Positions 1-40,373 of a stretch of DNA of 40,373 nt are shown here, in pieces. Within the stretch, counting starts at the first letter, position 1, and every line of letters begins with the position of its first letter. This stretch comes from an uncultured Massilia sp. (GTDB taxonomy: Bacteria > Pseudomonadota > Gammaproteobacteria > Burkholderiales > Burkholderiaceae_D). A program made the translations under genes and the position numbers. The notes beneath the pieces are model-generated. The model ran no database searches. It was not told the origin of the DNA and saw only the letters and a program-made list of their open reading frames with translations. The stretch lies in the NCBI GenBank assembly GCA_913777025.1, contig CAJYQM010000187.1:1-40373 (forward strand), given 5' to 3'.

Positions 1-127
1 AGCTGCAAGTGCGTGCTGCCATCCTCAATCGCTTCACGAGCCTGGGAACGCCCACGACGGTGACCATGCCGTAAATCCGTTTGGGGTTTGGGGTATTACG
101 TGTTCAGACCGTTTGTGCAACAAAGCC
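1..127 (+). mobile_element. IS5-family (IS903-like) element, right end only
   Basis: The window opens inside an insertion sequence. Positions 112-127, read inward on the minus strand, are GGCTTTGTTGCACAAA, which closely resembles the terminal inverted repeat of IS903-group IS5 elements. A short open frame ending at 74 reads as a transposase C-terminus. About 50 bases of typical sub-terminal sequence lie between. The reading frame of the acyltransferase to the right breaks down at this boundary. IS903-type elements make 9-bp duplications, so 128-136 (TCAGCCAGG) would be one copy. The other end lies outside the window and cannot be checked. Confidence 0.72.
3..74 (+). CDS. IS5-family transposase, C-terminal 23 residues (partial)
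   Basis: The frame is open from the first bases and ends with TAA at 72-74. The visible peptide runs LQVRAAILNRFT then SLGTPTTVTMP. This matches the usual tail of IS903-like DDE transposases, where a conserved LNRFT/LNRMT-x-LG segment precedes a short end. The gene points toward the inverted repeat at 112-127, as expected for such an element. Most of the protein, including the catalytic residues, lies upstream of the window. The assignment rests on remembered family tails and the adjacent inverted repeat. Confidence 0.6.
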   Translation: MQVRAAILNRFTSLGTPTTVTMP

Positions 128-698
128 TCAGCCAGGGCACACGGCGCCCGGCCAGCGTCCCAGAGAACCAGAGAAGCAAGGTCGTCAGCGCATACAGCTG
201 GAAATCGATCGCCACATACCAGGCCCCAGCCGACAGCGATTCATACCCCAACACCCCATGCAGCAACAGCACGTGCGCGAACAACTGCCCGATGGTCGGC
301 ATGGGCGAAATCGAATCGTCGGTCATCCAGAGGCTGGCCACGGCCGAGGCGACAATCGCCAGCAGCATCGCCACGATGAACGACGGCGCCAGCTTGATGT
401 AGCGGCGCCAGATGGTCTGCAAGGGATTGGCGATACCGGGCAGCCCCTGCGGCGACAGCGATTTGGCCGCCAGGAAGCCACCGATGACGAGGAAGACTTG
501 CACGGCAATGCGTGCGTAATCGTAGAGCCAGTCGATCAGCGAGGGCATGATCGTCCGCGCGTGGTCGGACATCGGTCCATAGAACGCCAGGTGATGCAGC
601 ACGATCAGCTGCGCCGAGCCGGCCTTCAGGAGGTTAATCAGGACTAACTGCGTCTGCTTCGTTTGCGCCGATCCGGGCGCCTTCGTTGCTCCATGCAT
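96..698 (-). pseudogene. Acyltransferase-3 family membrane protein, truncated by IS insertion
   Basis: The frame encodes 200 residues, of which about 190 are native. Hydrophobic segments include ones near 62-77 and 107-128, with the motif VQVFLVIGGFLAAKSL and a later WYVAIDFQLYAL. This pattern fits the OafA/NolL-type acyltransferase-3 family, integral membrane enzymes that acylate sugars or surface glycans and normally have about 350-400 residues. After residue 190 (near base 128) the sequence runs into the insertion-sequence end and stops within ten codons. Roughly half of the transmembrane core is therefore missing here, and the rest presumably lies beyond the element, outside the window. 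The start at 698 is plausible but no strong ribosome site is visible. Confidence 0.7.
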
Positions 699-871
699 GG
701 GTTTCCAGCCTTACTCAACAATGTGTCACCCGGCACGAGATCGACTCACAATGTTGTCGAAATGGCCGAGTGACGCACTATAGCCGAGCTGGAAACATCA
801 AGGCCGCGCGTTACATTCAGTAAATTCTTTCATTTGGCGGTCTTTACTCGGTATTTTTCAGCATTCACGGG

Positions 872-2089
872 TCAGGAACAGCTGCCATACGCGTAATAGC
901 CCGCCGAGGTGCGCCGCACGTCGGTATAGGCCGTCGCCAGGTAATAGCCCAGGTACTGGTTCGAATTGACCGCATACACCTGGCCATCCGCGCCGATGTA
1001 AGCCCGGCCATTGGCCACGTGCGACACATTGCTGGCATACCAGTGGCTGCAGGTGAACGGTGCCGACGTGTTGCCGCTGACGACCTTGTCGATCATGGTC
1101 TTGATGGCGACCATTTGCCCGCCGCTCTTGGCCGGAAAATTGACATCCTCGTAGCCCCACCAATCCCAGCAGCCGCCGGGGTTATTCGCGGTGACGATCG
1201 TCTGCGGGTACAGCACGATGATCTTGTTGGTGTCGGCCCAACGGTTGTAGCCAGCGTTCTGATAAAACGCGGTGCCGACGACGGACGCGCTTTGCAGGCA
1301 GCCGTGGAAAGCCACGTGCAGCCTGCACGCCTGCCCTGCGGCGCAGGTGGCCGGTACATAGGCGTAGCCGCTGCTGGCCATGCTGTAGACGTTGGGATTG
1401 AAATTGCCCCAGAACGCGGCCTGGTCGAAGTTGATGAAGCTGCCGGTCAACGTGCCCACGTTCTTCGCGTTCAGCGGTCCATAGATCCATGTCAGGATGT
1501 CGCCCGCGGTATCGAAGTTGCAGTTGTTGACGTAAGGGGAACCGTTGACGCTGCAGCCGTTGCCGAAGAAGTCGGTCGGAATCGAATGCTCGACCGTGAG
1601 GTTGTTCTTGTAATAGACGTTCGCAGCCGGGATGTAATTCGTGTACATCGTCTTGAGGTCATCCATGACCGGCTGGCGTACCGTCGAATCAATGGTGCCG
1701 GACAGCAGGTAGACCTTGGAAGCCGCCATATTGCTGGTCGGGTCGATGTAGCCATTCCCCGACCAGGTATTCACCACCGAGATCAGATAAGGCAGGTTGC
1801 GCGATCCCGTATTCGCCATGCAGGGTCCGACCGATATCGCGACATTCCCCTGCGAGCAGTACACCGGACCGCCGGCGATGATGCCGGCGCCCTTCCTGAC
1901 GGTGGTCGAGTACGCGAAATGCATCTGCGCCGCCATGTGGGCGCCGGACGAGAAGCCGGATACGGACACTTCGTTGACGCTGACGTTGTATTTGGGGAGG
2001 GCGACGACTGCCGCCAGGGCGCTTGCGCTCAGCAAGCCGGCGGCCATGGTGATGCCTGCGCATAGGGCTGCGCCAATTCGAGCTTTCAT
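872..2089 (-). CDS. Secreted PHB depolymerase-type esterase (type II catalytic domain)
   Basis: This 405-residue protein has an N-terminal signal peptide (about 1-26, ending ALAA). The lipase box GFSSG puts the nucleophile at Ser47. Candidate partners are Asp134 (in GTIDST) and His168 (in VEHSIP), and the oxyanion-type FHGC lies at 261-264. The order Ser-Asp-His-oxyanion His is that of type II poly(3-hydroxybutyrate) depolymerases, in which the oxyanion histidine follows the triad. Residues 346-405 form a small cysteine-bounded module with SNVSHVANGRA, seen as a C-terminal appendage in related secreted esterases and possibly substrate-binding. GGAGA lies a few bases upstream of the ATG. The family hydrolyses scl-PHA outside the cytoplasm or related esters. 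Polymer specificity is inferred. Confidence 0.8.
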   Translation of the reverse strand: MKARIGAALCAGITMAAGLLSASALAAVVALPKYNVSVNEVSVSGFSSGAHMAAQMHFAYSTTVRKGAGIIAGGPVYCSQGNVAISVGPCMANTGSRNLPYLISVVNTWSGNGYIDPTSNMAASKVYLLSGTIDSTVRQPVMDDLKTMYTNYIPAANVYYKNNLTVEHSIPTDFFGNGCSVNGSPYVNNCNFDTAGDILTWIYGPLNAKNVGTLTGSFINFDQAAFWGNFNPNVYSMASSGYAYVPATCAAGQACRLHVAFHGCLQSASVVGTAFYQNAGYNRWADTNKIIVLYPQTIVTANNPGGCWDWWGYEDVNFPAKSGGQMVAIKTMIDKVVSGNTSAPFTCSHWYASNVSHVANGRAYIGADGQVYAVNSNQYLGYYLATAYTDVRRTSAGYYAYGSCS

Positions 2090-2253
2090 GCTTGTCTCCG
2101 ATCGTTATGGTTGTGTGATCTGATGCGTGAAGGACGCGTCAACGTTCAGCCATTGACCGGAGGCAGAGTAGTTCAGTTAAGTAAATGTTCAAGCAGAAAC
2201 GCTGTGCATTTACGAAGGGCGGCTGTGCAAAAAATCGCCATGCGAACTTTTAG

Positions 2254-3093
2254 TCAGACCCGCCGTACCGGATCCCCACCAACAAACTTCATCCCCCGCC
2301 TGCTAACCACCTGCACCACCAACGCCGCCACCGCCGCCACCCCAAACGCCACCGCCACCGACCGCTCCCGCAAGGCCAGCGACAACACCACACAAAAAGT
2401 CGCAAACGCGTAATACCCCCGCACCATGCCGCGCAGAATCCCTTCCGCATACGCCCGCCCGGACGCGTAATGCGAAAAGCCGACCAGGATCGTCCCCATC
2501 ACTGGGAACATCGCAAAGAAGCCGCTCAGGCGCGGCCCCAGCCCGGCCGCGGCGCAGGTCACCGCAAAGGACAGCGCCGCGCCGCCCAGCATCCGCAGCA
2601 GCAAATCGTTCGGCTGCCTGGCGCTGCGTGCGCCGGCGCCTTCGCTGGGCGGAAACAGGCGCGGCGTCACCATCAGCAAGCAGACCACCAGCGCGAATCC
2701 CGGCAGCAGCGGCAATTCGACCATCTGCAGGCCCGCCACCGCCGCCGCATACGCCCCCAGCGCGCACAGCATCGACCCCAACACGCCAAACCGGCGCGCC
2801 GCCCAGGCATAGGCCAAGCCGAACACCAGCACGGCGATCACGGCCAGCAGTGTGTTCCCGGCCGCCGTCGCCACGAAGCCGCGTCCCTGCTCGAGCGCCA
2901 TGGTCAGCAGGATCGGGCCGGCGACGATCGGCAAGGCCGAGAACCAGCCGGCGGCATCCGGTCCCCATCGCCGGCCGATCAGCGTCACTATATAAATGAG
3001 GGCAGGCACCAGGAACAGCTTCAGGACGAGGATGGGAATCAAGGTCGGGCTCGGTGATGGGATGACGGCGATGGTAATGCGGACGGCAGGCAC
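2254..3093 (-). CDS. Uncharacterised multi-pass membrane protein
   Basis: The 279-residue frame is mostly hydrophobic, with about eight to nine candidate membrane helices. Recurrent features include LVPALIYIVTLIGRRWGP near the start and a later FFAMFPVMGTILVGFSHYA. I recognise a recurrent proteobacterial membrane protein type of unknown role but no named family. No catalytic motif is evident. The annotated ATG at 3093 has no clear ribosome site and adds about 17 polar residues before the first helix, so a later TTG or GTG start is possible. It is divergent from the TonB receptor at 3236 and shares its intergenic region. Confidence 0.65.
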   Translation of the reverse strand: MPAVRITIAVIPSPSPTLIPILVLKLFLVPALIYIVTLIGRRWGPDAAGWFSALPIVAGPILLTMALEQGRGFVATAAGNTLLAVIAVLVFGLAYAWAARRFGVLGSMLCALGAYAAAVAGLQMVELPLLPGFALVVCLLMVTPRLFPPSEGAGARSARQPNDLLLRMLGGAALSFAVTCAAAGLGPRLSGFFAMFPVMGTILVGFSHYASGRAYAEGILRGMVRGYYAFATFCVVLSLALRERSVAVAFGVAAVAALVVQVVSRRGMKFVGGDPVRRV

Positions 3094-3158
3094 AGGTCGA
3101 GCGATATTGATGCCATGAATTGCTCACCTGAGCGACAGGACACGCTCAAGTAATTATT

Positions 3159-3187
3159 TTGTCATGCAAAACAAATAAGCCAGTCAT
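3159..3187 (+). promoter_or_regulatory. Possible degenerate Pho-box-like repeats
   Basis: TTGTCAT (3159-3165) and CAGTCAT (3181-3187) each match the Pho-box half-site CTGTCAT at six of seven positions. Their starts are 22 bp apart, two 11-bp steps. The intermediate 11-bp position (AACAAAT) matches poorly. The repeats sit about 50-75 bp before the TonB receptor start. The downstream pair handles phosphodiesters, so PhoB control would make sense, but the match is partial. Confidence 0.3.
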
Positions 3188-3235
3188 CTTGCAAGGCTAA
3201 GCTGCGGTCCATTTCAACCGACCCAGCCTCGCCTG

Positions 3236-5635
3236 ATGAAGCCCACCACCTCCGCTGTCCTGCGTCCCACCCTGATCGCCCTCGCCGCCGCCTTCCTGTG
3301 CGCAGCCACCGCCCACGCCGAAGACACGCCGGTTGCCGCACCAGCCGCCGCGGACGCTCCCGCCGCCCCGGCCATCCAGGACACCACGCCGCAAGGCGCC
3401 ATCGCCACCGTCGAGATCTCGACCCGCAAGACCCGCTCCTCGGTCGCGATGGGCGGCGTCGAGATCCAGAAGGTGCTGCCGGGCGTGAATCCGCTGAAGG
3501 CGCTGCAGGCCCTGCCCGGCGTCAGCTTCCAGACCGCGGACCCATGGGGCAACAACGAGCAGAACCTGTCGCTGTTCGTGCACGGCTTCAATGCGCAGCA
3601 GATGGGTTTCACGATGGATGGCGTGCCGCTCGGCGACCAGAGCTACGGCAACTACAACGGCCTGGCGCCGCAGCGCGCGCTGACCAGCGAGAACGTGCGC
3701 AGCGTGGTGCTGGCCACCGGTGCGGGCGACCTCGGCACGCCGTCGACCAACAACCTGGGCGGCACCATCGAGACCTATTCGATCGACCCGGCCCGCGACC
3801 GCAACGTGAACGTCCAGCAGACCCTGGGCAGCCACAAGGCGACGCGCACCTTCGTGCGCTTCGACTCGGGTGAAAAAGACGGCAACAGCTTCTTCATCTC
3901 CGGCCTGCACCACGAAGCCAAGGCCTGGGATTTCAACGGCCGCCAGAGCAACGACCAGGTCAACGCCAAGTTCGTGCACCAGGGCGATGCCGGCAAGCTG
4001 ACGCTGTTCGCCGACTGGTCCGACAAGACCGAGCCGAACGAGGATTCGACCCTGCACCAGGCCGGCCTGGCCTCGCCCTACACGCGTCCCTTCCTGTACC
4101 CGGACTTTGCCGCGGCGCTGGCCTACCTGAGCGCGAACGGCGCGCCGCCGGCCGCCGTGGGCGCGAACTTCCGCAACTACTACAGCGACGCCCAGCGCAC
4201 CGATAAACTGGCCTACGCCAAGTACGAGGCCTACCTGGGCGACACCCTCACCTGGACCAACCAGTACTACTTCCACCACAACGACGGCGTCGGCGTGGTG
4301 GCCGGTCCGATCAACCAGGCCGGCCTGCCGGGCCTGTTCAACGTCTATTATCCGAACCAGAACCTGAAGCAGATCTTCGGCAATTCGGGCTACGCGACCC
4401 GCACCACCGAGTACAGGATCAACCGCCAGGGCTGGCTGTCCAACGTGCGCTGGGAAGTCGGCGACCATCGCATCCAGGGCGGCCTCTGGTTCGAGCACAA
4501 CAACTCGGGCGCCTACCGCCGCTGGTATGCGCTGGACGTGAACAACCCGAGTTCGCCATACACGCGCCCGAGCAATCCCCTGATCACGCAGTACGGCAGC
4601 GACATCGACAACAAGGTCGTGCAGCTGCACCTGCAGGACGAATGGCGCCTGCGCGACGACTTCGTGGTGCAGGGCGGCTTCAAGTCCAGCCTGCAGTTTG
4701 CCGATGGCCGCTTCCCGGTCAACACGCTGCCGAAGGCGATCAGCGCCACCGCCACCGGTGGCCTGCCGGAAGGGAAGATCGATACCAAAAAATGGTTCCT
4801 GCCGGGGATCGGCGCGCGCTGGGACCTCAGCAAGTCCGACCAGGTCTTCGCCAACGTGCAGAAGAACCTGCGCCAGTTCATGACCTACGGCGGCGGCGGC
4901 AATTCGCCGTGGAGCCTGTCCTCGCAGGCAGCCTTCGACTACTTCAAGGCCACGGCCAAGCCCGAGACCTCGATCACCTATGAGCTGGGCCTGCGCGATT
5001 CGCGCAACCTGGACCTGGGACCGCTCACCGCCTTCGACGGCCAGGTCGCGCTGTACCACGTGACCTTCCGCGACCGCCAGCTGGCGATCAGCTCGAACCC
5101 GATCATCACCTCGTTCGCCGGCGGCACCACGATCCTGTCGAACGTCGGCAGCGTCAAGACCGACGGCGTCGACCTGGCCGGCACCTTCCACTTCGGCCGC
5201 GCCTTCTCGTTCTACGACGCCATCTCCTACAACCGCTCCAAGTACCAGGACAGCTACTATTCCGGCACCACCCTGATCCCGACCGCGGGCAAGCTCGTCC
5301 CGAACACGCCGGCGTGGATGAACAAGTTCGTCGCCACCTATAAGCCGGGCGCGGACATCGAGCTGCAGCTGTCGGGCGACTACGTCGGCAAGCGCTACGC
5401 GACCTACACCAACGACCTCGACATCCCCGGCTACTTCCTGATGGGCCTGAGCGTCTCGGGTAAAGTACCGCTGTCGACCGGCTTTTTGAAGAACCTGCGC
5501 TGGACCGTGAGCGCGACCAACCTGCTCAATCGCGAAGGCCCGCTGCAGCCGGTGGTCGGCCAGCCGAGTGGCAGCTACGCGACTTACCCGATCCCGCCGC
5601 GCATGGGCTTCATCACCTTGAAAGCGGATATCTGA
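3236..5635 (+). CDS. TonB-dependent outer-membrane receptor
   Basis: A 799-residue receptor with a signal peptide (cleavage near 28, after AHA), an Ala/Pro-rich linker to about 52, and a TonB-box-like ATVEIS near 56-61. The plug domain follows (about 65-180, with LPGVSFQTAD, LFVHGFNAQQMGFTMDGVPLG and LATGAGDLGTPSTN), then a long barrel rich in alternating aromatic residues. The C-terminus is GFITLKADI, so the usual terminal aromatic residue is replaced by Ile. Such receptors import substrates across the outer membrane using ExbBD-TonB energy. The stop overlaps the start of a glycerophosphodiesterase, suggesting the pair imports and processes a phosphodiester-containing compound. The ligand is unknown and a siderophore cannot be excluded. 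The ribosome site is weak. Confidence 0.88.
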   Translation: MKPTTSAVLRPTLIALAAAFLCAATAHAEDTPVAAPAAADAPAAPAIQDTTPQGAIATVEISTRKTRSSVAMGGVEIQKVLPGVNPLKALQALPGVSFQTADPWGNNEQNLSLFVHGFNAQQMGFTMDGVPLGDQSYGNYNGLAPQRALTSENVRSVVLATGAGDLGTPSTNNLGGTIETYSIDPARDRNVNVQQTLGSHKATRTFVRFDSGEKDGNSFFISGLHHEAKAWDFNGRQSNDQVNAKFVHQGDAGKLTLFADWSDKTEPNEDSTLHQAGLASPYTRPFLYPDFAAALAYLSANGAPPAAVGANFRNYYSDAQRTDKLAYAKYEAYLGDTLTWTNQYYFHHNDGVGVVAGPINQAGLPGLFNVYYPNQNLKQIFGNSGYATRTTEYRINRQGWLSNVRWEVGDHRIQGGLWFEHNNSGAYRRWYALDVNNPSSPYTRPSNPLITQYGSDIDNKVVQLHLQDEWRLRDDFVVQGGFKSSLQFADGRFPVNTLPKAISATATGGLPEGKIDTKKWFLPGIGARWDLSKSDQVFANVQKNLRQFMTYGGGGNSPWSLSSQAAFDYFKATAKPETSITYELGLRDSRNLDLGPLTAFDGQVALYHVTFRDRQLAISSNPIITSFAGGTTILSNVGSVKTDGVDLAGTFHFGRAFSFYDAISYNRSKYQDSYYSGTTLIPTAGKLVPNTPAWMNKFVATYKPGADIELQLSGDYVGKRYATYTNDLDIPGYFLMGLSVSGKVPLSTGFLKNLRWTVSATNLLNREGPLQPVVGQPSGSYATYPIPPRMGFITLKADI

Positions 5636-6777
5636 TGCAAGCGATCGTTCTACCATCCGATCCGCTGCGGCGGCGCTTATTGAAAGGGGCCGCCGGCCTC
5701 GCCCTGGGCACACTGCCCGGCTTGGCACTGGCGCAACAAGCCAAACGCCTCGACCCCACATCAAAGCCGACGCTGTACGCCCACCGCGGCGCCAGCGCGC
5801 TGCGCCCGGAGCACACGCTGGCATCCTATGCCAGGGCGATCCAGGATGGCGCCGACTTCGTCGAGCCGGACCTGGTTGCTACGCGCGATGGCGTGCTGGT
5901 GGCCCGCCACGAAAACGCCATCACCGACACCACCGACGTCGCCACCCGTCCCGAGTTCGCGAATCGTAAAAACCGCAAGGTGATCGACGGCGAGGCGCAT
6001 GAAGGCTGGTTCGTCTCCGACTTCACCTTCGCGGAACTGAAAACGCTGCGCGCCGTCGAGCGCCTGCCGAAGATGCGCGGTACCGCGTACGACGGCCAGT
6101 TCCAGCTCATAAGCCTGGAAGAAGTCATCGACTTCGTGGCGGCCGAAGCGGCGGCGCGCGGGCGCACCATCGGCCTGATCCCGGAGCTGAAGCACTCGAC
6201 CTGGTTTGCGCAGGCTGGATTGCCGCTGGAAGACCGCTTCGTCTCGACCCTGAAGGCGCATGCCTACACGCGGCGTGCACCGGTGACCGTGCAATCCTTC
6301 GAGACGGCCAACCTGAAGCAGTTGCGCAAGGCGTTGGGCAAACCGGACAATATCCGCCTGGCCCAGCTGGTCATCGCCGGCGGCAAGTACGATGCCGTGC
6401 GCCCGGCCGACGTGGCCATCGCCGGCGGCAGCCTGACCTATGGCGAGATGGTCACGGCGCGCGGCCTGCGCCAGATGGCGGCCTATGCCGACGTGGTGGC
6501 GCCGGTCACGCGCGCCGTGATCCCGCTCGGCGCCGACGAGCGCCTGACGAAACCGACCGCGCTGGTGGCGGACGCGCACGCGGCCGGGCTGCAGGTGGTG
6601 GCCTGGACCTTCCGCCCCGAGAACGCCTTCCTGGCGGCCGACTTCCGCAATGGAGAAGGGCCGAACGCGCGCAACGAAGCGGGTTCGATCGCGGAGATGC
6701 GGCGCTATCTCGAGACCGGCATCGACGGCTTGTTCAGCGACGATACGGCGCTGGCGAAGGCGGCGATCCAGGCTTGA
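5635..6777 (+). CDS. Tat-exported glycerophosphodiester phosphodiesterase
   Basis: This 380-residue protein starts on the base that ends the receptor's stop codon (TGATG), so translation is probably coupled. The N-terminus carries a twin-arginine-type signal (RRRLLKG at 12-18, then a hydrophobic stretch to about 33). The GDPD fold is clear: catalytic HRG at 50-52, PEHT at 58-61, metal ligands Glu77 and Asp79 in EPDL, and the second catalytic His92 in RHE. Later motifs include PELKHS and a C-terminal GIDGLFSDD. The enzyme family hydrolyses glycerophosphodiesters to glycerol-3-phosphate and an alcohol, here probably in the periplasm. It matches GlpQ-type periplasmic enzymes in length. The exact substrate is not visible. 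Confidence 0.9.
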   Translation: MQAIVLPSDPLRRRLLKGAAGLALGTLPGLALAQQAKRLDPTSKPTLYAHRGASALRPEHTLASYARAIQDGADFVEPDLVATRDGVLVARHENAITDTTDVATRPEFANRKNRKVIDGEAHEGWFVSDFTFAELKTLRAVERLPKMRGTAYDGQFQLISLEEVIDFVAAEAAARGRTIGLIPELKHSTWFAQAGLPLEDRFVSTLKAHAYTRRAPVTVQSFETANLKQLRKALGKPDNIRLAQLVIAGGKYDAVRPADVAIAGGSLTYGEMVTARGLRQMAAYADVVAPVTRAVIPLGADERLTKPTALVADAHAAGLQVVAWTFRPENAFLAADFRNGEGPNARNEAGSIAEMRRYLETGIDGLFSDDTALAKAAIQA

Positions 6778-6795
6778 GCCGATGCGCCGCGCCGC

Positions 6796-7371
6796 TCAGC
6801 GCCCGTAGGTGGCGGTGAGCCGGGCACTGCCCAGCGCGTTCGCATGCACCATGAACCCGACCATGGCGCCCGAGGGCGCTGCCGGCACCGGCAACTTTTC
6901 CACCTTCAGCGCATGCACGCTCACCACGTAACGGTGCGGCTTGTCCCCCGCCGGCGGGCAGGCACCGCCGAAGGCCAGCGTCCCGAAGTCGTTGCGCCCC
7001 GGGTGTGCGCCTGGCGGCAGCGTCCCGGCACCGGCGGCGGCACCCGCCCCGGCCGCCAGGCTGCGCACATCGGCGGGAATGTCGTACACGACCCAGTGCC
7101 ACCAGCCGCTGCCGGTCGGCGCATCCGGATCGTAGACGGTCACCACGAAGCTCTTCGTCCCCGCCGGCGGATCGCTCCACGTGAGCTGGGGCGACTGGTC
7201 ACCGCCCTGGCAACCGAAGCCGTTCAGCACCTGCTGGCTGCCGAGGGCGCCGTGGTCGCGCAGGTCGGCGCTTTTCAAATCGAGCGCATGCGCGGCGGGC
7301 AGGGCCAGCCAGGCGCAGCAAGTCAGTGAATAGATGGAACGGCGCAGGAAGGCACGCGATATCGACGACAT
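6796..7371 (-). CDS. YbhB/YbcL family (PEBP, Raf-kinase-inhibitor-like) exported protein
   Basis: 191 residues with a signal peptide (about 1-29, ending AAHA). The PEBP domain follows, with LTWSDPPAGTKSF, YDPDAP, HWVVYDIP and a GxNDFG-type motif (GRNDFG) near the middle. The GGACPPAGDKPHRY segment is typical of the bacterial YbhB/YbcL branch. These proteins bind anionic small molecules or phospholipid head groups, and their physiological role is mostly unknown. An Ala/Gly-rich loop (AAGAGAAAGAG) replaces the usual short linker. The gene is convergent with the glycerophosphodiesterase, with only 18 bp between the stops, and lies downstream of an AraC-type gene on the same strand. Confidence 0.85.
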   Translation of the reverse strand: MSSISRAFLRRSIYSLTCCAWLALPAAHALDLKSADLRDHGALGSQQVLNGFGCQGGDQSPQLTWSDPPAGTKSFVVTVYDPDAPTGSGWWHWVVYDIPADVRSLAAGAGAAAGAGTLPPGAHPGRNDFGTLAFGGACPPAGDKPHRYVVSVHALKVEKLPVPAAPSGAMVGFMVHANALGSARLTATYGR

Positions 7372-7467
7372 GAAGGTTCTCCAGGGTGTGAACAGGACCT
7401 TCAGGATGCCGCCACCGGCGCGCGCCGTCCGCTCACCTTGCTGCGCGCAGCGCTCGATGTATCGCTA

Positions 7468-8307
7468 TCAGAGGCTGCTTCCCACCGCCGCCGCCTCGAC
7501 GCCGAACCGCGCCGCGAACTGCCGGCAAAAGCTCGGCACCGAGCGGTAGCCGCAAGCCTGCGCCACGGCTTTCAGGGGCCGGCGCGTCGCCTGCAGCTGG
7601 ACCAGGCCGTGATCGAGCCGCGCCTCGCGCACCAGCACGCGCAGCGAGGTCTGTTCCGCGGCCAGGCGCCGGCGCAGCGTGGCGCCGCTCATGTGCAGCT
7701 GCGCCTCGACGTCGGCCGAACTCCAGTCGCGCGCCGGGTCGGCGCCGACCAGCAGGCGGATGCGCGCCGCCAGCGCCGGGTCCCGGGCCAGCCGGAACTG
7801 CGCGTCCCCGGTCCGCGCCAGCGTCAGCAGCAGGCCCAGCAGCGCGTGGTCGTGCGCGGCGCCATCGGCGGCCGCGTCGCCTGTCGCGGGAAGCAGCATC
7901 AGGCGCTGCAAGTCCTCGCGCAGCGGCGCCAGCGCGCCGGTGCCCAGCGCCGGGCCGGGCGCGGGCGGCAAGCCGTGCGCATCGAGCAGCGTGCGCGCCA
8001 TGTCGACCACGCGCCAGGGAAAGCCGATGCACCAGGCGCGATAGGCGTCGCGCTCGGTCAGGTTGCTGACGGTGCCCTTGAAACTGCGATGCAGCATCAG
8101 GTACTGGCCCACGCCGACGGCCACGCTGGCCTGCTCCGCCGTGATGACTTTCCGTCCTTGTAACGGGATCACCAGCGCCGGCTGGTCGACGCTGCAGGTG
8201 CGCAGGGTGTAGGGCTGCAGCGCGCTGATGAGGATGCCGGGGGACGCGGGTCCCGGGCGCAGCCACTCCAGGGGCGTGGCGTCAAAGGGGAGTTCGTTGG
8301 CCTTCAT
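7468..8307 (-). CDS. AraC-family transcriptional regulator
   Basis: A 279-residue protein. Residues 1-165 form a ligand-binding-type N-terminal domain (with VIPLQGRKVITAE and GQYLMLHRSFKG). The C-terminal part has two helix-turn-helix units: about 200-221 (VEAQLHMSGATLRRRL) and 246-268 (KAVAQACGYRSVPSFCRQF). The second matches the AraC signature. The start at 8307 is preceded on its own strand by TATGAT and a near-palindrome around GATCGATATTG. The target is unknown. The YbhB-like gene lies 96 bp downstream on the same strand and the HAD gene is divergent, so either could be regulated. Confidence 0.85.
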   Translation of the reverse strand: MKANELPFDATPLEWLRPGPASPGILISALQPYTLRTCSVDQPALVIPLQGRKVITAEQASVAVGVGQYLMLHRSFKGTVSNLTERDAYRAWCIGFPWRVVDMARTLLDAHGLPPAPGPALGTGALAPLREDLQRLMLLPATGDAAADGAAHDHALLGLLLTLARTGDAQFRLARDPALAARIRLLVGADPARDWSSADVEAQLHMSGATLRRRLAAEQTSLRVLVREARLDHGLVQLQATRRPLKAVAQACGYRSVPSFCRQFAARFGVEAAAVGSSL

Positions 8308-8421
8308 ATCCGATCGATATTGTTCACAAAATCATAGCACCCGGGCCAGCCGGGCAGGCCGGCGCGAAACGCTCGATCTCCTGCGCTCAACGCTCGATCG
8401 CTTCCATGCGATGATGGCCGC

Positions 8422-9051
8422 ATGACCTACCGACTCGCCATCTTCGACTTCGACGGCACGCTGGCCGATTCCTTTCCCTTCTTCCTCAGTGTCTTCAACA
8501 CCATTGCTGACCGCCACAGTTTCAAGCGCATCGACCCCAGCCGGGTTGGGCAGTACCGCCACTACGGCATGCGCCAGATGATGGAGCTGGTCGGCATGCC
8601 GGCCTGGAAGCTGCCGCTGGCCTCGCGCAGCTTCATGGCCATGATGAAGGACAACGCCGATGCCATTCCGCTGTTCGACGGCGTGGCCGAGGCCCTGCAG
8701 CACCTGGCCGCGCAGGACGTCCGGCTGGCGGTGGTCTCGTCCAATTCCGAGCACAACGTCCGCCGCATCCTGGGGCCGGAACTGACAAGCCTGGTCGGCC
8801 GCTTCGAATGCGGCATGTCGATCTTCGGCAAGGCCAGCCGCATCCGCGCCGTACTCAAGGATTGCGGCGTTGCAGCAGAGCACGCCATTTACGTCGGCGA
8901 CCAGGGTACGGATGCGGAAGCGTCGCGCAAGGCCGGTGTCGCGTTCGGCGCCGTGCACTGGGGCTATGCGGCGATCGAAGCCTTGCGCAAGGTCGGCTGC
9001 GATGACGAATTCACCACGCCGCACGAGCTGCGCCGCATCGCCGAATCGTAA
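8422..9051 (+). CDS. HAD-superfamily hydrolase, phosphoglycolate phosphatase-like
   Basis: 209 residues with all four HAD motifs. Motif I is DFDGT (nucleophile Asp9, acid Asp11), motif II is VVSSNS (Ser106), motif III is Lys137 in FGKAS, and motif IV is GDQGTD (Asp160, Asp164). The helical cap between residues 15 and 85 is the C1 type seen in Gph-like phosphatases. The family hydrolyses small phosphomonoesters using an aspartyl-phosphate intermediate and Mg2+. The cap does not identify a substrate. It is transcribed away from the AraC gene, and its start is set by the ATG after an ATGATGG stretch without a strong ribosome site. Confidence 0.85.
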   Translation: MTYRLAIFDFDGTLADSFPFFLSVFNTIADRHSFKRIDPSRVGQYRHYGMRQMMELVGMPAWKLPLASRSFMAMMKDNADAIPLFDGVAEALQHLAAQDVRLAVVSSNSEHNVRRILGPELTSLVGRFECGMSIFGKASRIRAVLKDCGVAAEHAIYVGDQGTDAEASRKAGVAFGAVHWGYAAIEALRKVGCDDEFTTPHELRRIAES

Positions 9052-9084
9052 AACAACCTTGCAGCGCACAATTCATGATCTGAC

Positions 9085-9113
9085 TTGAGAGAAACTACTT
9101 CGCATGCTAAACT
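9085..9113 (+). promoter_or_regulatory. Sigma-70-type promoter for the MarR/efflux operon
   Basis: TTGAGA at 9085-9090 matches the -35 consensus at five of six bases. TAAACT at 9108-9113 matches the -10 at four of six, with the preferred 17-bp spacing. It lies about 40 bp before the MarR start and abuts the palindromic element at 9113-9141. Confidence 0.5.
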
Positions 9114-9141
9114 TTCGCATATCAACAGTATATAAGCGAAA
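9113..9141 (+). promoter_or_regulatory. Candidate MarR autoregulatory operator
   Basis: An imperfect inverted repeat reads TTTCGCATAT (9113-9122), seven bases, then ATATAAGCGAAA (9130-9141), so the TTTCGC and GCGAAA arms are exact. A further direct copy of TTCGCAT sits at 9099-9105 inside the promoter spacer. Its position over the likely transcription start and just before the MarR gene is typical of MarR autorepression. Binding is inferred. Confidence 0.5.
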
Positions 9142-9152
9142 TATTGACGCGC

Positions 9153-9641
9153 ATGACGACGATGCTCTCCGACCAGACCTTAAGCAGCCTCACGGCCGCC
9201 CTCACCCACGCCTCGCGCGCCTATCGCGCCGCCGCCGACAAGGTCGGGGCCGCCTATGGGCTGTCGCAGGCGACCGGCCTGCCGGTACTGGTCATCAGCC
9301 GTTTCGGCGAGGCCGGCGTGCGTCCCGGCGTGCTGGCGGAAACGCTGAGCCTGGAAGCCTCGTCGCTGGTGCGCGTGGTCGACCAGTTGATCGGCGCGGG
9401 CCTGCTGGAACGGCATGACGACCCAAACGACCGCCGCGCCAAGATCCTGCGCCTGACCGCGGAAGGCGAAAAGACCGCGCAGCGCATGGACCAGGCCCTG
9501 ATCCCGTTCCGCCGCCAGCTGTTCGGCGGTTTCGACCCGGCCGACGTCGAGGCTTGCCTGCGCGTGCTGGCCGGCCTGCCGGCGGCGATCGCCAACATCA
9601 ACTTCCCCTCCGACAACGTAGAAGAATCGCTGCACCCATGA
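9153..9641 (+). CDS. MarR-family transcriptional regulator
   Basis: About 162 residues from the ATG at 9153. An in-frame TTG at 9144 and an ATG at 9162 are alternatives. The winged-helix core includes GVLAETLSLEASSLVRVVDQLIGAGLL as the recognition region, and the wing motif is RHDDPNDRRAKILRLTAEG, a clear MarR signature. MarR proteins repress efflux and stress genes and release DNA on binding phenolic or aromatic ligands. The stop overlaps the start of the FUSC permease gene by four bases (ATGA), so regulator and pump are translated from one message. This strongly suggests it controls the efflux operon through the palindrome just upstream. Confidence 0.9.
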   Translation: MTTMLSDQTLSSLTAALTHASRAYRAAADKVGAAYGLSQATGLPVLVISRFGEAGVRPGVLAETLSLEASSLVRVVDQLIGAGLLERHDDPNDRRAKILRLTAEGEKTAQRMDQALIPFRRQLFGGFDPADVEACLRVLAGLPAAIANINFPSDNVEESLHP

Positions 9642-11698
9642 AGTTCGCCAGCAGGTCGGAGCTGCTGTTCTCCGTCAAGTCATTCGCGGCAGCGATGCTC
9701 TCGGTATATCTATCCTTGCGCATCGGACTGCCGCGTCCTTTCTGGGCCATGATGACCGCCTACATCGTAGCCCAGCCGTTCGCCGGACCGACCCGTTCGA
9801 AGGGCCTGTACCGCGCGGGCGGCACCATCCTCGGCGCGACCGCCGTCACCATCCTGGTGCCGCACCTGGTCAATTCGCCCGAGCTGCTGTCGCTGGCGCT
9901 GGCCTTGTGGATCGCCGGCTGCCTGTATTTCTCGCTGCTGGACCGCACCCCGCGTTCCTACATGCTGATGCTGGCCGGTTATACCGCCGGGCTGATCGGG
10001 TTCCCGGCCGTGAGCAATCCGGGCGGGATCTTCGACATCGCCCTCGCACGCGTCGAGGAAATCGTGCTCGGCATGACCTGCGCCACCGTCGTGCACAGCC
10101 TGGTGCTGCCGCAGCCCTTCGGGCCGGTGCTGCTGGCGCGGCTCGACCACGCGGTACGCGATGCCCGCCACTGGATCCGCGACGCCCTCAACCCGGCCGG
10201 CGACGCGCGCTCGGCCGCCGACCGCCGCAAGCTCGCCAGCGACATCACCGAGCTGCGCATGATGAGCACCCACCTGCCCTTCGATACCTCGCGCCTGCGC
10301 TGGACCGAGAACGCGGTGAACGCGCTGCAGGAACGCCTCTCGCAATTCGTGCCCGTCGTCTCCGGTATCGAAGACCGCCTGGCGGCGCTGCGCGACATGG
10401 GCGCCACCGGCGTGTCGGCGCACTGGAGCGTCTTGCTGCAGGATGTCGTGACCCTGGTCGAAACCCCGAAACAGGTCGATATCGCCAGGGACGGCGGGCG
10501 CCTGCACGAGCGCATCGACGAACTCGCGCCGCCGGTGCTGCGCGGGCTCGGCTGGACCGGCATGATCGAAGTGAACCTGGCCGCGCGCCTGCATCGCCTG
10601 GTCGACATCGCCGTCGAAATACGCGCGCTGCGCCAGCACATCGACGCCGGCGTGCAGGGCCGCCTGCCGCGCGAAATCCGCAGCATGCCGGGTGTGCCGC
10701 CCAGCGCCCTGCACCGCGACCGCGGCATGGCGCTGCTGTCGGCCTTTGCCGCCGTCGTCGCGGTGCTGCTGTGCTGCGCGTTCTGGATCCTGACCGGCTG
10801 GCCGGCCGGTGCGGCCGCGCCGATGATGGCCGCCGTGCTGTGCTGCTTCTTCTCGACCCAGGACAATCCGGTGCCCTTCATCCGCGGCTTCCTGGACTAC
10901 ACGATCTATTCGATCCCGGTGTCCGCCTTGTACCTGCTGGTCCTGCTGCCGGCGGCGCACAACTTCGAGACGCTGGTGCTGGTCTGCGCCCCGACCTTCC
11001 TGCTGCTCGGTATCTTTGTCGCGCGGCCGTCGACCTTCGGGCGCGCCTTCCCCTTCCTGTTCGGCGTGACCGGCACGCTGGCCCTGATGGATACCGACAC
11101 CGCCGACATGATGTCCTTCACCAATGGCATGCTGTCGCAGATCGCGGGCCTGGTCGCCGCCGCCGTCATCACCAGCATGTTCCGCCGCGTCGGCGCGGCC
11201 TGGACCGCGCGCCGCCTGCTGAAGGCCGGCTGGAGCGAACTGGCGCGCCTGGGCGGCGGCGAAAAGACCACGCTGGCGGAATTCTCGGCACGCATGGTCG
11301 ACCGCATCGGCCTGCTGGCGCCGCGCCTGGCGCTGGCCGCCAAGTCGCAGTCGAACCAGCAGGACTTGCAGGACCTGCAGGCGACCGACGCGCTGCGCGA
11401 CCTGCGCATCGGCCTGAACATGACCCTGCTGCAGCAGGTGCGTCCCCAGCTCGGCCGGGGCGACACCGCGCTGGGTCCCCTCATGTCGCAGCTGTCGCAG
11501 CACTTCAAGCGCCTGCCTGCCATCGACAAGGATGGCGAAAGCCATCTGCTCGGCGCCCTCGACAATGCCTTGCGCGCCATCTGCGAAGGCACGCACGACG
11601 CGCCCCAGCGCGAGGCGCTGGCGGCGCTCACCGGCATCCGGCGCGACATGTTCCCGTGGGCGGCGCCCTACCAGCCCACCCTCGTTCTCGCAACCTGA
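9638..11698 (+). CDS. FUSC-family inner-membrane efflux permease (AaeB-like)
   Basis: 686 residues from the ATG at 9638, which overlaps the MarR stop. The open frame extends further upstream but that part is out of phase with the real MarR gene. There are two hydrophobic blocks (about residues 10-160 and 360-510), each with several helices. Each is followed by a soluble, helical arginine-rich region, the duplicated layout of FUSC/YccS/AaeB proteins. Motifs include RPFWAMMTAYIVAQP in the first block and GWPAGAAAPMMAAVLC in the second. AaeB-type proteins export aromatic carboxylates such as p-hydroxybenzoate together with a HlyD-type adaptor. The following DUF1656, HlyD and NodT genes complete the pump. 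Substrate is inferred from the family only. Confidence 0.88.
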   Translation: MKFASRSELLFSVKSFAAAMLSVYLSLRIGLPRPFWAMMTAYIVAQPFAGPTRSKGLYRAGGTILGATAVTILVPHLVNSPELLSLALALWIAGCLYFSLLDRTPRSYMLMLAGYTAGLIGFPAVSNPGGIFDIALARVEEIVLGMTCATVVHSLVLPQPFGPVLLARLDHAVRDARHWIRDALNPAGDARSAADRRKLASDITELRMMSTHLPFDTSRLRWTENAVNALQERLSQFVPVVSGIEDRLAALRDMGATGVSAHWSVLLQDVVTLVETPKQVDIARDGGRLHERIDELAPPVLRGLGWTGMIEVNLAARLHRLVDIAVEIRALRQHIDAGVQGRLPREIRSMPGVPPSALHRDRGMALLSAFAAVVAVLLCCAFWILTGWPAGAAAPMMAAVLCCFFSTQDNPVPFIRGFLDYTIYSIPVSALYLLVLLPAAHNFETLVLVCAPTFLLLGIFVARPSTFGRAFPFLFGVTGTLALMDTDTADMMSFTNGMLSQIAGLVAAAVITSMFRRVGAAWTARRLLKAGWSELARLGGGEKTTLAEFSARMVDRIGLLAPRLALAAKSQSNQQDLQDLQATDALRDLRIGLNMTLLQQVRPQLGRGDTALGPLMSQLSQHFKRLPAIDKDGESHLLGALDNALRAICEGTHDAPQREALAALTGIRRDMFPWAAPYQPTLVLAT

Positions 11699-11712
11699 CC
11701 CTAGGAGATCCG

Positions 11713-11919
11713 ATGATCGGCGAAGTCAGTATTTATGGCCTCTACCTTCCTCCGCTCCTGCTGCTCACGCTGGCGGCGTTGGTGGTATCGCGCGTTTTCA
11801 ACCTGGTCCTGGCAAGGACCGGCTTTTACCGGCTGGTCTGGCACCCGGCCCTGTTCGATTGTTCCCTGTTCGTCATCGTGCTCGGCGCGCTGACCTATTT
11901 CACACGTAACTGGTCCTGA
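11713..11919 (+). CDS. DUF1656 small membrane protein (AaeX-like)
   Basis: A 68-residue protein with AGGAG six bases before the ATG at 11713. It begins MIGEVSIYGLYLPP, has two hydrophobic segments (about 10-30 and 45-62) and a WHPALFD motif between them. This is the DUF1656 pattern of AaeX, a short inner-membrane protein encoded between FUSC permeases and HlyD adaptors. Its role in the pump is not established. The stop is one base before the adaptor start, so the three genes form a tight operon. Confidence 0.88.
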   Translation: MIGEVSIYGLYLPPLLLLTLAALVVSRVFNLVLARTGFYRLVWHPALFDCSLFVIVLGALTYFTRNWS

Positions 11920-11920
11920 C

Positions 11921-12907
11921 ATGGCTACGAAAAATTTTCTTCCGGCGGTCGGCCGGGTGGGTATCACTTTGCTGGTTGCCGCGGGTGCGGTGGTCGCGGG
12001 CTGGCAGATGTGGCGCCACTACGAGGTCGAACCCTGGACCCGCGATGGCCGCGTCAAGGCCTACGTCGTGCAGGTGGCGCCGGACGTCACCGGCCAGGTG
12101 ACCAAGGTGTATGTGCACGACAACCAGCGCGTCGCCGCCGGCGAACCGCTGTTCGAGATCGACCGCGCGCGTTTCGAGCTGGCGCTGCGCCAGAGCGAAG
12201 CCCAGGTGACGGCGGCCCAGGCGGCCCTGAACCAGGCGCTGCGCGAGAGCAAGCGTAACACCCAGCTGGACGACCTGGTGTCGCAGGAAACCCGCGAACA
12301 GGGCCAGACCCGCACCGACCAGGCGCAGGCCACGCTGGCCCAGGCCATCGTCAACCGCGACACGGCCAGGCTGAACCTGGAGCGCTCGCACGTGGTGTCG
12401 GCGGTGGACGGCATCGTCACCAACCTCGACCTGCGCGAAGGCGCCTACGCCACCGCCGCGCATCCGGTGATGGCCATCGTCGACCGCAGCACCTTCTACG
12501 TCGAAGGCTATTTCGAAGAGACCAAGCTGCCCGGCATCCAGCTCGGCGACAAGGTCGAAGTGACCCTGATGGGCACGCGCCAGCCGATCTCCGGCCACGT
12601 CGACAGCTTCGCCGAAGGCATCGCCGACCGCGACCGCTCGACCGGCGCCAACATGCTGCCGAACGTGAACCCGACCTTCAACTGGGTGCGCCTGGCCCAG
12701 CGCATCCCGGTGCGCATCGCCCTCGATCCGGTGCCGGCCAATGTGCGCCTGGTCGCCGGCCAGACCGCCACCGTGAAGGTGCTGCCGGGCGCCGCCAGGC
12801 CGGCGCCGGCGGCCGCTCCCGCCGCCCCGGCCGCGGCCCCTGCCGCTGCCCCGGCTGCGAAGGCGGCCGTGGTGGCGTCCGCCCCTGCCGCCAAGACTTC
12901 GCACTGA
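11921..12907 (+). CDS. HlyD/EmrA-type membrane fusion protein (AaeA-like)
   Basis: 328 residues. One N-terminal membrane anchor (about 11-29) is followed by WTRDGRVKAYVVQVAPDVTGQV, the hallmark first lipoyl-type half. A helical hairpin (about 75-140) follows, then the second lipoyl half with SHVVSAVDGIVTNLDLREGAY, and a beta-barrel domain containing YVEGYFEETKLPGIQLGD. The adaptor would link the FUSC permease to the outer-membrane channel. The last 45 or so residues are a Pro/Ala-rich tail without family conservation. It is followed after four bases by the outer-membrane factor gene. Confidence 0.92.
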   Translation: MATKNFLPAVGRVGITLLVAAGAVVAGWQMWRHYEVEPWTRDGRVKAYVVQVAPDVTGQVTKVYVHDNQRVAAGEPLFEIDRARFELALRQSEAQVTAAQAALNQALRESKRNTQLDDLVSQETREQGQTRTDQAQATLAQAIVNRDTARLNLERSHVVSAVDGIVTNLDLREGAYATAAHPVMAIVDRSTFYVEGYFEETKLPGIQLGDKVEVTLMGTRQPISGHVDSFAEGIADRDRSTGANMLPNVNPTFNWVRLAQRIPVRIALDPVPANVRLVAGQTATVKVLPGAARPAPAAAPAAPAAAPAAAPAAKAAVVASAPAAKTSH

Positions 12908-12916
12908 GGAATGATC

Positions 12917-14440
12917 ATGAATCGCATCCGCTCCACTGCCATCAAGGCGTTGACGCTGTCGACGCTGGCGGCGGCGCTCGCCGCCTGCACCACGGTCGGT
13001 CCCGACTACCACGTGCCGAAGGAGGCCGTGGTCAAGCGCGACGCGGCCAATGCGCCGTTCATGGGCGCCGCCGAGAAACCCTTCAAATCCGACCCGCTGC
13101 CGGCCGACTGGTGGCACTTGTACCAGGACCCGGTGCTGGACAAGCTGATCGCCAAGGCCTTCAGCGCCAACACCGACCTGCGCGTGGCCGCGGCCAACCT
13201 GCAGCGCGCGCACGCGGTGCTGGAAGAAGTCGAAGAGAAGAAGCGTCCGGAAGTCGAGGCCAGCGTGGCGCCGATGTACGGCCGCCTTGCCGGCGAATCG
13301 ATCGGCATTCCCGAACAGCTGCCGCGCAGCGGCCTGTACGACGGCGACATCAAGGTGGCCTACCAGCTCGACATGTTCGGCCGCATCCGCCGCGCCATCG
13401 AAGCCGTGGAAGCCGACCAGGAAGCCGCGCAGGCGGCCAGCGACCTGGCCCACGTGATGGTCGCCGCCGACACCACGCGCGCCTATGCCGAGGCCTGCTC
13501 GGCCGGCTACCAGCTGAAGGTGGCGCAGCAATCGGTCGACCTGCAGGGCAAGTTCGCCAAGCTGACCGCCGAACGCGTCCAGCGCGGCCGCGGCATCGCC
13601 ATCGACAACAGCCGCGCCCAGGCCCAGCTCGACCAGCTGCGCGCCAACCTGCCGCCGCTGATGGCGCGCCAGCGCACCGCGCTGTACCGCCTGGCCGTGC
13701 TGACCGGCGAGGTGCCGAGCGCCTTCCCGCAAGAGGTCGCGCAATGCGCCACGCCGCCGCGCGTGACGGCCGCGATCCCGGTCGGCGACGGTGCCGCCCT
13801 GCTGCGCCGCCGTCCGGACGTGCGCCAGGCCGAGCGCCAGCTGGCCGGCGCCACCGCGCGCATCGGCGTGGCCACCGCGGAGCTGTACCCGAACATCACG
13901 CTGGGCGCCTCCTTCGGCGGCGTCGGCTTCATGGACGACTTCGGCAACGCCAACACCTGGAAGTTCTCGCTCGGCCCGCTGATCCAGTGGAACCTGCCGG
14001 CAACCAGCTCGGCCCACTCGCACATCGCCCAGGCGAATGCCGCCACGGCAGGCGCGCTGGCCCGCTTCGACGCGGTGGTGCTGAACGCCCTGCGCGAGAC
14101 CGAGAGCGCGCTGACGGTCTACGCCCGTGAACTCGACCGCAACGCGGCCTTGCGCGCCGCGCGCGACCAGAGCGCCCTGGCCTCGCGCCAGACCGCCAAG
14201 CTGTACCAGTTCGGACGCACCGACTTCCTGGCCGCGCTGGATGCGGACCGCACGCTGGCGTCGGCCGAGAGCATGCTGGCGGCGTCGGATGCGCAGCTGG
14301 CGGCGGACCAGGCGCAGTTGTTCCTGGCCCTGGGGGGTGGTTGGGAGAATGCGCGCCCGAAGGGTGGCGCGCATGAAGGCGGCCACGGTGCCAAGGAAGA
14401 GAAGGCCGGGCACGTGGCGCAGGCGGAGCACGCCAAATAA
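12917..14440 (+). CDS. NodT-family outer-membrane efflux lipoprotein
   Basis: The preferred ATG is at 12917, because GAGGA at 12906-12910 is six bases from it but touches the alternative ATG at 12911. The protein has about 507 residues. The signal ends in a lipobox (ALAAC), followed by TTVGPDYHVPK, the standard NodT/OprM opening. Two OEP repeats follow, with helical segments such as LLRRRPDVRQAERQLAGATARIGVATAELYP split across the second repeat. The protein would form the trimeric outer-membrane channel for the preceding pump. The last 25 residues are His/Glu/Lys-rich (GGAHEGGHG and onward) and could bind metal, but this is unusual and unproven. Confidence 0.92.
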   Translation: MNRIRSTAIKALTLSTLAAALAACTTVGPDYHVPKEAVVKRDAANAPFMGAAEKPFKSDPLPADWWHLYQDPVLDKLIAKAFSANTDLRVAAANLQRAHAVLEEVEEKKRPEVEASVAPMYGRLAGESIGIPEQLPRSGLYDGDIKVAYQLDMFGRIRRAIEAVEADQEAAQAASDLAHVMVAADTTRAYAEACSAGYQLKVAQQSVDLQGKFAKLTAERVQRGRGIAIDNSRAQAQLDQLRANLPPLMARQRTALYRLAVLTGEVPSAFPQEVAQCATPPRVTAAIPVGDGAALLRRRPDVRQAERQLAGATARIGVATAELYPNITLGASFGGVGFMDDFGNANTWKFSLGPLIQWNLPATSSAHSHIAQANAATAGALARFDAVVLNALRETESALTVYARELDRNAALRAARDQSALASRQTAKLYQFGRTDFLAALDADRTLASAESMLAASDAQLAADQAQLFLALGGGWENARPKGGAHEGGHGAKEEKAGHVAQAEHAK

Positions 14441-14447
14441 ATACAAC

Positions 14448-14559
14448 GTAGGGTGGACCGGGGCGCGCAGCCGGCTTGCCGTCCACGCGTCCAAACGGTG
14501 CATGCACGGTCGATCATCTGTAACTATCACCGCGTGGGCGGCGAAGCCGCCCACCCTAC
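14448..14559. repeat. Palindromic intergenic repeat (REP/MITE-like)
   Basis: This 112-bp segment lies between two convergent genes. It is bounded by GTAGGGTGG (14448-14456) and its exact complement CCACCCTAC (14551-14559). A second inverted pair, CCACGCG and CGCGTGG, lies inside, and the right arm contains a compact GGGCGGC-gaa-GCCGCCC hairpin. Betaproteobacterial genomes often carry dispersed sequences beginning GTAGGGTGG, which I recall but cannot verify here. It may act as a bidirectional terminator for the efflux operon and the SDR gene. Confidence 0.6.
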
Positions 14560-14568
14560 CCGAGTTTC

Positions 14569-15330
14569 TTACTGGTGCGGCTGCCCGTTCGAGGCCCGCA
14601 ACCCGGCATCCACCGGCAGGTTCACGCCGGTAATCAGGCGCGCATCCTCGCTCGCCAGGAAGGCCATCGCCGCCGCAACCCCCTCCGGATCCTCGGGCGC
14701 GCCCAGCGGCATGCGTTTCTTGAACTCGGCCACCAGTTCCGGCTTGGCCAGCATGTCCTGGGTCATCCCGGTGTCCGTGAAGCTGGGATTCACCGCATTT
14801 ACCCGCACGCCATCCTTGGCCGCATCCATCGCCATCGCGCGCACCATGTTGCTGACCGCACCCTTCGAGGTGTTGTAGGCGAACATTTCCCAGTCGCCGC
14901 CCAGGCCCGACACCGAGGAGGTCATGACGATGGCACCGCGCGTCTTGACCAGTTCCGGCATCGCCGCCTTGGCCATGTGGAAGTAGCCGCCGACGTTGAC
15001 CGCCATGACGCGCTCGAAGTCTTCCTCGCTCGTATTCATGATGTCGCCTTCGGTGGCCATGCCGGCGTTGTTGATCAGGATATGCAGCCCGCCGAAGCGC
15101 TCGACGGCCGCCTTCACGGCGGCGGTGGCGGTGGCCTTCTCGGCGGTATCGCCGACGTGCACCAGCACACGGTCCTGCGGCAGTCCGCCGGCGGCTTCCT
15201 TCAGCTTGGCTTCGTCCTGGTCGAGCATCACGACGGAGGCGCCTTCATCGAGGAAGCGGCGGGCGGTGGCCAGGCCGATGCCGGAAGCGGCACCGGTCAC
15301 GATGACGGTCTTTTCTTTGAAACGGGTCAT
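14569..15330 (-). CDS. Short-chain dehydrogenase/reductase
   Basis: 253 residues with the classical SDR signature. TGAASGIG at 12-19 binds the cofactor, Asp37 at the end of the second strand favours NAD(H), NNAG is at 87-90, and the catalytic residues are Ser139, Tyr152 and Lys156 (YNTSK). The C-terminal part ends ITGVNLPVDAGLRASNG, typical of FabG-like SDRs. The substrate is not identifiable. It lies 23 bp downstream of the molybdenum subunit of an aldehyde oxidoreductase on the same strand, so it may convert an alcohol and pass the aldehyde on. That link is inference from position. Confidence 0.88.
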   Translation of the reverse strand: MTRFKEKTVIVTGAASGIGLATARRFLDEGASVVMLDQDEAKLKEAAGGLPQDRVLVHVGDTAEKATATAAVKAAVERFGGLHILINNAGMATEGDIMNTSEEDFERVMAVNVGGYFHMAKAAMPELVKTRGAIVMTSSVSGLGGDWEMFAYNTSKGAVSNMVRAMAMDAAKDGVRVNAVNPSFTDTGMTQDMLAKPELVAEFKKRMPLGAPEDPEGVAAAMAFLASEDARLITGVNLPVDAGLRASNGQPHQ

Positions 15331-15353
15331 TCCTTATCCTTTCATGGTGTAAG

Positions 15354-17573
15354 TTACAAAACCTTGTCCAGCGTGATCGGCAAGTCGCGCACCCGTTTGC
15401 CGGTCGCGTGATACACCGCATTCGCGATCGCGGCGCCGACGCCCGTGATGCCGATCTCGCCGATGCCCTTGGCTCCCAGCGGGTTCACATGCGGGTCGTC
15501 CTCGTCGACGATCTGCACGTCGATGGACTGGATGTCGGCATTGGTCGGCACGTGGTATTCGGCCAGGTTCCCGTTCACGGCGCGGCCGGCGCGCTTGTCG
15601 ATCATGGTTTCCTCGAACAGCGCCAGGCTGATGCCCCAGACCACCCCGCCCATCAGCTGGCTGTAGCCCGTCTTTTCGTTCATCAGCTTGCCCACGCCGT
15701 AAACGCCGACCACGCGCGGCACGCGGATCTCGCCCAGGTCTTCGTCGACCTCCACTTCGACGAACACCGCGCCGAACGCATGCATCGAGTACTTCTTGCT
15801 GGCGTCGCCCGGCTCGGCCTTGGCCGTCACCTCCACCGGCTCGCCATGGGCCTGCTGGTGGCGCGTCGCGATCTCCAGCATGCTGGTGCGCTTGCCCGGG
15901 TCGGCCAGCAGGTACAGCTCGCCCAGTTCGACGCCGACCTCGTCCGGGTGCGCGCCGGACAGCGGCGAGTGCTCGTCCGCGCTAGCGATGCCGACCAGTT
16001 TCAGGCGCAGCGCATGGCCGGCCGCCTGCACCGCCGGGCCGACGCTGGCCACCGTGGTCGAGCCGCCCGACACCGGCGCTTCCGGCATCTGCGAGTCGCC
16101 GAGCTCGAAGCGCACGCGCTCGACCGGCAGGCCCAGCGCATCGGCCGCGATCTGCGTCATGACGGTGTAGGTGCCGGTGCCCAGGTCCTGGGTGCCCGAC
16201 CGGAACAGCGCGGTGCCGTCGGGCAGGATCGTGGCCGAGCACTGGCCGGCTGAGCGGTTGGTCGGGTAGGTGGCGGTGGCCATGCCCCAGCCGACCAGCT
16301 TGCCGTCCCGGCGCATCGAACGCGGTTGCGGGTCGCGGTCCTTCCAGCCGAAACGCTCGGCGCCGATCTCGTAGCACTGGCGCAGCGACTTGCTCGACCA
16401 CGGCAATTCCTTGCCCGGGTCGCGCTCGGTGTAGTTCTTGAGGCGCAGGTCGAGCGGGTCCATGTTCAGCGCGTACGCCAGCTCGTCCATCGCCGACTCC
16501 AGGGCGAACGAGCCGGACGCTTCACCCGGCGCGCGCATGAAGGTCGGCGTGCCCAGGTTCATGCGCGCCAGCCGGTGCGAGGTTTCCTGGTTCGGGCTTT
16601 CGTACATCATGCGCGTCATCAGGCCGCACGGTTCGATCCAGTCCTCGAGCATCGAGGTGTAGGCGATGGTGTCGTGGCTGGACGCCATCATGCGGCCGTC
16701 GTCCATCGCCGCCATGCGCATGCGCTGTTCGGTGACGGGACGCTGGCCGACCGGGCCGAACATCTGGTTGCGGTCCAGCGAGAGTTTCACGGGACGGCCC
16801 AGCTGTCTGGCCGCCATCGCGGTCAGCGGCACGTGCGACCAGATCGAGCCCTTGGAACCGAAGCCGCCGCCGACGTAGGGGCAGATCGCCGTCACGTTTT
16901 CCTGCGGGATGCCGAAGATGGCGGACAGGATCTTCTGCACGCCCTTCATGTACTGGGTCGAGTCGTGCACCGTCAGCTTGTCGCCATTCCACTGTGCGAT
17001 GGTGGCGTGGGTCTCGAGCGGATTGTGGTTCTCGATCGGCGTGTGATAGATCGCTTCCACGCGCCGGCTGCCGGCCAGCAGGCCCGCCTGCAGATCGCCC
17101 CGTCTGGTGTCGGTGCTCTCGGTCAGCACCTTCTCGGGCGGATGCAGCGAGCGCTTGGCTTCGTCGAAGTCGAGCACCGCCGGCTTGTGTTCGTACTCGA
17201 CGCGCAGGCGCGCCGCAGCGTCGCGCGCGTGCTCCAGCGTGTCGGCCACGACCACCGCGACCGGCTGGTTGTTGTAATACACATCGTCTTCCTGCAGCAG
17301 CGTCAGACGGCGGCCGACCGGGGGCTGGATCTTGCCGTCCCGGGTTTCCTGGGGCAGGCGCATGGCGTTCTGCGGGGTCATCACCAGCAGCACGCCGGGC
17401 ACTTCACGCGCCGCGGTATCAATGATGCGCAGCACGCGGCCGCTCGGAATGCTGGACGTGACCAGCACCGCGTGGGCCAAGCCTTCGACCGGGTGCTCGG
17501 CCGAGTAACGCGCCGCGCCGCTGACCTTGGCCCAGGCGTCGGTCCGGTTGATGGGTGCGCCGATCGAAGTCAT
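15354..17573 (-). CDS. paoC: Aldehyde oxidoreductase molybdenum-cofactor subunit (PaoC-like)
   Basis: 739 residues of the xanthine oxidase family large subunit. The N-terminal a/b hammerhead domain includes RTDAWAKVSGAARYSAEH. Cofactor-binding motifs follow, including GGGFGSKG, APGEASGSFALESAMDELA and GTGTYTVMTQIAADALG. The catalytic base is Glu706 in GAKGIGEIG near the C-terminus. The family oxidises aldehydes (aromatic ones in Escherichia coli PaoABC) to acids at a molybdenum centre carrying a cytosine dinucleotide. Its start overlaps the stop of the FAD subunit by four bases (ATGA). No XdhC/PaoD-type maturation gene lies in the window, so the insertion chaperone must be elsewhere. Confidence 0.88.
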   Translation of the reverse strand: MTSIGAPINRTDAWAKVSGAARYSAEHPVEGLAHAVLVTSSIPSGRVLRIIDTAAREVPGVLLVMTPQNAMRLPQETRDGKIQPPVGRRLTLLQEDDVYYNNQPVAVVVADTLEHARDAAARLRVEYEHKPAVLDFDEAKRSLHPPEKVLTESTDTRRGDLQAGLLAGSRRVEAIYHTPIENHNPLETHATIAQWNGDKLTVHDSTQYMKGVQKILSAIFGIPQENVTAICPYVGGGFGSKGSIWSHVPLTAMAARQLGRPVKLSLDRNQMFGPVGQRPVTEQRMRMAAMDDGRMMASSHDTIAYTSMLEDWIEPCGLMTRMMYESPNQETSHRLARMNLGTPTFMRAPGEASGSFALESAMDELAYALNMDPLDLRLKNYTERDPGKELPWSSKSLRQCYEIGAERFGWKDRDPQPRSMRRDGKLVGWGMATATYPTNRSAGQCSATILPDGTALFRSGTQDLGTGTYTVMTQIAADALGLPVERVRFELGDSQMPEAPVSGGSTTVASVGPAVQAAGHALRLKLVGIASADEHSPLSGAHPDEVGVELGELYLLADPGKRTSMLEIATRHQQAHGEPVEVTAKAEPGDASKKYSMHAFGAVFVEVEVDEDLGEIRVPRVVGVYGVGKLMNEKTGYSQLMGGVVWGISLALFEETMIDKRAGRAVNGNLAEYHVPTNADIQSIDVQIVDEDDPHVNPLGAKGIGEIGITGVGAAIANAVYHATGKRVRDLPITLDKVL

Positions 17574-18556
17574 GACTGTCCTCCCGCCTGTTGCAGCGCC
17601 CGCGCCACTGCGCGCTGCGCCAGTTCCACCTTGAATGCATTGTGCTGGTAGGGCCGGGCACCGGCCACCGCGGCTTCACCCGCCTTCGCCAGCACCTCGT
17701 CCGTCAAGGCCTGGCCGCGCAAGACGTTCTCCGCCTCGATCGCGCGCCAGGGTTTGTGGGCCACGCCGCCCAGCACGATGCGCGCGTCGCGCACCTTGTC
17801 GCCGTCGAATTCGATGGCGGCCGCCACCGACACCAGCGCGAAGGCATAGCTGGCACGGTCGCGCACCTTCAGGTAGTGCGAATGCTTTGAGAACTTCGGC
17901 GCCGGCAGTTCCACCGCGACGATCAGTTCGCCCGGCTGGATCACGGTATCGAACTGCGGCTGGTCTTCCGGCAGGCGGTGGAAGTCGGCGACCGGGACCT
18001 GGCGCGCGCCGTCCGGTCCCTGCAGGTGGACGATGGCGTCGAGCGCCACCAGGGCCACGCTCATGTCGGACGGATTGGTCGCGATGCACTGCGGGCTGGC
18101 GCCCAGGATCGCGTGGATGCGGTTGTGGCCGTCGATGGCATCGCAGCCCGAGCCCGGATCGCGCTTGTTGCAATGGGCGAAGGTCGGGTCGGTGAAGTAA
18201 TAGCAGCGCGTGCGCTGCAGCAGGTTGCCGCCCACGGTCGCCATGTTGCGCAGCTGGGTCGAAGCGCCGTTCAGCAAGGCCTCGGACAGCAGCCGGTAGC
18301 GCTGGCGCACCAGCGGGTGGTTGGCCGCCGCGGTGTTGCTGGCCATGGCGCCGATGCGCAGGCCGCCGCCGGGCAGCTCGTCGATTGCGGAGAGCGGCAG
18401 GCGGCTCACATCCACCAGGCGCACCGGCTTTTCGATGCCGCTTTTATACAGGTCGAGCAGGTTGGTGCCGCCGCCGATGAATTTGGCGCCGGGCTGGCGT
18501 CCCAGTTCGATCGCGTGGTTCACGTCGCTGGCGCGTTCGTAGGAGATCGATTGCAT
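17570..18556 (-). CDS. paoB: Aldehyde oxidoreductase FAD subunit with 4Fe-4S cysteines (PaoB-like)
   Basis: 328 residues from the ATG at 18556, with GGAG about ten bases upstream. The open frame continues upstream but only as a shadow of the next gene. The FAD-binding region includes KFIGGGTNLLDLYKSG (25-40) and ATVGGNLLQRT (106-116). Four cysteines (118, 129, 138, 157) lie in the pattern CYYF, HCNKR, GSGCDA and QCIA. This is characteristic of the PaoB subgroup, whose FAD subunit carries an extra 4Fe-4S cluster and which ordinary xanthine dehydrogenases lack. It transfers electrons between the molybdenum and 2Fe-2S subunits and its acceptor. It is translationally coupled to the molybdenum subunit. 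Confidence 0.88.
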   Translation of the reverse strand: MQSISYERASDVNHAIELGRQPGAKFIGGGTNLLDLYKSGIEKPVRLVDVSRLPLSAIDELPGGGLRIGAMASNTAAANHPLVRQRYRLLSEALLNGASTQLRNMATVGGNLLQRTRCYYFTDPTFAHCNKRDPGSGCDAIDGHNRIHAILGASPQCIATNPSDMSVALVALDAIVHLQGPDGARQVPVADFHRLPEDQPQFDTVIQPGELIVAVELPAPKFSKHSHYLKVRDRASYAFALVSVAAAIEFDGDKVRDARIVLGGVAHKPWRAIEAENVLRGQALTDEVLAKAGEAAVAGARPYQHNAFKVELAQRAVARALQQAGGQS

Positions 18557-18570
18557 GGTCTCTCGTCTCC

Positions 18571-19191
18571 TCAGGCCTGGCGCAGGACGACGCTGCGGAT
18601 CGCCTTGACGATGTTCGGATAGGCGCCGCAGCGGCACAGGTTGCCGCTCATGCGCTCGCGGATTTCGGCGTCCGACAGCGCGCCCGGCTCCAGCTGCTCG
18701 CCGTCGGTGAGCGCGCTGGCCTGGTGCTGCTTGACCTCGTCGAGCAGGGCCACGGCCGAACAGATCTGCCCCGGAGTACAGTAGCCGCACTGGAAGCCGT
18801 CGCAGTCCATGAAGGCCTGCTGCATCGGATGCGGCTCGCCCTCTTGGGCCAGGCCCTCGATGGTGGTGATCTCGCGGCCGTCGTGCATCATCGCCAGGGT
18901 CAGGCAGGCATTGATGCGCTGGCCGTCGACCAGCACCGTGCAGGCGCCGCACTGGCCGCGGTCGCAGCCCTTCTTGGTGCCGGTTAGTTGCAATACTTCA
19001 CGCAGCGCGTCGAGCAGGGTCACGCGCGGTTCGATGTTCAGGGTGTGCTCCTTACCGTTGATGCGCAGGGTCAAAGGCTGCGGCGGCACATAGGGTGGGG
19101 ACGCCGGCGGTGCAGCCTGCGCCAACCCCTGGCCGGGGCTCTGGTCGTCTTGAGGCATTGCTGTTCTCGCTTCCTGTTGGTTGTCAAACAT
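18571..19191 (-). CDS. paoA: Aldehyde oxidoreductase 2Fe-2S subunit (PaoA-like)
   Basis: 206 residues with two [2Fe-2S] sites. The plant-ferredoxin-type site uses Cys76, 81, 84 and 96 (GCDRGQCGAC, then NACLTL). The second site uses Cys135, 138, 186 and 188 (FQCGYC and NLCRCG). The 35 residues before the first domain are Gln/Pro/Ala-rich and contain no twin-arginine motif, whereas E. coli PaoA is exported by Tat. The enzyme here therefore looks cytoplasmic. The start could instead be the ATG at 19158, since neither candidate has a strong ribosome site. It is the first gene of a probable four-gene unit with the FAD, molybdenum and SDR genes. Confidence 0.88.
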   Translation of the reverse strand: MFDNQQEARTAMPQDDQSPGQGLAQAAPPASPPYVPPQPLTLRINGKEHTLNIEPRVTLLDALREVLQLTGTKKGCDRGQCGACTVLVDGQRINACLTLAMMHDGREITTIEGLAQEGEPHPMQQAFMDCDGFQCGYCTPGQICSAVALLDEVKQHQASALTDGEQLEPGALSDAEIRERMSGNLCRCGAYPNIVKAIRSVVLRQA

Positions 19192-19208
19192 GTCTTTTCA
19201 TGATCGCC

Positions 19209-19260
19209 GAAATCATAAAAACAGGGAGCGCGCCAGAAGATGATTTCCCCTAAGAAATCA
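19209..19260. promoter_or_regulatory. Repeated GAAATCAT half-sites upstream of the aldehyde oxidoreductase operon
   Basis: GAAATCAT (19209-19216) and its exact complement ATGATTTC (19240-19247) are spaced 31 bp start to start, about three helical turns. A third GAAATCA lies at 19254-19260. They sit 18-70 bp before the 2Fe-2S subunit gene on its own strand. The arrangement suggests a repressor or activator site, but no regulator gene is adjacent. Confidence 0.3.
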
Positions 19261-19350
19261 AGTACTTACGCATGGCGTTGCGGATGGCCTTTGAAGGGTT
19301 CTATACTTCCGGGCAGTGATGCACACGGGCATCGCCTTTCGAACGAGACC

Positions 19351-19782
19351 ATGCGCACCACTTTGACCAGACTGTCGACCCTCCTGCTGACGCCGCTACT
19401 GCTGACCGGTTGCGTCAACGATTCGGCCAGCTACGTCATCGACACCAGCGACCACGCGATCATCGTGATGGTCACGCAGGACACGTTCTGGAGCAAGCAG
19501 GCGGGCTTGCGCGTGATCGCCTCGCGCCTGCCGGAGTGCCAGCGCCAGTTCGATTTCGGCAAGGTCGACATGGACGACCTGAATATTGAATTGTTCTCGA
19601 CCGGCGAGGAAAGCTTCCTGCTGCGCGCGGGCGACGAGATGTGGCAGATCGAAACCCAAGGCTGCACCCAGCTGCCGGAACCCTCGGCCGACGTGCAGGC
19701 CCAGCCGATCGGCATCTTCCACTTCGACGACAAGAAGCACCTGGTGTTCGAGCGGGCCGAAGGCGCCGCCGGCACCCAGTAA
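19351..19782 (+). CDS. Small predicted lipoprotein of unknown function
   Basis: 143 residues from the ATG at 19351. The frame opens earlier, but the lipoprotein signal fixes this start. The signal is MRTTLTRLSTLLLTPLLLTGC with the lipobox LTGC, so the mature protein begins at Cys21. The mature part has further cysteines (in PECQR and QGCTQ) that could form a disulfide, and no recognised domain. It is probably anchored in the outer membrane facing the periplasm. The gene is divergent from the aldehyde oxidoreductase operon and convergent with the PAP2 gene, with 18 bp between the stops. Confidence 0.75.
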   Translation: MRTTLTRLSTLLLTPLLLTGCVNDSASYVIDTSDHAIIVMVTQDTFWSKQAGLRVIASRLPECQRQFDFGKVDMDDLNIELFSTGEESFLLRAGDEMWQIETQGCTQLPEPSADVQAQPIGIFHFDDKKHLVFERAEGAAGTQ

Positions 19783-19800
19783 GCGGATCCGCCTGAAGAC

Positions 19801-20409
19801 CTAGGGCCTGAGCCAGCCGCGCGCGATCGGCCGGGCCATCACGCGCCGGTACAGCGCCGCCATCCATGCCGACAATGCGGCGCATACCTTGCCCACCGCC
19901 GCGCTGCGCAGCAGCAGCGTCATCGCCAGGGCCATGACGAGCCCGCCCACCATGTCCATCGGCCAATGCACCCCCAGGAATACCCGCGCCCAGGCCACGA
20001 CCAGCGCCAGCGGCAGCAGGGAGCGCCCGAAGCGGCGCGCGGCCGGCGCCGTCGACATCGCCAGCACGAGTGCCACCGTGAACATGATGGTGCCGTGGTT
20101 GCTCGGGAAGGAACTCGTGGGCGCATGGTGCATGAAGGTGTGGCCGATCCCGTCCACGAAGGGACGCCCGTGGTACCACAGCCGGCCGATCACGCCGTTC
20201 AGCGCCAGCGCGGCGCCGGTGGCCGCCAGCGCCCGTACCGCCGCCTCGCGCTCGGCCGCGCCGCCATGCATCCACAGCCCGGCCAGGCCGAGCGGCACCA
20301 GCAGGATCAACCAGTTGGCGGCAAACAGGCCGAGGGCCAGGCGCCAGCCGTGCAGGCCGGCATCGGCGTTCAAGAGGGAAAACCACAACAGGTTGAGTTG
20401 TTCGAGCAT
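19801..20409 (-). CDS. PAP2-family phosphatase, undecaprenyl-diphosphatase type
   Basis: 202 residues starting MLEQLNLLWF. The frame extends 22 codons further upstream without features. The tripartite PAP2 signature is present: an incomplete first motif around RLWYHGRPF (Arg82, Pro83), PSNH at 102-105 and ARVFLGVHWPMD at 141-152 (His148, Asp152). About five membrane helices surround it. BcrC-type members recycle undecaprenyl pyrophosphate for cell-wall and polysaccharide synthesis, while others act on lipid phosphates. The family placement is firm and the substrate is inferred. The gene lies downstream of the solitary transposase-like ORF with a strong hairpin between them. Confidence 0.82.
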   Translation of the reverse strand: MLEQLNLLWFSLLNADAGLHGWRLALGLFAANWLILLVPLGLAGLWMHGGAAEREAAVRALAATGAALALNGVIGRLWYHGRPFVDGIGHTFMHHAPTSSFPSNHGTIMFTVALVLAMSTAPAARRFGRSLLPLALVVAWARVFLGVHWPMDMVGGLVMALAMTLLLRSAAVGKVCAALSAWMAALYRRVMARPIARGWLRP

Positions 20410-20483
20410 GGGAGGATGACAAGGTGATGACCGGATCACCCGGTTATAGCAGTCCGTTCCCCCTTCATGCAACACGGCTGAGT

Positions 20484-20506
20484 AAGCCGGGGCCTGCCCG
20501 CGGCTT
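20484..20506. other. GC-rich hairpin between the orfA-like gene and the PAP2 gene
   Basis: AAGCCG-GGGC-ct-GCCC-g-CGGCTT forms a stem of about ten pairs with one bulge. It follows the orfA-like gene on the minus strand by about 30 bases. No T-tract follows it on either strand, so it would be a weak or Rho-assisted terminator at best. It could also be the remnant of an insertion-sequence end. Confidence 0.35.
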
Positions 20507-20538
20507 GGACTTGTGCCGAATCAAGTGGGCTGTTGCAA

Positions 20539-20862
20539 TTAACGCTGGCCAGTGAGCTGGCGCAGCCGCGCGATCTCGGCGCTGCGGCCAAGGCGATCGA
20601 GCGCCTGCTCGAGCAGCGTGCGGTCGCCTTCGCGCAGCATGGTCCATTGCGTGAAATACTCGTGCACGGTTCGCCAGGGCGGGAATTCGGGCGGCATGCT
20701 GCGCCATGCGCTGCCGGTATGCAGGAAATACAGGACGGCACAGAACACGTCGTACAGGTCGTGCTTGCGCGGGCGGGTTTTACGGCGTGCCGCCTCCAGC
20801 ATGTCACGCACCTGGTCGAACTGCTCACGCGGTACATCACTCGGGAATGTTGGCCTGGCCAT
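20539..20862 (-). CDS. Solitary IS5-family orfA-like protein (DUF4096)
   Basis: 107 residues. MARPTFPSDVPREQFDQV, then RKHDLYDVFCAVLYFLHTGSAWRSMP and PPWRTVHEYFTQW match the N-terminal DNA-binding domain (DUF4096) of two-frame IS5 transposases. In a complete element a second frame with the DDE domain follows. Here the protein ends RLRQLTGQR and only about 130 bp separate it from the PAP2 gene, so the catalytic half is absent. I see no terminal inverted repeats. A GAGGCGA ribosome-site-like stretch precedes the ATG and palindromes lie upstream (20908-20970). It is either a decayed fragment or a retained DNA-binding protein. Confidence 0.7.
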   Translation of the reverse strand: MARPTFPSDVPREQFDQVRDMLEAARRKTRPRKHDLYDVFCAVLYFLHTGSAWRSMPPEFPPWRTVHEYFTQWTMLREGDRTLLEQALDRLGRSAEIARLRQLTGQR

Positions 20863-20956
20863 GTCGCTCGCCTCAAAGTGACTTGGAGACGCTGGATCCG
20901 GAACGGGTTCCCGAACGACTATTGACGGGAACAGGCCCGGTGCTGGGGCAGCGCCC

Positions 20957-20970
20957 CTTGTAAATACAAG
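20957..20970. promoter_or_regulatory. Palindrome CTTGTA-aa-TACAAG, possible operator
   Basis: A 14-bp palindrome with a two-base centre sits about 100 bp upstream of the orfA-like start on the minus strand. Directly beside it are a GGGGC-agc-GCCCC hairpin (20945-20957) and an inverted pair GTTCCCG/CGGGAAC within about 20908-20935. Three adjacent dyads suggest a regulatory region or insertion-sequence debris. No matching regulator can be named. Confidence 0.3.
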
Positions 20971-21046
20971 TCTAGCATGCGTTCAGCATCAGGGCGCGCC
21001 GCGATGGTGCGCGCGTGTGCGGGCGCCGTGCATGGCGCATCGGAAA

Positions 21047-21082
21047 CGGGAGAAAAGAGGCCAAAGGGCGGCGTGGCCGCCC
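21047..21082 (-). terminator. Rho-independent terminator after folE
   Basis: On the minus strand, GGGCGGC-cac-GCCGCCC (21082 down to 21066) is a perfect 7-bp stem with a three-base loop. It is followed by TTTGG and then CCTCTTTTCT. It starts seven bases after the folE stop codon. The T-tract is interrupted but the hairpin is strong. Confidence 0.6.
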
Positions 21083-21088
21083 CGGAGA

Positions 21089-21655
21089 TCAGTCGCGGGC
21101 CAGCGACAGGAACTCGGTACGCAGCGCCAGGTTCGGTTGCAGTTCGCCCAGCAGGGTCGAGGTGATGGTTTCTTCGCCCGGGGTGCGGATGCCGCGGCTT
21201 TCCATGCACATGTGGCGGCACTTGATGACCACGCCGACGGCTTTCGGTTCCAGCACTTCCATCAGCGTATTGGCGATCTGGACCGTCAGGCGCTCCTGCA
21301 CCTGCAGGCGCTTGGAGAACACGTCGACCAGGCGGGTCAGCTTGGACAAGCCGACGATCTTGCCGTTCGGCAAATAGCCCACCGTGGCCTTGCCGAAGAA
21401 CGGCGCCAAGTGATGTTCGCAATGGCTGTAGATCGGGATGTTGCGCACCACGATCAGCTCGTTGTACTGCTCGGCGCCGTCCTCGAAGGCCTTGAGGATC
21501 GCGACCGGATCCTGGTCATAGCCGGAAGTCCAGTGTTTCCAGGCCTTGGCGACGCGCGCGGGCGTCTCGTGCAAGCCGGGACGATCGGGGTCTTCGCCGA
21601 GGCTGGCCAGCATGCGGCGCCAGTCATTTTCGGTGAAGAGTTCTTTGTCAGACAT
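21089..21655 (-). CDS. folE: GTP cyclohydrolase I
   Basis: 188 residues from the ATG at 21655, preceded by AAGGA at good spacing. A TTG further upstream at 21796 is in frame but adds 47 non-conserved residues. GTP cyclohydrolase I converts GTP to 7,8-dihydroneopterin triphosphate, the first step of folate and tetrahydrobiopterin synthesis. The zinc ligands are visible as Cys79 and His82 in SHCEHHLAPF, and Cys150 in CRHMC. Also present are GKATVGYLP, GLSKLTRLVDVFSKRLQVQERLT and ESRGI. Length fits the short bacterial form. A terminator follows directly, so it is probably monocistronic. The upstream region is shared with the divergent gene at 21808. Confidence 0.96.
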   Translation of the reverse strand: MSDKELFTENDWRRMLASLGEDPDRPGLHETPARVAKAWKHWTSGYDQDPVAILKAFEDGAEQYNELIVVRNIPIYSHCEHHLAPFFGKATVGYLPNGKIVGLSKLTRLVDVFSKRLQVQERLTVQIANTLMEVLEPKAVGVVIKCRHMCMESRGIRTPGEETITSTLLGELQPNLALRTEFLSLARD

Positions 21656-21807
21656 GGTGATCCTTAAATTCAGAAACTGCCGAGAGTATATAGAAAATGC
21701 CGTAGATACACAGGCGTCAAGCCATTTCTTTGAGCAAAACGGATACACCTGTCGCGCTGTCGCGCTAGCTTGATCAAGGTCCTTATCAAAACGCAAAGGA
21801 GATTAGC

Positions 21808-22686
21808 ATGCTCGGCAGCACTGTCCTGGAAGTCGCGGTCGGCCTGACATTTTGCTATGGCACGGTCGCCCTCATGGTGAGTACCCTGCAGGAAGCGCTC
21901 GCGGCCCTGTTCCGCCTGCGCGCCAATACCCTGCTGGCCGGTATCAAGAGCATGCTCAACGACCCGCGCTTCGACGGGCTGGCGCGTGCCGTGTACGCCC
22001 ATCCGCTGGTCAATCCGCTTACCGACGGCAACGCCACGAGCGAGGCGGCGCTGCGTTCGCGGCCATCCTACATCGAACCGGCGCATTTTGCGATTGCCCT
22101 GGTCGACACCCTGTGGAAGGTGCCGGGCGACTTCCTGCAATTGCGCAGCGCCATCGACACCATCCCCGACCCGCAGTTGCGCATCGCACTCCAGAGCCTG
22201 TACAGCCGCGCGCGCGACCTGCAGCAATTCCAGGACATGCTGGCCGGCTGGTTCGACAACGCGATGGCGCGCATGTCGGGCGCCTACAAGCGGCGCCAGT
22301 TATTGATTTCGCTGTTGCTGTCGCTGCTGCTGGCGGTCCTGTTCAACATCGACAGCATCCACCTGTTCCGCACGCTGTGGCAGCAGCCGGCCCTGGCTGC
22401 CCATATCCAGGACGTGCCGGGCGGACTCGACCCGGCCGTGATCGATACCTTGACGACCCTGCCGATCGGCTGGCTCAGCTTTCCGCCGCAGCTGGACGCC
22501 GACTTCGCGCTGCAGGTGGCCGGCTGGCTGCTGACCGCGTCGACCACGCTGTTCGGCGCGCCCTTCTGGTTCGACCTGATGCAGCGAGTGGTGCGCATGC
22601 GCGGCACCGGCGCCAAGCCGGAGGAAGTGCCGCCGGGGCTGCGCATCGAAGGGCGGATCGCGGCGTCGGCCTCGCCCCTGCCCTGA
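21808..22686 (+). CDS. Membrane protein of unknown function
   Basis: 292 residues with a strong AAAGGAG ribosome site before the ATG at 21808. The N-terminal hydrophobic segment (about 5-37) includes TLQEALAALFRLRANTLLAGI, and a soluble helical region runs to about 160. Two more membrane segments lie near 165-180 and 240-258. The first part (a membrane segment followed by a short linker, then LLAGIKSMLNDP) resembles uncharacterised proteobacterial proteins that I cannot assign to a named family. It is divergent from folE, with a CTTGATCAAG palindrome between the genes. The stop is three bases before a tandem repeat. Confidence 0.7.
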   Translation: MLGSTVLEVAVGLTFCYGTVALMVSTLQEALAALFRLRANTLLAGIKSMLNDPRFDGLARAVYAHPLVNPLTDGNATSEAALRSRPSYIEPAHFAIALVDTLWKVPGDFLQLRSAIDTIPDPQLRIALQSLYSRARDLQQFQDMLAGWFDNAMARMSGAYKRRQLLISLLLSLLLAVLFNIDSIHLFRTLWQQPALAAHIQDVPGGLDPAVIDTLTTLPIGWLSFPPQLDADFALQVAGWLLTASTTLFGAPFWFDLMQRVVRMRGTGAKPEEVPPGLRIEGRIAASASPLP

Positions 22687-22688
22687 TC

Positions 22689-22890
22689 ATGACGAGCGGC
22701 CGGGAAGGCCTGCAGGGCAAGGCGGATCGTCGAAGACAGTACTCATGGTACGGCGAGACGATCCAACGCCGCCATGCGGGCCTTATCGCATAACGAGCGC
22801 CCGAGAAGGCCTGCAGGGAAAGGCGGATCGTCGAAGACAGTACGCATGGTACGGCGAGACGATCCAACGCCGCCATGCGGGTCTTATCGG
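22689..22890. repeat. Two tandem 101-bp repeats with internal stem-loops
   Basis: Copy 1 (22689-22789) and copy 2 (22790-22890) align without gaps with only about seven differences. Each holds an exact inverted pair GGATCGTC/GACGATCC (22724-22731 with 22757-22764, and 101 bases later in copy 2), enclosing a second pair GTAC/GTAC. GACGAGCG at the left end of copy 1 is mirrored by CGCTCGTC just past copy 2. The pair fills the whole gap between two convergent genes and runs into the 3' end of nudC. It resembles dispersed REP-type repeats rather than a gene. Confidence 0.8.
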
Positions 22891-23711
22891 GCGCTCGTCG
22901 TCGGGCGGTGGGCGTCCACCAGCATGCTCGAGATCGAGATGTGCGGCACGCGCTCGGGCCACGCGTCGTCCGGCCCGAACCAGCGCGCGTCGAGGATCTC
23001 GTTCGCATCGGTGCGGATCTCGCCGTCCAGGTAGTCGGCCGTGAAGGCGATCATCAGCGAATGCGGGAAAGGCCAGGACTGGCTGCCGAAATAGCGCAGG
23101 TTGTGGACGCGCAAGCCGACTTCTTCGAACACTTCGCGGTGCACCGCCTCCTCGATGGTCTCGCCCGCTTCCAGGAAGCCGGCCAGCGGCACGTAGCGCT
23201 GGACCGCCGACTGCGCGTGCAGGGCCATCAGGAAGGCATCCCCCTTCCGGATCAGGACCATCATCGCCGGCGAGATGCGCGGATACGCGATGTGGCCGCA
23301 ATTCACGCAGCGGAAACCGCGTTCGCCCGAGGCCAGCGCGGTGCCGCTGCCGCAGGCGCCGCAGAAGCGGTGGGTGCGCGCCCACTCGGCGATCTGCGCG
23401 GCGCGCATCGCCACGCCCAGCAGCGCTTCGTCGAGTTCCCCGAACAGCGACCGCAGGCCGCGCCAGCCGTAGCCGGCCGGGGCTTGCGCCTCCTCGTCGA
23501 GCCAGCCGGCCTGGCAATAGCGCCCGTCCAGCAGGCCGACCGGCTGCAGGCGCTGCGGATCCAGCGCCAGGCCGGTCACGACGGCGGCATCCGGCAGCGC
23601 CAGGTCGGCTTCGCGCACCAGCAGGCGGTTTTGATGGAACAGGAAAGTCAGGGCGTCGGCATCGGAGCGGGATGTCATCAGGGGCGTGAACGAAGCGGGC
23701 GTCTGGAGCAT
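22884..23711 (-). CDS. nudC: NADH pyrophosphatase / NAD-cap hydrolase NudC
   Basis: 275 residues. The four-cysteine zinc site is Cys117, 120, 135 and 138 (FCGAC, RCVNCG). The Nudix box starts at Gly178 (GFLEAGET) and ends REVFEEVG around 192-199. The family signature SQPWPFPxS appears at 210-218 as SQSWPFPHS, with Ser in place of the usual Pro. NudC hydrolyses NADH and removes NAD caps from RNA in the cytoplasm. The stop codon and last residue lie inside the second copy of the 101-bp repeat, so the extreme C-terminus is repeat-derived. The gene is divergent from the carbamoyltransferase. Confidence 0.93.
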   Translation of the reverse strand: MLQTPASFTPLMTSRSDADALTFLFHQNRLLVREADLALPDAAVVTGLALDPQRLQPVGLLDGRYCQAGWLDEEAQAPAGYGWRGLRSLFGELDEALLGVAMRAAQIAEWARTHRFCGACGSGTALASGERGFRCVNCGHIAYPRISPAMMVLIRKGDAFLMALHAQSAVQRYVPLAGFLEAGETIEEAVHREVFEEVGLRVHNLRYFGSQSWPFPHSLMIAFTADYLDGEIRTDANEILDARWFGPDDAWPERVPHISISSMLVDAHRPTTSAR

Positions 23712-23931
23712 GGCAATGTCTGGTGAGAATGGTGTTCCGATGATATACCGGGTTTTATGATCCCGCTCAGGACGGGCTGGATCGATGCCGGCCGCGCGAA
23801 CTATTCCCTCCCGCTGTGTTCCAAGTCTGTGCTGGACCGTCAGGAGCGCCTGGCAAAACTTCCATGGCTGCGTTGCAGCGTCTCGCCCTGAAGGTTTGTC
23901 AGACGCTCCACGTCATCAACAGGAGACAGCG

Positions 23932-25626
23932 ATGATCGACGCCCCCGTCGTGCTCGGCATTAACCGGACCCAGGACGGCAGCGCCTGCCTGATGCAGGGC
24001 TCGCACGTGCTGTGGGCGATCCAGAAAGAGCGCTTGACGCGCCGCAAGCACCACTGGGGCAAGGTCGGGGATTTCCGCGACCTCTACGGCCCTCGCCTGC
24101 CCTGGCCCGAGCGTCCGGTCGACGTCGTGGTCGAGTGCTTCTCGTCGGATCTCGAAGCCGGCAACCTGGCCCTGTACGAGGACGAGCTGACGGCCAGCGT
24201 GCGCCTGGCGCCGGATTGCCGGCGCGCGCGCATCTCGCACCACATGGCCCACGTCTACAGCGTGTTCCATCCGTCCCCCTTCCGCGCGGCCGCGGTGATG
24301 ATCGTCGACGGCCAGGGCAGCCCGGTGTCCGAGCTGACCGAGCACTGGGGCGGCGCGGCCTATGTGCCGGGCGACTGGCGCGAGGTGTCCTCGTTCTACC
24401 GCGCGGACCGCGAACGCGTGCTGTGCATCGGCAAGCAGGTCTGGAACCGGGACGACGCGCGCCTGGTCGGCCTCGGCATGTTCTATTTCCTGCTGACCCA
24501 GGCCATCTTCCCCGGCGAAGGCAACGAGGGCAAGGTGATGGGCCTGGCGCCGCACGGCAACCCGCACATGCTCGGCCTGCCGCCGCTGGACGTGGAAGCC
24601 GGCCAGGTCAGCATCCCGGCGCCCTGGCGCGAGGTGCTGCGCGAGCGCGAGCGCTTCCGCTACGGCCAGGCGGGCAGCACGTTCTCCGATTGCGCCAACC
24701 TGGCGGCGGCCGGCCAGTGCGCCTTCGAGGATGCCCTGCTGGACGTCGCGCGCTGGCTGCATCGCCAGACCGGCTTGCCGCACCTGTGCTTCGCCGGCGG
24801 CACCGGACTGAACTGTTCGGTCAACGAAAGGCTGTTGCGCGAAACGCCCTTCGAGGACGTGTTCATTCCCCCCGCCCCGAGCGACGCCGGCACTGCACTC
24901 GGCTGCGCCATGTACGGCTTGACCGAGCTGTGCCACGAAAGCGGCGCCTTCCGCTGGACCCATGACTACCTCGGTCCGCAGCCATCGCGCCAGGACATCG
25001 AGGCGGCGCTGCGCGATCGCGACGACCTGAAGGTGGATTTCCTGCCCGGCCTGGACGCGCTGAGCAGCAACCTGCTCGACCTGCTACGCAACAACCGCGT
25101 CGCGGCCCTCTACCAGGGGGCAAGCGAATTCGGCCCGCGCGCGCTGGGCCACCGCAGCATCCTGGCCGATCCGCGCCGCGCCGCCATGCGCGAATGGATC
25201 AATGCCCGTGTCAAGCAGCGTGAATGGTTCCGCCCGCTGGCGCCGATGGTGCTGGAGGAACGCGCGCTCGACTGGTTCGACCTGCCCGGCGCCACGGCTT
25301 TCACCCAGTTCGCCTTCATGCAGTTCGCGGCGCCGGTGCGGCCGCACATGGCGGCGCAGGTCGCGGCGATCACCCACGTCGACGGCACCGCGCGCCTGCA
25401 GACCGTCGGCCCCGACGACGACCCGCTGCTGCGCCGCCTGCTGGGCGGCTTCGAGGCGCGCACCGGCGTCCCGGTCCTGCTGAACACCTCCTTCAACGGC
25501 AAGGACGAGCCAATCGTCGAAACACCGGCCGATGCCGTCGCGGCTTTCCGCAACATGCCTTTGCACGCTCTGGCGATTCCGCCCTTCCTCGTCACCAAGC
25601 GCAGCGAGCCGGAGCTCCCGGGATGA
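23932..25626 (+). CDS. Carbamoyltransferase, NodU/CmcH family
   Basis: 564 residues from the ATG at 23932, with AGGAG six bases upstream. The open frame before it has no family resemblance. The N-terminal Kae1-like domain starts VLGINRTQDGSACLM and carries the metal-site motif HHMAH (103-107), with FAGGTGLNCSVNERLL further on. The C-terminal domain has EFGPRALGHRSILADPR and VLLNTSFNGKDEPIVETP, the YrdC-like carbamoyl-adenylate transfer part. The family moves carbamoyl groups from carbamoyl phosphate to hydroxyls on antibiotics, Nod factors or sugars. The acceptor is unknown. The overlap with the next gene and nearby glycosyltransferases suggest a glycan. No signal peptide, so the enzyme is cytoplasmic. 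Confidence 0.92.
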   Translation: MIDAPVVLGINRTQDGSACLMQGSHVLWAIQKERLTRRKHHWGKVGDFRDLYGPRLPWPERPVDVVVECFSSDLEAGNLALYEDELTASVRLAPDCRRARISHHMAHVYSVFHPSPFRAAAVMIVDGQGSPVSELTEHWGGAAYVPGDWREVSSFYRADRERVLCIGKQVWNRDDARLVGLGMFYFLLTQAIFPGEGNEGKVMGLAPHGNPHMLGLPPLDVEAGQVSIPAPWREVLRERERFRYGQAGSTFSDCANLAAAGQCAFEDALLDVARWLHRQTGLPHLCFAGGTGLNCSVNERLLRETPFEDVFIPPAPSDAGTALGCAMYGLTELCHESGAFRWTHDYLGPQPSRQDIEAALRDRDDLKVDFLPGLDALSSNLLDLLRNNRVAALYQGASEFGPRALGHRSILADPRRAAMREWINARVKQREWFRPLAPMVLEERALDWFDLPGATAFTQFAFMQFAAPVRPHMAAQVAAITHVDGTARLQTVGPDDDPLLRRLLGGFEARTGVPVLLNTSFNGKDEPIVETPADAVAAFRNMPLHALAIPPFLVTKRSEPELPG

Positions 25627-27098
25627 TCCGCGCCTATCCAGGGCAGGCCAGCGTGTGGCCGGGCGGCACGCTGGCATTGCACGTCTCTACCGACAGCGCG
25701 CGCTTTCGCGTCGCCTTCCACCGCTGGGCCGACGGACCGCAGCTGATGTCGCGTTCCGCCTGGCTGCCCGGCAGGCAGCTCGATGCGCGCGCGGCGGGCG
25801 CCGATTGGGATTGGCCGCCGTATGCCTTCGACATCCCGGCCGGCTGGCCATCCGGCGTCTACATCGCCATGCTTGAAGAAGCCGGCCACCCGCGCAGCTT
25901 CGACCTGGCGCGCGACGAGGGCGCCGCCCTGTTCGTGGTGCGCGGCCAGGGCAAGGGTTTGCTCTATAAACTGCCGCTGGCGACCTATCACGCCTACAAC
26001 TTCACCGGCGGCGGCTGCTTCTACGACAAGCCGCCGCGTTCCAGCGCGCCGCCGGGCGCGCGCGTATCGCTGCGCCGTCCGGGCGGCGGCATCGGCGGCG
26101 ACGTCTGGGGCGCGCCGGACCACTACGATGCGAGCTCGCCGCGCCAATCCTTCGCGCACTGGGATGCGCGCTTCATCCGCTGGCTGGCCCGCAACGGCTA
26201 TGCGGCCGACTTCTGCACCGACCTCGACATCCATGCCGATCCCGGCCTGTTGCGCCGCTATCGCCTGCTGGTATCGAGCGGCCACGACGAATACTGGAGC
26301 GAAGCCACCCGGGATGCGGCCGAGTCGTTTGCGGATGCCGGCGGCAACCTCGCCTTCTTCGGCGCCAACCTGTGCTGGTGGCGCATCCACATCGTCGACG
26401 ATGGCGCGGCCATGGTCTGCCACCAGGGCGGGCCGCAAGGCGCGCGCGACCACTGGTGGCCGCCCACCGGCGCGGCACGGCCGGAAGACAGCCTGGGCGG
26501 CGTCAGCTACCGCCATGGCGGCGGCTGGTGGGATGGCCCGCGCCAGACCACGGGCTACCTGGTCCAGCAGCCCGATCACTGGGTCTTCGCCGGCACCGGC
26601 CTCGCGCGGGGCGAGGCACTCGGGCGCGACACCTGGCCGCCGCTGGTCGGCTACGAATGCGATGGCGCGCCGCTGGCCCGCATCGATGTCCGCGATGGCG
26701 CCATCCTGGCGGACTGGGCCGTTGAAGCCGGCACGCCACCCGCTTATCAAGTGCTGGCCGCGGCCCCGCTCGGCCCCGGCTGGCAGGAATTGCCGCCGCG
26801 CGAGCGCCAGGCGGCCAGCCAGGGGGTGTCCGGCGAGGATGCACCCGGTGAGGAGGCACCCAGCGAGCGGACGCCCGGCGTGGGAGCGCCTGGCCAGGGC
26901 CTGCACGCCGCCACGCTCGGTCTGTTCCGGCGCATGGGTAGCGACAACGGCAGCAACAACGGCAACGGCAGCGGCAGCGCCCGCGGCACCGTATTTTCGA
27001 GCGGCACCACCGACTGGGCGCAGGTGCTCGGCACGGCGCGCGACCGCCGGGTCGAGCGCATCACGCGCAACGTACTGGACACCTTGCTGCGCGCTTGA
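25623..27098 (+). CDS. N,N-dimethylformamidase large-subunit-like protein
   Basis: 491 residues. The ATG at 25623 overlaps the carbamoyltransferase stop (ATGA). An N-terminal beta-sandwich-like part (1-110: VWPGGTLALHVST, GWPSGVYIAML) precedes the conserved core, with TYHAYNFTGGGCFYD (121-135), RFIRWLARNGY, SSGHDEYWS (218-226) and NLAFFGANLCWWRI. This is the pattern of the large-subunit C-terminal family of N,N-dimethylformamidase, an iron-dependent amidohydrolase. Tyr224 and Glu223 are candidate metal residues, not proven. Between 395 and 455 is an insertion of Gly/Glu/Pro repeats and an Asn/Gly/Ser run. No small subunit is encoded nearby. The substrate is unknown, and action on a carbamoylated or amidated glycan intermediate is inference from position. 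Confidence 0.75.
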   Translation: MIRAYPGQASVWPGGTLALHVSTDSARFRVAFHRWADGPQLMSRSAWLPGRQLDARAAGADWDWPPYAFDIPAGWPSGVYIAMLEEAGHPRSFDLARDEGAALFVVRGQGKGLLYKLPLATYHAYNFTGGGCFYDKPPRSSAPPGARVSLRRPGGGIGGDVWGAPDHYDASSPRQSFAHWDARFIRWLARNGYAADFCTDLDIHADPGLLRRYRLLVSSGHDEYWSEATRDAAESFADAGGNLAFFGANLCWWRIHIVDDGAAMVCHQGGPQGARDHWWPPTGAARPEDSLGGVSYRHGGGWWDGPRQTTGYLVQQPDHWVFAGTGLARGEALGRDTWPPLVGYECDGAPLARIDVRDGAILADWAVEAGTPPAYQVLAAAPLGPGWQELPPRERQAASQGVSGEDAPGEEAPSERTPGVGAPGQGLHAATLGLFRRMGSDNGSNNGNGSGSARGTVFSSGTTDWAQVLGTARDRRVERITRNVLDTLLRA

Positions 27099-27114
27099 AA
27101 TCCGAGGAACCGCC

Positions 27115-28167
27115 ATGCTTCGCCGACCGCTCCTGCATCGCACTGCCCCGGCCTCCGTCATCGTGTTCCGCGCGCTGCAGCTGGGCGACATGCTGTGCGC
27201 CGTGCCGGCACTGCGCGCCCTGCGCCGCGCGCTGCCGCAGGCGCGCATCGCGCTGGCCGGGCTGCCCTGGGCGCGGCAGTTCACGGCGCGCTTTCCCGGC
27301 TATGTCGACGAATTCATCGCCTTTCCCGGCCACCCGCTGTTGCCGGAGCAGCCGGTGCACCATGCGGAGCTTGCCGATTTCTACACCGGCCTGTGCGCGC
27401 GCCGCTTCGGCATGGCGCTGCAGCTGCACGGCAGCGGCGACGTCAGCAACGACATCGTCAGCGGCTTCGGCGCCGAGACCATGGCCGGCTTTTGCCGCGG
27501 CGATGCGGTCGCGCGTGAGCGCACCGTGCTGTTTCCCTACCCCGAGACCGGCACCGAACCGGAACGCCTGCTGGGCCTGGTCGAGCAACTCGGTGCCGAA
27601 GCCGCCGGCGTGCACCTCGAATTCCCGCTGTCGCGCCAGGACGAAGACGAGCTCGCCGCCAGTGGCGTCGCGCGTGAGCTCGAGCCCGGCAGCTACCTGT
27701 GCATCCACCCGGGTGCACGCCAGCGCGACAAATGCTGGCCGCCGCGCCATTTCGCCGAGGTCGGGGACCGCCTGGCGGCCGAATTCGGCCTGAAGGTCGT
27801 GCTCACGGGCTCGGCCCAGGAAGCGGACCTGACCGCCGCGGTGGCCTCGCACATGCGCACGACGCCGGTCGATGCGGCCGCCCCGATCTCGATCGGCGCC
27901 ATGGCCGTGCTGATGCGCGACGCCAGGCTGCTGCTGTGCAACGACACCGGCGTCTCCCACATCGCCGCCGGGCTGCGGCTGAAAAGCGTGGTCATCTTCA
28001 GCAAGGCCGATATCGCGCGCTGGGCGCCGCTCGACCGTCATACCCACCGCTGCATCTGGGACCCGGCCGCGGAACGGGCAGCTGTCGTGCTGCACCATGC
28101 GCGTGCCCTGCTGGCCGGCACGGCCCCCAGCCGGCAGCGCACGGTCGGCATGTGGCCCTACTGGTGA
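27115..28167 (+). CDS. Glycosyltransferase family 9 (heptosyltransferase-like)
   Basis: 350 residues, with GAGGA at 27104-27108 giving ideal spacing to the ATG. The N-terminal motif FRALQLGDMLCAVPALRALR matches the heptosyltransferase opening (usually LGD). The C-terminal nucleotide-sugar half contains LCIHPGARQRDKCWPP and LLCNDTGVSHIAAGL, the DTGxxH motif of family 9. The family adds ADP-heptose or related sugars to lipopolysaccharide core and other acceptors on the cytoplasmic side. It follows the formamidase-like gene by 16 bases in the same operon. It ends 14 bp from a second, convergent family 9 gene. The donor sugar is not predictable from sequence here. Confidence 0.88.
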   Translation: MLRRPLLHRTAPASVIVFRALQLGDMLCAVPALRALRRALPQARIALAGLPWARQFTARFPGYVDEFIAFPGHPLLPEQPVHHAELADFYTGLCARRFGMALQLHGSGDVSNDIVSGFGAETMAGFCRGDAVARERTVLFPYPETGTEPERLLGLVEQLGAEAAGVHLEFPLSRQDEDELAASGVARELEPGSYLCIHPGARQRDKCWPPRHFAEVGDRLAAEFGLKVVLTGSAQEADLTAAVASHMRTTPVDAAAPISIGAMAVLMRDARLLLCNDTGVSHIAAGLRLKSVVIFSKADIARWAPLDRHTHRCIWDPAAERAAVVLHHARALLAGTAPSRQRTVGMWPYW

Positions 28168-28181
28168 GCCGGCAAGGGTTT

Positions 28182-29273
28182 TCAACGCGAGCCGGCCAGC
28201 GCATCCCGTGCCAGCGCATCGCGCGCCAGTCCTGCCACCTCGTCCAGCGTGACCTCGTCGACGAAGCTGGGATCGTGCTCGCAACGCCGCGCCAGGTTGT
28301 CCTGCCCGCATACCGGACAGCGCGTGCGTACCGCCAGCGCCGCGCGCAAGCCGGACGGCCGCAGGGGTGCGCCTTCGAGCAGGTTCGTCAGCCAGAAGAT
28401 ACCAACGCTGGGCACGCCCAGCGCCAGCGCCAGGTGCAGCGGACCGGTATCGTTCGATACGACCAGCGCCGCGCGCTCGATCAATCCGCACAGCCCGCCC
28501 AGGCCCAGCCCACCGGCAAGCGCCGTAGCACGATGGCGCATGCCCCCGACGACGGCCTCCACCAGCCCGGCTTCGGCCAGCGATCCATTCACGGCCAGCT
28601 GCGCGCCTTGCTCCACCAATATATCCCCCAGCAAGGCAAAGCGCTCGGCCGGCCAGCAGCGCCGCGGGTCGGTCGAGCCCGGCTGCAGGATCACCAGGCG
28701 CTCGCCATTGACTGGCGGCAAGCATGACGCCGCCTCGTGCCGGTCCGCCTCCGTGACCACCAGCTCCGGCATCGGCAAGGGCCCCGGCCCGGCGCCGGCC
28801 AGCCCGGCGATTTCCAGCAGCGCCAGCCTGCGGTTGACCGGTTCGCGGTAGGGCAGCCAGCGGTCCAGCCCCGGCGCGTCCGGCGCCCGCGCGCCCACGC
28901 TCAGGCGCGCCTGCCAGCCAAGCAGGAAAGGATTCGAATACAGCCCGCCGCCGAACATCTGCAGCGCCAGGTCGAAGCGTTCCGCGCGCATGCGCTCGAT
29001 GAACTCGCCGATCGCGCGCAAGTCGGCCGGGCTATCGAGCGGCGCACCCACGCCGGGCACCGCCGGCATCTCGACGACGCGGTCCACCGGTCCCGGCCGC
29101 CCCTCCAGGAAGGTCCGGTGCCAGGCCTTGCCGATCAGCACCAACTCGGCTTCCGGATAGCGATGCTTCAACGCATGCAATGCCGGCAGCGCGAACACGA
29201 AGTCGCCGACCGCGTTCGGGCGCAGCACGGCGATCCTGCGCACGTCCTCCAGTTGCGTATATCGGGCTGTCAT
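28182..29273 (-). CDS. Glycosyltransferase family 9 (heptosyltransferase-like), second copy
   Basis: 363 residues from the ATG at 29273, with a GAGGC ribosome site. An ATG-like start further upstream (29378) falls within the next gene. IAVLRPNAVGDFVFALPALHALK is the family 9 N-terminus. VILQPGSTDPRRCWP and VVSNDTGPLHLALALGVPSVGIF form the C-terminal donor site. Unlike its neighbour, it has a cysteine cluster (CPVCGQDN and RRCEHD) near 332-350, possibly a zinc site. It ends in a short near-repeat (ALARDALARDALAGS). It lies 13 bp after the family 2 glycosyltransferase on the same strand. Its role is probably in the same glycan pathway. Confidence 0.88.
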   Translation of the reverse strand: MTARYTQLEDVRRIAVLRPNAVGDFVFALPALHALKHRYPEAELVLIGKAWHRTFLEGRPGPVDRVVEMPAVPGVGAPLDSPADLRAIGEFIERMRAERFDLALQMFGGGLYSNPFLLGWQARLSVGARAPDAPGLDRWLPYREPVNRRLALLEIAGLAGAGPGPLPMPELVVTEADRHEAASCLPPVNGERLVILQPGSTDPRRCWPAERFALLGDILVEQGAQLAVNGSLAEAGLVEAVVGGMRHRATALAGGLGLGGLCGLIERAALVVSNDTGPLHLALALGVPSVGIFWLTNLLEGAPLRPSGLRAALAVRTRCPVCGQDNLARRCEHDPSFVDEVTLDEVAGLARDALARDALAGSR

Positions 29274-29286
29274 GGGCCGCCTCGCC

Positions 29287-30183
29287 TCACTCGATCGTGC
29301 CGGCGCCGCGTGACGCGGCATCCGGCAGCCCGGCATCCGGCGCCGGATCCGGTACCAGCGGCAGCACGTAAGGCGCATCGACCTCGCGCGCCGTGACGGT
29401 CGTCGGCAATTCCATGTGATAGGCGCCGGAGGGCAGGATGGCGCAGCCGCCGTAGCGCGCCATCACGCGCTGCTGGGCCAGCACGTCTTCCCCGCAGTGC
29501 TGGGCCGGCAGAGATTCCCAGAAGTCGAAGCCGCCGGCGGCGCGCAGCAGGGCCGTGTCGAACAGTACGCAACCGCCGACCCAGGCGACCTTGTAGCGCC
29601 GCGCGACGCCATCGCCGGTGGCGAGCCGGGTCTGCACGTGGAACAGGTTGGCGGCGCTGTGCAGGTGGTGGCGTGCCCAGGCGGTGCTGCCGGGACGCAC
29701 GGTTTCCGGCCGTACCGGGCCGTTCCAGAATTCGATGGCTTCCTGCGCCGGCCGCAGCTGGCCCAGGTGGCTCAGGCCGTGCAGCGCGCTGCCGACGAAG
29801 CCGCAGCGTTCCTCGCGGATGACGCCGTGCAGGCGCGTCACCAGGTCGGGATCGAGGATGACGTCGTCGTCGACGAACAGGCAGTAGGTGGATCGCGCCT
29901 GGGCCAGCAGGAAGGCGCGCTGCTCGGCCATGCCGCGGCGCGGCAGGCGGCGGAAAGTGTCGACCTGGCGCCCGGTGGCGCGCAGCCAGCGCAGCACGGC
30001 CTGCACCTCGGCCTGGTCGCAGGCGCCGCGCAGCTCCGATTGGTCGGAGACGACGATGCGCAGCCGCGGCCAGCTCTGGCTGCCGAGCGTGGCCAGCGTG
30101 ACGGCCAGCGCGGCCGGGCGATTACAGGTCGGCACCAGCACGTCGATGGTTTCGCGCAGGGGGCCCCGCATGCCGCCGCTCAT
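29287..30183 (-). CDS. Glycosyltransferase family 2
   Basis: 298 residues from the ATG at 30183, which overlaps the stop of the DUF4254 gene by four bases. The GT-A fold is clear: [21 protein letters not shown] at 13-33, the metal-binding [11 protein letters not shown] (Asp105-107) and a late [10 protein letters not shown] with [10 protein letters not shown] supplying the catalytic acid region. These enzymes transfer a sugar from a nucleotide donor to a lipid- or saccharide-linked acceptor in the cytoplasm. No membrane segment is evident, so it is soluble or peripherally bound. The tail after residue 270 is Pro/Asp/Ala-rich. Confidence 0.88.
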
Positions 30184-30803
30184 GGCGCCGCCCTTCCCGC
30201 GCCGCGTGCCTGCCCGTTCAGGTAGGGATTGAGCGCGGGATCGTTGTACATCTTGAACTGGCGGTAGACCTTGAAATAGGCGCGGCCGGCCTGCGCGTCC
30301 TGCAGCAGGGCATCCAGGCAGGACAACAGGTCGCGGCGCTGCACGTCCAGGCGCTCGAGCTTGGCGCCGCAGGCCTGCACGTGCGCCTCGGTGACGTCGA
30401 GGCGCAGGGTCTGGGCGCGCATGTGGTGGATCTTGAGGGCCAGGATGGACAGACGGTCGATCATCGCGCCCGCGGTTTCGCTGGACAGCCGGGCGCCTTC
30501 GAGCACCGTCACGCCACGCAGTTCCGCCAGCAGCGCTTCGTCGATGGCTTCGACGGCATCGTTGCGGCGCTGGTTGTAGCGGTCGATCAGGCGCTTGCCG
30601 GCGGCGATGTCCTCGGGCGGCACGTCGAGCCGGCGCGCGCGGTCTTCCTCGCGCCAGAGCAGGCCGTTGTAGCGGTGGTTGGCGTCGATCGATTGCCACA
30701 GGCCCGACGGGCAGTGGGCATGCGACAGCATGGGCCAGTCGCGTTCCTGCAACTGGCGGTCGTGGAACCATGCGACGGACGACGCATCGATTTCGCTCTG
30801 CAT
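30180..30803 (-). CDS. DUF4254 protein
   Basis: 207 residues from the ATG at 30803. The frame extends upstream without conserved sequence. Characteristic segments are [39 protein letters not shown] and [13 protein letters not shown], matching DUF4254, a helical family of unknown function. From memory such genes often sit beside glycosyltransferases, as here. The stop overlaps the start of the family 2 glycosyltransferase (ATGA), so the two are probably made in fixed proportion. The protein has no signal peptide or membrane segment and no recognisable catalytic motif. A scaffold or chaperone role for the glycosyltransferase is possible but untested. Confidence 0.8.
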
Positions 30804-30912
30804 GACAACTCCGATCTCGGCAAACTGGCGACTCTGCTTGGAGCCGCCAGGCGGTCTGGAGTTCTCATGAACGCGGCCTTGCTTGGCACAGCGCAAACAA
30901 GGCGGGAAGGCC

Positions 30913-32550
30913 TCAGGCCGCGATGCTCCTGTGAGCCAGTTTCGGAACGGTACGGTTCGGCTGAGCGGCGTGAACCTGTGCCTGGCCTTTCATGCGGAAC
31001 ACGCTCACCAGCTGCGCCAGGCCGGCGGACTGGTCCTGCAGCGACTGGGCGGCGCCGGCGGCTTCCTCGACCATGGCGGCGTTCTGCTGGGTCACCTGGT
31101 CCATCTGGCTGACGGCCTGGTGGATCTGTTCGATACCCATGCTCTGTTCCTGGCTGGCCACGGTGATCTCGCCCATGATGCCGGCCACGCGGTGGATGCT
31201 GTCGACCACGTCGCGCATCGTCGCGCCGGCCTGGTCCACCAGGCGGCTGCCGCTGTCGACCTTGTCCACCGATTCCGAAATCAGGGCCTTGATTTCCTTT
31301 GCCGCTGCCGCCGAGCGGTGCGCCAGGGTGCGCACCTCGCCCGCCACCACCGCGAAACCGCGGCCCTGCTCGCCGGCACGGGCCGCTTCCACGGCCGCGT
31401 TCAGCGCCAGGATATTGGTCTGGAAGGCGATGCCGTCGATCGTGCCGATGATGTCGACGATCTTGCGCGCCGATGCCTGGATCTCGCCCATGGTCGAGAC
31501 CACGTCCTCGACCACGGCGCCGCCCTTCACCGCCACCGCCGAGGCCGATGCCGCCAGCGCGTTGGCCTGGTGAGCGTTCTCGGCGTTCTGCTTCACGGTC
31601 GAACTAAGTTCCTCGACCGAGGCGGCGGTTTCTTCCAGCGTGCCGGCCTGCTGCTCGGTGCGCGTGGACAGGTCCATGCTGGCGGCGCCGATCTCGGCCG
31701 AGGCCGCGGCGATGGTCTCGGCGTCGCCGCGCACCTGGCCCACGATGTTGGCCAGGCTGTCGTTCATCTCGCGCAGGGCCAGCAGCAGCTGGCCGAATTC
31801 ATTGCGTGCATCGGTGCGGATGTCGCCGCTGAGGTCGCCCTTGGCCACGCTGCGCGCGATCGCCACCGCCTCGGCGAGCGGCTTGACGATGCTGCGCGCC
31901 AGGAACAATGCCGCGCCCAGGCCGAGCAGGGAGCCGGTCACGATGGCCGCGACCATCAGCGCGTTGCGCGTGCCGATGGCGTCGTGCGCCAGCACGGCAT
32001 TGTCGCGGCTGCGCTTGTCGAGCAGGGCAAACAGCGCCTCATAAGCTGGCTGTGCCTTCTTGTAGCCCGGGTTGACGCGGGTGATCAGGATGCGCTCGGC
32101 CTCGTCCCAGTTGGCGGCCTCGAGGGCACGGGTGGCGGCGCCGATGTCCTCGATGCCCAGTCCGCCGCTCTGTTCGTACCACCTGGCGACCAGCGCCTTG
32201 GCCTCGGGGGTCTGCAGCGACGCGCTGAACTCGTCGCGCGCCGCTTCCAGGGCGCGGGTGTTGTCGGCGATCTGCTTGAAATGCACCGCCAGCGGATGGT
32301 CGTGCAGCTTGGCGTAGTCGGTGGCAGGGTTGTGCTGCAGGGCCTGTAGCAGCTGGCTGCGGTTGGTTTCCATGCGCAGCATGATGTTGCTGACTTTTCC
32401 TTGCTGACGCGCATCGCGCAGCGACACGCCTTCGAGCAGCGACACGGCGGTCCGGGTATTGGCGTAACCAAGTGCGCCGACTGCCAGGACGATGCCGATG
32501 AGGAGGGCCGCAACGGATGCGACGATGATTTTGATACTGATGTGTCTCAT
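30913..32550 (-). CDS. Methyl-accepting chemotaxis protein
   Basis: 545 residues from the ATG at 32550. A 16-residue upstream extension lacks the membrane anchor and was not used. The first membrane helix is about 7-29, and a helical-bundle periplasmic sensor spans about 30-196. The second membrane helix is 197-219, the HAMP domain about 216-270, and the signalling domain 275-525. The hairpin tip [32 protein letters not shown] is split over 371-402 and is nearly invariant in the family. It couples periplasmic ligand sensing to CheA/CheW. There is no C-terminal pentapeptide tether for CheR. The ligand is unknown. No other chemotaxis gene is nearby, so it is an orphan receptor. Confidence 0.94.
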
Positions 32551-32750
32551 TGATTCATGACTTTCAAGGCAATTCGACGCAATAAAGAGAGTGGGCACGG
32601 CGCCGGCGCGGATCTTTGTTGCGATATTGAAAGTTTTAATGAATTCAATGCAACAAACGTTGTATTATCATCGAATCCGTCAAATTTTTCCGTGCGGAAA
32701 TATAGCTAATCGTCCAGAATAGATGACTGTTCATCAAATTACTTACAGCC

Positions 32751-33593
32751 ATGGGCAAGCTTTCGGCATTGATTGGCGGTTTCACCTTCGGTGCGCAGAT
32801 CTTCCTCGAGCGCGACTGCGCGTCTGAACGACATTCCGGAGCGGACGGCCTCGTCGGCCGCCTGCACCTGGTGCGCGCGGGCACGGTCGTGTTCCTGCAG
32901 GACGAGGCCGAACCGCTGTGGGTGGAAGGGCCGGCGCTGGTGTTTTTCCCGCGCGGCATGGCGCATCGCGTGGAGCTGCCGTGCGCCGCCGCGACCCGAA
33001 TGGCATGCGCGGCGATCGTGTTCGACGATGGCGGCGCCAATCCGCTGGCGTGGGCCTTGCCGGACCGCATGCACATTCCGCTGCAGGACTTGTCGTCGCT
33101 GCGCCAGACCCTCGATATCGTGTTCGCCGAAGCGGCCGCGCCATCGCAGGGACGCGATGTCCTGTTGCAACGCCTGTGCGAGGTGATGATGATCCAGATC
33201 GTGCGCCACGAATTCGACCAGGGCAACCTGGATGCGGGCGTGCTGGCCGGCCTGACCGACCACCAGCTGGCGCCGGTGCTGAACGCGATGCACGCCCAGC
33301 CGGACGCGCCCTGGCAATTGCAGACGCTGGCCACGATCGCCTGCATGTCGCGTGCCGGTTTTACGGAGCACTTTCGCAACGTCATCGGCATCCCGCCGAT
33401 GGAATACCTGACCCGCTGGCGCATGGGCCTGGCGTGCCGGCTACTGCGCAAGGGGCTACCGGTCAAGGTGGTGAGCGGCCGCGCCGGCTACACCAGCCCG
33501 CCGGCCTTTACGCGGGCATTCACCGAGCACGTGGGTGCCTCGCCGCGCCAGTGGCTGCGAGAATTCGCGCCGCTGGCTGCCGAGGTCGATTGA
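32751..33593 (+). CDS. AraC-family regulator with cupin_6-type sensor domain
   Basis: 280 residues. The N-terminal cupin (about 1-120) has LHLVRAGTVVFLQ and GPALVFFPRGMAHRVE, the cupin_6 type found in RclR-like regulators. The C-terminal DNA-binding domain has helix-turn-helix units near 188-209 (QLQTLATIACMSRAGFTEHF) and 237-259, with GYTSPPAFTRAFTEHVGASP matching the AraC signature. Cysteines 23 and 86 lie close to the positions of the redox-sensing cysteines of E. coli RclR (21 and 89), which may be coincidental. It is divergent from the chemoreceptor across an AT-rich 200-bp region and is followed by the IS1595 insertion. The target genes are unknown. Confidence 0.87.
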   Translation: MGKLSALIGGFTFGAQIFLERDCASERHSGADGLVGRLHLVRAGTVVFLQDEAEPLWVEGPALVFFPRGMAHRVELPCAAATRMACAAIVFDDGGANPLAWALPDRMHIPLQDLSSLRQTLDIVFAEAAAPSQGRDVLLQRLCEVMMIQIVRHEFDQGNLDAGVLAGLTDHQLAPVLNAMHAQPDAPWQLQTLATIACMSRAGFTEHFRNVIGIPPMEYLTRWRMGLACRLLRKGLPVKVVSGRAGYTSPPAFTRAFTEHVGASPRQWLREFAPLAAEVD

Positions 33594-33609
33594 CGGACAG
33601 GCGGCAGGC

Positions 33610-33617
33610 AAAAAAAT
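33610..33617. repeat. Target-site duplication, left copy (AAAAAAAT)
   Basis: Seven A and one T immediately precede the insertion sequence. The identical 8-mer follows its other end at 34666-34673. Eight-base duplications are typical of IS1595-family elements. Confidence 0.9.
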
Positions 33618-34665
33618 GGCGCTGTTCGCATCAAGTGTGGAAAACGCCGATCGCCGCCCTGAGCAGAGCGTCCGGGGTACCGATGCGTTGTCCGTCGAGC
33701 GCCCAGCGCCAGCCCAGGTAATTGCCGAGATAGCGGCTGGCCACGCCGTGGAAAGGGCGCAGCCAGTCGCGCAGTCGGCCGTGGTAGGCGTTGACGTTTT
33801 GCACATGAATGGCGCCACGTGCCCGGATGCCGGCGGCAAGGTTCACGGCCTCGTGCGTGATCCCGGCGCCCCTGGCGAAGCTTCGGTAGGCGGCGTGGGC
33901 ATCGGTCACCAGCAGCACGTCGCGTTCCAACCGCGGCAGGAGATGCTGGTCGAGCTGGCGGCGCGTGACGGGACCCTTGCCCGGGACCCAGTCGAACGTC
34001 TGCCCGGTGCGGTCACGCGCGACCAGGATGCACATCTGTTCATTTGAAATCCCACGTTTTGTCGCTTTGCCGCCGCGCTTGCGTGGTGGACGATCCAGTT
34101 TGCGTGAACCCTTGTGGGATTCGAGCACATACATCTCGTCGGCTTCGGCGATGCCGGCTAGTCGCTGCGGGCGGTCCTCCTTGCTCAGCGTCAGGAAACG
34201 GTGGCGCCAGCGGAAGCTGGTGGTGCTGGCGACACCGAGATCGGAGGCGGCACGGCGCACACTGCGCGAGTCGAGCATGTGGGCCAGGGAGTCGAGCCAG
34301 TGCCGCTTGTGGCGCAGCCGCGCGAGCGGGGTGCCCGTCAGTGCGTTGCAGGTGCGGCCGCAGTCGCGGCAGCGATAGCGCTGCAGGCCGTGCGCATGGC
34401 CATGGCGGTAGAGCTTGCTTGATGAGCAGGCGGGACAGGCAAGCCTGCCGGCCATCGCTTGCTCGATCAGCCCGATGGTGTGGTCGAGATTCGCCGCGGG
34501 CCGCAGCAGGGCGAGCAGGCGGTCGCGCTGGCGCCGGGTCAGCGTATCGAGATGCTTGAGGAAGTGCTCGAACTTGCGCGCATGCATGACGACTCCGGAC
34601 GGTGGTTCAGGTCGTCTTTGGACCCCAGCCGTTCAAGAAGTTCAACACGTAATGCGAACAGCGCC
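33618..34665. mobile_element. Complete IS1595-family insertion sequence (1048 bp)
   Basis: Both ends begin GGCGCTGTTCGCAT reading inward (14 identical bases, then about 8 of the next 11). The left inverted repeat starts at 33618 and the right one ends at 34665. A perfect 8-bp duplication (AAAAAAAT) flanks it. It carries one transposase gene, transcribed on the minus strand, whose stop codon lies in the left inverted repeat. The undamaged ends and flanks suggest a recent insertion. Removing the element and one duplication restores a Rho-independent terminator after the MFS gene. Confidence 0.93.
33631..34587 (-). CDS. IS1595-family transposase (ISXO2-like)
   Basis: 318 residues. An N-terminal zinc ribbon (Cys51, Cys54, Cys73, Cys76: CPACSSSKLYRHGH, RCRDCGRT) is followed by a helix-turn-helix segment near 107-130. 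The ISXO2-type catalytic domain follows: Asp150 in EADEMYV, Asp229 in LLVTDAHAAY, and the HVQNVNAYHGRL segment with Asn264/Asn266 and His269 at the third catalytic position. FHGVASRYLGNYLGWRW is the typical C-terminal block. The gene is uninterrupted and the element has intact ends, so the transposase is probably functional. It moves the element by cut-and-paste. Confidence 0.92.
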   Translation of the reverse strand: MHARKFEHFLKHLDTLTRRQRDRLLALLRPAANLDHTIGLIEQAMAGRLACPACSSSKLYRHGHAHGLQRYRCRDCGRTCNALTGTPLARLRHKRHWLDSLAHMLDSRSVRRAASDLGVASTTSFRWRHRFLTLSKEDRPQRLAGIAEADEMYVLESHKGSRKLDRPPRKRGGKATKRGISNEQMCILVARDRTGQTFDWVPGKGPVTRRQLDQHLLPRLERDVLLVTDAHAAYRSFARGAGITHEAVNLAAGIRARGAIHVQNVNAYHGRLRDWLRPFHGVASRYLGNYLGWRWALDGQRIGTPDALLRAAIGVFHT

Positions 34666-34699
34666 AAAAAAATCGGGCGGCGCCGTCAAGCACCGCCCG
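34666..34699 (-). terminator. Rho-independent terminator of the MFS gene, split by the insertion
   Basis: On the minus strand CGGGCGG (34699-34693) pairs with CCGCCCG (34680-34674) around a 12-base loop. An A and seven Ts (34673-34666) follow. The T-tract is also the right copy of the target duplication, so the insertion landed precisely at it and left the terminator complete. It lies about 110 bp after the MFS stop codon. The space between has no other gene. Confidence 0.75.
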
Positions 34700-34809
34700 G
34701 TAAAGGAAGAGGAGGAAAAACACTTGCTACGCTTGCTACAAACTATGCACTGCTTACGACAACCGGACAATGCAAGTACTGAACGCTTGTCCGGCCTGCT
34801 GCAACATCA

Positions 34810-35970
34810 TCACTTCAACATCTGCGAACGGCTTGCGACAAAGGCGATCAGCGCTGCCAGGCCGCCGACGTAGGCGATGGCGATCTGCATGCCCATCCCC
34901 TGGGCGATGGCGCCGATCACCGGCGGACCCATCAGGCTGCCGCTGTAGGCCAGGCTGGCCACGCCGGCCAGGGCGGCGGGGCCCTGGGCGCCGGCGGCGC
35001 TGAACACGAACGGGAACACCAGGGCCAGGCCCATGCCGGCAACGGCGAAGCCGGCCAGGGCGAAGTAGGCGTTCGGCGACAGCACGGCGAAGAACAGGCC
35101 GGCGGCGCCCAGCATCGAACCGCTGGTGACCAGGGGACGTGCGCCGTAGCGGACCTTCAGCTTGTCGCCGACCAGGCGGGCCAGCAGCATCATCACCGAG
35201 AATGCCGACAGTGCCAGCGGGGCCAGGCCTTCCGATGCGCCGAAGTGCTCTTTCAGGAACACGCCGCTCCAGTCGGCGATGCTGCCTTCGGCCATCGAGC
35301 CCAGGAAGCCGAGGGCGCCCAGGAACAGCAGCGGGCCGCGCGGCAGCGAGAACGACTTCTTCTCGACGGTCTGGCCACCCTCGTCGGCGTCCAGCATGGT
35401 GTAGGCGAAATACAGGGCGATGGCCAGCGGACCGGCGATCATCAGGAAGTGAGTGGCCGGCATGATATGCAGGCTGGCCATCAGGCTGCCCAGGGTCGCG
35501 CCCGCCAGGCCGCCGGCGCAGCCGAGGCCGTGCAGCTTCGACAGTTCCGACTTGCCGGTGCGCTTTTCGCGCTGGGTCGCCGACGAGTTGATGGCGACGT
35601 CGAAGGTGCTGGCGGTGATGCCCAGGCTCAGCACGGCCATCATCAAGAGCGGCACGGTCGGGGCGATGCCGATCGCGATCAGCACGCACAGCAGGGCCAG
35701 GCCCGAGAACAGCAGGGTCTTGCGCGCGCCCAGCGACGCCATCATGCGCGACGAGATCGGGTAAGACAGCACGGCGCCCAGGCCGCCGCACAGCAGCACC
35801 ATCGACAGCGCGGAGTGCGAGACGTGCACGCGCGCGGCCATGGAGGGGATGCGGCCGGCCCAGGACCCCATGATCACGCCGAACAGCGTGAACAGGACCG
35901 GCAGGGCAACTTGTTGGGCCTGCGCGATGGAGAAGGCGCGCGAAGCGATGGAGCGGGTACGAGCTTGCAT
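34810..35970 (-). CDS. MFS transporter (YbjJ-like)
   Basis: 386 residues with about twelve membrane helices. The first cytoplasmic loop has RMMASLGARKTLLFSGLALL, a form of the MFS GxLaDrxGrrk motif. Further features are SWAGRIPSMAARVHVSHSALS and GSMAEGSIADWSGVFLKE, both characteristic of the YbjJ/FucP-like branch often annotated as sugar or drug transporters. The substrate cannot be predicted. The gene runs on the minus strand from an AT-rich promoter region and is followed by a Rho-independent terminator. It is not operonic with its neighbours. Confidence 0.86.
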   Translation of the reverse strand: MQARTRSIASRAFSIAQAQQVALPVLFTLFGVIMGSWAGRIPSMAARVHVSHSALSMVLLCGGLGAVLSYPISSRMMASLGARKTLLFSGLALLCVLIAIGIAPTVPLLMMAVLSLGITASTFDVAINSSATQREKRTGKSELSKLHGLGCAGGLAGATLGSLMASLHIMPATHFLMIAGPLAIALYFAYTMLDADEGGQTVEKKSFSLPRGPLLFLGALGFLGSMAEGSIADWSGVFLKEHFGASEGLAPLALSAFSVMMLLARLVGDKLKVRYGARPLVTSGSMLGAAGLFFAVLSPNAYFALAGFAVAGMGLALVFPFVFSAAGAQGPAALAGVASLAYSGSLMGPPVIGAIAQGMGMQIAIAYVGGLAALIAFVASRSQMLK

Positions 35971-36481
35971 TTGAAAGATTGGTATTGTTAGTGCCGGTTA
36001 AAATGCACAACGCCAACCATAAGTAGTTGGCGTCGGGAAACTGATGAAGGTGAATTCTACGCGCTTTCAATCGCTTTTACTTTTCCCGTCGGAAAAAAAT
36101 TTCTTTCATTTTGTAACCTTCAATTCATTCGTTGCGCATTCCCGACAATGCACTGAAAAGAGGCAGCATTTTGATCAAGAACGTGTAAATAAGGGGTTAT
36201 TTAACGCAGAGTTAAGCGAAAAAGACGCGTGATACCAGCCATAGAAAAACGTGATAATGGGCTGTATTAACGAACTCCGCCATGAAAATCTATTCGTTCA
36301 TGAAACAATTCGGCGAGTCCGCGCGCATCAATCAAGCAGCCAATCGAGGGCTTTTCAATCATAAAAACCTCTTATTCGGTTACAAACTCTATTTGTCTAA
36401 AATATTGTTGCCACGCGTAATTGCGAATAACACATGAGCGCCACAAGATAAGATGCTTGCGAGGTAGCGACGAGGACAGCC
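35971..36481. other. AT-rich intergenic region between divergent MFS and glycoside hydrolase genes
   Basis: About 510 bases, clearly lower in GC than the rest of the window. It holds the promoters of two divergent genes and no supported gene. A frame at 36044-36232 and a 51-codon frame at 36282-36437 (MKIYSFMKQFGES and onward) lack ribosome sites and recognisable families. Two possible -10-like stretches precede the hydrolase gene (near 36428 and 36449) but neither has a convincing -35. The base composition suggests a regulatory or acquired segment. No hairpin with a T-tract was seen. Confidence 0.6.
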
Positions 36482-37684
36482 ATGCAGCGGTTTTTATTTG
36501 CGACAGGGATCGAGAACAGCTATCCGGTCATCCAGGGACCGGACGGCAAGCCCTTGCGCGTCGATGAAATGGAAAAGACCGGGCACTACCGCCACTGGCG
36601 CGAAGACCTGGGGCTGGTGCGCGACCTCGGCATCGACGCCCTGCGCTACGGCCCGCCCTGGTACCGCGTCCACCTGGGGCCGGGGCGCTACGACTGGGAG
36701 TTCACCGACCAGGCGATGGCCGAGATCCGGCGCCTCGGCATCGTGCCGATCGTCGACCTGTGCCATTTCGGCGTGCCCGACTGGCTCGGCAATTTCCAGA
36801 ACCCCGAGTTCCCGCGCTTCCTGGCCGAGTACGCCCGCGCCTTCGCCGAGCGTTTCCCCTGGGTCGAGCTGTACACGCCGGTCAACGAGATCTATGTCAC
36901 GGCCAAGCTGTCGGCGCGCCTGGGCATGTGGAACGAGCGCGGAGAGTCCGACCTCACCTTCGTCACCGCGGTCAAGCACCTGGTCCGGGCCAATATCCTG
37001 GCCACCGAAGCGATCCTGGCAGTGCAGCCGAAGGCCCGCTTCATCCAGAGCGAATCGTCGGAGTACTACCACCCGTCCGGGCCGGACGCCATCGAGCGCG
37101 CGCGCCACCTGAACGAGCTGCGCTTCCTGGCACTGGACCTCACTTATGGCAACGACGTGCGCGGCCGTACCTACGAATACCTGATGGACAACGGCATGAC
37201 GCGCGAGGAGTACCATTTCCTGCTCGACCACAGCGTGCGGGCGCGCTGCATCATGGGCAACGACTACTACGCCGTCAACGAACACGTGGCCTACCCGGAC
37301 GGCAGGGTGGATATGTGCGAGATGTTCGGCTATTACGTGATCACCAAGCAGTACTACGACCGCTACCGCCTGCCGGTGATGCACACCGAAACCAACAACC
37401 GCGACGAGGGCGGCAAGGAGAAGGACGCCCGCGTCTGGCTGGAAAAGCAGTGGTCGAACCTGATCCGCCTGAAGGCCGACGGCGTCCCCATCCTGGGCTT
37501 CACCTGGTACGGCCTGATCGACCAGGTCGACTGGGACAGCTCGCTCAGCAAGAACGACGGCAAGGTCAACCGCTACGGCTTGTTCGACCTGGAACGGCGC
37601 ATCCGGCCGGTCGGCAAGACCTACCGCGACCTGATCCGGGTCTGGCGCAGCCAGGTCGACAACGACTTCATCTGCCTGGGCTGA
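36482..37684 (+). CDS. Clan-A glycoside hydrolase, family 1-like
   Basis: 400 residues with GAGGA six bases before the ATG. It has the (beta/alpha)8 layout of clan GH-A. The acid/base candidate is Glu136 in YTPVNE, and the nucleophile candidate is Glu303 in MHTETNN. Other features are LRYGPPWYRVHLGPGRYDW (54-72) and GFTWYGLIDQVDW near the C-terminus, resembling family 1 beta-glucosidases and the related unclassified enzymes fused or adjacent to sugar-nucleotide proteins. There is no signal peptide, so it acts on imported or intracellular glycosides. The substrate is unknown. It precedes gluconate genes on the same strand, separated by 220 bp with its own regulatory sites. Confidence 0.75.
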   Translation: MQRFLFATGIENSYPVIQGPDGKPLRVDEMEKTGHYRHWREDLGLVRDLGIDALRYGPPWYRVHLGPGRYDWEFTDQAMAEIRRLGIVPIVDLCHFGVPDWLGNFQNPEFPRFLAEYARAFAERFPWVELYTPVNEIYVTAKLSARLGMWNERGESDLTFVTAVKHLVRANILATEAILAVQPKARFIQSESSEYYHPSGPDAIERARHLNELRFLALDLTYGNDVRGRTYEYLMDNGMTREEYHFLLDHSVRARCIMGNDYYAVNEHVAYPDGRVDMCEMFGYYVITKQYYDRYRLPVMHTETNNRDEGGKEKDARVWLEKQWSNLIRLKADGVPILGFTWYGLIDQVDWDSSLSKNDGKVNRYGLFDLERRIRPVGKTYRDLIRVWRSQVDNDFICLG

Positions 37685-37868
37685 CGCGCGCGAACAGCCG
37701 GGTAGCGCAGCACCAGGCCATCGGCATCGCTCTCCTCATCGTTGGCGTTCACCGCGCCTTCGACGGCGCCGCATCCATCGCTTCCGCACCGCAAGATGGA
37801 GTACATACTGCTTTGCAGCATCGATTATGCTTTACAAAGCCTTCAACATATTGAAGAATCAACAAAAA

Positions 37869-37882
37869 TGATAGCGCTAACG
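37869..37882 (+). promoter_or_regulatory. LacI/GntR-type operator before gntK
   Basis: TGATAGCGCTAACG has a perfect TAGCGCTA core with flanking TG and C, close to the LacI-family operator pattern (TGnnAnCGnTnnCA, last base differs). It sits 22 bp before the gntK start, where a repressor would block transcription or translation initiation. E. coli GntR, a LacI-family protein, controls gluconate genes through similar dyads. Upstream are further dyads CTGCtttGCAG (37809-37819), GCTTTacaAAGC (37829-37840) and CTTCAAcataTTGAAG (37841-37856). Confidence 0.5.
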
Positions 37883-37904
37883 GTGGTCATTCCAGAGGAG
37901 ATAC

Positions 37905-38489
37905 ATGGCACCAGCAAGCGATGTACCGGTCCAGCCAGGCGCGCGCCAGCGCTGGGTCGTCATGGGCGTCAGCGGTTCCGGCAAGAGCACGGTCGCTGCC
38001 GCGCTGGCCGCACGCCTGGGCGTGCGTTTCATCGAGGGCGACAGTTACCACCCGCCCCATAACGTGGCCAAGATGGCGTCGGGCATGCCGCTCGACGACA
38101 ACGACCGCGCCGACTGGCTGCGCGCCCTTGCCACCGAGATCGGTGCCGCGCGCGCGCGCGACACCGGCCTGGTGCTGTCCTGTTCCGCGCTCAAGCGCCG
38201 CTACCGCGACCTGCTGCGCCAGGCCGACCCCGACCTGCGCTTCATCCACCTGCAAGGCCCGCGCGCGTTGATCGCGGAACGCATGGCGCACCGCACCGGC
38301 CACTACATGCCGCCCATGCTGCTGGACAGCCAGTTGCGCGACCTGGAGCCGCTGGAGCCCGACGAAGCCGGCCTGCGCCTCGACATCACGGCGGCGCCGG
38401 ACCTGCTGGTGGACCGCATCACCGCACTCGCCAACAACTCCGCCAATGCGGTCGTCAAGACACACCGGACAGGGCAAACCGAGGAGTAG
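37905..38489 (+). CDS. gntK: Gluconokinase
   Basis: 194 residues with AGAGGAG five bases before the ATG. The P-loop is GVSGSGKST at 21-29. The substrate-binding region has EGDSYHPPHNVAKMASGMPLDDNDRADWL split over 44-72, and LSCSALKRRYRDLLR follows. All are hallmarks of the GntK/IdnK kinases, which phosphorylate D-gluconate to 6-phosphogluconate in the cytoplasm. Entry into the Entner-Doudoroff or pentose phosphate pathway follows. Length matches the family (about 175-195). A gluconate permease gene lies downstream, so uptake and activation are paired. The first 15 residues are a variable extension. Confidence 0.95.
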   Translation: MAPASDVPVQPGARQRWVVMGVSGSGKSTVAAALAARLGVRFIEGDSYHPPHNVAKMASGMPLDDNDRADWLRALATEIGAARARDTGLVLSCSALKRRYRDLLRQADPDLRFIHLQGPRALIAERMAHRTGHYMPPMLLDSQLRDLEPLEPDEAGLRLDITAAPDLLVDRITALANNSANAVVKTHRTGQTEE

Positions 38490-38548
38490 CAGGTCAGGGC
38501 AAAGCCGCCGGCCATCGAGGCGGCATGCCATCACAACATGGAGACGAC

Positions 38549-38629
38549 ATGCGCACACCGCTGCACAAGACCCTGATGCATCCCGCCGCCGGACGGTCGC
38601 ACCCGGCCGGGCTTCGCGCCACCCCCTGA
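38549..38629 (+). CDS. Short ORF (26 codons) between gntK and gntP
   Basis: An ATG at 38549 preceded by GGAGACGAC opens a 26-residue frame (MRTPLHKTLMHPAAG and onward) that ends 16 bases before the permease start. It is too short for family recognition. The good ribosome site and tight spacing suggest it may couple translation into the permease gene. Chance occurrence is quite possible. Confidence 0.3.
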   Translation: MRTPLHKTLMHPAAGRSHPAGLRATP

Positions 38630-38644
38630 GAGAAAGGATCGGCT

Positions 38645-39955
38645 GTGTGGAATTTGTTTTCCGTGTTGCTGGCCGTCGGCCTGCTGACCGTGATGATCGC
38701 CTGGGGCAAGGTGCAGCCGCTGATCGCCTTCGTGATCGTGACGATCGTGGCCGCCCTGATGCTGGGCATGCCGGCGGCGGCGATCCCCGGCGCGATCGAG
38801 AAAGGCATCGGCGACCTGCTCGGCTCCCTGGTGGTGATCATCTGCCTGGGCGCCGTGTTCGGCAAGCTGATCGCCGACAGCGGCGCGGCCCGGCGCATCG
38901 CCACCAGCCTGGTTGACCGCCTGGGACTGGCGCGCATTCCGGTGGCGATGACGGTCACCGGCTTCGTGGTCGGCCTGCCGCTGTATTACAACGTCGGTTT
39001 CGTGCTGATGGTGCCGCTGATCTTCTCGCTGGTCTACCAGTCCGGCCGCCCCGCGGTGGCGCTCGGCATGCCGCTGCTGGCCGGCCTGTCGATCGCGCAC
39101 GGCTTCCTGCCGCCGCACCCGTCGGCCACCGCGCTGGTGGTGGCGGTCCATGCCGACATCGGCAAGACCCTGATCTATGGCCTGATCGTGGCGATTCCGA
39201 CCCTGATCATCGCCGGTCCGATCTTCTCGATGTCGCTGGGCCACATCCGCGGACAGCCGGCGCAGGTGTTCCGCCAGGCCGAGGTGCCGGATGCGGAACT
39301 GCCCGGTACCTTCAACAGCATCGCCACCGCGCTGCTGCCCGTGGTCCTGCTGGCGGCACTGACGCTGCTCACGCTGGTCCGCCCCGACCTGGCCAAGCCG
39401 CTCGCCTTCCTCTCCAATCCGCTGGTGGTGATGCTGCTGTCCTACTTCGTGGCGGTCTGGTCCCTGGGCCTGGCGCGCGGCAAGACACTGCCGCAAGTGA
39501 TGCATTCGGCCCAGGAGGCACTGCGCGAGATCGCCCCCATCCTCCTGATCATCGCCGGCGCCGGCGCGCTGAAGCAGGTCCTGATCGATTCCGGCGTCAG
39601 CGCCGAACTGGGCAGGCAGTTGAGCCAGATGCCGGTGCCGCCGCTGCTGCTGGGCTGGGCGGTGGCGACCCTGATCCGCATCTGCCTGGGCTCGGCCACC
39701 GTGGCCGGCGTGACGGCGGCCGGCGTGGTCGGTCCGCTGGTGCAGACCTCGGGCTGCGACCCGAACCTGATGGTGCTGGCCGTCGGCGCGGGGAGCCTGA
39801 TGTGCAGCCACGTCAACGATTCCGGCTTCTGGATGTTCAAGGAATACTTCGGCCTGTCCCTGAAGGACACCTTCCGCTCCTGGTCGCTGATGGAGACCCT
39901 GGTGGGCATATTCGGCCTGATCTTCGTTCTGCTCTTGTCGCTGGTGGTCAGCTAA
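38645..39955 (+). CDS. gntP: GntP-family gluconate permease
   Basis: 436 residues starting at GTG 38645, with AAAGGA eight bases upstream. The protein is almost entirely membrane-embedded, with about 12-14 helices. Family markers are VKIGxG-type KVQPLIAFVIVTIVAALMLGMP, the LPLYYNVGFVLMVPLIF segment, LLAGLSIAHGFLPPHPSATAL and a C-terminal SHVNDSGFWMFKEYFGLSLKD. These match GntT/GntP/GntU H+ symporters. It would import gluconate for the kinase encoded just upstream. Symbol usage is approximate, since GntT, GntP and GntU cannot be separated by eye. Confidence 0.92.
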   Translation: MWNLFSVLLAVGLLTVMIAWGKVQPLIAFVIVTIVAALMLGMPAAAIPGAIEKGIGDLLGSLVVIICLGAVFGKLIADSGAARRIATSLVDRLGLARIPVAMTVTGFVVGLPLYYNVGFVLMVPLIFSLVYQSGRPAVALGMPLLAGLSIAHGFLPPHPSATALVVAVHADIGKTLIYGLIVAIPTLIIAGPIFSMSLGHIRGQPAQVFRQAEVPDAELPGTFNSIATALLPVVLLAALTLLTLVRPDLAKPLAFLSNPLVVMLLSYFVAVWSLGLARGKTLPQVMHSAQEALREIAPILLIIAGAGALKQVLIDSGVSAELGRQLSQMPVPPLLLGWAVATLIRICLGSATVAGVTAAGVVGPLVQTSGCDPNLMVLAVGAGSLMCSHVNDSGFWMFKEYFGLSLKDTFRSWSLMETLVGIFGLIFVLLLSLVVS

Positions 39956-39965
39956 GGATGACAAT

Positions 39966-40373
39966 ATGATGCCAACACAACCGACCTATCTCTGCGCGCT
40001 GGTGCTGGCCGCTTTCGTCGCCTCGGCACCGGCCCTGGGCGCGGCGCCGGCTTCCATCTCCGCCTACCAGCAGATGCCGGACGACCCGCAGGCCGTGGTG
40101 GTGCGCGCGAAAGGCGACGGCGTGACCGACGACAGCGCCGCGATCCAGCAGGCCATCGACAGCGCCGCCAACAAGGGCGAAGGCGGCCTGGTGTTCCTGC
40201 CCTCCGGCCGCTACCGCATCACGCGCAGCATCCTGATCCCGCTCGCCGTGCGCGTCTACGGCGTCGGCAAGACCCGTCCCGTGTTCGTGCTGGGTGCGAA
40301 CACGCCGGGCTTCCAGCAGGGCGTGGCCAACATGGTGATCTTCACCGGCGGCGACCAGCCGGGCAAGGTGCCG
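39966..40373 (+). CDS. Pectate-lyase-superfamily beta-helix protein, N-terminal part
   Basis: The first 136 codons are in the window. An AAGGA ribosome site ends six bases before the ATG at 39966 (a second ATG follows at 39969). The signal peptide runs to about residue 26 (VLAAFVASAPALGA). The next part, VVVRAKGDGVTDDSAAIQQAID and later GGLVFLPSGRYRITRSILIP, is the start of the pectate_lyase_3 / glycosyl hydrolase 28-like right-handed beta-helix, used by pectin- and exopolysaccharide-degrading enzymes. The active site lies beyond the window. It follows gntP by ten bases and is probably the next gene of the operon, which would link polymer breakdown to gluconate use. Confidence 0.8.
   Translation, partial: MMPTQPTYLCALVLAAFVASAPALGAAPASISAYQQMPDDPQAVVVRAKGDGVTDDSAAIQQAIDSAANKGEGGLVFLPSGRYRITRSILIPLAVRVYGVGKTRPVFVLGANTPGFQQGVANMVIFTGGDQPGKVP

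What the first reader, a model, noticed from the sequence alone, without database searches (positions are those of the whole stretch)
23932..30803. Candidate carbamoyl-glycan cluster: carbamoyltransferase, dimethylformamidase-like protein, three glycosyltransferases, DUF4254
Seen: the carbamoyltransferase and formamidase-like genes overlap by four bases and are followed after 16 bases by a family 9 glycosyltransferase. A second family 9 enzyme, a family 2 enzyme and a DUF4254 protein face them with a 14-bp gap, and the last two also overlap (ATGA). Known: NodU/CmcH enzymes carbamoylate hydroxyls, and N,N-dimethylformamidase large subunits are iron amidohydrolases. Inference: the pair makes and edits a carbamoyl or amide decoration on a glycan built by the three transferases. 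I know of no described system with this combination.
Basis: partly seen in the sequence, partly recalled or inferred. Interest (0 to 1): 0.7.

Follow-up and report, generated by a model that had tools for sequence, protein, structure and literature searches.

The report
Carbamoyl-sugar cluster with dimethylformamidase-like enzyme
Six neighbouring bacterial genes look like a conserved sugar-chain assembly line in which a carbamoyl-adding enzyme is paired with a relative of an iron-dependent amide-cutting enzyme, a pairing that recurs in very distant bacteria and whose product is not yet known.

Summary
The six genes are real and sit as described. In 62 same-genus genomes the dimethylformamidase-like (DMF) and carbamoyltransferase (CT) genes co-occur (both 26, DMF only 3, CT only 8, neither 25); the set is a decaying island at one site. 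The CT-DMF pair recurs far outside the genus: same-strand in Nitrosospira, Noviherbaspirillum and Caldimonas, tail-to-tail in Actinomycetota and Thermomicrobiota. GT9b is found (E<=1e-30) in 24 of 25 tested genomes with such a pair and in 0 of 29 with DMF but no CT. GT9b often sits beside GT2 and, in Actinomycetota and Nitrosospira, HldE (ADP-heptose synthesis), so the glycan probably contains heptose and is not only LPS core. The five DMFase active-site positions align to conserved residues (the second tyrosine less surely). Where the GT9b-GT2-DUF4254 arm is lost, catalytic residues of both DMF (4 of 4) and CT (6 of 8) decay. Most likely GT9/GT2 build a heptose glycan, CT carbamoylates it and DMF hydrolyses an amide on it; substrate and order are inferred. 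Nearest described systems are Pseudomonas WapO and bleomycin BlmC/D/E; no DMFase-like partner was seen for either in the passages read.

The parts
23932..25626 (+). CT: carbamoyltransferase (NodU/CmcH/TobZ type), 564 aa; H103, H107, D126, D318 (metal ligands by recall of TobZ) and YrdC-like C-terminal domain kept
25623..27098 (+). DMF: small dimethylformamidase-beta-like protein (PF20254), 491 aa, no N-terminal hydrophobic stretch; conserved Y125, Y134, H221, E223, N249
27115..28167 (+). GT9a: family 9 glycosyltransferase, 350 aa, heptosyltransferase-like, below NCBIfam equivalog cut-offs
28182..29273 (-). GT9b: second family 9 glycosyltransferase, 363 aa; co-occurs with CT-DMF across phyla and lies near HldE in Actinomycetota and Nitrosospira
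29287..30183 (-). GT2: family 2 glycosyltransferase, 298 aa; near GT9b across phyla (52-55% identity in Actinomycetota)
30180..30803 (-). DUF4254 protein, 207 aa, function unknown; only copy found in this assembly
22884..23711 (-). Flank, not part of the system: NUDIX/NADH pyrophosphatase-like gene marking the left edge of the island
30913..32598 (-). Flank, not part of the system: methyl-accepting chemotaxis protein marking the right edge in a subset of relatives

Best explanation
A glycan-assembly module. GT9a and GT9b transfer sugars, probably heptose from ADP-heptose, and GT2 adds a further sugar. CT carbamoylates the product (or a nucleotide-sugar intermediate) with carbamoyl phosphate and ATP. 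The DMF-like protein is a cytoplasmic mononuclear-iron amidohydrolase that cuts an N-acyl amide (N-acetyl or N-formyl) on a sugar of the same glycan. DUF4254 is a proteobacterial accessory. SHOWN: gene set, synteny, cross-phylum CT-DMF linkage, co-occurrence with GT9b, GT9b near GT2 and HldE, conserved DMFase active-site positions by alignment, purifying selection, decay of catalytic positions in both DMF and CT where the GT arm is lost. INFERRED: heptose as the sugar, iron, amide hydrolysis, the acyl group, order of steps and the final location of the glycan.
For: 62 same-genus genomes: DMF/CT both 26, DMF only 3, CT only 8, neither 25 (Fisher 1.6e-7, not corrected for kinship); each of 29 with DMF has GT9a. 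Outside: 42 of 78 DMF loci carry CT, 39 of them within 260 bases, 28 same-strand and 14 convergent. GT9b at E<=1e-30 in 24 of 25 tested genomes with the pair against 0 of 29 tested with DMF only (6 of 29 at 1e-10); within one actinomycete family, 5 of 5 CT genomes against 30 of 145 others. Split loci GT9a><GT9b-GT2-DUF4254 in two Noviherbaspirillum, Massilia frigida and one more assembly. HldE near GT9b in 9 of 20 regions, and with CT and DMF in L192 and (partial) L179. DMFase residues Y399, Y440, H519, E521, N547 align to Y125, Y134, H221, E223, N249, invariant in 17 diverse proteins. N249 replaced in 4 of 4 DMFs from genomes without DUF4254, 0 of 21 others. CT residues H103, H107, D126 or D318 replaced in 6 of 8 full CTs from genomes without full DUF4254, 0 of 25 examined with it. 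CT and DMF distances correlate, r=0.96 over 30 pairs. A GT4 gene overlaps DMF and nucleotide-sugar genes follow in Streptomyces microflavus.
Against: No enzyme assay or glycan structure. With our GT queries a GT9 or GT2 relative was found beside only 2 of 14 convergent pairs (L179, L192) within the fetched flanks. GT9a and GT9b fall below NCBIfam heptosyltransferase cut-offs. The window protein lacks the N-terminal part of the DMFase large chain, and no small-subunit-like gene adjoins it. The decayed DMFs are two lineages, and five of the six decayed CTs look like one clade. L035 lost CT and GT9b yet keeps an intact DMF site; G041 and G053 have no full DUF4254 yet keep the four CT residues. 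GT9b in L192 has an in-frame TGA. HldE was found near GT9b in 9 of 20 regions only and in none of the Oxalobacteraceae ones.
Confidence: 0.4

Rival explanations
1. Writer and eraser: DMF hydrolyses or trims carbamoyl groups set by CT.
For: DMF without CT is rare (3 of 29). The four decayed DMFs are in genomes with no CT (L050, L051) or with a CT whose metal ligands are altered (L055, L056), while the 20 CT-linked reference DMFs keep the site.
Against: DMF relatives without CT in 36 of 78 loci, one of them among glycan genes in Streptomyces. L035 has no CT but an intact site.
Confidence: 0.23
2. Ureido sugar: DMF unmasks an amine and CT carbamoylates that amine, giving an N-carbamoyl sugar.
For: Explains the tight pairing in two gene orders in two clades. 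Of the 8 same-genus CTs without DMF, 4 have altered metal ligands and 2 of the other 4 (G009, G051) still carry DMF remnants, so long-term CT function without DMF is less common than the raw count suggests; raised from 0.15.
Against: Two CTs without any DMF (G041, G053) show no change at 108 invariant columns. The solved relatives found (GdmN, TobZ, novobiocin CT) are, from recall, O-carbamoyltransferases.
Confidence: 0.16
3. Ordinary LPS inner-core modification as in Pseudomonas WapO, with the DMF-like gene a passenger or non-enzymatic.
For: GT9 plus CT matches the WapO precedent. The genome has apparent WaaC and WaaF elsewhere, so these would be accessory (names by eye).
Against: The CT-DMF pair with GT9b recurs in Actinomycetota and Thermomicrobiota, which by recall lack LPS. 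DMF is under purifying selection with the active-site positions kept.
Confidence: 0.13
4. The set makes a small diffusible glycoside, like the carbamoylated disaccharide of bleomycin, rather than a surface glycan.
For: BlmC/BlmD/BlmE are described as sugar synthase, carbamoyltransferase and sugar transferase of one disaccharide; none of the six window proteins shows a clear membrane segment.
Against: No NRPS/PKS-type gene was noticed beside the cluster in the ORF lists read (by eye only, no search made); CT is found in about half of a whole genus at a fixed site.
Confidence: 0.08

Closest known systems
Pseudomonas LPS core carbamoyltransferase WapO (PA5005) with heptosyltransferases
   Same: A carbamoyltransferase acts in a heptose-containing glycan; carbamoyl on HepII (passages of PMC8005017)
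   Different: No DMFase-like gene or DUF4254 is mentioned in the passages read; LPS core, whereas the present set also occurs in Actinomycetota
Bleomycin disaccharide genes blmC-blmD-blmE-blmF
   Same: Sugar synthase, carbamoyltransferase and sugar transferase for one disaccharide (passages of PMC7017467; that BlmC resembles HldE and BlmE is GT9-like is recalled)
   Different: Secondary-metabolite cluster; no DMFase-like enzyme mentioned in the passages read
N,N-dimethylformamidase (DmfA1A2) of Paracoccus; N-acetyl-(R)-beta-phenylalanine acylase
   Same: Homologous C-terminal domain; DMFase active-site positions align
   Different: DMFase large chain is about 770 aa with a small subunit; the window protein is 491 aa, without such a neighbour, and sits in a glycan cluster
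NodU / GdmN / TobZ carbamoyltransferases
   Same: Two-domain architecture; closest solved relatives GdmN 1e-63, novobiocin CT 1.8e-59, TobZ 7.9e-52
   Different: Scores 141.7 against a cut-off of 1000 for NodU; its near relatives are paired with DMF
Oxalobacteraceae CT-GT9 pair in the SDR-GT4-GT4-GT2-ABC-CT-GT9-epimerase locus
   Same: CT directly beside a GT9a relative (45-51%) in 10 fetched loci from nine other genera, two further loci with about 1 kb between
   Different: CT only about 35-39% identical; no DMF there; the locus encodes an ABC transporter and epimerase

Membership tests
NodU/CmcH/TobZ carbamoyltransferase family | Carbam_trans N and C domains above gathering score | tested here: met
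   102 and 204.2 bits against 24 and 27
NodU/CmcH/TobZ carbamoyltransferase family | Metal ligands H, H, D, D (recalled from TobZ) | tested here: met
   H103, H107, D126, D318 present in the window; H107 in 53 of 53 and the other three in 51 of 53 aligned CTs, 8 DMF-less ones counted apart; aligned with GdmN
NodU/CmcH/TobZ carbamoyltransferase family | Carbamoyl transfer to a hydroxyl | not testable with these tools
   needs enzyme assay
N,N-dimethylformamidase large subunit | Homologous C-terminal domain | tested here: met
   PF20254 222.6 bits; hhalign probability 99.5
N,N-dimethylformamidase large subunit | E521, H519 and N547 | tested here: met
   E223, H221, N249
N,N-dimethylformamidase large subunit | Tyr399 and Tyr440 iron ligands | tested here: inconclusive
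   Y399=Y125 in the three alignments made; Y440=Y134 in two MAFFT modes but W162 in hhalign
N,N-dimethylformamidase large subunit | Full-length multi-domain chain with adjacent small subunit | tested here: not met
   491 aa against about 770; neighbours are CT and GT9a; the five reference loci have a short gene just upstream. A relative, not a DMFase
LPS heptosyltransferase I/II/III | NCBIfam equivalog cut-off | tested here: not met
   Best GT9a 64.2 against 170.2, best GT9b 78.4 against 134.6; GT9 family membership met
LPS inner-core (WapO-type) system | Confined to bacteria with LPS (that the phyla below lack LPS is recalled) | tested here: not met
   CT-DMF plus GT9b in Actinomycetota and Thermomicrobiota; HldE near GT9b in Actinomycetota
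LPS inner-core (WapO-type) system | Product is carbamoyl-heptose | not testable with these tools
   needs glycan analysis

The most novel reading that the evidence does not exclude
A hitherto undescribed glycan decoration shared by Gram-negative and Gram-positive bacteria: a DMFase-type iron amidohydrolase removes an acyl group from an amino sugar of a heptose-containing glycan, and its partner transferase carbamoylates the freed amine, giving a ureido sugar. The partnership may have arisen twice, since the paired DMFs fall into two clades with different gene orders.
Probability: 0.15. Interest if true: 0.82.

Novelty: new variant of a known kind. Interest (0 to 1): 0.58.

Why it matters
It gives part of the small-DMFase family (PF20254 outside solvent degradation) a concrete biological setting, glycan modification, and names a dependent partner set (CT, GT9b, GT2, HldE) for testing. 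It also suggests a heptose- and carbamoyl-containing glycan in actinomycetes, which have no LPS, and gives DUF4254 a genetic context in Betaproteobacteria.

Tried and rejected
LPS-core-only reading: set back by the actinomycete and Thermomicrobiota occurrences. DMF as a true dimethylformamidase: no small-subunit neighbour, short chain. Y168 as the second tyrosine ligand: considered first from spacing, dropped because it is F or H in many actinomycete and Streptomyces members and MAFFT aligned Y134 instead. The first genome search also gave 13 distant DMF places (31-37% identity) in 10 genomes; seven of these loci were fetched (L063-L069) and tblastn with the window genes found only DMF there. 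Literature: DUF4254 gave one paper, seen in the listing only; dimethylformamidase with carbamoyltransferase and glycosyltransferase gave none; the listings showed no such cluster (10 of 3,036 and 12 of 42 papers shown).

Counts and what was left out. One search aligned 25 of 32 DMF copies (window plus L032-L062): five frame-broken (L053, L057-L060) and two fragments (L061, L062) were left out. One search used 25 of 42 CT-positive loci (17 left out: L119, L120, L122-L128, L135-L140, L144, L150); one search used 29 of 36 CT-negative loci (L121, L159, L174, L181, L190, L194, L195 left out). In one search L174 was put with the actinomycete pairs although its 4-kb contig ends before CT could be seen; the tree used 56 chosen rows. 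In one search the 20 CT-linked reference DMFs include one other-genus protein (L052). CT residue counts cover 33 of 34 full same-genus CTs; G037 (L057) was left out because its frame runs on. CT 'full' means E<=1e-200. Locus layouts were read for 50 of 62 same-genus genomes (30 of them, 20), the window itself not counted.
Full report
The observation. All six genes are present at the stated coordinates with the stated overlaps and gaps, and the family names are right. CT starts at 23932: relatives start at the same motif, although an in-frame start upstream exists. The window is one whole contig of an 84%-complete assembly. Its closest matches in named genomes are mostly Massilia and neighbours, so the host is most likely a Massilia-like Oxalobacteraceae (inference).

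A conserved, decaying island. I read the locus in 50 of the other same-genus genomes. In 49 the site has the same left flank: a FolE-like gene, a membrane protein and a NUDIX gene (FolE and AraC named by eye). On the right a chemotaxis receptor or an AraC-like regulator is seen in a subset. G029 and a second copy in G005 lie elsewhere (L107, L108). The full order CT-DMF-GT9a, then GT9b-GT2-DUF4254 on the other strand, is seen repeatedly. Losses are modular: CT-DMF-GT9a only (L055, L056), DMF-GT9a only (L050, L051), GT9a with parts of the right arm (L099-L102). Fragments of DMF remain in L061, L062, L089 and L095. In 62 genomes (own included) DMF that is not a fragment is found in 29, full CT in 34, GT9a in 49, full DUF4254 in 39. 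DMF with CT: both 26, DMF only 3, CT only 8, neither 25; DMF with GT9a: 29 of 29. Five of the 29 DMFs are frame-broken. Kinship is not corrected for. Pairwise dN/dS among the window and its two nearest relatives is 0.12-0.33 for the six genes; DMF (0.23-0.33) is less constrained than CT (0.12-0.21).

The CT-DMF pair is wider than the genus. One scan of named genomes with the DMF protein kept 78 loci (the output keeps the best 80 of 155 relatives). CT lies beside DMF in 42 of 78: 28 on the same strand (Massilia, Duganella, Noviherbaspirillum, Nitrosospira, Caldimonas and other proteobacterial assemblies), 14 convergent (Nonomuraea, Planosporangium, Pseudonocardia, Sphaerisporangium, Bailinhaonella and others, plus two Thermomicrobiota). 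The gap is under 260 bases in 39 and about 730-770 in three Planosporangium loci. The partner CT is 51-55% identical to the window's in the convergent group. A different CT, only about 35-39% identical and without DMF, lies directly beside a GT9a relative in 10 fetched loci from nine other genera of the family. A tree of 56 chosen DMF proteins puts the two paired groups on two separate, fully supported branches, with CT-less Streptomyces, Mycobacterium and others between them. So the pairing either arose twice or was lost several times; deep branches are not all well supported. Pairwise distances of CT and DMF correlate (r 0.96 over 30 pairs; 0.79 within the proteobacterial set, 0.92 within the other).

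The transferases belong to the same system. Outside Massilia the GTs are often elsewhere in the genome. GT9b is found at E<=1e-30 in 24 of 25 tested genomes with the pair (the exception is the small assembly of L142, best 1e-16) and in 0 of 29 tested genomes with DMF but no CT, where the best match is 3.8e-26 and 6 of 29 have one at 1e-10. These two sets differ in lineage, so a control within one actinomycete family was run: 5 of 150 genomes have this CT, all 5 have GT9b, against 30 of 145 of the rest (Fisher 5e-4). So GT9b is common without CT, but CT was not seen without GT9b. Four of the five also have the close DMF beside CT; the fifth (G320) has CT, with an in-frame stop, about 8 kb from GT9b, and no DMF at the threshold. 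In 20 fetched GT9b regions GT2 is present in 13, DUF4254 in 4 (all proteobacterial), and HldE, the bifunctional ADP-heptose synthesis enzyme, in 9 (seven actinobacterial regions and two Nitrosospira). Of two HldE proteins tested, the adenylyltransferase-domain match passes its curated cut-off and the full-length and kinase models do not. In Sphaerisporangium fuscum (L192) GT9b, GT2, DMF, CT, a second GT9 (34%) and HldE lie together, though GT9b there carries an in-frame TGA. In a Pseudonocardia assembly (L179) DMF, CT, GT9b, a second GT9 (30%) and part of HldE lie together. A heptose-containing glycan is therefore likely, and it is not confined to LPS core, because these phyla lack LPS (recalled knowledge). 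The window's genome has apparent WaaC (beside a WaaA-like gene) and WaaF elsewhere (names from sequence look and neighbours, not from a curated cut-off).

The DMF-like enzyme. DMFase from Paracoccus binds iron with Y399, Y440 and E521 and needs H519; N547 is also named as an active-site residue (passages of PMC7686228). Profile alignment with the solved chain sets H519, E521 and N547 against H221, E223 and N249. Alignments with five DMFase-type chains set Y399 against Y125 and, in two MAFFT modes, Y440 against Y134; hhalign instead sets Y440 against W162. Y125, Y134, H221, E223 and N249 are invariant in 17 chosen proteins from Proteobacteria, Actinomycetota, Acidobacteriota and Myxococcota. 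The window protein is shorter than DMFase and has no small-subunit neighbour, so it is a relative and not a DMFase. A second solved relative is an N-acetyl-(R)-beta-phenylalanine acylase, which makes N-acyl cleavage a natural guess.

A natural experiment. Among 25 intact DMF proteins, four come from genomes with no DUF4254 at the threshold and no GT9b or GT2 at the locus: L050, L051 (no CT) and L055, L056 (CT present). All four have lost N249; L050 also Y134, H221 and E223; L051 also Y134 and H221; L055 also Y125 and, in this alignment, Y134. None of the other 21 has lost any of the five. L050 and L051 are 80% identical and share changes, L050 and L055 only 62%, so these are two lineages. CT decays in the same way. 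Of 8 full CTs from genomes without full DUF4254, six have lost one or more of H103, H107, D126, D318 (metal ligands by recall of TobZ): L055, L056, L090, L091, L094 lose H103, D126 and D318, L091 also H107, and L098 loses D318; L093 and L096 keep them. Of 25 examined CTs from genomes with DUF4254, none has lost any. The first five look like one clade. So catalytic positions of both CT and DMF appear to be needed while the GT9b-GT2-DUF4254 arm is present. The arm and a working CT are lost together in these genomes, so the data do not say which of the two DMF depends on; only L035 (no CT, no GT9b, GT2 and DUF4254 kept, DMF with no change at 169 positions invariant in CT-linked copies) separates them, and it points to the arm, or to a recent loss of CT.

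Mechanism. None of the six proteins shows a clear membrane segment by hydropathy, so the work is probably cytoplasmic, on an acceptor that is exported later. Committed model: GT9a/GT9b add heptose, GT2 a further sugar, CT a carbamoyl group, and the DMF-like enzyme removes an acyl group from an amino sugar. The steps after 'glycan module' are inferred.

Known or new. Carbamoyl on LPS heptose by WapO (passages of PMC8005017) and the carbamoyltransferase of the bleomycin disaccharide (passages of PMC7017467) are precedents. I found no held paper that joins a DMFase-like protein with a carbamoyltransferase and glycosyltransferases (search 26 gave none; listings of 87 and 88 showed none; open-licence library only). 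Hence: a new variant of a known kind, with a cross-phylum pair as the new part.

Noticed in passing
L058 about 9390-9404, L059 about 10270-10284, L060 about 10424-10438 (read on the DMF strand): Three related genomes (G026, G003, G006) share a 13-base stretch after DMF codon 254 that shifts the frame while the downstream frame stays conserved (dN/dS 0.17 for L058/L060, 0.43-0.49 for pairs with L059, which has a further stop). Old shared pseudogene or a translational frameshift is undecided.
   Followed up: partly
L053 and L057 (genomes G022 and G037): DMF is frame-broken at other places in two further same-genus genomes, which are in 1-2 contigs; could be decay or assembly error.
   Followed up: no
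L055, L056, L090, L091, L094: A CT subclade (58-61% identical to the window's) keeps full-length open frames although H103, D126 and D318 are replaced; it may be a non-carbamoylating leftover or a protein with a changed role.
   Followed up: partly
L076-L087, L112: A separate conserved glycan locus of the family, SDR-GT4-(165-aa unknown)-GT4-GT2-ABC transporter-CT-GT9-epimerase, in whole or part, with a different carbamoyltransferase.
   Followed up: partly
L107, L108, L139: In two same-genus genomes the window's GT set, and in a Duganella the full six-gene set, lies beside ABC and GT4 genes of that other locus, suggesting the two were once one cluster.
   Followed up: partly
L202 5977-7368: Streptomyces microflavus plasmid: small DMFase-like gene overlapping a GT4 gene and followed by nucleotide sugar dehydrogenase, epimerase and GT4, with YcaO and HEXXH peptide-modification genes upstream.
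   Followed up: no
L158, L162, L164, L167, L183 (Mycobacterium): Longer (about 620 aa) DMF relatives in a conserved neighbourhood sharing three gene families, no CT in the fetched flanks and no GT9b match in the genomes.
   Followed up: no
window 33631-34587 (-): Transposase-like ORF with a zinc-ribbon start, about 2.8 kb right of the cluster; judged by eye only.
   Followed up: no
window 15354-19191 (-): Three ORFs that look like a molybdenum hydroxylase set (2Fe-2S, FAD and molybdopterin subunits), judged by eye only.
   Followed up: no
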